Source: Mesoplasma entomophilum
GTDB lineage: Bacteria; Bacillota_I; Bacilli_A; Mycoplasmatales; Mycoplasmataceae
DNA: 64,000 bases
Direction: 5' to 3'
NCBI RefSeq assembly: GCF_002804125.1
Contig: NZ_CP024966.1
Location: forward strand, 558,001 to 622,000
The stretch's first letter is position 1; every line of letters starts with the position of its first letter. The position numbers and the translations under genes are program-made. Shown here piece after piece: positions 1-64,000 of the stretch. Below the pieces are notes generated by a model. It saw only the letters and a list, made by a program, of their open reading frames with translations. It was not told where the DNA came from and made no database searches.

Positions 1-473
1 ACCATTTTACTTCCATCTGATTTATTTTTTTCTAATCCTGTAGTTCTATATTCACCAATAATATTTGGATAAACTTGTTTCTGAGTTTTTTTATCTCATG
101 TAGGCATTAATCCATTAACAAATAATCTACTTAAAATACTGACATTAAAATTCTCTAACAATATTTTGCTTATTTGTTTAATATATTCATTATTTATTTC
201 TTTTTTTTGATAAAAACCTATTTTCTCAACAAACTCAATAGCATTTTTAAAATTATAGATTTCTAATTCAATAAATATTTCCTTAATTCTTGCCAAATTT
301 AAGGTTTCTAAAAAGCGATCATTCAAGTTTTTATTAGAGACGGAGTAATATTCTTGTGTTTCTTGTTTTTGATAGAAATATGAAATATACTGTTCTTTTG
401 TCAATTCTTGATTTTCAATTAAGTTAGAGTTAAATCCAATATCTTCTTTTCAATATTTTAAATATTTTTCCAT
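1..473 (-). CDS. Hypothetical protein, 3' end outside the window
   Basis: The reading frame starts at an ATG at 473 (MEKYLKYWKED) and runs off the left edge, giving about 157 visible residues with two UGA-encoded Trp. The visible part is hydrophilic, rich in Lys, Glu, Asn and Ile, and has no signal peptide or membrane segment. The stretch near residues 145-157 (WDKKTQKQVYPNIIGEYR) is more basic and looks like the beginning of another domain. I do not recognise the family. About 130 bases of AT-rich DNA separate it from the acetyltransferase gene upstream, so it may have its own promoter. Confidence 0.6.
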
Positions 474-601
474 TTAAACACCACCTAAACATAAACATAT
501 TATACCAAAAATGTGCCCTATTTTTTTAAAGCAAGGTTAACCAAATAACATTAAATTTAGTTAAATTTATTTATTTTTTACATTAAATTTAATTTAAACA
601 A

Positions 602-1387
602 TTATTGTTTAAAGAACACTTCCATGTAAGTATCTATTAGTTTAAAACCTAGTTTTTCATAAACAGGAGTTCCATCCTCTGTACCAAATAATAATACTTC
701 AGATTTTCCTATTTGTTTTGCATGAGATATTAAATAAAACATTATCATCTTTGCATAACCTTTTCCTCTAGCTTCAACTAAAACTGAGATATCATCAATA
801 ATAGCATGTTGATCATCAAAGTAAATATTACCTGTTCCAACAAATTTATTATTTTCATCTTTAACTAAAATCATGCGATTAACTTTATTTTCTAAGTTAT
901 ATTCATGTATTGGTAAGTATTTATCTAATACAATAGTTTCCAAATCAAATGTATTCTCAATAATATCAGTAAATGCTTTAACTTCTATTTGATTTTCAAC
1001 CACTTTAATATGAGGGTTATTCAAACTACCATTAATTTTTCATTTTTTTGTCTGTAAAACCATTCCTTGGTATACATGTAATAATTCAAATTTTTTCTTA
1101 ATTAATACTTCATGATTTTGATTATGTTCATTGTTAGAAAAATTAATTCAGGTCATTGCATTTTGCTCTTTCGTAATTTCCTTAACTTGTTTATTGTCTA
1201 ATTTTAATAAATCATTTGAAACAACTGTTAAGTTATTTTTTTGATCTTTAGTTATCACACATACATGGTCAGTTTGTCAGTTAAAATTTTGTTTTATATA
1301 TTTTTCATCTGGATTAGCATAATATTTAGTAAAGTTATTTATCAAATCATTTGCGTATGCACTATGCATTATAAATTTCTTTTTCAT
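602..1387 (-). CDS. GNAT-family N-acetyltransferase with an extra N-terminal domain
   Basis: 261 residues when UGA is read as Trp. The start at 1387 is preceded by AAGGAAA at good spacing; a start at 1024 would leave only the C-terminal half. Residues ~120-261 form a GNAT fold: the acetyl-CoA loop (motif A) is seen as ISVLVEARGKGYAKMI, and the C-terminal PVYEKLGFKLIDTYMEV is the usual GNAT end (YxxxGF). The first ~120 residues look like a degenerate second GNAT-like half or a substrate domain. The acetyl acceptor cannot be told from sequence. It is followed by a long AT-rich gap and is probably monocistronic. Confidence 0.75.
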
Positions 1388-1549
1388 AGTATTTTCCTTA
1401 TGTGAATATTATACCCTATAGTTTGTTTTAACCAAAATTTGGACAGTGATATGGTTTTATAGTTAAATATTACTAGAGATTGTAATTAATTATGTTTTAT
1501 ACTTATATAAACTTAATTAATTATTTTTGTTTTACTTTATAACCAAATA

Positions 1550-1579
1550 AAAAATAAGAGACTTAAATCTCTTATTTTT
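1550..1579. terminator. Bidirectional intrinsic terminator
   Basis: Perfect 11-bp inverted repeat (AAAATAAGAG / CTCTTATTTT plus one flanking A-T pair) with an 8-base loop. T and A runs on both sides would let it work in either direction. It overlaps the 3' end of the broken membrane gene at 1572-1901. Confidence 0.7.
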
Positions 1580-1901
1580 CTTCATTTTTGATTTCTTTAT
1601 TAGGGAATACTCCTTGATCATATCTATTACATTTAGCACACATTGTATATGCTATTAATATTAATACTTTTTAAACTACTCAAATGAATATAATTGAACA
1701 TAAACCTAAAACTAAGTGGAATCTTTCAATACCATTCATTAATTCATCTCTAACTTTTATTGTATCAGTTAAGTCTAATTCGACAATTCCTGTTGTTCCA
1801 TTTAAGGCATTGCCACCAGCTAATCCATCTAAAAATTAAAATGCTAATGCTAGTCAATTAAAACCAATCGTTGCATTATATAAGTGTATCTTTTCGTTCA
1901 T
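1572..1901 (-). pseudogene. Small membrane protein gene broken by two in-frame TAA stops
   Basis: A strong ribosome site (AAAAGGAGAATAAAATG) leads into MNEKIHLYNATIGFNW, then TAA, a further ~50 codons that include LDGLAGGNALNG, a hydrophobic stretch (LVLGLCSIIFIWVV), a second TAA, then KVLILIAYTMCAKCNRYDQG and a terminal stop. All parts are in one frame of 110 codons and read like one two-TM protein with a Cys-x-x-Cys pair. TAA is a true stop in the UGA=Trp code, so the gene looks recently inactivated. Family not recognised. Confidence 0.65.
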
Positions 1902-1945
1902 TTTATTCTCCTTTTAATTTATTTAAATAATCATTAAATTATATA

Positions 1946-1978
1946 AAAAAACTCTATGCGAAATACATAAAGTTTTTT
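1946..1978 (-). terminator. Intrinsic terminator after the 227-residue lipoprotein gene
   Basis: Inverted repeat AAAAAACTCTATG / CATAAAGTTTTTT with one mismatch and a 7-base loop, ending in a T run on the minus strand. It lies 42 bases past the stop codon at 2020. Confidence 0.6.
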
Positions 1979-2019
1979 AAACTTATTAAATTGTTAATTA
2001 ATAAATTAAATTTTATTAA

Positions 2020-2703
2020 TTATTGTTGAATCGCTTTTTTTACATTAGCAATAACATCAAATGAAGTTAAACTATCTGTAGCTAATTTGTATCCTTTATC
2101 AGCTTTAACTTTAACTGTAAAAGTTTTTTCTGTAGTTTCAGCTTCTTCTTTAGTTTCGCTTCCTTTAGCAGTTGGTTCACCATCTAATACTAAACCTGTT
2201 GTTAATTTGACAGCTTTTAAAGCTTCGATTGCTTTTGCATCGCTTTCAAATACTTTATCTTTAACAGCTTCATCTAATAGAGCTTGAACTCCAGTAGTTA
2301 CAACTTCTGTATCTTCTGGTGTAACTGTTCCTGTTGTAACAGAAGCTTTAACTTCAAAAGAAGTTAAACTATCTTTAGCTAATTTGTATCCTTTATCAGC
2401 TTTAACTTTAACTGTAAAAGTTTTTTCTGTAGTTTCAGCTTCTTCTTTAGTTTCGCTTCCTTTAGCAGTTGGTTCACCATCTAATACTAAACCTGTTGTT
2501 AATTTAACGGCTTTTAAAGCTTCGATTGCTTTTGCATCGCTTTCAAATACTTTATCTTTAACAGCTGCATCTAATAGAGCTTGAACTCCAGTAGTTACAA
2601 CTTCTTTGTCTTCACCTTTGTTGTTTGTTCCACATGAAACAGCAACTGAAGCTCCTGTAGCTGTTAAACCAACAGCTCCTAAAATTGATAGTAATTTTTT
2701 CAT
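2020..2703 (-). CDS. Lipoprotein with two near-identical tandem repeats
   Basis: 227 residues. The start at 2703 has an AGGGG ribosome site and opens a classic mollicute lipoprotein signal (MKKLLSILGAVGLTATG, lipobox VAVSC), with predicted lipidation on Cys ~24. The frame is open further upstream, but that part covers a terminator-like hairpin and the true start is clear from the signal peptide. The mature part is two ~99-residue units (each opening EVVTTGVQALLD and closing DSLTSF) that differ at only a few residues. It is acidic and Lys-rich and should lie on the outer face of the membrane. Function unknown; the repeats make copy-number change likely. Confidence 0.85.
   Translation of the reverse strand: MKKLLSILGAVGLTATGASVAVSCGTNNKGEDKEVVTTGVQALLDAAVKDKVFESDAKAIEALKAVKLTTGLVLDGEPTAKGSETKEEAETTEKTFTVKVKADKGYKLAKDSLTSFEVKASVTTGTVTPEDTEVVTTGVQALLDEAVKDKVFESDAKAIEALKAVKLTTGLVLDGEPTAKGSETKEEAETTEKTFTVKVKADKGYKLATDSLTSFDVIANVKKAIQQ
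2058..2607 (-). repeat. Tandem ~253-bp direct repeat inside a lipoprotein gene, 297-bp period
   Basis: 2058-2310 and 2355-2607 are almost identical at the DNA level. The period of 297 bp is 99 codons, so gain or loss of a unit keeps the reading frame. Confidence 0.85.
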
Positions 2704-2721
2704 ATAATTCCCCTTTTTATA

Positions 2722-2745
2722 TAAAAGCAAACAAAATCTGTTTGC
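2722..2745 (-). promoter_or_regulatory. Hairpin with T run just upstream of a lipoprotein start
   Basis: Stem GCAAACA / TGTTTGC with a 5-base loop followed by TTTTAT, ending about 20 bases before the ATG at 2703. It has the form of a leader terminator or attenuator, but it could also be a weak second terminator for upstream read-through. Confidence 0.4.
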
Positions 2746-2760
2746 ATGATATGATTTTAC

Positions 2761-2821
2761 AAAAAAAAGACAAAAAACACATACTTTTGGTAAAAGTTCC
2801 AAAAATTTGTGATTTTGTCTT
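2761..2821 (-). terminator. Intrinsic terminator after the 805-residue lipoprotein gene
   Basis: Outer stem AAGACAAAA / TTTTGTCTT encloses an inner stem ACTTTT / AAAAGT. On the minus strand it is followed by a run of eight T. It lies ~165 bases downstream of the stop at 2985. Confidence 0.6.
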
Positions 2822-2984
2822 AAATTTTTTATTCATCTTTATTTTAAAGATTTAAGATATTTTTATTAATATAAAGCCATAATTTATTAAATAAGTTTAT
2901 ACGAAATATAGGGGAATCATATAAATTAAACTTATGATCAATACTAATAATTGTTATATATATTTTAATTAAATATTATTCAAA

Positions 2985-5402
2985 TTATTTTGTTGTTAAA
3001 GTTATTGTTTCGCCTTTAACTTTTTTTGAAGTTGCAACAGCTGAAATTTTAACTGTAACTTTTGTTTCGTCTTTTCCATTTGAAGTTGTTGTTACTTGTT
3101 CAATTGAAATAGTTACATCTTTATCTAAAGCTAATTTAGCATCATCTTCTAATTTTAATTCAGTGTTTAATGCTGCAAGAACACTATCATTTGATAAGTC
3201 AGTTGTTGGAATTTCCATTCCTTCTGCTTCTTTTAAGTCTTTTCTTGGAGTTGTTGCTGGAAGTTCAAATTCTAAAGTTTCACCTTTAATTTTTTTACTT
3301 CCAGAAACAGCTGAAATTGTAACTTTTCCTTCTTTAGATTGTTGAGGATTAACAACTGAAATAGTTACATCTTTATTTAATTCTAATTTAGCAACATCTT
3401 CTAATTTTAATTCAGTGTTTAATGCTGCAAGAACACTTGTAGGTTTTAAATCTGCTGGAATAGCCATGTCTTTTGCTTCTGATAAGTCTTTTCTTGAATC
3501 AGTTACTTTGCCAACTATAAGTTCTAGAGCTTCACCTTTAATTTTTTTACTTGTAGAAACAGCTGAAATTGTAATTTTTCCATCTTTTTCATAAGTAGGT
3601 TGATCAATTGAAATAGTTACATCAGTACCTGAAAGTAATTTATCTTTTTCTTCTGTTAATCCTAATTCAGTGTTTAATTCTGCAAGAACTTTTGTACTTG
3701 TTAATTCTGTTGGAATTTCCATTCCTTCTGCATCTTTTAAGTCTTTTCTTGAATCAATTGCAAGAGTTATATCACTACCTTCAACTTTTTCACTTGCTTT
3801 AATAGCATTTGTACCTGATCCACTTGCTTTAACTACACTAACAGTTCATTTTGTTGCAGGTTTTTCTGGTATTGAACCATTTGCTTCAGCCGCATCGCTT
3901 TTGATAGTTACATCTTTATCTAAAACTAATTTAGTTGCATCTGTTGTTAATCCTAATTTTTTGTTTAATGCTTCAAGAATTTGATCAGCTGTAGTTGCAG
4001 GAGTTACAGTTAAACCTAATGCTTTAGCATCTAAACCTGTAATATTTGATTTTTTAAATGTTACATTTAAAACAAGTTTACCTGTATATTTTGTACCATT
4101 ATCTGAAGATTCTAAAGTATAAACAGTTTTAGCAGTTTTTCCTTCACCTGTTGTTGTAACAACTAATTTAACATCTGCTTCATTTAAAATTGGTTCTTCT
4201 TTTGTTGTTGCAAAACCATCGTCATCTGTTGCTGTAACTGTTTTAGTATTATTTTTTATAACATATTCTAAAACATCATTATTTGTTGAACCAATTGGTA
4301 AAGTAACAACATTGTTTAAGTTTAATTTATTTAAATCATCTTTGAATGTTACTTCAATTGTAACTTCACCAAAGTATTTAACTCCGTTGTTTACTGATTT
4401 TAATGTATAAACATTGTTACCTTGATCATCTTTTGTAACAACAAGTTGTACATCTTCTTTAGCAATCAATAAATTTTCTTGACTTGCTTTATTTGCTTCT
4501 GTTTGAGCTTTAATAATTAAATCTAAAATTTCATCGTTTGTTGCACCTGTTACTGTTTCAATTTTTGATGCTGTTTCAGCAAGTTTTAATTCTTGTCCTT
4601 TTTTAACATTAATTAAAACATTACCTGTAAATTTTGAATCAGCTTTTGGCATTAATGTATATTCTTTTGTTTTTTCATCAAACTTAATTCCAACAGTTTT
4701 ATCTAAAGCTGCGCTTGGGTTAAGTTCAATAACTTTATTTAATACAACATCAACTTCTGGTGAATCGTCTCCTAAAACAACTGTTGTGTTAGTTACTAAT
4801 TTAGCTAGATCACTTTCTCATTTAACAGTCATTTTTACTTGACCTGTTAGTCCTTTAAGAGAACCAATAGGTGATGCTTTTACAGTTACTTCAGTATAAT
4901 CTCCTTTTACTGAATTTGCAAAACTAAAAATAACATCTTTAATTTCTTCTAATTGGTTTGCACCTGTTGATTTATTTGCTTCAAAAATTGCTTCTTTAAC
5001 AACATCTTTATCATTATTGCTACTTGAAAGAGTAAAATCTTTTACAGCAAATATTTTTGTTAAATCTTTTTCAGCTTCAACTGTAATTAAAACTTCACCT
5101 GTATATTTTTCAGTTGCTGAAGTTAAAGTATAAACTGGATTTTTTTCAGTTCCTGTTATTGTTAATTTTAAGTCAGCTTTTGTTAAGTTAGCTTTTGAGT
5201 TTTGTGCAATAATTGTGTCTAAAATAACACTTTTGTTTCTCTCATTACCTAATATAACTTTAACATTTTTGTTTGAAACTAAATTAGCTAAATTTGTTTC
5301 AACAACCTCAGGACCAGTTGTTTTGTTACCACATGAAACAACAACTGAAGCTCCTGTTGCAGTTATTCCAACCGCTCCTATAATTGATAATAATTTTTTC
5401 AT
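2985..5402 (-). CDS. Large repeat-built surface lipoprotein
   Basis: 805 residues with two UGA Trp codons. The signal is MKKLLSIIGAVGITATG with lipobox VVVSC. The N-terminal half has four or five ~100-residue units, each ending in a strand signature such as KYTGEVLITVE, KFTGNVLINVK, KYFGEVTIEVT or KYTGKLVLNVT. The C-terminal third switches to ~83-residue units that open RKDLKEAEGMEIP, contain SVLAALNTELKLED and end KKIKGETLEFEL, about three and a half copies. It has no catalytic motif that I can see. It looks like a beta-rich repeat stalk or adhesin-like surface protein; this is inferred from composition only. A ~200-base leader precedes it. Confidence 0.85.
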
Positions 5403-5584
5403 TATTTTCTCCTTTTTTTATTTTATTTAATCAACTTAAAAAACCTTACTAAAACTAAAAGAAGTTTGTTAAATAATAAACTAAACCGACAAATAACTCC
5501 AAAGGAAAGGAAAAACGTAGTTAACTTTTCCCCTGAAATTAACACTCATAAGCTTATATTAAGTTGCTAAGTATTACTATACAC

Positions 5585-5630
5585 AAAAAAAAAAAAAAAC
5601 ACTTTTTTAAGAAAATTTCCAAAAAAAGTG
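5585..5630 (-). terminator. Intrinsic terminator with a 15-T tract
   Basis: Stem CACTTTTTT / AAAAAAGTG followed on the minus strand by 15 consecutive T (15 A at 5585-5599 on the plus strand). It lies 19 bases past the stop of the membrane protein at 5649-6401 and also sits at the head of the large lipoprotein's leader. Confidence 0.75.
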
Positions 5631-5648
5631 CATTTTTTTTAAGTTTTT

Positions 5649-6401
5649 TTAAATGATTTTAATAATTTTTTTATATTGCTTATAATTAAATATCAAGTTA
5701 TTGTTATAAACCAATCATAAATGATGTAAGGAAAATCAAATAAAGAAAGCTATTATTAAGTATAGTACATATAAAATAACTGAATTACCAATAAATAGAT
5801 TCTGAAAGTCTACAAATGGATAAGGATATCAACCTGTATTATTATTTTGTAAATATAACTCTCCTCTAATATATACATATGCTAAATAACTAGCTGCATA
5901 GATAAATACAATGTATATATCTCATTTTTTATAAAAGTTATAAGTATATCTTTCGTTTCCCATACTAAATTGATAAATAATGAATAATAGAATTGGACAT
6001 ATTAAGTGAGTAACTATGGTACAAAGTATTTGATTAGTACCATAGTTAGCTATACTATCTTCACCTGATTTAGCATAATATACTACACCCATTCAAAAGA
6101 TTAAAAATACTAACATATTTAAATTCATCATAACCATTCTAAATCGATCAGTTAATATTCCATGTTTTTCTTTCTTGTCAAAGTTAATAATATAAATGAT
6201 TAATCAGACTATTGTCATGATATTAACTTGTACTGAAAAGAAACTAATTAAGATATCATAATTGGTAAAAGAGTTATTACTATATCAGTATTCAACAAAA
6301 CTTGAAAGATAAAATCCTCAGCATAAAAAACCTATAAATAGTAAACAGGCTATTAAATGATAATATCAAATCCAGTTTTTATAATATGGTTTATTTCTCA
6401 T
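5649..6401 (-). CDS. Polytopic membrane protein, mollicute-specific Pr6Pr/DUF1600-like
   Basis: 250 residues, rich in UGA Trp codons, so it is invisible as a single frame in the standard code. It begins MRNKPYYKNWIWYYH and has about six hydrophobic segments with short charged loops (DKKEKHGILTDRFRM; NERYTYNFYKKWD) and a late YIRGELY...GWYPYPFVD motif. The protein at 42214-42954 has the same layout and a matching late RG...WFTPFPYSQLD motif, so the two are paralogues. The family name is tentative. No transport or enzyme motif is seen. Flanked by terminators on both sides, so probably monocistronic. Confidence 0.7.
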
Positions 6402-6424
6402 ATATTAATTTAAACATAAAAAAG

Positions 6425-6447
6425 CAAAAGACCATAATAGTCTTTTG
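6425..6447. terminator. Bidirectional intrinsic terminator
   Basis: Perfect stem CAAAAGAC / GTCTTTTG with a 7-base loop, just after the stop of the 453-residue lipoprotein gene. Confidence 0.7.
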
Positions 6448-6454
6448 AATTGTT

Positions 6455-7816
6455 TTAGTTATTTACATCAAAATAATACTTCACTAAAACTCCACCAAAG
6501 TATTGTTGATCATCATTTGATACAACTAGTATTGCTTCAAATAGATGTGTTTCAAGTTTGTCTTGATCAACTACACCCATATCTTCTATATCAGTTACTA
6601 CTAATCTATTTTTAAGTTCTGGTGCTTGTTTATAAATACTGTTTAATATTCCTTGTTCATTATTTGTTTTTACTTCAATAAAAGAATTGTCTTTAATTAT
6701 TGAAGCTATATTAACCAGAAAACCAGGCATCTGTTCTTCTTTATAAATAGTTACATTTAAAACAACGCTTCCTTGATAATCAAAACTGTTTTCACTAATT
6801 GATAATTCTCATTGAGTATTTGAAAGATATTTTAAAATTAAATCCTCTGTTTTTAATTCAGGATAATCAAGAATTATTTTATTTAATATATTTGCTTGAA
6901 TTATTTCTTCATTTTCTCGTAATAATATATGAGGATTAACAATAAGACTGTTTAAATCCTGTTTTACATTAACATCAAAATAATACTTCACTAAAACTCC
7001 ACCAAAGTATTGTTGATCATCATCTGATACAACTAGTATTGCTTCAAATAGATGTGTTTCAAGTTTGTCTTGATCAACTACACCCATATCTTCTATATCA
7101 GTTACTAGTAATCTATTTTTAAGTTCTGGTGCTTGTTTATAAATACTGTTTAATATTCCTTGTTCATTATTTGTTTTTACTTCAATAAAAGAATTGTTTT
7201 TAATTATTCAAGCTATATTAACTAGAAAACCAGGCATCTGTTCTTCTTTATAAATAGTTACATTTAAAATAACGCTTCCTTGATAAAATATTTCATTTTC
7301 CTCAATAGACAACTCTCAATATGTTTCATTTATTTTTTCAAGGTATAAATTCATAAAATTTAATTCTGGGTACATTTCTTTTATTCTTCTAATAATATTA
7401 TTTTCATTAATTTCATTTTCATCAAATAAAACAATTTCTGTGTTTACAAAAACTTGTTTCAACTCTTTTTTAATTGTTGGCAGTATTGGAATTTGTTCAT
7501 TTATTATTATATTAAAGTATTTAATACCTTCAAAATATAAATCACTTTTATCAACGTGCAATTCTCATACAGTTGTGCTGTATACTAATCTCAATTTACA
7601 TTTTTTTAACTCTGGGTATGTTTTGCGTATCATGCTTAAGATATTTTCACCATTTATATCCATTCAATATGGCAATTCAATGTAGTTATCTGTAAATATT
7701 GATTCTATATTAGTTTTTACAATATTTACTATCGGCTTATTACTACAACTTATAGTTAAGCTTAAACTAAATCCTGTTAAAGATAAACAAGTTAATAAAT
7801 GCAATAATTTTTTCAT
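6455..7816 (-). CDS. Lipoprotein with a 169-residue tandem repeat
   Basis: 453 residues with several UGA Trp. The start at 7816 gives MKKLLHLLTCLSLTGFS and lipobox LTISC; in-frame ATG 7864 upstream would add 16 charged residues before the signal and lacks sense for export. The mature protein has alternating modules ending in strand motifs (YFEGIKYFNIII, YQGSVVLNVTIY, YFGGVLVKYYFDV). The last two-thirds is a 507-bp unit present twice. The modules resemble those in the neighbouring 259-residue lipoprotein and the N-terminal half of the 805-residue one, so this cluster grew from one building block. Function unknown. Confidence 0.8.
6465..7283 (-). repeat. Tandem ~312-bp direct repeat, 507-bp period, inside a lipoprotein gene
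   Basis: 6465-6776 and 6972-7283 are nearly identical DNA. The 507-bp period is 169 codons, so recombination between them would keep the frame. Confidence 0.85.
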
Positions 7817-7870
7817 TTTTTTCCTTTGCGAGGTCTCCCTCACTTTAATTTTATGACTAGACAAAAGAAA

Positions 7871-7895
7871 AAATAATAGCTTTAGACTATTATTT
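7871..7895. terminator. Intrinsic terminator overlapping the stop of the 259-residue lipoprotein gene
   Basis: Perfect stem AAATAATAG / CTATTATTT with a 7-base loop. The right arm runs into the stop codon at 7895-7897. Confidence 0.65.
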
Positions 7896-8674
7896 TAAAC
7901 ATATAATTGCACTAAGCAATTCCCATAATAAATTAATTCTGTTTCATCAACACTTATTGATCAAGTATTTTTATTAAATAAAATTGCTTTTAATTTTATA
8001 TCAGCTAACTCAGGATACTTAGCCCTAATTAATTTAACTACTATTTTTTCATGGCTGTTTATTGTTTGTGATTTAAAAGTCTTATCTTGTATTACATCAC
8101 TAATATCTTTTTTAATATAGATTTTTAATATAATGAAGCCATCATAGTTTTCATTTTCTTCAATAACACTAATTATTCAACTTTCATTTTCTTTTTTACA
8201 TAATAATTTTAGCTCTTTTACTTCAGGATTTAGTGTTTTAAAATTTTCGATTATTGATTGCTCATTTACTTCTGTTGTCTTTAAATACATTTCCTGTTGG
8301 AATTTATTAATATTATTTTTTTGAATTATTTCTAATTCAATGGTTCCCGTATAAATATTTTCATCTATACTTGATAAACAATATTTCTCTTTTTTTATAA
8401 CTGACAAATAGTTTCATTTAATTTCTATATCTTGGTTAAGTGATTTTAATTCATTGAATATTATTTTTTCATGAATTTCAATTGCACTAGAAAATATAAT
8501 TTTTGTCTGTATGTTTAACGAATCTAAATTTAAAGCAATTTCAACTTCTTCTGGCTTTTCATTTTGATTTTCAATTTGATTTTCATTTTTATGATTTGTT
8601 GTGCAACCAATAATATTTATAGCAGTAATTGTTGAAACGCTTAAACTTGATAAAAATAATAATAACTTTTTCAT
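7895..8674 (-). CDS. Lipoprotein of the same module family
   Basis: 259 residues. The start at 8674 (MKKLLLFLSSLSVSTITA, lipobox NIIGC) is chosen because it opens the signal peptide; an ATG 24 bases upstream adds a charged leader. After an Asn/Glu-rich linker (KNENQIENQNEKPEE) it holds about three modules with the strand signatures YTGTIELEII, YDGFIILKIYI and YGNCLVQLYV, each preceded by a W-x-I-S-V motif. These match the modules of the 453-residue lipoprotein next door. No catalytic motif. Probably a surface protein. Confidence 0.8.
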
Positions 8675-8726
8675 TTTGTTATCCTTTCTAAATTTCAAAA
8701 TATTATTAAAGGATTTTATTTTAAAA

Positions 8727-8752
8727 AAAACAGCACTTATAGTTACTGTTTT
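8727..8752 (-). terminator. Hairpin with T run upstream of the lipoprotein gene
   Basis: Stem AAAACAG / CTGTTTT with a 12-base loop and a T run on the minus strand. It is a second possible stop for transcripts reading through from the cassette at 9094 and beyond. The DNA from 8760 to 8949 is AT-rich; I see nothing else supportable there. Confidence 0.5.
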
Positions 8753-8949
8753 AAAAATATTATTATTTTTGTATTTATCTTCTATGTATCTAATATAAGT
8801 TTTGAGTTGTTGATTTTTTAAACTAAACTCATTTACTGAATTTATAAGAAATTCTTTAAACTTTTAAATTTTATTTTAAGCTTAAAATATCAAGATATTA
8901 TATAACTCTAAATCCTTAGTAAAATCAGCTTGAATTATTATTTAAGTTT

Positions 8950-8983
8950 AAAAAAAAAAAAAAAATGAAAGCTAAGCTTTCAT
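8950..8983 (-). terminator. Terminator at the end of cassette A, with a 16-T tract
   Basis: Stem ATGAAAGCT / AGCTTTCAT followed on the minus strand by 16 T (A run 8950-8965 on plus). The stem shares GAAAG..GCTTTC with the terminators after hpt (35299-35323) and after hpt relic B (23304-23327), as expected if all three descend from one hpt terminator. Confidence 0.75.
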
Positions 8984-8998
8984 AAAAATATAATTATA

Positions 8999-9093
8999 CT
9001 AATTACAAAATATTTTGAAATTGTATACATGTCAATTAGGTTTGATATCAACTTTATATTTATTTGATTTATACACCATATCTAAGTATTAAC
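8999..9093 (-). pseudogene. Decayed 3' fragment of hpt (relic A)
   Basis: Starts immediately after the XRE stop codon. Read on the minus strand it gives LDMVYKSNKYKVDIKPNW, matching residues ~132-149 of the intact hpt product (LTMLDKPTERKVEIQPDW). The DNA stays alignable past this point: AATTGACATGTATACAAT against GATTGAGCATGTTTTTCA, then ATTTTGTAAT in both. It is then cut short and joins the terminator at 8965. It has no start and stop codons interrupt it, so it makes no product. The match was judged by eye. Confidence 0.6.
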
Positions 9094-9321
9094 TTAAGGA
9101 ATTAATAAATCTTGAGGTTCTATTTCAAGACCCTCAATAAGTCTTTGAAAAACTTTAATTGTTATGTTTCTTCTTCCTCTTTCAAAATCAGAAATATAAT
9201 TTTTTGAAATACCAGATCTAAAGCCTAACTCTTCTTGAGTAAAACCCTTAAGAGATCTAATCTTTTTTAAATTAGTTGCAATAATTAAAATTAAAGCATT
9301 TTCTTCATTATACTTTTTCAC
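9094..9321 (-). CDS. XRE-family helix-turn-helix regulator (cassette A)
   Basis: 75 residues, a bare HTH_3 domain. LKKIRSLKGFTQEELG is helices 1-2, SGISKNYISDFERGRR is the recognition region, and the usual last helix is followed by LEIEPQDLL. Its ATG lies inside the end of the HU-domain gene (14-base overlap), so it is translationally coupled. It is the last gene of the cassette. Such lone XRE proteins usually bind an operator of their own operon; which one is not shown. It differs from its cassette B twin at about a tenth of positions. Confidence 0.9.
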   Translation of the reverse strand: MKKYNEENALILIIATNLKKIRSLKGFTQEELGFRSGISKNYISDFERGRRNITIKVFQRLIEGLEIEPQDLLIP

Positions 9322-10447
9322 TATTTAAACTCTCCTTTAAGCCTTTTAACGATTTAAATTTAATTGCCTTGCGTGAAGGTACCATTTTTAATTCACCAGT
9401 TTTTATATCTTTCATTGTTGCTTCATTAACTAAAACTGTTGAAAACTTTGCAAAATTAGTAATTTTAATTTCTGAACCTTCTTCAATTAAATTACTTCCC
9501 ATTAGTTCAAATAAGCTATCAACAATTATTTTAATTTTGACTTTTGTTAATTTACTATCAGTATTTATGAAAATTGAATCAATTAAATCTTTTTTAGTGA
9601 TTTTATTTTTTCTTATTACGGACTTTTTTTGATTTATTTTACCTGCCTCAACCATATCAATATTTTCTGATTGTTTTTTTTCATTGATTTGAGTTACATT
9701 ATCTTTTTCCCTAATTTTGCTTTTTTCTGAATAATCTTTTGAATTAGGATTTTGATATTCATTTTTTCTCAATTCGTCACCTATTTTTTTCATAAAAAGA
9801 ATTAATTCTTTTTTAGTCATTTCCTCTAAAACTACATCATCAACATCTATATTTTTTAAAATAGCGTATTTTTTAATTTTATAAGCATTTTTAACTAATT
9901 CACTTAAATTTTCCTTGATTAAAACTGATCCATCTGTTTTTGCTCTTTGTTGTAAAAAAGTCAAGTCGTTATCACTTTCATTATTAAATTCTTCAAAAAA
10001 CGTTTTATCTTCTTCATAGTGAGGGTACACATCAATATCAGAGCTCTCAACTTCTAAAATTGTTTCTGCATCAACTTTTTGATTTTTTAATGAGGCTTTA
10101 AAATGTTTTTCAGTCTCAGCCATTTTAACATTCTTATTTTTTGTTTTGAATTTAATAATTAGAACAATTCAAGTAAATACTAAAATAGGTAAAACGATTA
10201 GCAAAATAATATTAGATATGTAATCAATTATATTTGGCAAACTTAAGTCTGTTGGGGGAATTAATCCAATAGTTTTAAATGCTTCCAAAATATCTCTATT
10301 ATTAACTAGTGCATTTACTATTTTCATTGAAAAGAAAATAACTATTGTCATTAAGACAGCAAAAGTGAAACTTAATTTAATTACATAGCTTTTTGATTTT
10401 TTAAAAAAACTATTTTTTTGCTTTCTCTTTTTTGCTTGTTTTTCCAT
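9308..10447 (-). CDS. Two-TM membrane protein with a C-terminal HU/IHF-like DNA-binding domain (cassette A)
   Basis: 379 residues in one frame once the TGA after LIVLPILVFT is read as Trp. Residues 1-20 are Lys-rich, TM1 is ~22-48, a ~25-residue outside loop contains IPPTDLSLPN, and TM2 is ~75-103. Then comes a ~180-residue acidic cytoplasmic linker, and an HU-like domain at ~282-376 (KITKKDLIDSIF...LTKVKIKIIVDSLFELM...GSEIKITNFAKFSTV...MVPSRKAIKFKS). The HU arm motif NPxTGE is replaced by DIKTGE, so the DNA-intercalating Pro is missing. Topology by the positive-inside rule puts the HU domain in the cytoplasm. It would hold DNA at the membrane; this role is an inference. The cassette B copy has exactly the same length. 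Confidence 0.8.
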
Positions 10448-10468
10448 TAGTATCCTTTCTTAATATAA

Positions 10469-10495
10469 AACCCTTCTTTTAATTAAAGAAGGGTT
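10469..10495. terminator. Hairpin between the small gene and the HU-domain gene
   Basis: Perfect 11-bp stem AACCCTTCTTT / AAAGAAGGGTT with a 5-base loop, followed by TTTATATT on the minus strand. It lies inside the operon, so it may be a partial terminator that lowers expression of the HU and XRE genes, or an mRNA processing/stability hairpin. In cassette B it has decayed to AACCCTTCTT / AAGAGTT. Confidence 0.6.
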
Positions 10496-10524
10496 CAAAG
10501 TTATTTTTGATAAACCATTTCTTA

Positions 10525-10761
10525 TTATAAATTTATTCGATTTATAATATCTTCTAAATCATTAATCAATTTATTTAATTGAGAGTTAATCATTTCAGCA
10601 TCAGATATAGATACTCTAAATTCACCTAACTTAAGTAAATTTTTATTAGAACTAATTTCACTGATTAAATTTTTATTCAATTGTTTTTTAAATTTAATTA
10701 GATCTTCTAAATTAGCTTCTACATCATGGCCACTAAAAAATTTTTTAATTTGTTCTGTCAT
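10525..10761 (-). CDS. Small cytoplasmic helical protein of cassette A
   Basis: 78 residues (MTEQIKKFFSGHDVEANL...). There is no signal peptide or TM; it is predicted mostly helical, ending in a heptad-like stretch (INSQLNKLINDLEDIINRI). The family is not recognised. Its ATG lies 18 bases after the stop of the 530-residue lipoprotein gene. Only a damaged remnant is left in cassette B (24940-25024), so it is either dispensable or supplied in trans by this copy. Confidence 0.7.
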   Translation of the reverse strand: MTEQIKKFFSGHDVEANLEDLIKFKKQLNKNLISEISSNKNLLKLGEFRVSISDAEMINSQLNKLINDLEDIINRINL

Positions 10762-10779
10762 AATCTTTTATCTTTCTAT

Positions 10780-12369
10780 TTAATCAACTATAGGAATTTG
10801 TTGAAGTAAAACGTTTAATACTCTATTTGCAGCTTTATAGTTGCCATCATTATTTTTAGTTAAAAATACGACATAATAGCTAACATTTTGAGTATTTTCA
10901 ATTGTTTCTCTAGTCAATGCGTTAGTTGAGGAAACAAACTCATTTAGTGATTTAGTTTGCCCTAAAACGCTTTCAATATTTTTATTTAAATTTTCTTGAG
11001 TTTTATCAAAGAATAAAATTTCATCAACTTTAAATAGACTTTCACTTGCATCAGAACCATAGTTAAATGCAGTTGTATTTGTAAAATATTGAGTATTAAC
11101 AAATTTAGCTATTTTTTCATCCTTATCTTTGCCAGTAAAAATATTTAAACTTTCTACAAATTGTTTTTGTTGATGTTTATCATTTTCTTGGTTTCATTCT
11201 TGGGTAATTTGTTGACTTGTTAAGTATTCTTTTTGAATCTTACTTGTATTAACAGCTGAATTAAATTGAATGAATTGTGGTTCAATATATTTTTCATCTT
11301 TACTTGTCAAAACATGCCATTTTAAAGGATTTGATTCTATTTTCAATATTTCAATATCTGTTTTTATTTTATGCTGTTCATTTTCAATTACTTCTTTTGA
11401 AAATTCATAACCAACAGATGCTTTTAAGTTGACACTTACTTGATTTGTTCAATACATTGAATTAATATTTGCATCGCTTTCAGTTATAGCTGAATTAGTA
11501 ATGCTTTCAATTGCAATTTGTTCATTTGCTAAAATTTCTTTTTGTTGAGACAAAAGCTTATTTTTAAAATCATTATAATCGCTAAATTTTTGACCTTTAA
11601 TTCAATTATTTATTAACTCAGTTGTTTCGGTTATAACCTTATCTTCTATAATAACTGAATCTACAATTGTTCCTTCGCATGTAAATTCTTTATCTTTTTC
11701 AGTAACATCATCATCAAATTCATAGTATTCGGAATCATTATTTTTAATTCCAATGGTTCCAGTAACTTTAAATTTTGTAAATTTTGGAATTGATGGGTCA
11801 GTTGGTTGAGTTGTTTCAAGAATTGTAACCGTAACAGTTTTAAACACTACACCTTCAGCAGGAGTCCCTGGGATATTAGCATTTGGTACAAATGTATTTT
11901 TAACAACACTTTCACTTTTAAAATAAATTGTATCTAAAAAGTTTTGTAATCCTTTTATTGTTGTAGCTAATTCTTCTTGAGTTATTTTTTTCTTAGGTGC
12001 TGGCTTATTTCCACCAAAATTATAAATTAAAGTTATTTCACCTGTGTATTTATAATTATTTTTTGAAGTTCCATTACCAATAAATACAATACTCTGTTGT
12101 TTATTGGTAATTGTTCCCTCCTCTATTTCATTGTTGACTTTTACACTAACTCCACCAGCTACATCAACCTTTTGGTTAACAAGTTCTGCTTCCAGCGCGT
12201 CATTAGTTCAAGGCTCTTGATCATTTTCTTTACTATGTAATATTGTTGTCAAAAATCTTTCAATTGAATTAATATTTTGTTTTTTGGTTTCAGTAGAACA
12301 AGAGACAACAATTGTTGATGCTGAACTTGTAACTACTAAAGTTGATAGCGCTAATAATAATTTTTTCAT
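10780..12369 (-). CDS. Cassette lipoprotein, 529-residue type (cassette A)
   Basis: 529 residues. Signal [17 protein letters not shown] with lipobox IVVSC and a GGAGG ribosome site. Visible parts: a ~90-residue domain ending NNYKYTGEITLIYNFGG, a PAPKKK linker, a second domain (FKVTGTIGIKNNDSEYYEFDDDV), a helical middle and a C-terminal domain ending NVLLQQIPIVD. The YTGxITL motif resembles the strand signature of the unlinked lipoproteins at 2985-8674. No protease or hydrolase motif. The cassette B homologue has exactly the same length, so purifying selection on length is likely. Role unknown; probably part of an extracytoplasmic complex with the permease. Confidence 0.8.
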
Positions 12370-12399
12370 TTTTCAGCCTTCCTCCTATTTTTTTATTTA

Positions 12400-14442
12400 C
12401 TAAATTCTTTCAATAAATGTGTATCTACCTTGGCTTCTTCAGTCAAATGTGTCAGATTTTATTTCAAAATTTAGTAAATCAGATTGAATTCCAAATGATA
12501 AAGAACAGTTATCTGATGTTTGAAATGTTAAACCTTTTAATAAAGTATCTCCATATGCACCAGTATATGTTTCATCAGCGAAACCTGCAACTCTTTGATA
12601 TCTTGATTGTCCTTTTCCGTAGTCATTATATCTGACATTAAAAGTTGAGATACCGCTCATTTTTGAAATTAAATTAAGTTCCTTAATTTGTTGAGCTTCA
12701 ACTCCAATATTTAAACTTAGTGCATCAGTCAATTGTTCATCATTAATTTTTCCATTAACTGCTCCAGTTTCTTTTAAATAATCTCAAATATTAAAATCTG
12801 TTCCATCTTCTTTTTTAACGCCTGTTTCTCCACTCATTTTAAATTTATTTCTCAATTGATTTCGTGAAGCTGTTGCATTTGATCAAATGTCACTTTCTTC
12901 TATACCATAGAAACTATGGAAGACATTTAACATTTGTTCGATTCCTTTATAGTAAGCATTAAAAATTGAAGAAACTGATGCGTCACTTTTTTCTGATAAT
13001 GCAGTTGCATTGTTGTTAATTGCTAAAGAATATGTAAAAGAAACATCGCTTAATCTTTGACTATAACCATTTGCTAATGATATTTGTAAACCTTTAGCTG
13101 TTAATTGTTCACTTGAAATTGACATATCAAGTAAGTCTTGAGTTTTTTCAGACTCTGGAATATCTTGATTTGTATTTTGTGTTCTATCTTTGTATTCTTG
13201 TTTAATTAATTCATTATATTTTGAAAGTGAGTTTGTTCATTCTTTTTCTAAGGCACTATATAAAACAGAATCTCCTGCAACTGTTTGGCCTTGCAATTTT
13301 ATTTGAGAATCGGTTTTTACTTTTCCAAATACTGTATTTCATTCTTGTCAACCATTAATTCCTGGATTGTCAGTTGTTGTAGTAGCACCACCTGCATCAA
13401 AACTTCAATTTATAGATCCTGAATTGTTTAAATGCCCTGTTTGTTCATGTCTAATTACATCATTTTCATTATAATAACCAACATTAATTGCATTCACAAC
13501 AGCTGAACTAGTACCTTTAAAATATTTATCTTTAACTATTGTAGTTAAAGATTTAGCAAATTTTTCATTGTATTTATTTATTGCTGATTTATATACATCA
13601 GTATTAGCTGTTAATAAATCTTGTGTTGTCAAAGTTGGTTCAAGTGCTTTTAATGTTGCAAAATCAACATAAACATTTGAGTTTGCTTCTTTTAGCATAT
13701 CTCCAGCTAATTCATTACTAATTTTATTAATTGAAGCAATAATTTCACCATTATCTGAAACAGTAATAACAATTGTTCCTTTTACAGCTTTTGTAACTGT
13801 TGCTTGTTCTGCATCTTTATATCTATATGTTGAAGAAAAGTTTAAATTAATACTTGAAATAAAACCTTCACCTGCAGCTCCTGTATTACCAAAAGTCATT
13901 TCAGCATTTTCATAATCAAATTTAAGATCATCAATTCATTTTGATCCAAAACTTCCAATTAAAATACTATATGTTGAAGTACTAATAGCATTTCTTAAAT
14001 CTGCCATTGCTTTAGCTGGGCTTAATAGTGATTCAACATTTGATGTTAAATCTTTTAGTTGATCATCTGTTAAAACATTATAAAACTTAACTACCTGTTC
14101 ATCTGCATATGTTGAAGTTTTTTTGGTTGCTTCACCACCACTTTCGCCACTTGAAGCTTTTTCATAAATTGACTTTAAATTATCTTCTTGAAAGAAAATT
14201 AAACCATTTTTTGAAGCTTCTGTGTCTAATAATGTTGATCTTGTTGCCATCGGAGATGAAACAATTGTTGAAAATTTAGCTTGAACTTCAGCTTCAAATT
14301 GTCTAATCAATTGTCTTATTGCTTCTTTTTCTTTATCTCCCTCTCCTGGGTCTGGATTTCCTTTGTCACCACAGGAAACTACTGTCATTGCTGAAGTACC
14401 AACAACAGCCATTGATGATAAAGCCAATAATAATTTTTTCAT
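12400..14442 (-). CDS. Cassette lipoprotein, ~680-residue type, second tandem copy (A2)
   Basis: 680 residues, joined across several UGA Trp codons. Signal [17 protein letters not shown], lipobox TVVSC. Residues 1-335 are nearly identical to the gene upstream (14471-16516), while the rest differs widely. Conserved landmarks: a strand-rich core ([12 protein letters not shown]...[14 protein letters not shown]), later [17 protein letters not shown], and the C-terminal end RYTFIERI. The same landmarks occur, more weakly, in the 622-residue lipoprotein, so all belong to one family. No enzyme motif seen. Confidence 0.8.
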
Positions 14443-16516
14443 AATTATTTCCTTTCTTATTTTTTACTTATTAAATTCTTTCAATAAATGTATATGTACC
14501 TCATGATTTAATATCGAATCTTTTACCTTTACCGAAAGAAACGTCAATTAAATCAGTTGAAATTCCAAAGCTTAAACATGAATTGTTACTTGTAGACATT
14601 GTTAAACCTTTCATTAACAATGTTCCATCATTTCCTGTATAAGATGAATCTGCGATTGATGCACTTCTTACATTTCTGTAGTTATGTTGCTGATTAACCT
14701 TACTCATATCTGAGTAAGTAAAGTTGAAGTAAGTAATACCTTCTGCTTTTGCTATTAAGTTTTGTTCTTTAATTTGCTGAACCTCAGGTGTTCCGTCAAC
14801 ACTTGTATTTAAACTTAGAGCATCTGCAAAATTAGTTGGATTAATTTTTCCATTTACTGCTCCAGTTTCTTTTCAATAATCTCAAATATTAAAATCTGTT
14901 CCATCTTGTTTTTTAACACCTGTCTCACCTGACATTTTAAATTTATTTTTTTTCTGTTGTATTGAAGCATTTGGTGATGTTCAAATATCGCTTTCAGAAA
15001 TTCCATAAAAGTTATGGAATGTATTTAACATTTGTTCAATTCCTTTATAATAAGAACTAAATATTTTTGATGTTTCTGCTGAAGTTGTTTCAGAAAGTGA
15101 TGTTGCATTATTGTCAATAGCAATAGAGTATGTAAAACCAATATCGCTTATTCTTTGAGTATATCCATTTTGTAATGAGATAGTTAAACCCTTATTTGTA
15201 ACTGTTTCACTTGAAATTGACATAGCCAATAAATCAGCAGTTCTTTCATTTTCATTGATGCTTGATTTTTCAATTCTTCTTTCATATTCACTTATTAATT
15301 TTTTATTGTAATTTTCTAAAACTTCTTTTCATTGACTTTCAATTGAGTTATATAAAACTTCATCTCCGCTTACTCTAGCGCCTTCTAATTGCAATGTATC
15401 AGTTGTTTTAACTTTTCCAAAAAATGTATTTCATTCAGGTCATGAAAGTCCTTCAAGTTCTGTTCCATCATCAAATTCAACACTAATTTTTCCAGTATTG
15501 TTAAAATGATTTGTTTGTTCTTGTCTAATGACATCATTTTCATTATAGTAACCAACATTAATTGCATTCACAACAGCTGAACTAGTACCTTTAAAATATT
15601 TATCTTTAACTATTGTAGTTAAAGATTTAGCAAATTTTTCATTGTATTTATTTATTGCTGATTTATATACATCAGTATTAGCTGTTAATAAATCCTGAGT
15701 TGTCAAAGTTGGTTCAAGTGCTTTTAATGTTGCAAAATCAACATAAACATTTGAGTTTGCTTCTTTTAGCATATCTCCAGCTAATTCATTACTAATTTTA
15801 TTAATTGAAGCAATAATTTCACCATTATCTGAAACAGTAATAACAATTGTTCCTCTTACAGCTTTTGTAACTGTTGCTTGTTCTGCATCTTTATATCTAT
15901 ATGTTGAAGAGAAGTTTAAATTAATACTTGAAATAAAACCTTCACCTGCAGCTCCTGTATTACCAAAAGTCATTTCAGCATTTTCATAATCAAATTTAAG
16001 ATCATCAATTCATTTTGATCCAAAACTTCCAATTAAAATACTATATGTTGAAGTACTAATAGCATTTCTTAAATCTGCCATTGCTTTAGCTGGGCTTAAT
16101 AGTGATTCAACATTTGATGTTAAATCTTTTAGTTGATCATCTGTTAAAACATTATAAAACTTAACTGCTTGTTCATCTGCATATGTTGAAGTTTTTTTGG
16201 TTGCTTCACCACCACTTTCGCCACTTGAAGCTTTTTCATAAATTGACTTTAAATTATCTTCTTGAAAGAATATTAAACCATTTTTTGAAGCTTCTGTGTC
16301 TAATAATGTTGATCTTGTTGCCATCGGAGATGAAACAATTGTTGAAAATTTAGCTTGAACTTCAGATTCAAATTGTCTGATTAATTCTCTAACTGCTTCT
16401 TTTTCTTTATCTCCCTCTCCTGGGTCTGGATTTCCTTTGTCACCACACGAAACTACTGTCATTGCTGAAGTACCAACAACAGCCATTGATGATAAAGCTA
16501 ATAATAATTTTTTCAT
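13405..16516 (-). repeat. Tandem duplication of the ~680-residue lipoprotein gene
   Basis: 13405-14442 and 15480-16516 are nearly identical DNA with a spacing of 2,074 bp. Identity falls sharply 5' of 13405 and 5' of 15480 on the plus strand, that is, in the C-terminal coding halves. This pattern fits gene conversion limited to the N-terminal part or selection for variable C-termini. Confidence 0.8.
14471..16516 (-). CDS. Cassette lipoprotein, ~680-residue type, first tandem copy (A1)
   Basis: 681 residues. Signal and lipobox as in A2 ([23 protein letters not shown]), ribosome site AGAAAGGAAA. The N-terminal ~335 residues differ from A2 at only a handful of positions. The C-terminal half carries the family landmarks [17 protein letters not shown] and TYTFIERI in a divergent background. 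It follows the permease gene by 18 bases. Cassette B has a single member of this type (26663-28657). Probably displayed on the outer face of the membrane; function unknown. Confidence 0.8.
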
Positions 16517-16534
16517 AATAATTTCCTTTCTTTT

Positions 16535-18349
16535 TTAGAAATCAAATTTTCTAAATTTATATAAAGCTATTGAAAAACTCAATATGCTTATTGCAAATAA
16601 AATAACCAAATAATATCAAGGTTTAATATAATTTGATGTAGTATTTTTTTCTATCATATTAGTAGAAGTAAGTTTTATATCATATTCTGGATAACCTAAA
16701 AATAAATTCTTTTGATCTTCTAGATAAATCTTTGAAAAAGAATTTGGTGAAAATCAGATATCGTTATTATAAAATCCTAGGTTTTTGGTATAAACCATTC
16801 ACAACCCACTATACAAATTGAAATAAGATAGGCCACGCATCATGCTTCTGCCTTTGATATAAGTATTTCAGTCTCCTGATGTTTTAGATACCGCATTTGA
16901 AGACATAATTATGTAATTACTTGAATATTTAATAAAATATTCTTCAATGACTCTAGCTGAGTACATTAAATTAAAGTTTAATTGTTTTTTAACTAAATCA
17001 TTTGCATTTGTAAATCTGAAACCATCATTTCGGATTCCCGCAATTGAATATTCATATAATGAAACAACATCTTGTTTTTTCAAAGCATAAGTTACTTTGT
17101 TATCTTCTATTTCTTCTTCAGTTGGATTAAGTTTTTCTAAATAACTTTTTTCAATTCCTGAATCTAAAAACAAGAAATCATAAAATAAATCATACTTTTC
17201 AAATTGAAGTTCATTGCTAAAATATTTATTAATTTCATTTGTAAAACTTCTAAATTCTACTAGAATATTTTTTGTATTTTGGTCTACTGTTTTATTAATT
17301 AATTCATCTAATTGCTCATTTGTTATAAAAGTATCTTTTAAAGTTATTTGAATATTAAATTGATCATTAATTTTTCAAGTATCTGGAACAGATGTATCTC
17401 TAAGAGGTTTTGTAAATAAATTCAAATTGGTTTCTGTAATAGCAATTGGATTAGAATTTATAAGACCTAAATCTTTTCACATCTGAATTCTATAATTTAT
17501 GTTTGTTGAGTTATGAAATTCATCCGCTACCATTTCTTTTGAAAGAAAATAGTTGTAAACATATTTAGATAAATGTGGGTATTTAATATTTCCATCATTT
17601 ACATGATCATATAAGCTGTAAGCGTCATATATATCGTTTAACTGAAAAATATCACCGTTTGTAAATTGCACGTAATAACTTTTTTCATTTGCTTTTATAA
17701 AAGACATGGGGATATTAGCTATGAATGATAATGCTAGTAATAATGTACAAATAATAGTAGTAGTTTGCAATGTAAATATAAAAATTAAAAATGTAATAAA
17801 GTTAATTAAAAAGAATGTTGCAAGTAAGCAATATATAACATACATCGATGTCATTCTAAGTATGAATACATCATAATGAAACAATGTAAACGTTGCGTAA
17901 AATATATTTATAACAATAAAGCTCATTAAAATATTTACAGCACAAATTAAAATGATTAATAAATATTGAGCTATAAAGAACTTTGTTCTGCTTACCTGAT
18001 TAGTTAAAACAATATATGTTGTTTTATCTTCAAAATTTTTGTTAAAGAAAAATTGAATCATTCTTAAAATAAATACAAACATTAAACAACAAACAAAGAA
18101 TAATATATAAAAGTTAAATATTACAACTTGCGAACTTCCTGATTTTACAAAAGCTAATATAATTCCAACTAAAATTGAAATAACAATAGTTGCTAAGTTT
18201 AAAATATAAAATAATTTTTCCTTTAGTAAACTTTTGAAACTAAATTTCATCAACTTAATGAAAGGGATTCTCCTATATTTAATAAGTTTTTCTTTTATAA
18301 AATTTTGGAAGGGATTTGTCTTCTTTTTTTCATAATTTTCTTCTACCAT
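16535..18349 (-). CDS. ABC-2-like permease with a ~360-residue ectodomain (cassette A)
   Basis: 604 residues, with a textbook ribosome site (AAAGGAGGTGA). A charged N-terminus is followed by five TM segments at about 45-68, 76-99, 121-150, 165-190 and 192-215. Then comes a ~360-residue soluble region rich in aromatic and charged residues (from MSFIKANEKSYYVQF) and one last TM at ~577-600, with the tail LYKFRKFDF. The order fits an ABC-2 or FtsX-like transporter half whose big loop lies outside. It sits in the same operon as an ABC ATPase, which should energise it. Substrate unknown. The cassette B copy has the same length and is closely similar over the TM part. Confidence 0.75.
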
Positions 18350-18384
18350 AGTACCTTCACCTCCTTTCGATGTAATTCACTAAA

Positions 18385-20253
18385 TTAAATAGACTCTATT
18401 AGCGTTCTTTCAAATCAATAAAATTTTTCAGATTGGATTTCAAAACTTAAGTTTAAAAAAGCTAGATTAAAATCGACTGAAAGATTACTTGAACCTTCTT
18501 TAAATTTTTTAAAAATAAGTTGATTATTAGTCATTTCAATTATTGGAATATTTTGTAATTCTTCACTGTTGTTAAATTGAAAATGAAATGATGAAGTATT
18601 GGTTTTATTTAAAAAACTTTGACGTTCTGTTTCTGCTGAATAAGTTAATCTATTATTAAGCAAACTAAGCTGAGCATTTACATCAGAAATACTTTTATCA
18701 TTAGTATTCGCAACTTTAGCTTGCAAAATGTTTAAGTCTTTTAAACTAATCAATTGTTGATTGTCTGACAAAGACTTTCATGTTGTTTTGCTTGTTCCAT
18801 AGGTTTTTTGAAAAACCTCTAGAGCATTTATTGTGTTTTGATAAATTGCTTTAAAAATTGGATCTTGATCAGCTGAAACTATTTTTGTTTCAACTATTTC
18901 GTTTTTACTATTTAAATAACTGTCATTAATGTTATTTGCTGATATTGCTACATAATATGAGATTGGACTAATTGGATGATAATAATTAAATTCATTAAAA
19001 TATAAACAGAAGTTGTTCAAAGTTATTTCTCCATAGTTAACTATCGAATCAGAATTAATATTAAGTTCTTGACGAAACCTGGTTTGAAAATCACTTACTC
19101 ATGTTTTATGTTCTTTAATTAAATAAGCATAAACATCCCTATTTCCCTTTTCAGATTTATTTTCTAAAACAATTTCATCATCTTTTATTAGTTCACTAAA
19201 AATTGTTTTAAATAAATTTATGTTAGTTGTATTGGTTGTTGATACTGTATCATCAAGTATTAACTGATTAGAACCATATTTGCTTTCATGTGGATTGAAG
19301 CTATCAATTTTGTCAATAGATTTAAAATTTTTAAATCTATTTTCGTCTTTAAAAGCAAAGTTATAACTTTGAGTTGAATTAGCTGATTTAGTATTATACT
19401 TAGAAATATAATTTAATAAGCTTTTTTCAAATTTATCAAATTTAAAAAGATTTTCAAAATCACTATTTGTTAAGTTAAACAATCTTGCATAATCATTTAT
19501 TCTAAGGTCATAAGCATCAAATCAAGCTCACTCAAATTTGTTTTTAATAAGATTTTCTCTTAGCTCATTAGTTGCAAATTTTAAATTTTGTATTATGTCG
19601 TCTTGATTACAAATTGTAATCACTATATCTTCTTGATATTTATTTTTAATTACATTGCTATTGATGTCAGTATATTGGTAAGTAAAAATTAAATCAAAAT
19701 TAACGTTTGCTATATAATTTTTATTTTCCTTATCAAAACTTAAATAACCAAAGTCTATGTTACTAAAATCATAAGACAATCCTTGAAACCACTTTTGCTC
19801 CTCATTTTTAAATTTCAAAATACTTGAGTAAAAACTTAATTCAGGTTTCATTGAACTCAAAATTGTTTCTTCTAATTTACTGTTTTTTGTAATTATATTT
19901 AAATCATTAGTCAAAGCTTCTTTTTCTCTTTGAGACAAAAGATCATAATTCAAAGCTAAATTTTGATTTTGCTTGCGTAAGTTTATCTCTTGTAAATTAG
20001 ACTGATTAAAAAAATCAAAATTTTCACGTTGTTGCATTGCTTGATCAATATAAATAATTTCATTTTGTTTTTCAGCTAATGCATTATGAAATATTGTTTC
20101 AACTTTCTGTTCAAAGGATTCGCCAAGAACATAGTAGTTATATATTGGTTTATATTCTTGTTTACCATCTTTTGGCTTTTTGCCACAAGCAGTGGTCATT
20201 AAACCAAAACTTAAAACAAACATAAAAGCAATTGGTAATATTTTTTTTAACAT
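18385..20253 (-). CDS. Cassette lipoprotein, ~620-residue type (cassette A)
   Basis: 622 residues in one frame with UGA Trp. Signal MLKKILPIAFMFVLSFG, lipobox MTTAC. It lies 13 bases after the ATPase-coiled-coil gene. Distant kinship to the ~680-residue lipoproteins is visible in order: IFTYQYTDINSNVIKNKYQE for [12 protein letters not shown]..., ALEVFQKTYG for [10 protein letters not shown], and the closing LSFEIQSEKFYWFERTLIES for [12 protein letters not shown]...FIERI. No catalytic motif seen. Probably an extracytoplasmic partner of the permease. Confidence 0.8.
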
Positions 20254-20266
20254 TTTTATTGAAGAC

Positions 20267-23137
20267 TTATTTGTTAAATTTTTGCATTAGCAGTACATCA
20301 TTTAATTTGTTTTTTTCTTCTTGTATTTCACGTCTAATTCTTTCAAGTTCTAAAACATTTTCGCGTTGCTTCATTTCGCTATCAAATTTAGCTAATTTTT
20401 GATTCATTTCTTTCTCAAAAATCATTTCTTTTCTTAATTGTTCAAAATATTCTTTTTCTTTATTTAAATCGGATTTAATTTTTTCTAACTCTTGATCTTT
20501 TAATAAAGCTGCATTTTGTTGATGTCACATTGGCTGTTGCATATTGTGATCAAAACAATTATTTAAATCTTGTTGAAAGCGTGCATATTTTTTCATATTC
20601 TGTTGTTCATTGATTTTGTATTTTAGTTTCTCTAATTCTTCCTTTAATTTTGAGATTTCAAGATTATATTCTTTAATACTTGATGAATTTTCATTAATTA
20701 ATTCAACTTTTGTATCTATACTATTTTGAAGTGTATTAATTTCACTATATTGAGATTCCAATTTTTTTTGCTTTGATTGAGTTGAAATATTCTCAGTTTC
20801 AATTTTAGCTAATACTGCACTTTGAGTTTCTTTTAATCTTCTCAGTTCTTCTTCAAGTTCAGCTTTTGATTCATTAATTTCACTTGATTCAATTTGAATT
20901 TGTGACATAAATTCTTTTAGTTCAGAAATGCTGTTTTTGATTGATTCTTTTTCTGCGGAAGCTGTCTTGTTAAATTCATCATGATATTCTTTAAATTCTT
21001 TAATTTTTTCTAAGTACTCAGCTTTTGATTCTTGAATAACTTGTGTTTCTGCATTAATGTTTTCAACATATGTTTTTAAATCTATAAGTTTATTTGTAAA
21101 CTCAGCTTTGATTGAATCAATTTCTTCATATTCAACAATTGTTGCAACAGCAATATCTTCTTGTATTTTTTTCAATTCATCAAGTTTTGCATTTAACTCA
21201 AGTTTTTTCATTTCAACTTCTTCTTGTTCTAAATCAACTTCTGTTAAAAACTCTTCTCTACTTTGTTTTAAAGCGCTCAAGTCCTTGTCTAATGCATCTC
21301 TTGAGCTATTAATTTCATCATTTTCAATTTGAATTTGAGTTAGATAACTTTTGAAATCTTTTATTTCTTCTTCAATGATTTCCCTTTGAACAGCAACCAA
21401 GTCTTTAAATTGATTTTCAAATTGTTTGAACTCATTCATTTTTGATTCAATTTCAGAAGATAATGAATTTTCAGATTCCATTTTAACTTTTTCAATATAA
21501 TTTTTTAAGTCTTCAAGCTTATTTGAAAATTCAGCTTTCACTAAATCAATTTGTTCATATTCATTTGCTGAAGTTAAACTAATTTCATCTTGCAATGCTT
21601 TTAATTCATCAATTTTAATTTGTAAATCTGTTTTTTTAAATTCTAAATCTTTAGTTTCAGCTTCTGTTTGTTCTAAAAGTACTTTTAAGCTAGTCGCTTG
21701 ATCTTCAAATGTTGTTTTTACTTGATGAATAATTTCTGATTCTAGTTTAATTTTGGCAAAGTAATCTTTTAAGTCATCAATGTTTAAATCAATTTCAGTT
21801 TTTTGTTCAGTTACAATTTTATTTATTTCTAATTTTAAATTTTTAAGTTCTTGTACTTTGTCAAAAAAATCATTTTTAATTGTATTTATTTCTGATGCTG
21901 TTAAAACATTTTCGCCAACATAGTTTGGATCATTTAAAACTAATGTTTCATGAGTTTTAGCCGATGCCTCAGATAAATCATCGCCTATCAATACAAGGTC
22001 ATTTGATAAACCAACTTTTATTTCATCTTCGCCTAAATCTAAAATGTTTTTGTATTTATCTTCTATTTTGTTTAAGAATTCTAATGCTTTACCTAAATCA
22101 ACAGATTTATTTGAATTATCAATTACAAATTCTTTTAGTGGCTCATATTTTGGCTTATGTGGCTTTTCTTTATCTTCTAATGCTTTTGAGATAGCATCCA
22201 TATTTATAGCTTGTGCTACAACATCTTTTGGTTGCAAATGATTTTTTTCTAAAATAGCTAAAGCATCGTTAAAAGTTTGATGCTCGTTTAAACCAATAAC
22301 CAATGAGTTAGTACTTAAGTCAAATTTAAACGTCAAAATATTATGTTGATTTAAAAGTTTTTCAACTTCTGCTAGTACAACATCTTTTTCAAATGAAACA
22401 TTTATTTTTTTGTATAAGTTTAATTCAGATTTTGATCCAGAAAATAATAATTTACCTTTTTCTAAAATTACAAAATTTTCAATTATATTATAAACTTCAT
22501 CAATATTATGAACTGTTAGTATAATTGTGCTATTAAATTCTTCTTTGAACTCTTTTAATATTTTGTAAGTTTGCCCTCTTCATTTAGAATCTAAGTTTGC
22601 CCCTGGTTCATCTAAAATAAGAATTTCAGGTTCTTTAATAAAACATAAAATTAAATTCATACGGTTTTTCATTCCTCATGAAAATGCATTTAAAGGTTTA
22701 TCTTTAGATGTTCATAAGTCAAATTTTTTTAATCAATATTCAATTCTTGATTTAACTAATGTTTTATCTAAACCCATAACATTACACATATTGTATAAAA
22801 AGTCATAAGCTGTAATTGAATATAGCGAAAAATCCATTTGAGAATAAAACCCTACATTAGAGTTATTTTCAATTGAACTGCTTTTTTTACGTTCCTTACC
22901 ATTAATATAAATATTCCCATCATAATTAAGAGTAGCTCCAAGTAATGAGTTTAAGAATACACTCTTACCTGATCCACTACTTCCAAGCAATGCTGTAACT
23001 TTTCCTTTTTCTATATTAAAAGAAAATGGACCTATATTTATATCTTTAAATTTTTTATGAAAATGGTCTACCATCACAGCATTATTATTTGAATTTTCTA
23101 AAATAATACGCTTTGATTTTAAAATATTTTTTTCCAT
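20267..23137 (-). CDS. ABC-2-type ATPase fused to a ~530-residue coiled coil (cassette A)
   Basis: 956 residues. Residues 1-~215 are an ABC ATPase: Walker A LLGSSGSGKS, Q-loop FYSQMDF, Walker B ILILDEP, D-loop NLDS, H-loop TVHNIDE. The signature reads FSWGMKNRM, with Trp (TGA) where LSGGQ has its first Gly (GGA). A DUF4162-like domain follows (~215-300). From ~420 to ~870 it is nearly continuous coiled coil with five copies of a (D)LKxYxxxIxxES motif spaced about 88, 51, 92 and 53 residues. The tail is Gln- and Met-rich, then coiled again. First gene of the operon. ABC ATPases of this class normally lack such an arm; it may dimerise or reach a partner. Confidence 0.85.
20859..21031 (-). repeat. 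14-bp direct repeats flanking a 159-bp unit missing from cassette B
   Basis: TCAGCTTTTGATTC occurs at 20859-20872 and 21018-21031, exactly 159 bp apart. In cassette B only one copy is present (33013-33026) and the 159 bp between them is absent, which accounts for the full 53-residue length difference of the two proteins. Confidence 0.9.
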
Positions 23138-23201
23138 TTCGTTTCTCCTATATCACTTTAATAATTTGTTTGATTTGATTTTTAAGTTTTATTTTCCAAA
23201 T

Positions 23202-23218
23202 CATGAGTTAATTGTCAC
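23202..23218 (-). promoter_or_regulatory. Conserved block upstream of the ATPase gene (cassette A)
   Basis: CATGAGTTAATTGTCAC lies about 65 bases before the ATG and matches 35197-35213 upstream of cassette B at 16 of 17 bases, although the DNA nearer the ATG has diverged. It abuts a 16-base A run. It is a candidate promoter element or XRE operator. Confidence 0.4.
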
Positions 23219-23267
23219 AAAAAAAAAAAAAAAACAAGTGTTTTGTCTATTTTGTTGAAAAACACTT
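23219..23267 (-). terminator. Terminator with a 16-T tract upstream of cassette A
   Basis: Stem AAGTGTTTT / AAAACACTT followed on the minus strand by 16 T (A run 23219-23234). It would stop read-through from cassette B. The related site before cassette B keeps the 16-base run (35214-35229), but its stem is poor. Confidence 0.65.
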
Positions 23268-23300
23268 ATTTTTTTTGTCACTCAATAAGTTTGATAACAA

Positions 23301-23327
23301 AAAAAAGAAAGCACTTTTGCCTTCTTT
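23301..23327 (-). terminator. hpt-type terminator after hpt relic B
   Basis: Minus-strand stem AAAGAAGGC / GCTTTCTTT with a 6-base loop and a T run. The stem is identical to that after intact hpt at 35299-35323. With the neighbouring hpt relic this shows that the hpt 3' region was copied here. Confidence 0.75.
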
Positions 23328-23349
23328 GGTTTTTTATATATGCATACTT

Positions 23350-23537
23350 AAATTTTGCATTATTTTTAATTTGTTAATTCATCAGTACATCAATTAGCTT
23401 CAAAAGAAAAAACAAAAAAGTTTTTTAATAATGTATTTTATAATCAAATATAAAATGTTTTGAAATTCCATAACTTTTTAGTAATGATTAATATTAAATT
23501 TATGTTCTGCTAGTTTTTATATAATATTTTTAAAGTT
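23350..23537 (-). pseudogene. Decayed 3' fragment of hpt (relic B)
   Basis: Begins right after the XRE stop. Pieces in shifting frames match the end of hpt in order: LKTLKIL for KSVKIL, AEHKFNIN for TERKVEIQ, GISKHFIFDYKIHY for SIEKHFVIGYGLDY, and ANWCTDELTN for AICDTEKLEN. Frameshifts and stops show that it is not expressed. Together with the hpt-type terminator it makes a complete but decayed hpt 3' end from about codon 127. Alignment by eye. Confidence 0.6.
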
Positions 23538-23777
23538 TTAAGCACTGAAATAAGGAGTTAATAAATCTTGTGGCTCTATTTCGAGACCCTCAATAAATCT
23601 TTGAAAAACTTTAATAGTTATATTTCTTCTTCCTCTTTCAAAATCAGAAATATAATTTTTTGAAATACCACATCTAAAACCAAGTTCCTCTTGAGTTAAA
23701 CCTTTAAGAGATCTAATTTTTTTTAAATTAGCTGCAATTATTAAGATTAGTTGATCTTCTTCATTATACTTTTTCAT
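23538..23777 (-). CDS. XRE-family helix-turn-helix regulator (cassette B)
   Basis: 79 residues. It has the same HTH as the cassette A copy (LKKIRSLKGLTQEELG, CGISKNYISDFERGRR). The recognition region differs only by Ser to Cys, so both proteins may bind the same operator. Its C-terminus runs four residues longer (YFSA) because the stop lies further into the hpt relic junction. It overlaps the HU-domain gene by 14 bases, as in copy A. Confidence 0.9.
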   Translation of the reverse strand: MKKYNEEDQLILIIAANLKKIRSLKGLTQEELGFRCGISKNYISDFERGRRNITIKVFQRFIEGLEIEPQDLLTPYFSA

Positions 23778-24903
23778 TATTTAAACTCTCCTTTAAACCA
23801 TTCAATGACTTAAATTTAATTGCCTTACATGAAGGAACTATTTTTAATTCACCAGATCTTATATCTTTCATTGTTGTTTGCTTAACTGAAACTGTTGAAA
23901 ACTTTGCAAAATTATTAATTTTTATTTCTGAACCTTCTTCAATTAAATTATTTTCCATTAATTCAAATAAACTATCAACAATTATTTTAATTTTGGCTTT
24001 TGTTAATTTAATATCATTATTTATAAAAATAGAATTAATTAGGTCTTTCTTAGTGACTTTGCTTTTTTTTATTACAGATTCTTTTTGCTTCATTTTGCTA
24101 ACCTCATCAATATTAAAATTTTCTGATTGTTTTTTGTCATTAATATCAGCTAAATTATCATATTCACTAATTTTAATTGCTTCATTTTTTGAAGAATTAC
24201 TAAAATAAAAACTTTGATATTTATTTTCTTTTAACTTATCGCCTACTTTTTTCATAAATAAAATCAATTCTTTTTTAGTCATTTCTTCTAAAACTACATC
24301 ATTGACCTCTATATTTTTCAAAATAGCGTATTTTCTAATTTTATAAGCATTTTTGACAAGCTCACTTAAACTTTCTTGAATTAAAACTGATCCATCTGCT
24401 TTTGCTCTTTTTTGCAAAAAAGTCAAGTCGTTATCACTTTCATTATTAATTTCTTCAAAAAATGTTTTATCTTCTTCAAAAAGAGGATATTCATCTATAT
24501 CAGAACTTTCAACTTCTAAAATAATTTTTGCTTCGTCTTTTTGAGTTTTTAATAAAGTTGTAAAATGTTTTTTAGCATTAGGCGATTCGATATTTTCATT
24601 TTTTGTTTTTTTTGTTTTTTTTGTTTTAAATTTAATAATTACAATAATTCAAACAAGTACTAAAACTGGTAAAACAACTAGCAAAATAATATCAGATATG
24701 TAATCAATTATGTTTGGGGTAGTTAAGTTTGTTGGCGGTATTAAAGAAATAGTTTTAAATACTTCTAAAACATCTCTATTATTAACTAGTGCATTTACTA
24801 TTTTCATTGAAAAGAAAATAACTATTGTAATTAAGACAGCAAAAGTGAAAACCAATTTAATTACGATACTTTTTCGCTTTTGATTTCTTTTTTGTTTTTC
24901 CAT
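23764..24903 (-). CDS. Two-TM membrane protein with a C-terminal HU/IHF-like domain (cassette B)
   Basis: 379 residues, the same length as copy A. It runs through the TGA Trp after LPVLVLV. Lys-rich start, TM1 and TM2 as in copy A, a cytoplasmic linker with the insertion-like run KTKKTKKTKN, and an HU-like domain from ~282 (KVTKKDLINSIF...EGSEIKINNFAKFSTV...IVPSCKAIKFKS). The arm motif is DIRSGE, again without the intercalating Pro. The linker is the least conserved part between copies; the TM region and the HU domain are well kept, which argues that both ends matter. Confidence 0.8.
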
Positions 24904-24939
24904 TAGTAACCTTTCTTAATATAAAACCCTTCTTAAAAA

Positions 24940-25024
24940 TGAAGAGTTAACCATCTCAGCATCTAATATTGATACTATAAATTTACCTAATTTAAGTAAA
25001 TTTTTATTTAATTTATTCTGTCAT
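24940..25024 (-). pseudogene. Remnant of the 78-residue gene (cassette B)
   Basis: The start ATGACAGAA and the downstream piece matching NKNLLKLGEFRVSISDAEMINS can still be aligned with 10525-10761. However, codon 4 is a TAA in place of CAA, the first third has an internal deletion, and the 3' part is lost up to the decayed hairpin. It cannot make the protein. Confidence 0.75.
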
Positions 25025-25042
25025 AATCTTTATTTTTTTATT

Positions 25043-26632
25043 TTAATCAACCATAACAACTTGCTGAAATAAAAAATTTAATGTTCTATTCGCAGCTTTA
25101 TAATTACCATCTTTATCTTCAGTTAGGAATACTACATAATAACTAATGTTTTGAGTATTTTTAATAGTTGTTTTAGTTAGTGCTTTACTTGTAGAAACAA
25201 ACTCATTTAGCGATTTAGTTTGCCCTAAAACGCTTTCAATATTTTTATTTAAGTTTTCTTGAGTTTTATCAAAGAATAAAATTTCATCAACTTTAAATAA
25301 GCTTTCACTTGTTTGAGAACCATAGTTAAATGCAGTTGTATTTGTAAAATATTGAGTATTAACAAATTTAGTTATTTTTTCATCCTTATCATCACCAGTA
25401 AAAATATTTAAACTTTCTACGAATTGTTTTTGTTGATGTTTATCATTTTCTTGGTTTCATTCTTGGGTAATTTGTTGACTTGTTAAGTATTCTTTTTGAA
25501 TCTTACTTGTATTAACAGCTGAATTAAATTGAATGAATTGTGGTTCAATATATTTTTTATCTCTACTTGTCAAAACATGCCATTTTAAAGGATTTGATTC
25601 TATTTTTAATATTTTAATATCTGTTTTTATTTTATGCTGTTCATTTTCAATTACTTCTTTTGAAAATTCATAACCAGCATTTGCTTTTAAGTTGACACTT
25701 ACTTGATTTGTTCAATACAATGAATTAATATTTGCATTGTTTTCAGTTATAGCTAAATTAGTAATGTTTTGAATTGCAATTTGTTCATTTGCTAAAATTT
25801 CTTTTTGTTGAGACAAAAGCTTATTTTTAAAATCGTCATAATCATTAAAATTTTTAGCCTCAATTCAATTATTAATTGATTCGGTTGCTTTAGTTATAAC
25901 TTTGTCTTCAATAATAACTGAATCTACAATTGTTCCTTCACAGATAAATGCTTTATCTTGTTCAGTAACATTGTCATCAAATTCATAGTATTCAGAATCA
26001 TTATCTTTAATTCCAATTGATCCATTTAACTTAAATTTTGTAAATTTTGGAATTGATGGGTCAGCTGACTCAGTTGATTTAAGAATTGTAACCTTAACAG
26101 TTTTAAACACTACACCTTCAGCAGGAGTTCCTGGGATATTTGCATTTGATACAAATGTATTTTTAACAACATTTTTACTTTTAAAATAAATTGTATCCAA
26201 AAAGTTTTTTAATCCGGTTATAGTTGTTGTTAATTCTTCTTTGGTTACCTTTTTCTTAGGTGCTGGTTTATTTCCACCAAAATTATAAACTAAAGTTATT
26301 GAGCCTGAATATTTATAAATATTTTTTGAAGTTCCATTGCCAATAAATACAATACTCTGTTGTTTATTTGTAAATGTTCCTTCTTTTATTTCGTTGCTAA
26401 CTTTTACACTAACTCCACCAGCCACATCAACTTTTTGATTAACAAGTTCTGCTTCCAGCGCGTCATTAGTTCAAGGTTCTTGATCATTTTGCTTACTGTG
26501 TAATATTGCAGTTAAAAATCTTTCAATTGAATCAATATTTTGTTTTTTTGTTTTAGTAGAACACGAGACAACAATTGTTGATGCTGAACTTGTAACTACT
26601 AAAGTTGATAGTGCTAATAATAATTTTTTCAT
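25043..26632 (-). CDS. Cassette lipoprotein, 529-residue type (cassette B)
   Basis: 529 residues, equal in length to the copy A protein. Lipobox IVVSC. Close similarity throughout, with the clearest identity in the middle (GTPAEGVVFKTVKVTIL; FTKFKLNGSIGIKDNDSEYY). It differs mostly at charged surface positions. The stop (VVMVD) lies 18 bases before the remnant of the 78-residue gene. Role as for copy A. Confidence 0.8.
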
Positions 26633-26662
26633 TTTTCAGCCTTCCTTTTTATTTCTTATTTA

Positions 26663-28657
26663 TTAAATTCTTTCAATAAATGTATACATACCTAATGAGT
26701 TTCAGTCAAATGTTGAGTCATCTCCAAAAGTGACATCAATTAAGTTTGAAGAAATTCCAAATTTCAATGCTGAGTTTCTTTTTGTTTGCATTGCTAACCC
26801 TTTAATTAAAGCAGTTCCACCAGCCCCAGTATAGTTTCTATCTTTTATATATGCACTTCTTCAATTTCTAAATCCAGTTGTTCCAGCATCTGAATATGTA
26901 AAATTCATATATGTAACACCTGACATTTTTGCAATTAAGTTTTGTTCTTTAATTTGTTGAGCTTCAACTCCTGTGTTTAAACTTAATGCATTAACAAAAT
27001 CATTTTTTTTAATTTCTCCGTTCACTGCACCAGTTTCTTTTAAATAATCTCAAATATTAAATTCTGTTCCATCTTCTTTTTTAACACCAGTTTTACCTGA
27101 CATTTTAAATTTATTCATTTTTTGTTGAGGTGATGCATTTGGTGATCTTCAAATGTCACTTTCTTGTATTCCATAGAATGTTTGGAAAACATTTAATAAA
27201 TTTTCAACGCCTTTGTAGTAAGAATTAAATATTTTTGATTGTGCTGAATCTGTTATTTCAGATAAAGCTGTCGCATTTTTATCAATTGCAATTGAATATG
27301 TAAAACTAACATCACTTAGTCTTTGTGCATAACCATTTGTTAATGAAATAGTTAATCCTTTAATTGTCACTTTTTCACTTGAAATTGACATAGCCAATAG
27401 ATCATTTACTTTTTCATTTTTCTCAACATTTGTTGATTTTTCTGTTCTTTCTGCATATTCGTTTACAATTTTTGAATTATATGCAGTTAATGATTTTTTT
27501 CATTGCCCTTCAATAGCTGCATATAAAGTTTCATCTCCAGCTACTCTATTACCTCTTAATTGAATGTTTTCAGTAGTTTTAACTTTTCCAAGAAAAGTAT
27601 TTCAAGCTGTTCAATCTTCAGAACCATAGTTTAAAGTAATTTTTCCTATATTATTAAAATTGCTTGTTTGTTCTTGTCTAATAATATCGCTTTCATTGAA
27701 GTAACTAACTTTAATAGCATTAACAACAGCTGTACTATTTATGAAATATTTATTTTTCACGATAGAAGTCATTGTTTTAGCAAGGTTTTCATTATACTTA
27801 TTAATTGCTGATTTGTATGCATCTGTATTAGCAGTTATTAAATCTTGTGTTGTTAAACTTGGCTCTAATGCTTTTAATGTTTTAAAGTCAACATAAACAT
27901 TTGAATTTGCTTCTTTTAACATATCACCAGCTAATTCATTATTAATTTTGTCAATTGAAGCAATGATTTCACCATTATCTGAAACAGTAATAACAATTGT
28001 TCCTCTTACAACTTTTGTAACTGTAGCTTGTTCTGCATCCATATATCTATAAGTTGAAGAAAAATTTAAATTAATACTTGAAATAAATCCTTTTCCATCG
28101 TCACTAGTAGCACCATAAGTCATTTCAGCAGTTTCATAATCAAATTTAAGATTATCAGTTCATTTTGAACCAAAACTTCCAATTAAGATACTATATGTTG
28201 AATTGCTAATAGCATTTCTTAAATCTGCCATTGATTTAGCTGGGCTCAATAATGATTCAACATTTGATGTTAAATCTTTTTGTTGTTTGGGTGTTAAAAA
28301 GTCATAAAAATTAGCTGATTGTATTGGAGTTTTAGAGTTTTTTTCACCACCCCTTGTATTGGCTGATGCTTGATCAAAGATTGATTTTAAATTATCTTGT
28401 TGGAAGAAAATCAAGCCATTTTTTGAAGCTTCTGTATCTAATAATGTTGATCTAGTGGCCATTGGGCTTGAAACTATTGCTAAAAATTTTGATTGAACTT
28501 CAGATTCAAATTGTCTGATTAATTCTCTAACTGCTTCTTTTTCATTTTCTTTGTCTTTGTCATCTTTATTGCCAGCTCTATTTGAGCATGAAATAACAAC
28601 CATTGATGAAGCACCAACAACGGCGAATGATGATAATATTAATAATAATTTTTTCAT
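26663..28657 (-). CDS. Cassette lipoprotein, ~670-residue type (cassette B)
   Basis: 664 residues. Signal MKKLLLILSSFAVVGAS, lipobox MVVISC. The N-terminal half is roughly 80 percent identical by eye to A1 and A2, and the C-terminal half is more divergent. Landmarks present: [48 protein letters not shown]. It is the only member of this type in cassette B, between the permease and 529-residue lipoprotein genes. Confidence 0.8.
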
Positions 28658-28693
28658 TTTGTATTTTTTCCTTTTCTTTTTTCAATTTTATTT

Positions 28694-30508
28694 TTAGAAA
28701 TCAAATTTTCTAAATTTATATAATGCTATTGAAAAACTCAATATGCTTATTGCAAATAAAATAACCAAATAATATCAAGGTTTGAGATAATTTGATGTAG
28801 TATTTTTTTCTATCTTATTATTAGAAGTAAGTTCTATATCATATTCTGAATAACCTAAGAATAAATTTTTTTGATCTTCTAGATAAATCTTTGAAAAAGA
28901 ATTTGGTGAAAATCAAATATCATTATTGTAAAATCCTAGGTTTTTGGTATAGGCCATTCACAACCCACTATACAAGTTGAAATAGGACAAACCACGCATC
29001 ATACTTCTGCCTTTAATATATGTATTTCAATCTGCTGATGTTTTTGATACCGCATTTGAAGTCATAATTATGTAATTACTTGAATATTTAATAAAATATT
29101 CTTCAATGACTCTAGCTGAGTACATTAAATTAAAGTTTAGTTGCTTTTTAACTAGATCATTTGCATTCGTAAATCTAAATCCATCATTTCGGATTCCCGC
29201 GATTGAATATTCATAGAATGAAACAACATCTTGTTTTTTCAAAGCATATTTTACTTTATTTTCTTCTACTTCCCTATCAGTTGGATTAAGTTTTTCTAAA
29301 TAACTTTTTTCAATCCCTGAATCTAAAAATAAAAAGTCATAAAATAAATCATATTTTTCAAATTGAAGTTCATTATTAAAATACTTATTAATTTCATTTG
29401 TGAAACTTCTAAATTCCACTAAAATATTTTTTGTATTTTGATCTACTGTTTTTTTAATTAATTTATTTAATTGTTCATTTGTTATAAAAGTATCTTTTAA
29501 AGTTATTTGAATATTGAACTCGTCACTATTTTTTCAAGAATTTGGCACAGATATATCTCTAAGAGGCTTTGTAAATAAATTTAAATTGGTTTCTGTAATA
29601 ACAACTGGATTAAAATTTATAAGTCCCAAATCTTTTCACATCTGCGTTCTATAATTTATATTTACTGAGTTATGAAATTGATCTACTACCATTTCTTTTG
29701 AAAGAAAATAGTTGTAAATATATTTAGATAAATGTGGATATTTAATATTTCCATCATTTACATGATCATATAGGTTGTAAGCGTCATATATATCGTTTAA
29801 CTGAAAAATATCACCGTTTGTAAATTGCACGTAATAACTTTTTTCATTTGCTTTTATAAAAGACATGGGGATATTAGCTATGAATGATAATGCTAGTAAT
29901 AATGTACAAATAATAGTAGTAGTTTGCAATGTAAATATAAAAATTAAAAATGTAATAAAGTTAATTAAAAAGAATGTCGCAAGTAAACAATATATAACAT
30001 AAATTGATGTCATTCTAAGTATGAATACATCATAATCAAATAATGTAAATGCTGCATAAAATATATTTATAAAAACAAAGCTCATTAAAATATTTACAGC
30101 ACAAATTAAAATAATTAATAAATATTGAGCTATAAAGAATTTTGTTCTACTTACTTGATTAGTTAAAACAATATATGTTGTTTTATCTTCAAAATTTTTG
30201 TTAAAGAAAAATTGAATCATTCTTAAAATAAATACAAACATCAAACAGCAAACAAAGAATAATATATAAAAGTTAAATATTACAACTTGTGAGCTTCCTG
30301 ATTTTACAAAAGCTAATATAATTCCAATTAAAATTGAAATAACAATAGTTGCTAAGTTTAAAATATAAAATAATTTTTCTTTCAGTAAACTTTTAAAACT
30401 AAATTTCATCAATTTTGCAAAAGGAATTCTTCTATATTTGATAAGTTCTTCTTTTATAAAATTTTGCAAAATTTTTGTTTTATTTTTTTCATAATTTTGT
30501 TCTGCCAT
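28694..30508 (-). CDS. ABC-2-like permease with large ectodomain (cassette B)
   Basis: 604 residues, the same length as copy A. Five N-terminal TM segments, a ~360-residue outside region and a last TM near the C-terminus. Parts of the TM4-5 coding DNA (about 29850-29970) are identical to copy A, including silent positions, which suggests recent gene conversion. Ribosome site GAAAGGAGG. The start MAEQNYEKNKTK differs from copy A's MVEENYEKKKTN. Confidence 0.75.
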
Positions 30509-30544
30509 TTTACATTCTTCCTCCTTTCAATGTAATTCACTAAA

Positions 30545-32419
30545 TTAGTTGGACTCAATCAATGTTATTTCTGATTTATAAAATTTTTCAGATTTAATTA
30601 CAAAACTTAGATTTAAAAAGGATAGATTAAAATCAATTGAAAGGTTGCTTGGAGCTTCTTTAAATTTTTTAAAAATAAGTTGATTATTGGTCACTTTAAT
30701 TATTGGAATATTTTTTATTTCTTCACTATTGTTGAATTGAAAATGAAATGATGAAGTATTGGTTTTATTTAAAAATTTCTGACGTTCCAATTTTGCAAAA
30801 TAAGTTAAGTTATTATTAAGCAAACTAAGCTGAGCATTTACATCAGAAATACTTTTTTCAATAGTATTTCCAACTTTAAATTGCAAAATGTTTAAACCTT
30901 TTAAACTAATTAGATGCTGATTGTCTGATAAAGACTTTCACGTTGTTTTTCTTGTTCCATAGGTTTCTTGAAAAACCTCTAAAGCATTCATTGTGTTTTG
31001 ATAAATTGTTTTAAAAATTGGATCTTGAACAGATAAAATTATTTTTGTTTTAGCTATTTCCTTTTCACTATTTAAATAACTATCGTTAATGTTATTTGCT
31101 GATATTGCTACATAATATGAAATTGGACTAATTGGATGATAATAATTGAATTCACTAAAATATAAAAAGAAGTTATTTAAAGTTATTTCTCCATAGCTAA
31201 CTATTGAATCAGAATCAATGTCAAGTTCCTGTTTAAATTTAGTTTGAAAATCATTTACTCATTTTTTGTATTCCTTATTTAAATAATCATGAATATCTTG
31301 ATTCCCTTTCACAAATTTATTTTCTAAAACAATTTGATCGTCTGTTATTAATTCACTAAAAATTGTTTTGAATAAATTCATGTTATTTGCATTGCTTGTT
31401 GAAACTGCGTCATCAAAAATTAATTCATTGGAGCCATATTTGTTTTGACGTTCATTGAAATTATTAATTTTATTAATAGATTTAAAACTTTTAAATCTAT
31501 TTTCATCCTTGAAAGCGAAGTTATAATTATAACTTTGTGATGAAATATTTGAACTATTTGTACGTTCTGAAATATAATTTAATAAGCTTTTCTCAAATTT
31601 ATTAAACTTAAATAAATTCTCAAAATCACTATTTGATAAATTAAGTAATCTTGAATAATCATTTATTCTAAGATCATAGGCATCAAATCATGCTCATTCA
31701 AATTTGTCTTTAATAAGATTTTCTCTTAATTCACTAGTTGTAAACTTTAAATCTTCAATAATGTCATCTTTATTAGAAATTGTAATTACTATATTCTGTT
31801 GATACTTATTTTTAATTACATTTTTATTAATGTCAGTATATTGATAAGCAAAAACCAAATCCAAATTGACATTTGCTATATATTTTTGATTTTTTTTGTC
31901 AAAATTTAAATAACTAAAATCAGTGTTTTCAAAATCATAAGATATTCCTTCAAATCATTTTTGATTCTCATTTCCAAATTCCAAAATACTTGCATAAAAA
32001 TCAAATTCAGGTTTTACCAATTCTACAATTGTTTCCTCTAATTTACTTTTACTAATAATTTTATTTAAGTCATTGCTTAGTGCCTGTTTTTGTCTTTGAG
32101 ATAAAATTTCATATTTAGAAGATACATTTTGGTTTTGCTTATGTAAACTTATTTCTTGCAAATTAGACTGAGTGAAAAAGTTAAGATTTTCATTTTGTTG
32201 CATAGTTTGATCAATATAAATAATTTCATTTTGCTTCTTAGTTAATACACTATGAAATTTTGTTTCAACTTCTTTCTTAAAAGAATTTGCAAGAATATAG
32301 TAGTTATATATTGGTTTATATTCTTGTTTAAAATCTCTTGGTTTTTTGCTACAAGCAGTAGTTATTAAACCAAAAATTAGAATAAACGTAAAAGCAATTG
32401 GCAATATTTTCTTTAGCAT
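30545..32419 (-). CDS. Cassette lipoprotein, ~620-residue type (cassette B)
   Basis: 624 residues through several UGA Trp. Signal MLKKILPIAFTFILIFG, lipobox ITTAC. Overall about two-thirds identical to copy A by eye, with conserved landmarks FAYQYTDINKNVIKNKYQ and ALEVFQETYG. Its ATG lies one base past the stop of the ATPase-coiled-coil gene (32421), so translation is probably coupled; in copy A the gap is 13 bases. Confidence 0.8.
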
Positions 32420-32420
32420 T

Positions 32421-35132
32421 TTATTTGTTTAATTTTTGCATTAGCAATACTTCATTTAATTTGTTTTTTTCTTCTTGTATTTCACGTCTAATTCTTTCAA
32501 GTTCTAAAACATTTTCGCGTTGCTTCATTTCACTATCAAACTTAGCTAACTTTTGATTTAATTCTTTCTCAAAAATCATTTCTTTTCTTAATTGTTCAAA
32601 ATATTCTCTTTCTTTATTTAAATCGGATTTAATTTTTTCTAACTCCTGATCTTTTAATAAAGTTGCATTTTGCTGATGACACATTGGCTGTTGTATATTA
32701 TGATCAAAACAATTATTTGAATCTTGTTGAAAACGTGCATATTTTTTCATATTCTGTTGTTCATTGATTTCATTTTTTAGTTTCTCTAATTCTTCTTTTA
32801 ATTTTGAGATTTCAAGATTATATTCTTTAATACTTGATGAATTTTCATTAATTAATTCAACTTTTGTATCTATATTATTTTGAAGTGTATTAATTTCACT
32901 ATATTGAGATTCCAATTTTTTTTGCTTTAATTGAGTTGAAATATTCTCAGTTTCAATTTTAGCTAATATGACATTTTGTGTTTCTTTTAATCTTCTCAAT
33001 TCTTCTTCAAGTTCAGCTTTTGATTCTTGAATAACTTGTGTTTCTGCATTAATGTTTTCAACATATGTTTTTAAATCTATAAGTTTATTTGTAAACTCAG
33101 CTTTGATTGAATCAATTTCTTCATATTCAGCAATTGTTGCAACAGCAATATCTTCTTGTATTTTTTTCAATTCATCAAGTTTTGCATTTAACTCAAGTTT
33201 TTTCATTTCAACTTCTTCTTGTTCTAAATCAACTTCTGTTAAAAACTCTTCTCTACTTTGTTTTAAAGCGCTCAAGTCCTTGTCTAATGCATCTCTTGAG
33301 CTATTAATTTCATCACTTTCAATTTGAATTTGAGTTAGATAACTTTTGAAATCTTTTATTTCTTCTTCAATGATTTCCCTTTGAACAGCAACCAAGTCCT
33401 TAAATTGATTTTCAAATTGTTTGAACTCATTCATTTTTGATTCAATTTCAGAAGATAATGAATTTTCAGATTCCATTTTAACTTTTTCAATATAATTTTT
33501 TAAGTCTTCAAGCTTATTTGAAAATTCAGCTTTCACTAAATCAATTTGTTCATATTCATTTGCTGAAGTTAAACTAATTTCATCTTGCAATGCTTTTAAT
33601 TCATCAATTTTAATTTGTAAATCTGTTTTTTTAAATTCTAATTCTTTAGTTTCAGCTTCTGTTTGTTCTAAAAGTACTTTTAAGCTAGTCGCTTGATCTT
33701 CAAATGTTGTTTTTACTTGATGAATAATTTCTGATTCTAGTTTAATTTTTGCAAAGTAATCTTTTAAGTTATCAATGTTTAAATCAATTTCAGTTTTTTG
33801 TTCAGTTACAATTTTGTTTAATTCTAATTTTAAATTTTTAAGTTCTTGTACTTTGTCAAAAAAATCATTTTTAATTGTATTTATTTCTGATGCTGTTAAA
33901 ACATTTTCGCCAACATAATTTGGATCATTTAAAACTAATGTTTCATGAGTTTTAGCTGATAAATCAGATAAATCTTCTTCTATTAATACAAGATCGTTTG
34001 ATAAACCAACTTTTATTTGACCTTGATTTAAACTCAAAATGTTTTTATATTTATTTTCTATTTTATTTAAGAAATCTAGCGCTTTGCCTAAATCTACTGA
34101 TTTATTTGCACTATCAATTATAAATTCTTTTAATGGCTCATATTTTGGTTTATGTGGTTTTTCCTTATCTTCTAATGCTTTTGTAATAGCGTCTATATTA
34201 ATAGGTTGTGCTATAAAATCTTTTGGCTGCAAATGATTTTTTTCTAAAATAGCTAAAGCATCATTCAATGTTTGATGCTCGTTTAAACCAATAACCAATG
34301 AGTTAGTACTTAAGTCAAATTTAAACGTCAAAATATTATGTTGATTTAAAAGTTTTTCAACTTCTGCTAATACAACATCTTTTTCAAATGAAACATTTAT
34401 TTTTTTGTATAAGTTTAATTCAGATTTTGATCCAGAAAATAATAATTTACCTTTTTCTAAAATTACAAAATTTTCAATTATATTATAAACTTCATCAATA
34501 TTATGAACTGTTAGTATAATTGTGCTATTAAATTCTTCTTTGAACTCTTTTAGTATTTTGTAAGTTTGTCCTCTTCATTTAGAATCTAAGTTTGCCCCAG
34601 GTTCATCTAAAATAAGAATTTCAGGTTCTTTAATAAAACATAAAATTAAATTCATACGGTTTTTCATTCCTCATGAAAATGCATTTAAAGGTTTATCTTT
34701 AGATGTTCATAAGTCAAATTTTTTTAATCAATATTCAATTCTTGATTTAACTAATGTTTTATCTAAACCCATAACATTACACATATTGTATAAAAAGTCA
34801 TAAGCTGTAATTGAATATAGCGAAAAATCCATTTGAGAATAAAACCCTATATTAGAGTTATTTTCAATTGAACTACTTTTTTTGCGTTCGTTGCCGTTAA
34901 TAAAGATATTTCCATCATAATTTAGAGTAGCTCCAAGTAATGAATTTAAGAATACGCTCTTACCTGATCCACTACTTCCAAGTAATGCTGTAACTTTTCC
35001 TTTTTCTATATTAAAGGAAAATGGACCTATATTTATATCTTTAAATTTTTTATGAAAATGGTCTACCATCACAGCATTATTATTTGAATTTTCTAAAATA
35101 ATACGCTTTGATTTTAAAATATTTTTTTCCAT
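32421..35132 (-). CDS. ABC-2-type ATPase fused to a long coiled coil (cassette B)
   Basis: 903 residues. The start at 35132 (MEKNILKSK) is chosen by similarity to copy A and a GGCGAA/AGGAGAGG-like ribosome site; an upstream in-frame ATG at 35213 would add 27 residues that copy A lacks. Walker A LLGSSGSGKS, signature FSWGMKNRM, Walker B ILILDEP. The coiled coil is one 53-residue sub-repeat shorter than in copy A. The central coiled-coil DNA (about 33030-33880) is almost identical to copy A, while residues ~300-420 have diverged, a mosaic typical of gene conversion. Confidence 0.85.
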
Positions 35133-35196
35133 TTCGCCTCTCCTTATATTATTTAAATAATTTCCTTGATTTGTTTTTAGGTTTCTTTTTTCAAAC

Positions 35197-35213
35197 CATG
35201 AGTTAATTTTCAC
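35197..35213 (-). promoter_or_regulatory. Conserved block upstream of the ATPase gene (cassette B)
   Basis: CATGAGTTAATTTTCAC, followed by a run of 16 A at 35214-35229. It is the counterpart of 23202-23218. The run length matches in both copies (16), which suggests either constraint or common recent origin. Confidence 0.4.
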
Positions 35214-35298
35214 AAAAAAAAAAAAAAAACAAGTCTTTCATGAATTTTAATAAAAAAACACTCAAATTGTTAATCAGCCAATAAGTTAGACATCAAAA

Positions 35299-35323
35299 AA
35301 AGAAAGCTTACAATGCCTTCTTT
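35299..35323 (-). terminator. hpt terminator
   Basis: Minus-strand stem AAAGAAGGC / GCTTTCTTT with a 7-base loop and a T7 tract, ~32 bases past the hpt stop codon. Confidence 0.75.
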
Positions 35324-35354
35324 CATTATTATTTATATACTTATACTAAATTTT

Positions 35355-35924
35355 CTATCATTTTCAATTTTCTAATTTCTCAGTGTCACAAATTGCAACA
35401 TAAGGTAAATTTCTTAACTTTTCTTGATAATCTAAACCATAACCGATTACAAAATGTTTTTCTATTGAAAAACATGCTCAATCAGGTTGTATTTCTACTT
35501 TTCTTTCAGTTGGTTTATCTAGCATTGTTAATATTTTGACTGACTTAGCACCTTTGTTAAGTAAATACTTTCTAACATAATCTAAAGTAATACCAGATTC
35601 AATAATATCTTCAACTATTAAAATATCACGATCTTTAACTGATGAATTAACGTCTAAATTAATTTTAGGCTCTCCATTGCTTTTTGTTCCACCAAGATAT
35701 GAACTTATAACCATAAAGTCCATTTCTAAGTCTGCTTCATAGTTCATACAAAATGTTTGATAAAAAGGAACGCATCCTTTTAACAAACCTATAACTAGTA
35801 AAGTGTTTTCACTATCTGAAGTTTTTTCATAGTAGGCTTTAACTTCTTTTGCTACTTCCTTTGTTCTTTGTTCTATTTGTTTATCTGTAAATAAAATTTC
35901 TTTAGCTAATGGGTGTTGTTTCAT
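35355..35924 (-). CDS. hpt: Hypoxanthine phosphoribosyltransferase
   Basis: 189 residues. It joins hypoxanthine or guanine to PRPP to make IMP or GMP in purine salvage, on which mollicutes depend. The PRPP-binding motif is seen as ILIVEDIIESGITL (~100-113), the early loop as LLKGCVPF, and the C-terminal W...VIGYGLDY...NLPYVAI motif is typical of Hpt. The length is normal. The last ~60 codons (from about KSVKIL) are the part found again as relics after both cassettes. ATG at 35924 with an AGGAGA ribosome site. Confidence 0.93.
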
Positions 35925-35952
35925 GGGTCTCCTAATAATGTTTATAAAAAAA

Positions 35953-35989
35953 TAATACCCATATTTGATTTGTTAATCAATAGGTATTA
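35953..35989. terminator. Intrinsic terminator after ruvX
   Basis: Outer stem TAATACC / GGTATTA with an inner TTGATT / AATCAA stem; T-rich on the minus side. Confidence 0.6.
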
Positions 35990-35994
35990 ATAAA

Positions 35995-36423
35995 TTATTT
36001 ATTAATTTGTTCTAAATATGTTTCTAAAATCAACTGTGCAGCTAAAGTATCTTTGTTTTCTTTTTGTTTTTGACGTGATAATCCTGCTTCAATCATTATT
36101 GATTTTGCCATCTTAGTAGTTCTTCTTTCATCTATTCTAACGATTTGATCCTCTTTTATATCTGTGTTATAAACTAAGAAACCTTCAATGAAATAATCAA
36201 CCATTTCTGCTCTTTCACCTATTGAACCATTCATGTTTTTTGGATAACCAAAAACAAAAGTATCATAGTTTTTATCTTTAATGAATTCTGTTAATAAATT
36301 GACACCCTCTTCAAAATTTCATTCTTCAAATTTCAAAGTAATTTCTTTTTTAGCTACCTTACCAGTGGAAGATGCCAATCCAACAGTTTTACTTCCAACA
36401 TCAAGTCCTAAAATATTACTCAT
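35995..36423 (-). CDS. ruvX: RuvX/YqgF-type Holliday junction resolvase or pre-16S rRNA nuclease
   Basis: 142 residues. RNase H-like fold with the N-terminal strand [14 protein letters not shown], the mid-protein [15 protein letters not shown] and the late acidic motif RIDERRTT that mark this family. Its start overlaps the end of the PAP2 gene by 8 bases, so the two are coupled. It acts in the cytoplasm; family members process pre-16S rRNA ends or resolve junctions. Confidence 0.9.
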
Positions 36424-37315
36424 AGTCTCCTCCAAGTTTTTTATTTAGCATTTTCAAAAATACATTTTCAAATATTAAAAATCAAGTGACTGCCATAATA
36501 CAAGCAAATGATATATCTGATAAAAAGTGCTTTGCTAAAACCATTCTTGAACTACCTACTAAACCAGCTAACACAAATGCAACTAATATAACACCATAAT
36601 AATATAAACTATCTTTTTTAAATAATAATGCTAATCCTAAAATAGTAATTGAACTTGTTACGTGTCCAGAAGGAAATGATTTATTTTTACCAAATCCATA
36701 AACATAAGTAATATTTCATCATTCACGGTACGGAACTTCTCCATTAATAACTGATTTAATGGGTCTTGGTCTTGAGAAAATGTTTTTTAAAAGTTCTGTT
36801 GTCAAAAAAATTGCAATTACATAAATAATAACTAGCCCCACTTTTCATAAAAAGTTTCTTTGTTCTGTGAAATTTGGATTTAATTTATAAAATATACTTG
36901 TTGCTATAAAAAATATTCAGAATATGAAAGTATTAAATATGTCTACACTAACTTCATTTGTATGCTTGTCTTTATTAGACATTAAAGGAGCAAATAAATA
37001 AAATGCAATTCCAGCATAGATCAAAGTTAAGTAAATTATTTTAAATATGAAAAGTTGTACTGATCAGTCTTTTCTTTTATCTGTTAAGTATATAAATATT
37101 CCCATAACACAAAAATTAACAGGAATAAGAAATGCTAATTGCCCAAATTTATCAAATGCGTAACCAAATCATGACTTTTCTCGATAAATATTTTCTGCTA
37201 TTTGAGCATCCAAAAAAGTTCCTACCATAAAGATGGTAAACAATGTTATTCCTATTAATAAAAAAGCATATAAGTATGGTTTTTTAAGTATTTGTTTGTC
37301 TTTTAGTAGTTTCAT
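36416..37315 (-). CDS. PAP2-family membrane phosphatase
   Basis: 299 residues with about six TM segments. All three PAP2 signatures are present: KNIFSRPRP (KxxxxxxRP), FPSGHVTSS (PSGH) and SRMVLAKHFLSD (SRxxxxxHxxxD). The family removes phosphate from lipids such as phosphatidate or isoprenyl diphosphates with the active site at the outer membrane face. The substrate here is not known. It starts at 37315, close to the divergent cdd promoter region. Confidence 0.85.
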
Positions 37316-37358
37316 ACATTTAATTATACTTAATTTATTCCTTTTTTAACTTAACTAA

Positions 37359-37367
37359 TGTTAAAAT
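37359..37367 (+). promoter_or_regulatory. Extended -10 promoter for cdd
   Basis: TGTTAAAAT is an extended -10 (TGn plus TAAAAT), about 23 bases before the start codon, with a T-rich -35 region. An AGAGGT ribosome site follows. Confidence 0.4.
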
Positions 37368-37389
37368 ATAAATCCGAAGAGGTATTTAT

Positions 37390-37794
37390 ATGAATTATGA
37401 TAATTTATTAGAAATTGTTAAAAAAGAAGTTTATGAAAGGGAATTTAAAACTGAAAAAGTAACAGCTGGTGCTGTTGCTTCAGTATTAGTAACAAAAGAT
37501 AATAATATTTACACAGGAGTTTGTGTTGTCATGGATTGTGCATTGGGAACATGTGCTGAAAGATCTGCGGCATTTCAAATGATTAAAAATAATGAAACTG
37601 AAATTAGAACAATTTTAACTATAGGCAGAAATGGTTATATCTATCCACCATGTGGGGCATGTTTAGAATTGATTAAGTTAATAAATCCTAATAATGAAAA
37701 TACACGATTTTATATTTCAAAAGATCAAACATTGAATTTAAATGAATTAATGATTAAAAACTGACAAGATAAAGAAAAAATGGAAAAATATTAA
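37390..37794 (+). CDS. cdd: Cytidine deaminase
   Basis: 134 residues with one UGA Trp near the end (NWQDKEK). It deaminates (deoxy)cytidine to (deoxy)uridine in pyrimidine salvage. Zinc-site motifs CAERSA (~57-62, with the catalytic Glu) and PCGAC (~95-99) give the Cys-Glu / Cys-x-x-Cys set of the homotetrameric type. One of only two plus-strand genes in the window. Its last codons form the left arm of its own terminator. Confidence 0.92.
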
Positions 37795-37806
37795 TTCCAT
37801 TTTTTT
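37775..37806 (+). terminator. cdd terminator overlapping the coding end
   Basis: AAAAAATGGAA / TTCCATTTTTT. The left arm encodes the last Lys-Met-Glu codons and the loop contains the stop codon, followed by a T run. Confidence 0.7.
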
Positions 37807-37815
37807 AATATAAAA

Positions 37816-37838
37816 AAACTAAGCTTTAAGCTTAGTTT
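37816..37838 (-). terminator. eno terminator
   Basis: Perfect palindrome AAACTAAGCTT / AAGCTTAGTTT with one base between, with a T run on the minus strand, 18 bases past the eno stop. Confidence 0.75.
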
Positions 37839-37855
37839 GAATAATTTATTTAAAA

Positions 37856-39217
<1,362 letters not shown>

Positions 39218-39345
39218 ATAATTTCCTCTCTCTATTTAAATTATGTATTTAACTCCTATATTATATTCTCTTTTTAAAAAAAATTAAATAGAAATTATTG
39301 CTTAAAATGTGATATCATTTAAAAGTTATATAAAAGGAGAATAAA

Positions 39346-41184
39346 ATGTCAAATCAAAAAATTATTAACATTGCGGTTATTGCTCACGTTGATGCAGGTA
39401 AATCAACATTAGTTGATGCACTTTTAAAACAAGGTGGAGCTTTTAGAGATAACCAAGAAGTTGTAGAACAAATCATGGATTCAAACGATCAAGAAAGAGA
39501 ACGTGGGATTACCATTTATTCAAAAAACTGTGCTATTGAGTACAAAGGAACTAAAATTAACATCGTGGATACTCCAGGTCATGCTGACTTCTCAAGTGAA
39601 GTTGAACGTATTATGAAAACTGTTGATACTGTTATTTTATTAGTTGATTCAAGTGAAGGACCAATGCCTCAAACACGTTTTGTTTTATCTAAAGCATTAG
39701 AATTAGGATTGAACCCAATCTTAATGATTAATAAAATTGATAAAAAAGATCAAAGAGCTGAAGAAGTTGTTGAAGAAGTATTAGAGTTATTCATGGAATT
39801 GGATGCAACTGATGAACAATTAGAATTTAAAACATTATATGGTATTGCTCGTGAAGGGATTGCTCAATTAAACTTAAATGATAAAGGAACTGATCTTTCA
39901 CCTATGTTTGATACTATTATTGAACAAGTTGGAACATACCCAATTGAATTAGCTGAAAAACCATTAAAAATGCAAGTTAGTTCATTAGCTTATGATTCAT
40001 TTATTGGAAGATTAGGAATTGGAAGAATCTTTGAAGGTAAAATTGCTGAAGGTCAAACAGTTAGTGTTGTTAAAAATGATGGTGAAGTTAAACAAGCCAA
40101 AATTTCTAAATTAACAGTTTACCAAGGATTAAATAAAGTTGCTGTTAAAGAAGCATTTGCTGGAGATATTATTACATTCGCTGGTATTGAACATATTTCA
40201 ATTGGAGATACTATTAATGAATTAAATAATATTAATCCAATGGAACCAATTACAATTGAAGAACCTACAATGAGTATGAACTTCTTAGTTAACACTTCTC
40301 CTTTTGCTGGTAAAGTTGGTAAATTTGTTACTTCAAGAAATATTAAAGAACGTTTAGAAAAAGAATTAGAAGTAAACGTTGGTTTAAAAGTTGAACCATT
40401 AGATAACCCAACTATTGAAGGATTCAAAGTTTTAGGACGTGGAGAACTTCACTTATCTGTTTTAATTGAACAAATGAGAAGAGAAGGTTTTGAATTAGCT
40501 ATTTCTAAACCTGAGGTAATTTTCAGAAAAGGTGAAAATGGAACATTATTAGAACCTATGGAAAAAGTTATCTTAAACATTCCTACTGAATATTCAGGAA
40601 CTGTTATTAATAAATTAAACCAACGTAAAGGTTTAATGACAGATATGGATTCTGATGGAGTTAGAGATAAAATTGTTTACAACATCCCATTAAGAGCTTT
40701 AATTGGATTTAGAAGTGAATTTACTAATGATACTCATGGTGAAGGAATCATGGTTAGAAGTTCAAATGGATTTGAACCATACAAAGGTGAAATTGAATCA
40801 CGTAAAAACGGAGTTCTTATTTCAATGGCTTCAGGTAAAACATTACCTTACGCTTTAAATAATTTAGAAGAACGTGGAATTCTATTTGTTGGACCTCAAG
40901 TTGAAGTTTATGATGGAATGATCGTTGGACAACACTCAAGAGATAATGACTTAGAAGTTAACCCAACAACTGGTAAAAAATTAACTAACACTCGTGCTAG
41001 TGGTAGTGATGACTCAGTTAAATTAACTCCACCTAAATTAATGACTTTAGAAGAAGCATTAGAATACATCGAATGAGATGAATTAGTTGAAGTTACACCA
41101 GATGATATTCGTTTAAGAAAAAGATGATTATCAAATACTGAAAGACGTCAACACAGAAACGATAATAAAAAAGTTTTTGATTAA
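39346..41184 (+). CDS. typA: Ribosome-associated GTPase TypA/BipA
   Basis: 612 residues. Translational GTPase: G1 AHVDAGKST, switch [10 protein letters not shown]3 DTPGH, G4 NKID, followed by EF-G-like domains III and V and the BipA-specific C-terminal domain (DDIRLRKRWLSNTERRQ at the end). BipA members act on ribosome assembly and on translation under stress and cold. Ribosome site AAAAGGAGA. Several Trp are read from TGA in the last 35 codons, without which it would end at 576 residues. Confidence 0.95.
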
Positions 41185-41187
41185 AAT

Positions 41188-41220
41188 AAAATGAACTCAA
41201 AATGTTGAGTTCATTTTTTT
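41188..41220. terminator. Bidirectional terminator between typA and the ASCH gene
   Basis: AAAATGAACTCAA / TTGAGTTCATTTT with a 3-base loop and T7. It serves typA and, from the other side, the convergent ASCH-domain gene. Confidence 0.8.
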
Positions 41221-41638
41221 ACTCTTTCTCAAGTAAATCAATTATTTCATTTTTTACATAATTGTAGTTTTGTGGGGCATTAAAATTATAATTATCTTTT
41301 AATTCTTTATAAGGTATATAATTTGCAAATTCCTTAAATTCAGATATTGTTAATACAAAACAACCACCTCTATGATTTATTCATTCTTCCATTATTTGGT
41401 ATGCTGCTTCTTTATCTTTTAATTGATTAGAATAAAATGTGCAAACTTCATCTTTACTCATTCATTTAACATCTCTTATCTTAATGTAACCATAAATTCC
41501 AGCTTTGCTTTTTGGTATGTATAAATAAAGTTTGTCATTAATATTTAGATCTGGCATTTTGAATCTATATTCGTATTTTTTCTTTCCACTTTTAATTAAA
41601 TCAAAATACTCTTTTTTCATTGATAAAATTAAATCCAT
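41219..41638 (-). CDS. ASCH-domain protein
   Basis: 139 residues from the ATG at 41638, which sits one base after the stop of the Nudix gene and opens with the usual ASCH start (MDLILSMKKEYFDLIKSGKKKYEYRF). An in-frame ATG at 41671 would add 11 residues and overlap the Nudix gene. The LYLYIPKSKAGIYGYIKI strand pair is the ASCH/PUA-like beta core. ASCH proteins bind RNA or modified nucleotides; this one's ligand is unknown. Likely co-transcribed with the Nudix gene. Confidence 0.75.
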
Positions 41639-41639
41639 A

Positions 41640-42164
41640 TTATTTATTAAGCCTATATGAACCTTGTTCATCTTTTAATAAAAACATTAGGTCAATAATT
41701 TCAAAATAAAATGGTAAAAATTCACCAGTTATAATCATATTATTTATTTCTTGTTTTGTTGCTCATTTTACTTCTTCAACTTCTTCCTTTTGTAAAACTA
41801 ATTTTTCAATTTCTACTTCTTTTTTAATTAAATAAAAATCATCAAATCCTTCACTAAAATTAATCGTAAATGATGGTCTGATATTTGAAAAATCTATTTC
41901 TAATCCTAACTCTTCTTTTGCTTCTCTTGTTGCTGTTGATTGGCTATTTTCACCAGTTGAAACAGAACCACTAACTGATGGTGTTCACATTCCAGTTCAA
42001 TGCTTTCTTTCCTTAGAAACTTTTTGAATTAACATTTCTTCTTTATTATTAAAAATTCCAATAGTTATTTTTCTTCTATAAAAACCTTTTGGAGGTTTAG
42101 TCCCTCTTATCATTGTTTGATCAGTTTTATTACCTAATATGTCATATAAATCTAAAATTTCCAT
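41640..42164 (-). CDS. Nudix hydrolase (IPP isomerase / YfcD-like type)
   Basis: 174 residues. A full Nudix box is visible: G-SVSTG-E-NSQSTAT-REAKEELGL (GX5EX7REUXEEXGU), about residues 65-87. The N-terminal part (EILDLYDILGNKTDQTMIRG) and WTPSVSGSV resemble the YfcD/isopentenyl-diphosphate isomerase-like Nudix branch. These cut nucleoside diphosphate-X compounds; the exact substrate is not clear. Ribosome site AAAGGGG. Confidence 0.85.
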
Positions 42165-42194
42165 ACGCGCCCCTTTAATTAATAAAATGATAAC

Positions 42195-42216
42195 AAAAAA
42201 TAACCCTATTGGGTTA
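42195..42216 (-). terminator. Terminator of the membrane protein at 42214-42954
   Basis: Stem TAACCC / GGGTTA with a 4-base loop and a T run on the minus strand; the stem includes the stop codon. Confidence 0.65.
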
Positions 42217-42954
42217 TCTTACAAACTTATATTTAATACTTATTTTATTGTTTAATTTTATAGATGTAAAGTTTACTAGTGAACTAACAAAGTAAAATAG
42301 CGCAATGAAACTAATCATCCCAGGTAATCATAAATAAACAGGTTGATCTGTTGGGTCCAATTGTGAATATGGAAATGGTGTAAATCAATCAGCTTTATCA
42401 GAATATTTAACAATCATTAATCCTCTAATAGAAATGAAAAATATATAAGCAAATGGAATAATACAATTTATTCAAGCTTTTTTCTTCATAAATTCTTTTG
42501 ATGTTAAAGTTGATTCTCTTTCTCTTAGAATATAATAACCAATTACTACAAAAGGCAAAATTCAGTGTTCAAGAACTGACTTTAGTACTTTATATCAGGT
42601 GTTAAAACCAACTATTCCATCTCTTGAAGCGATAAAAGTAAATGTATAAATTAAAAACACAACTATTTGATAAGAAACAACCATTGTCATTACATTATCA
42701 GATTCTGCTCAAGCAATTCTTTTACTATTTTTTCTGAAATAATTTAATACAGCAGCTATTCCTCAAAAAGATGTTATTAATGTAGTTCATACTGAAAAGT
42801 ATATAACTTGATTAATAATTGATTGATCAAAAGTAAGCGCACCACCTGATTCTGAATCTGGTTGAATAACAGACATTAATAAATCTATACCAACACAAAA
42901 TATTGGAGTTATTGCAATAAACAGCAATAATGTTAATTTTATTTTATTTTTCAT
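42214..42954 (-). CDS. Polytopic membrane protein, Pr6Pr/DUF1600-like
   Basis: 246 residues with many UGA Trp and about six TM segments. It starts MKNKIKLTLLLFIAITPIF and has mid motifs YFSVWTTLITSFWGI, ISIRGLMIVKYSDKAD and WFTPFPYSQLD. Same family as 5649-6401 (shared RG...W[FY]xPxPxxxxD near the end). No known activity. A weak hairpin (AACTTAT / ATAAGTT) lies just upstream at 42967-42998. Confidence 0.65.
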
Positions 42955-43040
42955 ATTTTCCTTTAAATAAACTTATGGCTAAAAAAACCCTATAAGTTAC
43001 ATTGTATTGTTTTTTTTGTTTAAGCGGGGTAAAAATAATT

Positions 43041-43078
43041 AAAAAACAGATAAATCTTTTAAGGATTCACCTGTTTTA
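43041..43078 (-). terminator. Terminator after the 269-residue hypothetical gene
   Basis: Outer stem AAAACAG / CTGTTTT with an inner imperfect AATCTT / AAGGATT stem; T run on the minus strand. Confidence 0.6.
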
Positions 43079-43087
43079 TTTAAATTT

Positions 43088-43897
43088 TTACTCTTCTTCA
43101 TTCATTATTTTAAATGCTTCAATTTCTTTATATCGATCTATTATATTCATTCTGTAAAAGTTTTCAGGTAATCCCTTTGTTTCTACAAACTTATATTCAA
43201 TATGTTCTTTTAATAAAATCAAGCGGTCAAAAATAATTTCATATTTAATTAATAGTGCAATAAATGCATTTGAACTTTCAATCATTTCATCGGTTAAATC
43301 AATTGATAAATCATCAAAACCATCAATTGTTGATGTTAGATAATCTAGTAGCTGATAAGCTACATCTAGCTTATCTTCTCTTGATTCATATTTACTAAAT
43401 CTCTTTACTAACTCAACTAAATCTCTTCAACAATATTTGAATTCATCAGGAACTTCTGTGTTTCTAACCATTGTAATTAATTCTTCATAGTATTTTTCTG
43501 TAAGTTCTAAAAATGCTTTATTTATAGCAACATCAATTCCGCTCTCATCAACAGCATTAAATGAATTTTCATCTATTTCATTAAATGCATTTACATAGTC
43601 TGAAACTATATTATAAAGGCCATCAATTCTTAAATGAAATACCCCACTAATGAAGGATTTAATATATTCATTAGTTTTACAAATTTCTTCATTTTCTAAG
43701 AAACCTGGTAAGTTATCAATAGCAATTGCTTCTTGATTTTCTTTAATAAAATTATGATAATTTAAAGAGTCTAATCATTTTTCATGTAATTGTACAACCT
43801 CATCAAAAATAATATTATTTTCTGATGTATTTATTTGAATATATCAATCATCATTAATAAACTGCATTAGTCAATCTTCATATTTGAATTTTGTCAT
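43088..43897 (-). CDS. Hypothetical cytoplasmic protein downstream of lepA
   Basis: 269 residues with five or more UGA Trp. Acidic, helical and without signal or TM. It begins MTKFKYEDWLMQFIND and ends YKEIEAFKIMNEEE. Its start is 15 bases after the lepA stop, so it is probably in the lepA operon. Not recognised; the even spread of Leu, Ile, Glu and Lys suggests an all-helical fold. Confidence 0.65.
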
Positions 43898-43911
43898 GTT
43901 ATAAACCCTTT

Positions 43912-45714
43912 CTAATCATCAAGTTTTAAAACTGCAATGAATGCTTCTTGTGGTACTTCTACACTTCCGATTTCTTTCATTTTCTTTTTACCTTCTTTTT
44001 GTTTATTAAGAAGTTTTTTACGTCTTGATTTATCAGCTGCATGTAGCTTTCAAGTAACGTCTTTACGATATGCTTTAATTGTTTCACGCGCTAAAACTTT
44101 ATTTCCAATTGTTGCTTGAACTGGAACTTCAAAGTTTTGACGTGGAATTAATTCTTTAAGTTTTTTAGTTAAAGCAGCACCTCTTTGATAAGCAAAATGT
44201 TTATTAACAATCATTGAAAATGCATCAACCATATCTCCATTTAATAAAATATCCATTTTAACTAATTGAGATTCTTGGTAACCAATCATTTCATATTCAA
44301 ATGATGCATAACCTTTTGAAATAGATTTTAATTTGTTAAAGAAATCAAAAATAATTTCAGCTAAAGGCATATCATAAACTAACATCATACGGTTATCATC
44401 AACAACTTGTAAATCTTTATAAGCCCCTAATTTGTTTTGACATAAACTCATTAAATCACCAACTGATTCTTTTGGTGTCATAATTTTTACATTGACAAAT
44501 GGTTCTTCCATAAACTTGATTTTTTGTGGATCAGGCAATTTAGCGGGGTTATCAATTTCAATCATTGATCCATCAGTTAAATGAATCTTATAAATAACAG
44601 ATGGTGCTGTTGCAATTAGATTTAGATTATATTCTCTTTCCAATCTTTCTTGCACAACTTCCATGTGTAATAGCCCTAAGAATCCAACTCTAAAACCAAA
44701 TCCTAGCGCTTGTGAAGTTTCAGGTTCATATACTAAAGATGAATCTGATAATTCCATTTTTTCTAAAGCATCTTTAAAATCTTGATATTGGTTTGTATCA
44801 ATTGGATAAATTCCACAATAAACCATTGGTTTAAGTTTTTTATAACCATCTAAAGCATGTAATGCTGGATTTGTAACAGTTGTTATAGTATCCCCAACGT
44901 TAATGTCTTTAATAGTTTTAATTGAAGCTGCTACTCATCCTACTTCTCCTGCACTTAATTGATCTTTTTTGACTATTTTAGGGTTTTTTACTCCCAATTC
45001 AGTTACTTCATAACTACTTCCATTTGCCATAAGTTTGATTCTATCACCAACTTTGATTGAACCTTCTCTTACTCTAATTGACATAACAACACCTAAGTAT
45101 TTATCATAGTAGCTGTCAAAGATTAAAGCTCTTAAAGGTTTTTCATCATCAGCATCATATGGAGCAGGGATTTTATTAACAATAGCTTCTAAAACTTCTT
45201 CAACATTTAGTCCAGTTTTAGCACTAATTAATGGTGCATCACTGCAATCAATTCCAATTGTATTTTCGATTTCTTCTTTTACTCTATCTGCATCAGCACT
45301 TGGTAAATCAACTTTGTTAATAACAGGGATTATTTCTAAATTATTTTCAATTGCTAAATAAACATTTGCAAGTGTTTGAGCTTCAATACCTTGTGTTGCA
45401 TCAACAACAAGTATAGCTCCTTCACAAGCTGCAAGACTTCTTGATACTTCATAAGCAAAGTCAACATGACCTGGAGTATCAATTAAATGGAAAGTGTATT
45501 CTTGTCCGTCTTTTGCCTTGTAATATAATTGAACAGAGTTCAATTTAATTGTAATTCCACGTTCTCTTTCAATATCCATTGAGTCTAGCAATTGTTCTTG
45601 CATTTCTCGCTTAGTTACAGTATTAGTTAACTCTAAAATACGGTCCGCCAATGTTGACTTCCCGTGATCAATATGAGCAATAATACTAAAATTTCTAATT
45701 TTTGATTTATCCAT
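43912..45714 (-). CDS. lepA: Elongation factor 4
   Basis: 600 residues. GTPase motifs [25 protein letters not shown] and NKVDLPSA, then EF-G-like domains ([14 protein letters not shown]) and the LepA C-terminal domain with [20 protein letters not shown] near the end. EF4 works on stalled or initiating ribosomes at the membrane and in the cytosol. The length is normal. Two TGA Trp codons split it in the standard code. Confidence 0.96.
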
Positions 45715-45733
45715 GTTATCTCTTTCTTACTAT

Positions 45734-46663
45734 TTAATAGTTATCTCTATATTTTTCTATAAATTTTAAAATATCATCAATTACTACTTCATTTAATTCT
45801 TCTTCTAATAATTTATTTTTAAGATTTTGATAGATTTTAAAGTCTGTATCTAAACCTAACTTAGTAAATCTATAAAATAATTTTTGCGAATCTTTTCCCA
45901 TTTTTGTATAGTTATCTAATCCACCACTTTGAATTAAGATTGGTAGGTCTTTTGTTATAAATTCATTGTTTGAATTTTTTGAAATGAATTTATTTCCAAC
46001 AGCAATATCTTTAAAAGCTGAAAAACTTAGTTTTAAATTACATAAAGGATCATTATTATACTTTTGAACATATTTTCAATCACTTGATAATCACTGATTA
46101 TCAAATTTCAATAATGGATTATGCCTTTTATTAATTCTTTTCTCTCTAATGTTATTAAGGAATTTTGCATCATTTCTTACATTAAAAATTACTTGATTTA
46201 AATTCATGTACTTTAAAAATAAATTTGAAATAAAATAATTATAATCACGAGTATTCATTAAAATTAATCCAGCAATTTCTTCTGAATATTTAATTGAAAA
46301 AGCTCTTGCTAAATTACCACCTAGCCCTTGACCAAGCATAAAAATTGGTAAGTCTCAATGATATCTTTTAATTCAAGTATTAATATTTTTAACATCTTCA
46401 ACTAATTTACTTCACCCTTGTTTTTTATCAAAGAAAATATTTGAACCATCAGATTCATCTCTACTTTCTCCAATGCCTCTTAAATCAGTACCAACAACTA
46501 AAATGTTATGTTTTCTCATTAATTTAGCAAAGTCATCATACATTCCCATATGTTCATCAAAGTTTGGCACTACTTGAATAACAGCAATTGGTTTTTCAGA
46601 TGTTTTTCATTCAAAATTAATTAATTCTTTTCCATCAATCATTTGTAATTGAAATTTTCTCAT
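45734..46663 (-). CDS. Alpha/beta-hydrolase-fold protein lacking the nucleophile Ser
   Basis: 309 residues, of the monoacylglycerol lipase/lysophospholipase-like (Hydrolase_4) type: N-terminal ELINFEWKTSEKPIAVIQVV, GTDLRGIGES, then MLGQGLGGNLAR at the nucleophile elbow. The elbow normally reads G-x-S-x-G; here the Ser position is Gly (GQGLGG). So it may be inactive, or may use another residue. Overlaps nothing; it lies 3 bases after rnhA, whose last codons carry its ribosome site. Confidence 0.75.
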
Positions 46664-46666
46664 CTT

Positions 46667-47290
46667 CTAAACCTCCTTAACGTATTCTTCAAATGTTGCT
46701 TTAGCTGCTAATTGATCAGCTAAGTCGTTGTAATAATCATTGCTATGACCTTTAACTCAAATAAATTCTATTTCAACTTTAGTTCTGATTTGATCAACAT
46801 ATTTAATATATTCAATGCCTTCATCAGATTTTGCTTTTCATTCATGATTAGCTCATTTGGCAATACCCTCATAATCATGATATAAATACAACTTTGGAAT
46901 GTTATTAGCATATGCAAATAACATAACTCTTTTAGCGCCTTGTAATTCTCCACTTACATTTCACATTGATTTTAATTCATCATCACGATATCTTTTAGAA
47001 AAGTGAAACTCTTTATTTTTTCACATTACAACAGCACCATATGAATAAGTGTTGTTTGCTTTTATAAAACTACCATCACTATATGCAACAGCTACATTTT
47101 CATCAATTTTAACTTTATTTTTAGCAGGTTTAGGTTTTGAAACAACACCAGTTATGAAAGCTTCAGCATCAGCTTTACTTGAAAAAGATTTATAAACTGC
47201 ATTATTGAATCCTTCAACTTGAGCTTTGCATTCATCTCAAGTAGTATAAACACCAATGTTTCTTCCCTTTTTAACAGCGTAATATTTCAT
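46667..47290 (-). CDS. rnhA: Ribonuclease HI with N-terminal hybrid-binding domain
   Basis: 207 residues. Residues 1-45 are the RNA-DNA hybrid-binding domain (YYAVKKGRNIGVYTTWDECK...YKSFSSKADAEAFI). From ~68 the RNase H fold follows: YSDGSF (Asp), SGELQGA (Glu), LYHDYEG (Asp) and the C-terminal VKGHSND...LADQLA (Asp). It removes RNA from RNA-DNA hybrids in the cytoplasm. The last codons, AAGGAGGTT, double as the ribosome site of the hydrolase gene. Confidence 0.9.
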
Positions 47291-47318
47291 ATATAAACCT
47301 CCTTTTTCTTTTATTAAA

Positions 47319-48740
47319 TTAATAAGCTCTAGCAAAGTAAACTTTTAAAGTTGTTTCCTTATTACAATTAAAACATTTTTCAGTTTTATTATCTTGTTCA
47401 AATGGAATACAACGTGAGTTAGTTGAAGTTTGTTTTTTAACATCCTCTTCACATGCAATTTCTCCACAGAACGGAACTAAAACAAATCCTTGATTTTGAC
47501 CTAAAATATTTTTATATTCTTCGATTGAACTAGCTTTTGAAGTTCTATCTTCACGGTTTTTCAATGCTTTGGCATATAAATTAGCATCATAGTCTTTAAT
47601 CATTTGATCAACAATTGTTTCAACTTCATTTAAATTAACTTGAATTTTTTCTCTTGTATCTCTTCTTGAAATAGTTACTTGATTATTTTCTAAGTCTCTT
47701 GGTCCTACTTCAATTCTTAAAGGAATACCTTTGATTTCAGCTTCACTAATTTTAAATCCAAATGATTTATCAGTTTTATCAATATCAACACGGTATTTGT
47801 TTTTTAATAAGTTTCTAATCTCTTCAGTTACTTTAATTACTTCATCAGTTTCTTTAATTTGAATTAACCTAACTTGAACTGGTGAAACCATTGAAGGAAG
47901 TACTAATCCATTATCATCAGAGTGAGTCATAATGATAGCTCCTATTAATCTTGTTGAAACTCCTCAACTTGTTGAGTAAGCATGTTCAAGTTTTCCTTCT
48001 TTATTTTGAAATTTAATTTCATAAGGTTTTGAGAAGTTATCTGCAAAGTAATGAGAAGTTCCACATTGTAATGCTTGTCCATCATGCATTAATGATTCAA
48101 TAGTATATGTTGAATCAGCTCCTGCAAATTTTTCTTTCTCAGTTTTTTTACCAGGAATAACTGGTAATAACAACGCATTTTGAGCAAACTCAGTATATGT
48201 ATCTAAGATTTTTAAAGTTAAATCAGAAGCTTCAGTTCTATCTGAGTGAACTGTATGTCCTTCTTGTCATAAGAATTCACTTGTTCTTAAAAATGGTCTA
48301 GTTGTTTTTTCTCAACGCATTACATTAGTTCATTGATTAAAAATTAAAGGTAAGTCACGGTATGATTTAACTTCATTTTTAAAGAAGTTAGCCATTAATA
48401 CTTCACTAGTAGGTCTAATAAATAATGGTTCAGCTAATGGAGTATCTCCAACTCTTGTAACAGTTGCAATTTCAGGAGAAAATCCTTCAATGTGATCTTT
48501 TTCTTTTTGAAATAATGATTGAGGAATTAATAATGGAAAGTAAACATTTTCTACTCCAAGTTCTTTAAATTTTGCATCTAAATTTTTTTGCATTAATTCT
48601 CAAATTGCATATCCATAAGGTCTAAATATAATTGTCCCCTTAACTGGTCCATAACTAGCTAATTTAGCATTTAATACTGTATCTGTATATCATTGTGAGA
48701 AATCCACATCTCTTGGTGTTATTTTATCTAATTGTTTCAT
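47319..48740 (-). CDS. proS: Prolyl-tRNA synthetase, archaeal/eukaryote-like type
   Basis: 473 residues, class II. Short ProS3 form without the bacterial editing insertion. Motif 2-like FLRTSEFLWQEGHT, LQCGTSHYFADNF, motif 3-like LRIEVGPRDL and the C-terminal zinc-like set C-GEIACEED...C-FNCN...YFARAY. It charges tRNA-Pro. The single frame crosses three TGA Trp. Confidence 0.95.
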
Positions 48741-48743
48741 TTT

Positions 48744-49370
48744 CTACTCTCCTACTTTTACTAAGCCATCATGACTTAAATATAATTTTATTTCTAATCC
48801 TAATTCTTTAATAATGTTATTAGCATAATTATAATATTGTTCATCTCTTATTAAAATTCATTTGATTGTATCAAAGTGTATTGTTTCAATAATATTAATC
48901 ATTCCAAATGATCTATCAAAAATTCAATCCTTTGTTGTCGTTTTTGCTAATTTTTCTGGGTCTATTCCAATAACACAAAACTTGCTAGTATCAATTGCTG
49001 CATCACGTGATCATTTTCAAAAATGAGCTCTTGATGAAATATCAAAGTCTAAGTTACTTGAGTCTTGTTTTTGATGATAACCTCATACATGATAATTTTC
49101 ATCTTTATTTAAAACTATTTCTTGGGTTGGTTGTATTCCATTTTTTAAAATATATCCGATGTTTCTAACGTCAGTATAAAATAAAAAACTTTTGATTCCT
49201 CTTTTTTTAATTAAGTCTAAAACTATTTCTTTTTCAGAACCAGCATTAACGAATAATGACTTAAAAAAGTTATCTAATTCATTTTCATTTAAAATATCGT
49301 CTTTGTCAGCTCTTCAAAATAATAATTTACCTTTAAATTGATCTTTAAATCATTTTTTATTTGATTTCAC
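48744..49370 (-). CDS. Hypothetical protein, perhaps an ADP-ribosyltransferase-like (DarT-like) fold
   Basis: 208 residues from a GTG at 49370 behind GGGGTGG. The core FLFYTDVRNIGYILKNGIQP recalls the start of DarT/DUF4433-type folds (fyhxTdxxNlxxIlxxGi), followed by SRAHFWKWSRDAAIDTS and CVIGIDPEKL. The catalytic Glu block of DarT is not evident, and no DarG-like macrodomain antitoxin lies next to it. It ends 3 bases before proS and so shares its operon. I give the fold only as a suggestion. Confidence 0.5.
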
Positions 49371-49423
49371 TATACCACCCCAGACTATATAATATTATAT
49401 AATTTTTTAACAATTTTTGATAT

Positions 49424-49449
49424 AAAAAAGCCACCTATTAAGGTAGCTT
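49424..49449 (-). terminator. Terminator after tRNA-Ser
   Basis: Stem AAGCTACCT / AGGTGGCTT (one mismatch) with a 4-base loop and T6 on the minus strand. Confidence 0.7.
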
Positions 49450-49461
49450 CATTATTTTTAC

Positions 49462-49551
49462 TGGCGGGTTAAAAGAGACTCGAACTCTTGCGCCGGAAAC
49501 CGACCTAACACCTTAGCAGGGTGTCCTCTTCACCAACTTGAGTATTAACCC
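49462..49551 (-). tRNA. tRNA-Ser (GCU)
   Basis: 90 nt including an encoded CCA. Acceptor GGGTTAA / TTAACCC, anticodon stem CACC / GGTG with anticodon GCU in the loop CTGCTAA, long class II variable arm, T-loop GTTCGAGTC. Reads AGC/AGU codons. Confidence 0.93.
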
Positions 49552-49600
49552 ATTAATGCACTTAATTATTATAACAATTAAGTGCAACATATTCAAAAAA

Positions 49601-50068
49601 TTATTTATGATATTTTTCATTATTCATTATTTTAAAGGCACGATATATTTGTTCTGCCAATATAACTCTAAATAACTGGTGGGGTAATGTAATGTTTCCA
49701 AAAGAAACTTTTTTAAAATTTTGTGCTAAAAATTTATCACTATAACCATCACTTGGCCCTATAATAAATGCAATTTTTGCTTGTTTTAAATTCTTATTGT
49801 TTTCAATGATTGATGTAAATTCTTCTGTTGAATAATTTTTGGAACTAACGTCCATACAAATTATTTCATGATCAGAAAATACTTTTAATTTTTCTAATAA
49901 TAAATCAGAATTAATGTTTTTATTCACAATATCTTCTTTTTGGTATTCTTCTTTAAGTTCAATAACTTGTAAATTAGCATATTTGGAAATTCTGTTTGCG
50001 TATTCATTAAATGAATCAATAAAGAATTTTTTATCTAATTTACCAAAACAAATTATTTTAATATTCAT
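49601..50068 (-). CDS. rlmH: 23S rRNA (pseudouridine-1915-N3)-methyltransferase
   Basis: 155 residues, SPOUT fold. IAFIIGPSDGY is the knot loop and SFGNITLPHQLFRVILAEQIYRAFKI...KYHK is the conserved C-terminal block ending in the HK pair. It methylates m3-pseudouridine 1915 in helix 69 of 23S rRNA. It is 12 bases after ffh, probably in one operon. Confidence 0.94.
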   Translation of the reverse strand: MNIKIICFGKLDKKFFIDSFNEYANRISKYANLQVIELKEEYQKEDIVNKNINSDLLLEKLKVFSDHEIICMDVSSKNYSTEEFTSIIENNKNLKQAKIAFIIGPSDGYSDKFLAQNFKKVSFGNITLPHQLFRVILAEQIYRAFKIMNNEKYHK

Positions 50069-50080
50069 TAGACGATTTGA

Positions 50081-51433
50081 TTAAAAACCAAATCCTCCTT
50101 TACCCATTCCAGGCATTCCTGGCATACGTCCACTTTTCATCATTTTAGCCATTTCAAGAACTTGTTTTTTACCTTTTTCAAATGAGTTAATTAATTCATT
50201 TAATTCTTTTTCAGTACGCCCTGATCCACTAATAATTCTATTTTTTCTAGTTAATGATTTTAATAATTTAGGTTCTCTTCTTTCTTTTAATGTCATTGAA
50301 TCCATTAAAATTGAAAATACAACTAATTTTCTTTGTGCATCAGTTATTTGATTTTCTGAAATTTTAGCACCTGGCATCATTTTCATGATTCCACCAATGT
50401 TCCCCATTTTTGATACTTGAACTAATTGATTTCTTAAATCTTCCAAATCAAATTGACCCATAAACATACGTTTCATGGTTTTTTGCATTGAACGTTCATC
50501 AATATTATCAACAACTTTTTCAAAAAGAGTTTCAATATCACCCATTCCAAGAATTCTATCAGCCATTCTTTTTGGATAGAATGGAGCAAGTGCAGAAACA
50601 CCCTCTCCTTCACCAATAAATTTAATTGGTAATTTAGTCATGTATCTAATTGATAGTGTAGCTCCCCCACGAGCATCTCCATCTAATTTAGTTACAATAA
50701 CTCCAGTTAATTTTAATTGATTGTTAAATTCATTAGTTACATTAATGATTTCTTGACCAATCATTCCATCAACAACTAATAAAGTTTCATTTGGTGATGT
50801 TAGTTTTCTTAAGTCATTTAATTCATTCATTAATTCTTTATCAATTTGTAAACGTCCAGCAGTATCTAAAATAACAACATCATGCCCATTCTTTTCAGCA
50901 AATTCTAATGCTTGTTTTGCTGTTTTTAATGGTGATTGTTTTCCTTGTTCAAAAACTGGAATATTATTTTTATTACCTAATTCAACTAATTGATCAATAG
51001 CCCCTGGTCTGTAGATATCTAACCCTACCAATAAAGGTTTCTTAGCTTCTTTTTTAGCTAAAAAATGTGCTAATTTAGATGATGAAGTAGTTTTCCCTGA
51101 ACCTTGTAAACCAACCATCATAATAACAGAAGGCTTTTTAGAAAGGTTTAAAGGTGCTTTTTCAGTTCCTAAAATATTAATTAATTCTTCATGAACTATT
51201 TTCAACATTTGTTGGTGTGATGTAACACCTTCTTGAATGTATTCACCTACTGTTTTTTCTTTTATTTTACTAATTAATTCTTTTACAACTTCAACGTTAA
51301 CGTCAGCTTCTAATAAAGCTAATCGTATTTCACGAAGTGTTTCTTGAATATTTTCTTCAGTCAATGTAGATTTTTTGATATTTTTCTCCATTGATTTTTT
51401 CATTCGTTTAGTTAAAAAATCTCCAAATGCCAT
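50081..51433 (-). CDS. ffh: Signal recognition particle protein Ffh
   Basis: 450 residues. NG domain: GLQGSGKTTSSSKLA (G1), DTAGRLQ (G3), TKLDGDARGG (G4). The Met-rich M domain ends SGRMPGMPGMGKGGFGF. It binds 4.5S RNA and signal sequences and brings ribosomes to FtsY. I choose MAFGDFL at 51433 over an ATG two codons earlier because GGAGG is 7 bases from 51433 but only one base from the other. Confidence 0.96.
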   Translation of the reverse strand: MAFGDFLTKRMKKSMEKNIKKSTLTEENIQETLREIRLALLEADVNVEVVKELISKIKEKTVGEYIQEGVTSHQQMLKIVHEELINILGTEKAPLNLSKKPSVIMMVGLQGSGKTTSSSKLAHFLAKKEAKKPLLVGLDIYRPGAIDQLVELGNKNNIPVFEQGKQSPLKTAKQALEFAEKNGHDVVILDTAGRLQIDKELMNELNDLRKLTSPNETLLVVDGMIGQEIINVTNEFNNQLKLTGVIVTKLDGDARGGATLSIRYMTKLPIKFIGEGEGVSALAPFYPKRMADRILGMGDIETLFEKVVDNIDERSMQKTMKRMFMGQFDLEDLRNQLVQVSKMGNIGGIMKMMPGAKISENQITDAQRKLVVFSILMDSMTLKERREPKLLKSLTRKNRIISGSGRTEKELNELINSFEKGKKQVLEMAKMMKSGRMPGMPGMGKGGFGF

Positions 51434-51490
51434 ATGCATACCTCCAGTTTTAATCTTTATTTATTATACCAAACTTAATATTCAAAATAA

Positions 51491-51508
51491 AAATGCCTAA
51501 TGGCATTT
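51491..51508 (-). terminator. asnS terminator
   Basis: Stem AAATGCC / GGCATTT with a 4-base loop, 18 bases past the asnS stop. Confidence 0.7.
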
Positions 51509-51525
51509 TTTGAATTATTGTTAAA

Positions 51526-52890
51526 TTAGTATAATAATGTTTTTGGTGTTCTTGGGAATGGAATAACATCTCTGATATTTGAAGCACCTGTTATGTACAT
51601 AATTAATCTTTCAAATCCTAAACCAAATCCAGCTGATTTGTAAAATCCATATTTTCTTAATCCTATATATCAGTCTAATTCTTCAGGATTAATGCCATAG
51701 AATTTACATCTTTCAAGAATTTTATCTAAGTTGGCTTCACGTTCACTTCCACCACATAATTCACCAATTCCAGGAACAAGTAAATCCACAGCAGCAACTG
51801 TTTTACCATCATCATTTTGTTTCATATAGAATGATTTTATATCTTTTGGATAGTTAATAACAAATGTTGGACATTTATTTACTTCTTCACAAATAAATCT
51901 TTCATGTTCTGTACCTAAGTCTAGTCCGAATTGAATGTTGTTTTCTTCAAATTTGTGACCATTTTCAATAGCTTTCTGTAAAGTTTCTAAAACTTCTTCA
52001 TACGTATTAACTTTGAATTCTGCATTTACTATACCAGTAATTTTATCAATTAACCCTGGTTCTAATTGCTCTTGTAAGAATTCTAATTCAGTCATATTTT
52101 TTTCTAAAACATAGCCAACAACACTTTTTAACATATCTTGCATTAATTGAATATTGTCGTTAATATCAGCAAATGCCACTTCTGGTTCAATCATTCAGAA
52201 TTCTGAAGCATGTTTTGTTGTATGTGAGTTTTCAGCTCTAAAAGTAGGACCAAATGTATAAATGTTTTTAAATGCTTGAGCAAATGATTCACCGTTTAAT
52301 TGCCCTGAAACAGTTAAACTAGCTTTCTTACCAAAGAAATCATTTGCATAATCCTTATCTTCATTAACAGTTACAACAAATTGTTCTCCTGCACCTTCAG
52401 CATCATTTGATGTAATGATTGGTGTAGTTACATAAACATAATTATTTTCTTGAAAGAATTTGTGAATTGCAAAAGCAGCTGTTGAACGAATTCTAAAAAT
52501 TGCTTGGAAAGTTTTTGTTCTTGCTCTTAAATGCGAAATTTCTCTTAAAAATTCAGGAGAATGTTCTTTTTTTTGTAGCGGATAATCTTCAACAGCTTGA
52601 TCTAATAAAACAACTGATGTCGCATTAATTTCAAATGGTTGTGGTCTTGTTGGAGTTGGGATTAGAATACCTTCAATTTCAACAATTGAACTAACTCTAG
52701 CTTTAGTGCCTTCTTCAAAACCAATTGTTTCTGGTTTATAAACAACTTGTAAGTCATTTAAAACTGTTCCGTCATTTAAAACCATAAAGCTAACTGCTTT
52801 ACCTTGTCGATTTGATCTAACTCTACCAATGATTGTTACTTTTTGTTCTTTTAAAGTTTCATGGTTACCATATAAAAATTTAATGTCCAT
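51526..52890 (-). CDS. asnS: Asparaginyl-tRNA synthetase
   Basis: 454 residues, class IIb. OB-fold N-terminal anticodon domain ([19 protein letters not shown]), motif 1 region [17 protein letters not shown], motif 2 [22 protein letters not shown], motif 3 [15 protein letters not shown]. AsnS rather than AspS because of the short N-terminal domain and the absence of the GAD insertion. Its start is one base after the HAD gene's stop (52892), so translation is probably coupled. Confidence 0.95.
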
Positions 52891-52891
52891 A

Positions 52892-53740
52892 TTATTCTCC
52901 TTTTAATACATATTTTTCTATAAATTTACCAACACCACCGTTTAGGTTAGTATCAGTTTCATATTTAGCTATTTTTTTAATTGCAGGTACTGAATTACCC
53001 ATTGCAACTGAATTTGGAACAACTTCAAACATACTAATGTCATTCATGTTATCTCCAAAAATTAAAATTTCATCTAGCTTAACATTTAATAACTCCGCTA
53101 ATTTTAATACACCATTACCTTTACTTGCGTTTACATTTATAAACTCATAAATTGGTGTTGACTCTACATTACTTCTCATTTTATTCAAGACTGTGGATTT
53201 ATTAGTTGCTTCAAATCATTCAAGCATAGCGGCTTCTTCTTGTTCCTCAACAAATATCATAAATTGAATTACATCTTGATAATTTTCAAATGTTTGAACA
53301 TCAACTGCTTCTATATCATATTTATCAACTCAGTTTCTTTCTTTCAAAGACTTGACATTAATATCAAGTTTATTTCAATAAGCGTGAGCTGGTACTTTTG
53401 TATATGCTAATGTTGGAATGTTTAATTCAAACATTTTTTTCATAAATTCTTTAACTAACTCAATATCAATTGTTTCACAATAAGTTGGTTCAAATGATGA
53501 TACTTGTGAAATAACAGAACCATTTGAAAAAATTGAAACATCTGAATGCTTATCTACATCAAACATTTTAGCTCTAACTGATCCACTTGATCATCCTTGC
53601 CCTGTAACTACCGCTACATGAACACCTTGTTCAGAAACTTTTTTTAACATTTCTAAATCAAATTTATTTGATATCTTTCCATGTTCTAAAATAGTTCCGT
53701 CTAAATCTGTTGCAATTAATTTAATATTAGTTAATTTCAT
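52892..53740 (-). CDS. Cof-type HAD hydrolase
   Basis: 282 residues. HAD motif I DLDGT (~11-15), motif II VVTGQGW, type IIB cap, and motifs III and IV K...GDNMNDISMF with the usual AMGNS. Such enzymes remove phosphate from sugar phosphates, nucleotides or FMN; the substrate is not known. The last gene before asnS in a run of tightly packed genes. Confidence 0.88.
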
Positions 53741-53744
53741 TTAT

Positions 53745-54890
53745 TTATTTTCCCTTTTTCTTATTTTTTGTTGAATTTACATAGAAGGTATTAACTTCAT
53801 ATTTTTCTAAGAAGTTGTTATCAATAATTTCTGAATTAATACCTAAGCTTTTTAAAGCTCTTTCTGTTGCTTCATCGTTTTTCATTATTTTGTTTTCAAA
53901 CATTAATCAACGATATACTGTTTGGTAATAATGATGTTTTAATGATAAACAATGAGAAGAGTAATCATATATTAAAATTTCATCGTCTCTCGAATGAACT
54001 GATCTTTTAACAAACAGTCTCATTGAATCATCAAATGGAGTTACATTATCATTTCTACAATGCATTAAAAACATTGGAAAAATCATTTTCAAATCTGATT
54101 CATAGTATTTAAAAACATCCAAATCATTTCAATCTAAATCAGTATCCTGAATTTGATTTTTAATAATTCTATTAATAGATTTACCAACTTTTTTATAACT
54201 TACAAGATTTTTTAATCAAACATTTCTTGTATGAACTAAAAGTGTTTTAATACTTCCGTAGTAAGAATCTGAAATTGCCCATTTAATATTATATTTAGAG
54301 AATTCCTCATTGTATTTTACAATACCATATTGCATTGTAAATCCACCCATACTCATACCCATTAAACCTATTGTATCTGGTTTATGGTTTTCATGTAATC
54401 ATTTCATTGCAGCTCTAAAGTCTTTAACTTCACTAGCTCCCATTGTGACAAAGTCAGTACTTTCAGACTCACCATGATTTCTAAAATCAAAAACCAAAAT
54501 GTTATAACCTAATTCAATAAATGGTCTAGCTTCAAATAATGCTCAATATTTGTGGCCAGCAAATCAATGTAATGATACAACTCATTTTTTAGAATTTGGA
54601 TCAGTAATGTACTTCATTCCTGAAATAATAACGCCATCTTCAGTTTCAAAATTAAAAGGAATTAAATTATCTGTAGCTTTTAATTGTAATTGAGGAGTTT
54701 TATAAAATTTACGCATAATTTTATTCATACGTCTTAATTCAGGATAATAATATTTGTTTTTATTTGTTTGACCCATTGTTGTTTCTAAAAGTTTATAAAA
54801 AAGTTTAAATCGTAAATTAACTCTTTTAAATATTTTAGTACCTAATTTTGATCTAGATTTTTTATGCTTTTTTATACTTACTTTGGACAT
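53745..54890 (-). CDS. Alpha/beta hydrolase with a basic N-terminal extension
   Basis: 381 residues. The first ~75 are strongly basic (KKHKKSRSKLGTKIFKRVNLRFK) without a clean TM. The hydrolase core follows: WVVSLHWFAGHKYW, VFDFRNHGES, nucleophile elbow GMSMGG, late acid region HCRNDNVTPFDDS and His in SSHCLSLKHH. The catalytic triad therefore seems complete. Substrate unknown; the basic arm may touch membrane lipid or nucleic acid. Confidence 0.82.
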
Positions 54891-54902
54891 ATATTAATCT
54901 CC

Positions 54903-55685
54903 TTATTTTTTTTCACTATTTAAGTAATGGTAAATTAATAAATCGTTAAAGTAATGGAAAGGTAATGATTTTGAAATTAAAACATTGTCATCATTAATCT
55001 CAACACCATCAACAATTAATGTATGAACTAAACTTGCATTTAATTCAACATCTTTTGAAGGCACCTTACCTGAAATAAAGATTGATTTACCTTTTTGTTT
55101 TTTAATTGCTTCAATAACTTTTGCTAAGTGAGTTGATGTTCCATATTTTGTTACAAAAATGTATAAATCATTTGTTTGAGTATTTTTGATTCTATTGTTA
55201 ATTGAATCTCAGTCAGAGTCTAATAAAGTTACATTTAAACCTTGATTATAGAAAAAGTTTGAAAGATCCATCGCTGGTCCTCTTAATACTGCTTCTCAGT
55301 AGCAAACAACAATTCTTGGAGATGAATTAATTAAATTAATTGTTTTAACTAAATTAGCTTTTTTAATTAAAGTATAATTTTGTTTAATTAAATTAATATA
55401 TCCGTTAGCTACGTTTTCATCATTTTTTGCAATATTTAATTCTGCATGTTCAACATCGTTTGCTAAACAAATCATGAAATCTCGATATCCATCAATATTC
55501 ATTTTTTTCAATAAATTATAAATTGCACTAAACCCTGTTTTTGCACGTCTTGCTAATTCATCAATCTTAATGTTTTCTTCTACTATTTGTTTTGAATTGG
55601 TTTTAATGTAATCAACAATAATTAATTCACGTGTAGTTAAATTATTTTCCTCAATTGTTGATAGTTTTGCTAGAAAAGATCTCAT
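54903..55685 (-). CDS. MurR/RpiR-family transcription regulator
   Basis: 260 residues. N-terminal HTH_6 domain (ELARRAKTGFSAIYNLLKKMNIDGYRDF at ~44-71) and a C-terminal SIS-like sugar-phosphate sensor (RIVVCYWEAV; LYIFVTKYGTST; GKSIFISG). RpiR proteins respond to phosphosugars. Target genes are not evident from the neighbours. The SIS loop is less typical than usual, so the effector may differ. Confidence 0.82.
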
Positions 55686-55754
55686 ATTTTCCTCCGTTTA
55701 TTATAAATTATGCATTTGACTAATTATTTATTATATTTTATCATTTTTTGGAAA

Positions 55755-56708
55755 TTAATTACTAATTTTCAATTTTTCATATGCCAATTTTGCTATCATT
55801 GCTGCATTATCTGTACAATATTCCATCTTTGGAACAAACGTGTTTGATATATTATATTTTTCTCCTAATGATAAGACAATGTTTCTTATTTCACTATTAG
55901 CACTAACACCACCAGCTACAGTTAGTGTTTTTGGTTTAAACTCATTAATTGCTTTTTCCAATTTCTTTTCAATTATTTTTGTTGCTGTATATTGAAAACT
56001 AGCTGCAACATCTGCAACAGGAATGGTTTCACCTTTTTGAGTTAAATTATGAATAATATTAATGACTGCAGTTTTTAAACCAGAATAAGAAAAATCATAA
56101 CTTTCATCATTTTTAGGAATAGGGAATACAAAAGCATCTTTGTTTCCTTCTTTAGCTAATTTGTCAATTTTTGGTCCACCAGGATATCCTAAACCCATTA
56201 CTCTAGCGACTTTGTCATAACATTCACCAATTGCATCATCTAATGTGGCTCCAATAATCTTAAAATCATTTGGTGAATTAATAATTTCTATTTGTGTGTG
56301 CCCACCACTAACAACCATTGCCAATACTGGATAAATAAATTCATTTTCGATTGAAGCTCCATAAATATGTCCTTCAATATGATGTAATGGCATTAAAGGT
56401 TTATCAATGTAACTAGCAATAGTTTCAGCAACTAATTTACCTATAATTAGAGAACCAATTAAACCTGGTTTTTCTGTGTATGCTACATAATCTATTTCTT
56501 CAATTTTTGTGTTTGATGATTCTAAAGCAGCTTTAATAACTCAAGATATGTTTTCTAAATGTAATCTTGCTGCTAATTCAGGCACAACACCACCAAAATT
56601 AACGTGCTGCTCTATTTGGGATGAAATAATATTTGATAATATTTTCCCATCATCAATTATTGAAATTGAAAACTCATCACAACTAGATTCAATAGCTAAT
56701 ATTTTCAT
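55755..56708 (-). CDS. tsaD: tRNA N6-threonylcarbamoyladenosine transferase
   Basis: 317 residues. N-terminal LAIESSCDE, metal site [17 protein letters not shown], then [10 protein letters not shown] and CTDNAAMIA. It transfers threonylcarbamoyl to A37 of ANN-reading tRNAs together with TsaB and TsaE, which are not in this window. Full length. An internal TGA Trp (ISWVIK) hides the N-terminal third in the standard code. Confidence 0.95.
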
Positions 56709-56720
56709 GTGTCCTCCTTC

Positions 56721-57125
56721 TTATAATGAAATTATAAATTCTTCATACATTTTTGATATGTTATATCCAAATTTTTGTGCAACTTGTGTATGTAAATAAT
56801 CAATTTTAAAGATATTTCCATTTTTGAAAATCATAGTTAAATCAGCGATGTCTCCAAGCACGCCTAACTTAACGTCCTCAATTTGTTCTAGACCATATTG
56901 TTTGATTTGGCTTGCTGTTTGAATAAACTTGCTAATTGTAAATAGTCTCTTATTTGTTAATAAAATCATATGTGCAAAAGCATTAATTTCTCCAACAATG
57001 ATATCAATTACATATTCATCAGATAAAAAATATTTTTCTACTTCGAAAAATTCTTTTTTTTCTAATAATTCATATTTATCAAAATTGTAAATCTCTAATT
57101 TACTTAAGTATTCTTTGTTGTTCAT
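56721..57125 (-). CDS. Bacterial PH-like domain protein
   Basis: 134 residues. The central strand pattern HMILLTNKRLFTISK, then QIEDVKLGVLGDIADLTMIFKNGN, resembles bacterial PH domains of the YokE/bPH type. The N-terminus is helical and the C-terminus (YNISKMYEEFI) is the closing helix. No enzyme motif. Its stop lies 12 bases before tsaD, so it may be co-transcribed. Function not known. Confidence 0.65.
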   Translation of the reverse strand: MNNKEYLSKLEIYNFDKYELLEKKEFFEVEKYFLSDEYVIDIIVGEINAFAHMILLTNKRLFTISKFIQTASQIKQYGLEQIEDVKLGVLGDIADLTMIFKNGNIFKIDYLHTQVAQKFGYNISKMYEEFIISL

Positions 57126-57143
57126 AAATAGATTATAACAAAT

Positions 57144-57166
57144 AAAAAAACCACATTATATGTGGT
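57144..57166 (-). terminator. Terminator after the DHH phosphoesterase gene
   Basis: Stem CCACAT / ATGTGG with a 3-base loop and T7 on the minus strand. Confidence 0.7.
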
Positions 57167-58111
57167 CTATTCATTATCGATTATTAATTGATTTGCATCT
57201 TCAACAATTTGCATTGCTTCATCCATATTATTAATGATTGCACCAGCGGCCATTTTATGACCACCTCCGCCTCATTTAACAGCTAAATCATTAACTGCAA
57301 TACCACTTGAACGGAATTCAACTCTTCATTTTCCATCTTCTCTGATTGAGAAAGTGATTCAAATGTCAATTCCTTCTAAGTCTTTTAATAAGTTTGAAAA
57401 CTTACCATTTTCATCATAACTTAAATTATATTTTTTCATTAACTCATCAGTTAAGATGATATATCCAACTTTATGATCAGTTACTTTAGCTGATGCTATT
57501 AATTCTGATTGTAAAGCTAAAACTGGGAATGAACGTTTGTACATAGTTTTATACATTTCAAACACATCAAAACCAGTTTCAATTAATCTAGCACATACTT
57601 CGAAAGTTCTTGGTGTAATACCACCAAATAAAAATCTTCCACTATCTGTACAAATACCATGATAAATAACTCTAGCTGCAACTGGTGTTATTTCTCAGTT
57701 ATTATTAACTGCTAAATCTGCAACCATTTCACTAGCACTTGTGTAATTTACATCAACTCATGATAAATCTCCATATGGAGTTGCATCCGGATGGTGATCA
57801 ATTTTCAATAAAAATGCACCTTTATCATAATTTTGATTGTCAATTCTTTCAACATTACCACAATCAGTAACAATTACTAATGCATCCTTAAATATTGCTT
57901 CATCTGTAAAAACATCAGGTGTTCCTGCGTGTTTTAAATATCCTATTTCTTCACCAAAAGCATAAACTTCCTTATGTGGGTAATTTGTTTTAATTAATTC
58001 TTTTAATCCTAATTGTGAACCATAAGCGTCGCCATCTGGAACAATATGTCTTAAAATGATTATTTTGTCGTATTTTTCAATAACTTCTTTTATTTGTTTG
58101 TAAATCGTCAT
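57167..58111 (-). CDS. NrnA-like DHH/DHHA1 phosphoesterase
   Basis: 314 residues. DHH family: RHIVPDGDAYGSQ (motif I), VTDCGN (II), KIDHHPD (III, DHH), SASEM and TDSGRFLF (IV). The DHHA1 end has the substrate-binding WGGGGHKMAAGA. Members in mollicutes degrade short oligoribonucleotides and 3'-phosphoadenosine 5'-phosphate. Full length with three TGA Trp. Confidence 0.9.
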
Positions 58112-58172
58112 AAATCTCCTTTTATATTATTAATATTTTACCAACTATTTGATATAACATTTTATTTTACAA

Positions 58173-58202
58173 TAAAAAAAAGCAATCCCCTGCGGAATTA
58201 CT
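58173..58202 (-). terminator. Terminator after the large membrane protein gene
   Basis: Minus-strand stem AGTAATTC / GGATTGCT (two G-T pairs) with T8, ~27 bases past the stop codon at 58230. Confidence 0.6.
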
Positions 58203-58229
58203 AATTTTTATTAAAATCTATAGAACTAA

Positions 58230-59936
58230 TTATTTAGTTGCTTTTGTAGATTTTGTTGATTTTTTTGCTTTTGCATTTTTTAATGCATCTGCTTCAACTG
58301 CTTTACGTAATTCTCTAGCCATGTTTGGTGAAATTAAGTTGTTGATTAAGAAACTTGAAATTGATAAGTAAATTCAGAATCCAACTAAAGTAACTCCATT
58401 AATTGCTGAGAAAATGCTTTGTAAACTATGTCCATCTGGTCCATATAAAGCCATAAAGTTTGAAACAGTAGCAATAGTTCATGCGATCATTGGTAAAATG
58501 ATTCCATCAACTAATAATTTTTTAGATAATGTTTTGTGTTGTTTAAAGCTATCTACTAATGTAGCAATTACATAGAATATTAAACTTGTTGATAATACTA
58601 AGTAAGCTACTGCTGAGAATCAAACTCAAATTTGAGATGATGATCCTGGAGCAACGATGTTAACTTTTGATACACCAACAATTCCTGCTGAAATTGTAAT
58701 GAAAGTTAATACGTATAATGAGTAGAAAATAATAGCTGGTTTAACTAAAATATTTTTGATGTTTTTGTATTGTTCATTTCTGAAGATCATTAATGAATGA
58801 GCAATAATAGTTAAAATTACTCAAGAAATGAAGAATGTAGCTGCTACAGCTAATGTTCTTACATCACCTGTTAAATTAGAAACTAATCCATTAATTAATC
58901 CACCAACAAATGCTGAAATAATAACTGCTGGTATAAACATTGCAACTAAGAAGAAGTTGAATTTGAAGATTTCTAAACTATAAATTTTTCATCCTAAATT
59001 GTTATCTGCTTTATTTTGTAATGCTTTATGGTAAGCAATTGAATATTTTGAACCTGTTGCACAGTATTCATATCCACGTTTTAAGTCAAAGAATAATTCA
59101 TCTCCACGACCATTAATTGAACGTCTTCTTTCTTTTTCATACATCTCTTTGATTGATTCTGTTACAACTCCTGCTGCTTCAGCAAAAACTGTTACATCTC
59201 CTTCTTTGATAAGTACTGAACAAATTTCATCCATCATAATGTTTAAGAATTCTGGTTTAAATGCTAATCCTGAATATGCTGCATAATCAGCTTTAACTGC
59301 ATCAAAGTTTCCTTCTGCTAATTTAGCTTGTAAACCTTCTGTAAATGAAATTGTTTTTTGGTAGTTGTATAAAACGTTTGATTGACGGTTTTTCATGTAT
59401 GATTTCATTCCAATAACTGTTCCAAATAATAATTGTTTTGTTAATGGTACGAACATTGCAAATACTCCCCCAACTAAAATCATTTTGAATGGATCCAATA
59501 ATGTTTTTAGTAATGAGTTAGCTGCCATAAATCCGTTTAATACATATGTACCTGCTCCAGCTTTATCATTTGCTGCATTAATAAGAATTTTAATAAATTC
59601 TACATTTGTAGCTCCTCCAAGTGTAAATGCACTTGAAGTTAAGAATGCTTTTCCATTTTCGGTTCCTTCAGCAAAAACTGAAATTGGAGTTGCAACTAAA
59701 ATATCTTTAGCTGTTAAGCTTGATCCAGCTGCTTGTAACAAATTATCAATTTGTGCTGAATTCGTAATTCCCGCAACAGCTAATAATTCATCTAAAGTTT
59801 TGTTTCAGTTTGTACCTGATCCTAATTGAACTGCACCAATGTTGTAAATAGCAACTGAGTCAATTCAAGCTGAGTAACCAAAGTAAATAACTGCAACAAC
59901 TAGTAATAAAATAACTAATCTAACTGTTTTTCTCAT
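58230..59936 (-). CDS. Large polytopic membrane protein, family not recognised
   Basis: 568 residues. N-terminal TM (VRLVILLLVVAVIYFGYSAW), a ~110-residue outside region rich in Ala, Asn and Thr, a second TM (ILVGGVFAMFVPLTKQLLF), a ~170-residue cytoplasmic region (RRRSINGRGDELFFDLKRG), then six further TM segments and a Lys/Ala-rich C-tail (KKSTKSTKATK). No ATPase or transporter signature. Good codon use and an AAAGGA ribosome site suggest steady expression. It lies between terminators and is probably transcribed alone. Confidence 0.7.
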
Positions 59937-59973
59937 TTTTTCTAATCCTTTCTTTTAACCAAAATATTATAAC

Positions 59974-60004
59974 AAAAAAAATCAGTGTCAATACTAATTT
60001 TTTT
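59974..60004 (-). terminator. leuS terminator
   Basis: Stem AAATTAGT / ACTGATTT with one mismatch, a 6-base loop and a T run, ~18 bases past the leuS stop. Confidence 0.55.
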
Positions 60005-60017
60005 GTTTTTTGCACCC

Positions 60018-62423
60018 TTATTTAATTACTATGTTAACAATTCTGTCAACAACAGCAATCTCTTTGATGATTTGTTTATCTTTGATATAACTAATGATAT
60101 TTTCATGTTTCTTAGCTAATTCTAATAACTTATCTTTAACTGTTCCTTTTTCTACTTCAATGGTTGCTCTTAATTTACCATTAATTTGTAAAGCAACAAC
60201 TACTGTGTTTGAAACTAATTTACTTGGATCAAAGACTGGTCAAGCTTGTTTTGTGATTGAAGGAGCATGACCTAGTTTTTCTCATAATTCTTCTCCAATG
60301 AATGGAGCATAGATACTTAACATTTTGACAAACCCTTCAATGTAAGGACGATAAACTGGTCCTTCATGTTTATAAACTGCATTAACAAATATCATTAATT
60401 GTGATATTGCTGTATTAAATTTTAATGATTCAATCATTTCACTTACATTTTTAACTACATCATTATAAACAAAGTCTAATTTAGTATCATTTACATCAGT
60501 TAGTTCAGCAGAAACAACCATTCTATAAGCTCTATGAATTCATTTTAAAGCAGAATCTAAACCATCTTCACTTCATGGTAAAGAAGCATCTAATGGTCCC
60601 ATGAACATTTCATATAATCTTAAACTATCAGCACCATGTGTTGAAACAATATCATCAGGATTAATTACATTTCCTCATGACTTAGACATTTTTCTACCAT
60701 CTGGTCCTAAAATCATTCCTTGATTGAATAATTGTTTAAATGGTTCTTTAACTGAAGTAATTCCTAGATCATATAATACATAGTTTCAAAATCTTGCATA
60801 TAGCAAATGACCAACTGCATGTTCTTGTCCACCAACATATAAATCAACTGGCATTCATTTTTCAAAACGTTTTTTAGCTTCTGCACTATCAATGTCAATA
60901 AATTCATTTTCTCCATCAGCTAAGATATAAGCTAAGTAATATCAACTTGATCCTGCAGATTGAGGCATTGTATTTGTTTCTCTTCTGTATTTAACACCAT
61001 TAATTTCTACATTAACTCATTCTTCAACATTAGCTAATGGTGATTCTCCAGTACCACTTGGTTTAATATTTGTAATTCTTGGTAGTTCTACTGGTAAATC
61101 TTCAATTAAAGTAATTTCTTGGTTTGGTCCATATAAGACTGGAAATGGTTCACCATAAAATCTTTGACGTGAGAATAATCAGTCTCTTAGTTTATAGTTT
61201 GTTTGTTCTCTTCCTCAACCATGTTCAACAGCAATTTTTGTCATAGTTTCAATAGCTTGTTTTTTATCCATTCCATTTAGAATGTCTGAGTTAATAATTT
61301 TACCTTCGCCAACAAAAGCTTTTTCATCAGTTTTGTTTTCAATGACAAATTTTTTCTCTAAGTTAAATTTAGTTGCAAACTCTCAATCTCTTTTATCATG
61401 AGCAGGAACTGCCATAACAGCACCAGTTCCATAGTTGGCTAATACATAATCACTTACTCATACTTGAACTAACTCACCAGTGTGAGGATTAATTGCATAA
61501 CTTCCAGTGAATACTCCAGTTTTTGGTTTTGATTCATCTTTACGATCAATCTCTGATTTGTTTTTTGCTAGTTCAATATAAGTTTGAACTTCACTTAATT
61601 GTTCAGGTGTTGTAATATTTAATACTTGTTCATGTTCTGGAGCTAAAACAATATAACTAACTCCATAAATAGTATCTATTCTAGTAGTGAAGACAGGAAC
61701 TTTAATATCATTAACTAAAAAGTCTAATTCAACACCAGTTGATTTACCAATTCAATTTCTTTGTAAATCTTTAATTGAATTATTTCATTCTAGTTCATCT
61801 AATCCTTCTAATAAACGATCAGCATATTCTGTAATTTTTAAAACTCATTGACGCATTTTACGTTTAGTTACTGGATGTTCTCCACGCTCACTAACCATTA
61901 ATCCATCTTTTTCAATAATTTCATCATTAGCTAGAACAGTTCCTAATTCTTGACATCAGTTAACTTCAACATCACGATTTTCTGCTAAACCTTTTTTATA
62001 CAGTTGATTAAATATTCATTGAGTTATTTTGTAGTAGTTTGGGTTAGCTGTTGAAATTTCTTTATCAAAGTCATAACTAAATCCCATCATTTTTAATTGG
62101 CGTTTAAATGTTTTAATATTTTCTAAAGTAAAATCAATTGGATCATTACCTGTTTTTAATGCATACTGTTCTGCTGGTAATCCAAAGGCATCTCAACCCA
62201 TTGGGTGTAAAACATCATATCCATTCATTCTTTTATAACGAGAGAAAACATCAGTTGCAGTATATCCTTTAACATGACCAACATGAATTCCAGCTCCGCT
62301 TGGGTATGGAAACATATCTAATACATATGATTTTTTATCTGATGTATTAGTTGTTTTGTTTGTATTATTTTCTTCTCAATATTTTTTTCATTTCTTTTCG
62401 ATCGCTTTATGTGAAAATTCCAT
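60018..62423 (-). CDS. leuS: Leucyl-tRNA synthetase
   Basis: 801 residues, class Ia. HIGH region [20 protein letters not shown]1 editing domain ([28 protein letters not shown]), KMSKS motif GRKMSKSWGNVI, and a C-terminal anticodon domain. The editing threonines (TTR) and the Asp in AHDKRD are present, so proofreading should work, unlike in some mycoplasmas that lost it. Ends with IVNIVIK. Confidence 0.96.
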
Positions 62424-62483
62424 TTTAAACTCCTTATAAATATAAACTATTATTTATTTTACTATTTTTTAAAAAATAAAAAA

Positions 62484-62507
62484 AGTAATAATCAAATGAT
62501 TATTACT
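62484..62507. terminator. Terminator after tRNA-Ile
   Basis: Perfect 11-bp stem AGTAATAATCA / TGATTATTACT with a 2-base centre and T7 on the minus strand. Confidence 0.75.
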
Positions 62508-62519
62508 TGTGATATCTAA

Positions 62520-62596
62520 TGGTCGGAATAATTGGACTTGAACCAACGACCTCTCCGTTATCAGCGGAGTGCTCTAACCAGCTGAGCTATATTCCG
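62520..62596 (-). tRNA. tRNA-Ile (GAU)
   Basis: 77 nt including CCA. Acceptor CGGAATA / TATTCCG, D-loop AGCTGGTTAGA, anticodon loop CTGATAA with anticodon GAU between CTCCG / CGGAG, T-loop GTTCAAGTC. Confidence 0.94.
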
Positions 62597-62672
62597 AAAA
62601 CAAAAATATTGTATTATTTTTACAATATTAAGTCAATAGAAAAGTGAATAAAAGTAAAAAGTATCTCTTTTT

Positions 62673-63164
62673 TTATTCGACTACCCTACTTTTTTTGTAT
62701 TTTTTTCTTTCTTCATCAGACAAAGTTTGAGGTACATTTTTTTGTCTCATAACTTTATTTTCATATAAATCAGAATTATTTTCATATTCTATAATTGCTT
62801 CTGAAATTTCTGCTTTAAAATAGTTTTTTTCAGATAAATCTTGCTTAACTCAATAGTCAACTAAGTTCTTTAACTGATTCATTTTTTTAGGGCCTCTTGA
62901 TTGAACAGAAGGTTTTAATGAATATCCACCTTTTCTTTGATCTACAATTTCATTTCTTATACTACTAATTAAGTGGGCCTTGTTATCAAGGTTTTTTCAC
63001 TCATAGCCATTTCTGCCCAAAGAATTAAGGGATAAGGATATTATATTTTCTATTTCTGTTTCAAAATCTTCTCTGGCTTTTTTACTTGCTAATGCTGTTA
63101 ATAAAAATAAAGCAAAAATTCCTAAAATAACTATAAATATTATTATTGGCAAAAAACTAGTCAT
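62673..63164 (-). CDS. Single-TM protein of unknown function next to the helicase gene
   Basis: 163 residues. One N-terminal TM (FLPIIIFIVILGIFALFLL), then a basic cytoplasmic region (GRNGYEWKNLDNKAHLI; RKKYKKSRVV). The start at 63164 is 10 bases from AAAGGAG; another ATG at 63173 is too close to it. It overlaps the end of the helicase gene by 8 bases, so the two are coupled and may act together. Not recognised. Confidence 0.65.
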
Positions 63165-64000
63165 TCTTTTCATTCTCCTTTAATCTATAACTTATTTCAT
63201 TTAAAAATTTATTTCTATTTACTTTATCTTTGTTTCATCAATCAATTGATGAAATCCTTATAAAGTTTCATCCTCTATTTTCTAAAAAAATTTGTCTTTC
63301 TATATCTCTTTGTCTATCATATGCTGATGAATGATATGCTCAACCATCACACTCAATTGCTAATACAAATTTATTATCCTTTAAATCATAAATTGCTTGA
63401 TCTATTTTGTAACCACTGCAAGGAACCTGAGTTTTAATTATATATCTAGATTCTAATTTTTTAGTTATCTCATTATAAACTTCTTCTTCAAAGTCTGAAT
63501 CAAATTGCAATATTTCACTTGTTTGGGCTTTAATGTTAATATCATTTTTATTATTTAATAATAGTTGGATTTCGCGATCATTAATTTCATGTTTTTGTAA
63601 TAACTCAGAATACTTTAAAAATGCTTTAAAATTTACTGCACCAATCGATTCTTTTTTTGGATTCATAATTTCAGATTGAATTGATTTAATTATATACATT
63701 TTTTCTTTTGCCCTTGAAATTGCAACGTTTAATCTCTTTTCTCCACCAACTTGATTTATTGGTCCAAAATTATTTCTAAATGAACCTTGCAAATCTTTAG
63801 AAAAACTTATTGAGAAAATAATTATATCTCTTTCATCACCTTGTACATTTTCAATATTTTTAATAAAAAGCGCTTTGTCCTTATCTTTTCTATTATAGTT
63901 TTCATTTAAATCTACATTAGTTTCAATTTCTTTTTCGACTAAAGATTCAATATATTTTTGCTGGTGTTGGTTAAATGTGATAATACCTATTGACTTTTCT
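63157..64000 (-). CDS. SF1 helicase with C-terminal Vsr-like nuclease domain, 5' end outside the window
   Basis: 281 C-terminal residues visible. Helicase motifs: GIITFNQHQQ, then IKNIENVQGDERDIIIFS (motif V) and RLNVAISRAKEKM (motif VI), as in the Dna2/NAM7/UPF1-like group. The tail is an MTES_1575/Vsr-type domain: FEEEVYNEI, DQAIYDL, LAIECDGWAYHSSAYDRQRD, then RGWNFIRISSIDWW. Such helicase-nuclease proteins (DUF4011/DUF3320-like) are often accessory or defence genes. The frame stops at 63157. Confidence 0.85.

What the first reader, a model, noticed from the sequence alone, without database searches (positions are those of the whole stretch)
23301..23537. Relic of the hpt 3' end plus hpt-type terminator between the cassettes
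Fragments matching hpt from about codon 127 to the end follow the XRE-B stop in the right order, and a terminator with the same stem as that of hpt follows at the right place. Both relics begin at about the same hpt codon and directly at an XRE stop. That fixed junction suggests a specific attachment-like point inside hpt, with the 3' part restored on insertion. No integrase gene is visible in either cassette.
Basis: partly seen in the sequence, partly recalled or inferred. Interest (0 to 1): 0.82.

Follow-up and report, generated by a model that had tools for sequence, protein, structure and literature searches.

The report
Scars of a replaced hpt gene
In a small insect-associated bacterium (Mesoplasma), each copy of a doubled 12-kb surface-protein cassette ends in the decayed tail of an older hpt gene of different ancestry from today's intact hpt, which points to imported DNA that replaced hpt rather than to a special insertion site.

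Summary
Decayed hpt 3' ends, from about codon 127, directly follow both XRE stops (window 23359-23540 and about 8985-9094). They score 112-132 against at most 68 in 200 shuffles each. The sister species G003 has the same arrangement.

The attachment-site reading is not supported:
- The relics are not copies of the window's own hpt (AU p=0.0007). They resemble the hpt of a relative whose hpt lacks the cassette.
- The intact hpt is the odd one. It conflicts with the species tree even in codons 1-126 (AU p=0.0002), while ruvX next door agrees with that tree. An att-type insertion would have kept the old 5' part.
- The rightmost relics keep remains of old downstream context: a terminator stem found once in this genome and once in that relative (right after its hpt), and a decayed gene that follows hpt in another relative.
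- Cassettes elsewhere carry no hpt sequence. This genome has no detectable tyrosine or serine recombinase.

Best account: DNA carrying a foreign hpt plus the cassette came in. It recombined by homology near the ruvX end and joined illegitimately to the old hpt at codon ~127. Unequal crossing-over then duplicated cassette and joint. How the cassette reached unrelated sites in other species is open.

The parts
35995..36435 (-). ruvX-like gene; the left homologous crossover is placed in its last ~35 codons (about 36010-36070)
   Evidence: ruvX tree agrees with the species tree (95/98; G000/G003+G002 rejected, p=0.003), but the last codons and the ruvX-hpt spacer share states with G002
35355..35924 (-). 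intact hpt, discordant with its neighbour ruvX and with the species tree
35295..35330 (-). terminator of the intact hpt (Tcas), shared with the other genomes that have the cassette at hpt
23538..35294 (-). cassette B: conserved left end, ABC ATPase with long coiled coil (32421-35132), lipoprotein LP2 (30545-32419), permease (28694-30508), lipoprotein LP1 (26663-28657), lipoprotein LP0 (25043-26632), membrane protein with HU/IHF domain (23764-24903), XRE-B (23538-23777)
23359..23540 (-). relic B: decayed hpt 3' end, codons ~128-189, joined at the XRE-B stop
23300..23330 (-). terminator of relic B, of the type of the intact hpt (Tcas)
9094..23299 (-). cassette A: left end with terminator and T16 run (about 23212-23299), ABC (20267-23137), LP2 (18385-20253), permease (16535-18349), two LP1 copies (14471-16516, 12400-14442), LP0 (10780-12369), small protein (10525-10761), HU-domain protein (9308-10447), XRE-A (9094-9321)
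8985..9094 (-). relic A: decayed hpt 3' end, clear hpt homology for codons ~127-165, joined at the XRE-A stop
8967..8981 (-). terminator stem GAAAGCTTAGCTTTC, found once in this genome and once in G001, there right after the intact hpt
8780..8898 (-). remains of the gene that follows hpt in G005 (geneD); clearer in the sister species G003 (G003:C1:540797-541024)

Best explanation
The relics are the surviving 3' end of an older resident hpt that was replaced. In the ancestor of G000 and G003, DNA carrying [end of ruvX - foreign hpt - hpt terminator - lipoprotein/ABC cassette - XRE] entered the cell. One end recombined by homology near the ruvX/hpt boundary; the other end joined illegitimately, at the XRE stop, to codon ~127 of the resident hpt. 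Codons 1-126 of the resident were lost and its 3' end, terminator and next gene were stranded to the right, where they decay because the incoming hpt is complete. Recombination between the two hpt 3' ends, now direct repeats around the cassette, then duplicated cassette plus joint. That gives relic B (old hpt 3' end with the new terminator) and relic A (old hpt 3' end with the old downstream context). Shown: different ancestry of relics and intact hpt, discordance between ruvX and hpt, the common joint in two species, and the old downstream gene behind relic 2. Inferred: that hpt and cassette came in one event, the crossover positions, and the unequal crossing-over.
For: Relics are hpt-derived beyond shuffles. 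Relics grouped with own hpt rejected, p=0.0007; relics with G001 hpt 86/88. hpt of G000/G003 with their species clade rejected, p=0.0007, codons 1-126 alone p=0.0002; ruvX keeps that clade 95/98 (species distances). Terminator stem after relic A found once each in the genomes of G000 and G001. The gene following hpt in G005 has its only match outside G005, among seven genomes, directly behind relic 2 of G003 (E=1.5e-5). Relic B carries the new hpt's terminator. Cassette genes form near-star trees: permease identity G000A-G003 93.1%, G003-G006 93.1%, G003-G002 93.3%, while core genes give 97.8, 93.8 and 90.8%, as expected from horizontal spread. G001, G002 and G005 have hpt without the cassette. 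HFIR makes such joints (PMC3240628); mycoplasma chromosomal transfer gives mosaics with short flanking homology (PMC6819513).
Against: Relics are short (140-210 nt) and decayed. The rooted hpt tree is also explained if G001/G004/G006 received hpt from a G005-like lineage, so which type is vertical is unsettled. The terminator after relic A fits the old type only slightly better than the cassette type (G005 67, shuffle maximum 65; G006 66, P about 0.02). No donor genome was found. Microhomology at the joint is short and decayed. The cassette at hpt in G004/G006, with the same 3' UTR, could mean the ancestor already had it.
Confidence: 0.6

Rival explanations
1. Tandem duplication first, hpt replacement later. 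The ancestor already had old hpt - cassette - XRE. A 12-kb unit from hpt codon 127 to the XRE stop duplicated in tandem, amplified to three or more, and the last unit was cut back to its hpt end. Later the intact hpt alone was exchanged for a foreign allele.
For: Explains the identical joints and the old-type relics. The cassette sits at the same place with a similar 3' UTR in G004/G006. The terminator after relic A cannot be firmly separated from the cassette type.
Against: Needs more steps, including loss of nearly a whole unit. Does not predict the once-per-genome terminator match with G001. Cassette divergence between G003 and G006 is low for their core divergence and near-star, which argues against long vertical residence at hpt.
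Confidence: 0.22
2. One reading: a mobile element inserts site-specifically at hpt codon ~127 and restores the 3' part, like islands in tRNA 3' ends; two tandem insertions left two relics.
For: Both relics start at the same codon next to an XRE stop; three cassette-free hpt loci exist.
Against: Codons 1-126 of the intact hpt are discordant too. No recombinase detected in this genome. Cassettes in G001, G002 and G025 sit elsewhere without hpt sequence. G006 has the cassette at hpt without a relic. The joint lacks the terminator that closes the cassette in G006 and G001.
Confidence: 0.06
3. The whole array, with its old-type relics, formed in another species and moved into the G000/G003 ancestor by recombination in flanking homologous DNA; the intact hpt is the vertical one.
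For: The rooted hpt tree fits a single transfer from a G005-like lineage to G001/G004/G006, leaving G000/G003 vertical.
Against: Needs a further species in which the joint formed. Relic A/2 is continuous with LPx, LPy and TM6401 in native order.
Confidence: 0.12

Closest known systems
Homology-facilitated illegitimate recombination (HFIR) in Streptococcus pneumoniae, Acinetobacter baylyi, Pseudomonas stutzeri (summarised in PMC3240628)
   Same: One side joined by homology, the other by an illegitimate joint, with resident DNA deleted and foreign DNA gained
   Different: Reported gains are about 1 kb on average, here about 12 kb; microhomology here is short and decayed; RecA dependence and DNA uptake untested
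Orphan immunity-gene arrays of Vibrio cholerae T6SS clusters and orphan 3' ends of Rhs loci (PMC5361080)
   Same: Incoming module anchored upstream by homology displaces the resident gene and leaves its 3' part behind, in arrays
   Different: Here the anchor and victim is a housekeeping gene, the left-behind 3' end is dead, and the array is attributed to duplication rather than successive imports
Mycoplasma chromosomal transfer (PMC6819513)
   Same: Mollicutes in which chromosomal fragments recombine into mosaic genomes with short flanking homology
   Different: Shown in matings within Mycoplasma agalactiae; here inferred between Mesoplasma species
Genomic islands in tRNA gene 3' ends (general knowledge)
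   Same: Complete target gene on one side, partial 3' copies on the other
   Different: No integrase, no near-identical direct repeats, 5' part of the target also replaced, other copies at other loci

Membership tests
Site-specific integrative element using a gene 3' end | recombinase encoded by element or host | tested here: not met
   No PF00589 or PF00239 match in G000, G003 or four other genomes; only a 48-aa PF00589 fragment in G001; no recombinase among cassette proteins searched
Site-specific integrative element using a gene 3' end | 5' part of target native, 3' part supplied by the element | tested here: not met
   Codons 1-126 also conflict with the species tree, p=0.0002
Site-specific integrative element using a gene 3' end | same target in other carriers | tested here: not met
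   Cassettes at unrelated loci in G001, G002, G025; clean intergenic insertion upstream of guaA in G001
Site-specific integrative element using a gene 3' end | excised circular form | not testable with these tools
   needs reads or PCR
HFIR-type replacement | homologous crossover on one side | tested here: met
   ruvX body follows the species tree while hpt does not; switch in the last ~35 codons of ruvX
HFIR-type replacement | illegitimate joint with short microhomology on the other side | tested here: inconclusive
   joint CTTAAG against GCTAAG; joint decayed
HFIR-type replacement | resident DNA deleted at the joint | tested here: met
   no second copy of hpt codons 1-126 in the whole genome; the only other match is a distant phosphoribosyltransferase, 32% identity
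HFIR-type replacement | RecA-dependent | not testable with these tools
   experiment
Plain tandem duplication of own hpt region | relics descend from the same gene as the adjacent intact hpt | tested here: not met
   relics with own hpt rejected, p=0.0007

The most novel reading that the evidence does not exclude
The 12-kb lipoprotein/ABC/HU/XRE cassette is a gene cassette without a recombinase of its own that spreads among Mesoplasma species by an unknown mechanism. It has a conserved left end (terminator plus T16 run) and, in some copies, a closing terminator behind XRE. It lies at hpt, upstream of guaA, beside a tRNA cluster and at two further loci.
Probability: 0.3. Interest if true: 0.6.

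Novelty: new member of a known kind. Interest (0 to 1): 0.42.

Why it matters
It shows how a partial gene copy beside a gene cluster can look like an att site and yet be the scar of an allele replacement; comparing the ancestry of fragment, intact gene and neighbour separates the two. It also adds a probable case of interspecies recombination in insect-associated Mollicutes and brings to light a surface-protein cassette at different sites in different Mesoplasma genomes.

Tried and rejected
Plain tandem duplication of the window's own hpt: rejected by ancestry. Integrase-driven insertion: no recombinase, 5' part also discordant. hpt sequence as part of the mobile unit at other loci: no signal above shuffles; the conserved cassette left end starts after the hpt terminator. 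Replacement of the hpt 3' end in G004/G006: suggestive identities, not significant (p 0.09-0.12). Terminator identity of relic A by alignment alone: not decisive. A first bootstrap script failed. The ABC_B row is out of frame because of a wrong start coordinate and was not used. Whole genome as file: not available. Literature: nothing found on this locus.

Full report
Setting. The window is part of an 847,966-base single-contig genome of a Mollicute using code 4. Its genus includes G006, whose contig of 330,035 bases equals that of Mesoplasma grammopterae ATCC 49580. Six other genomes of the genus (G001-G006) were compared. On the minus strand the window reads ruvX, hpt, cassette B (ABC ATPase with coiled coil, lipoprotein, permease, lipoproteins, HU-domain membrane protein, XRE), relic B, cassette A, XRE-A, relic A, then lipoprotein genes.

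Check. Local alignment of the last 70 hpt codons of seven species against the DNA behind each XRE gave 116 (relic B), 112 (relic A) and 132 (G003 relic 1), against maxima of 63-68 in 200 dinucleotide shuffles each; G003 relic 2 gave 69, not significant alone. Starts fall at codons 125-129. The DNA behind XRE in G006, G001 and G002, and the left flanks of the cassettes that lie elsewhere, gave nothing above shuffles. In G006 and G001 the XRE gene is followed instead by a terminator of its own, which the G000/G003 joint lacks.

Ancestry. Each relic scores best, or equal best, with the hpt of G001, a species without the cassette at hpt. A tree of relics and hpts rejects grouping relics A, B and 1 with the hpts of their own genomes (AU p=0.0007) and places them with G001 (86/88). 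Conversely the intact hpt of G000/G003 conflicts with the species tree: leuS+lepA identity G000-G004 93.5% and G000-G002 90.5%, but hpt 79.5% and 84.0%. Grouping it with G001/G004/G006 is rejected for the whole gene (p=0.0007) and for codons 1-126 (p=0.0002), whereas ruvX, 70 bases upstream, supports that group (95/98) and rejects the G002 grouping (p=0.003). The switch lies in the last ~35 codons of ruvX. Caution: the rooted hpt tree also fits a transfer of hpt from a G005-like lineage into G001/G004/G006, so which type is vertical is not settled. That relics and intact hpt differ in ancestry is settled as far as these tests go.

Context of the relics. Behind relic A stands a stem GAAAGCTTAGCTTTC, found exactly once in the G000 genome and once in G001, there right after the intact hpt. 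By alignment alone this terminator is only slightly closer to the old type than to the cassette type. The gene that follows hpt in G005 was searched in all seven genomes: besides G005 itself, the only match is a decayed copy directly behind relic 2 of G003 (E=1.5e-5), with weaker remains at the same place in the window. The rightmost relic thus most simply sits where the old hpt ended. Relic B carries the terminator type of cassette-bearing genomes, as expected if it arose by crossing-over between the two hpt 3' ends.

Relatives. hpt is free of the cassette in G001, G002 and G005; G006 has one full cassette without relic; G004 has two genes of it; G003 has one full and one partial cassette, both with relics. 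Cassettes lie elsewhere in G001 (between an S1-domain gene and guaA), in G002 (beside tRNA genes, plus a second copy) and in G025. The guaA site is a clean intergenic insertion compared with six other genomes. Cassette genes are nearly equally distant between species whatever their core distance, suggesting horizontal spread. No transposase or integrase was found in the cassette proteins searched, and no tyrosine or serine recombinase in the G000 genome.

Mechanism. One-sided homologous import with an illegitimate joint (HFIR, PMC3240628) plus one unequal crossing-over explains the joint, the ancestry, the old downstream remains and the two terminator types. Duplication first and hpt replacement later remains a serious rival. 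A closely similar logic has been proposed for orphan immunity genes in Vibrio T6SS clusters (PMC5361080), and recombination at short homologies is documented for mycoplasma chromosomal transfer (PMC6819513). What moved the cassette to unrelated intergenic sites in other species is not explained.

Noticed in passing
window 23212-23299 and 35210-35294: Conserved left end of the cassette: an AAGTGTTTT...AAAACACTT stem followed by a T16 run, present also at cassettes in G001 and G002.
   Followed up: partly
window 9094-9321, 23538-23777; G000:C1:90477-90701: The cassette XRE genes are close paralogs (about 73-76% protein identity) of an XRE gene present near 90 kb or equivalent in all seven genus genomes.
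   Followed up: partly
L074/L075 (G001:C1:428000-453000): The 12.4-kb cassette is inserted between an S1-domain gene and guaA, where six other genomes have a short spacer.
   Followed up: yes
L171 (G002:C1:395000-412000): A broken cassette: ABC fragments fused near a permease fragment, then an LP1 gene; further cassette decay in G002.
   Followed up: no
window 12400-16516: Cassette A has two tandem LP1 lipoprotein genes (82% DNA identity), one more than cassette B.
   Followed up: no
window 9308-10447 and 23764-24903: Protein with an N-terminal hydrophobic stretch and a C-terminal HU/IHF domain (PF00216, E=4e-16), an odd combination.
   Followed up: no
L074/L075, about 19480-19980: A helix-turn-helix ORF that looks like the start of an IS30-type transposase lies near guaA in G001.
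   Followed up: no
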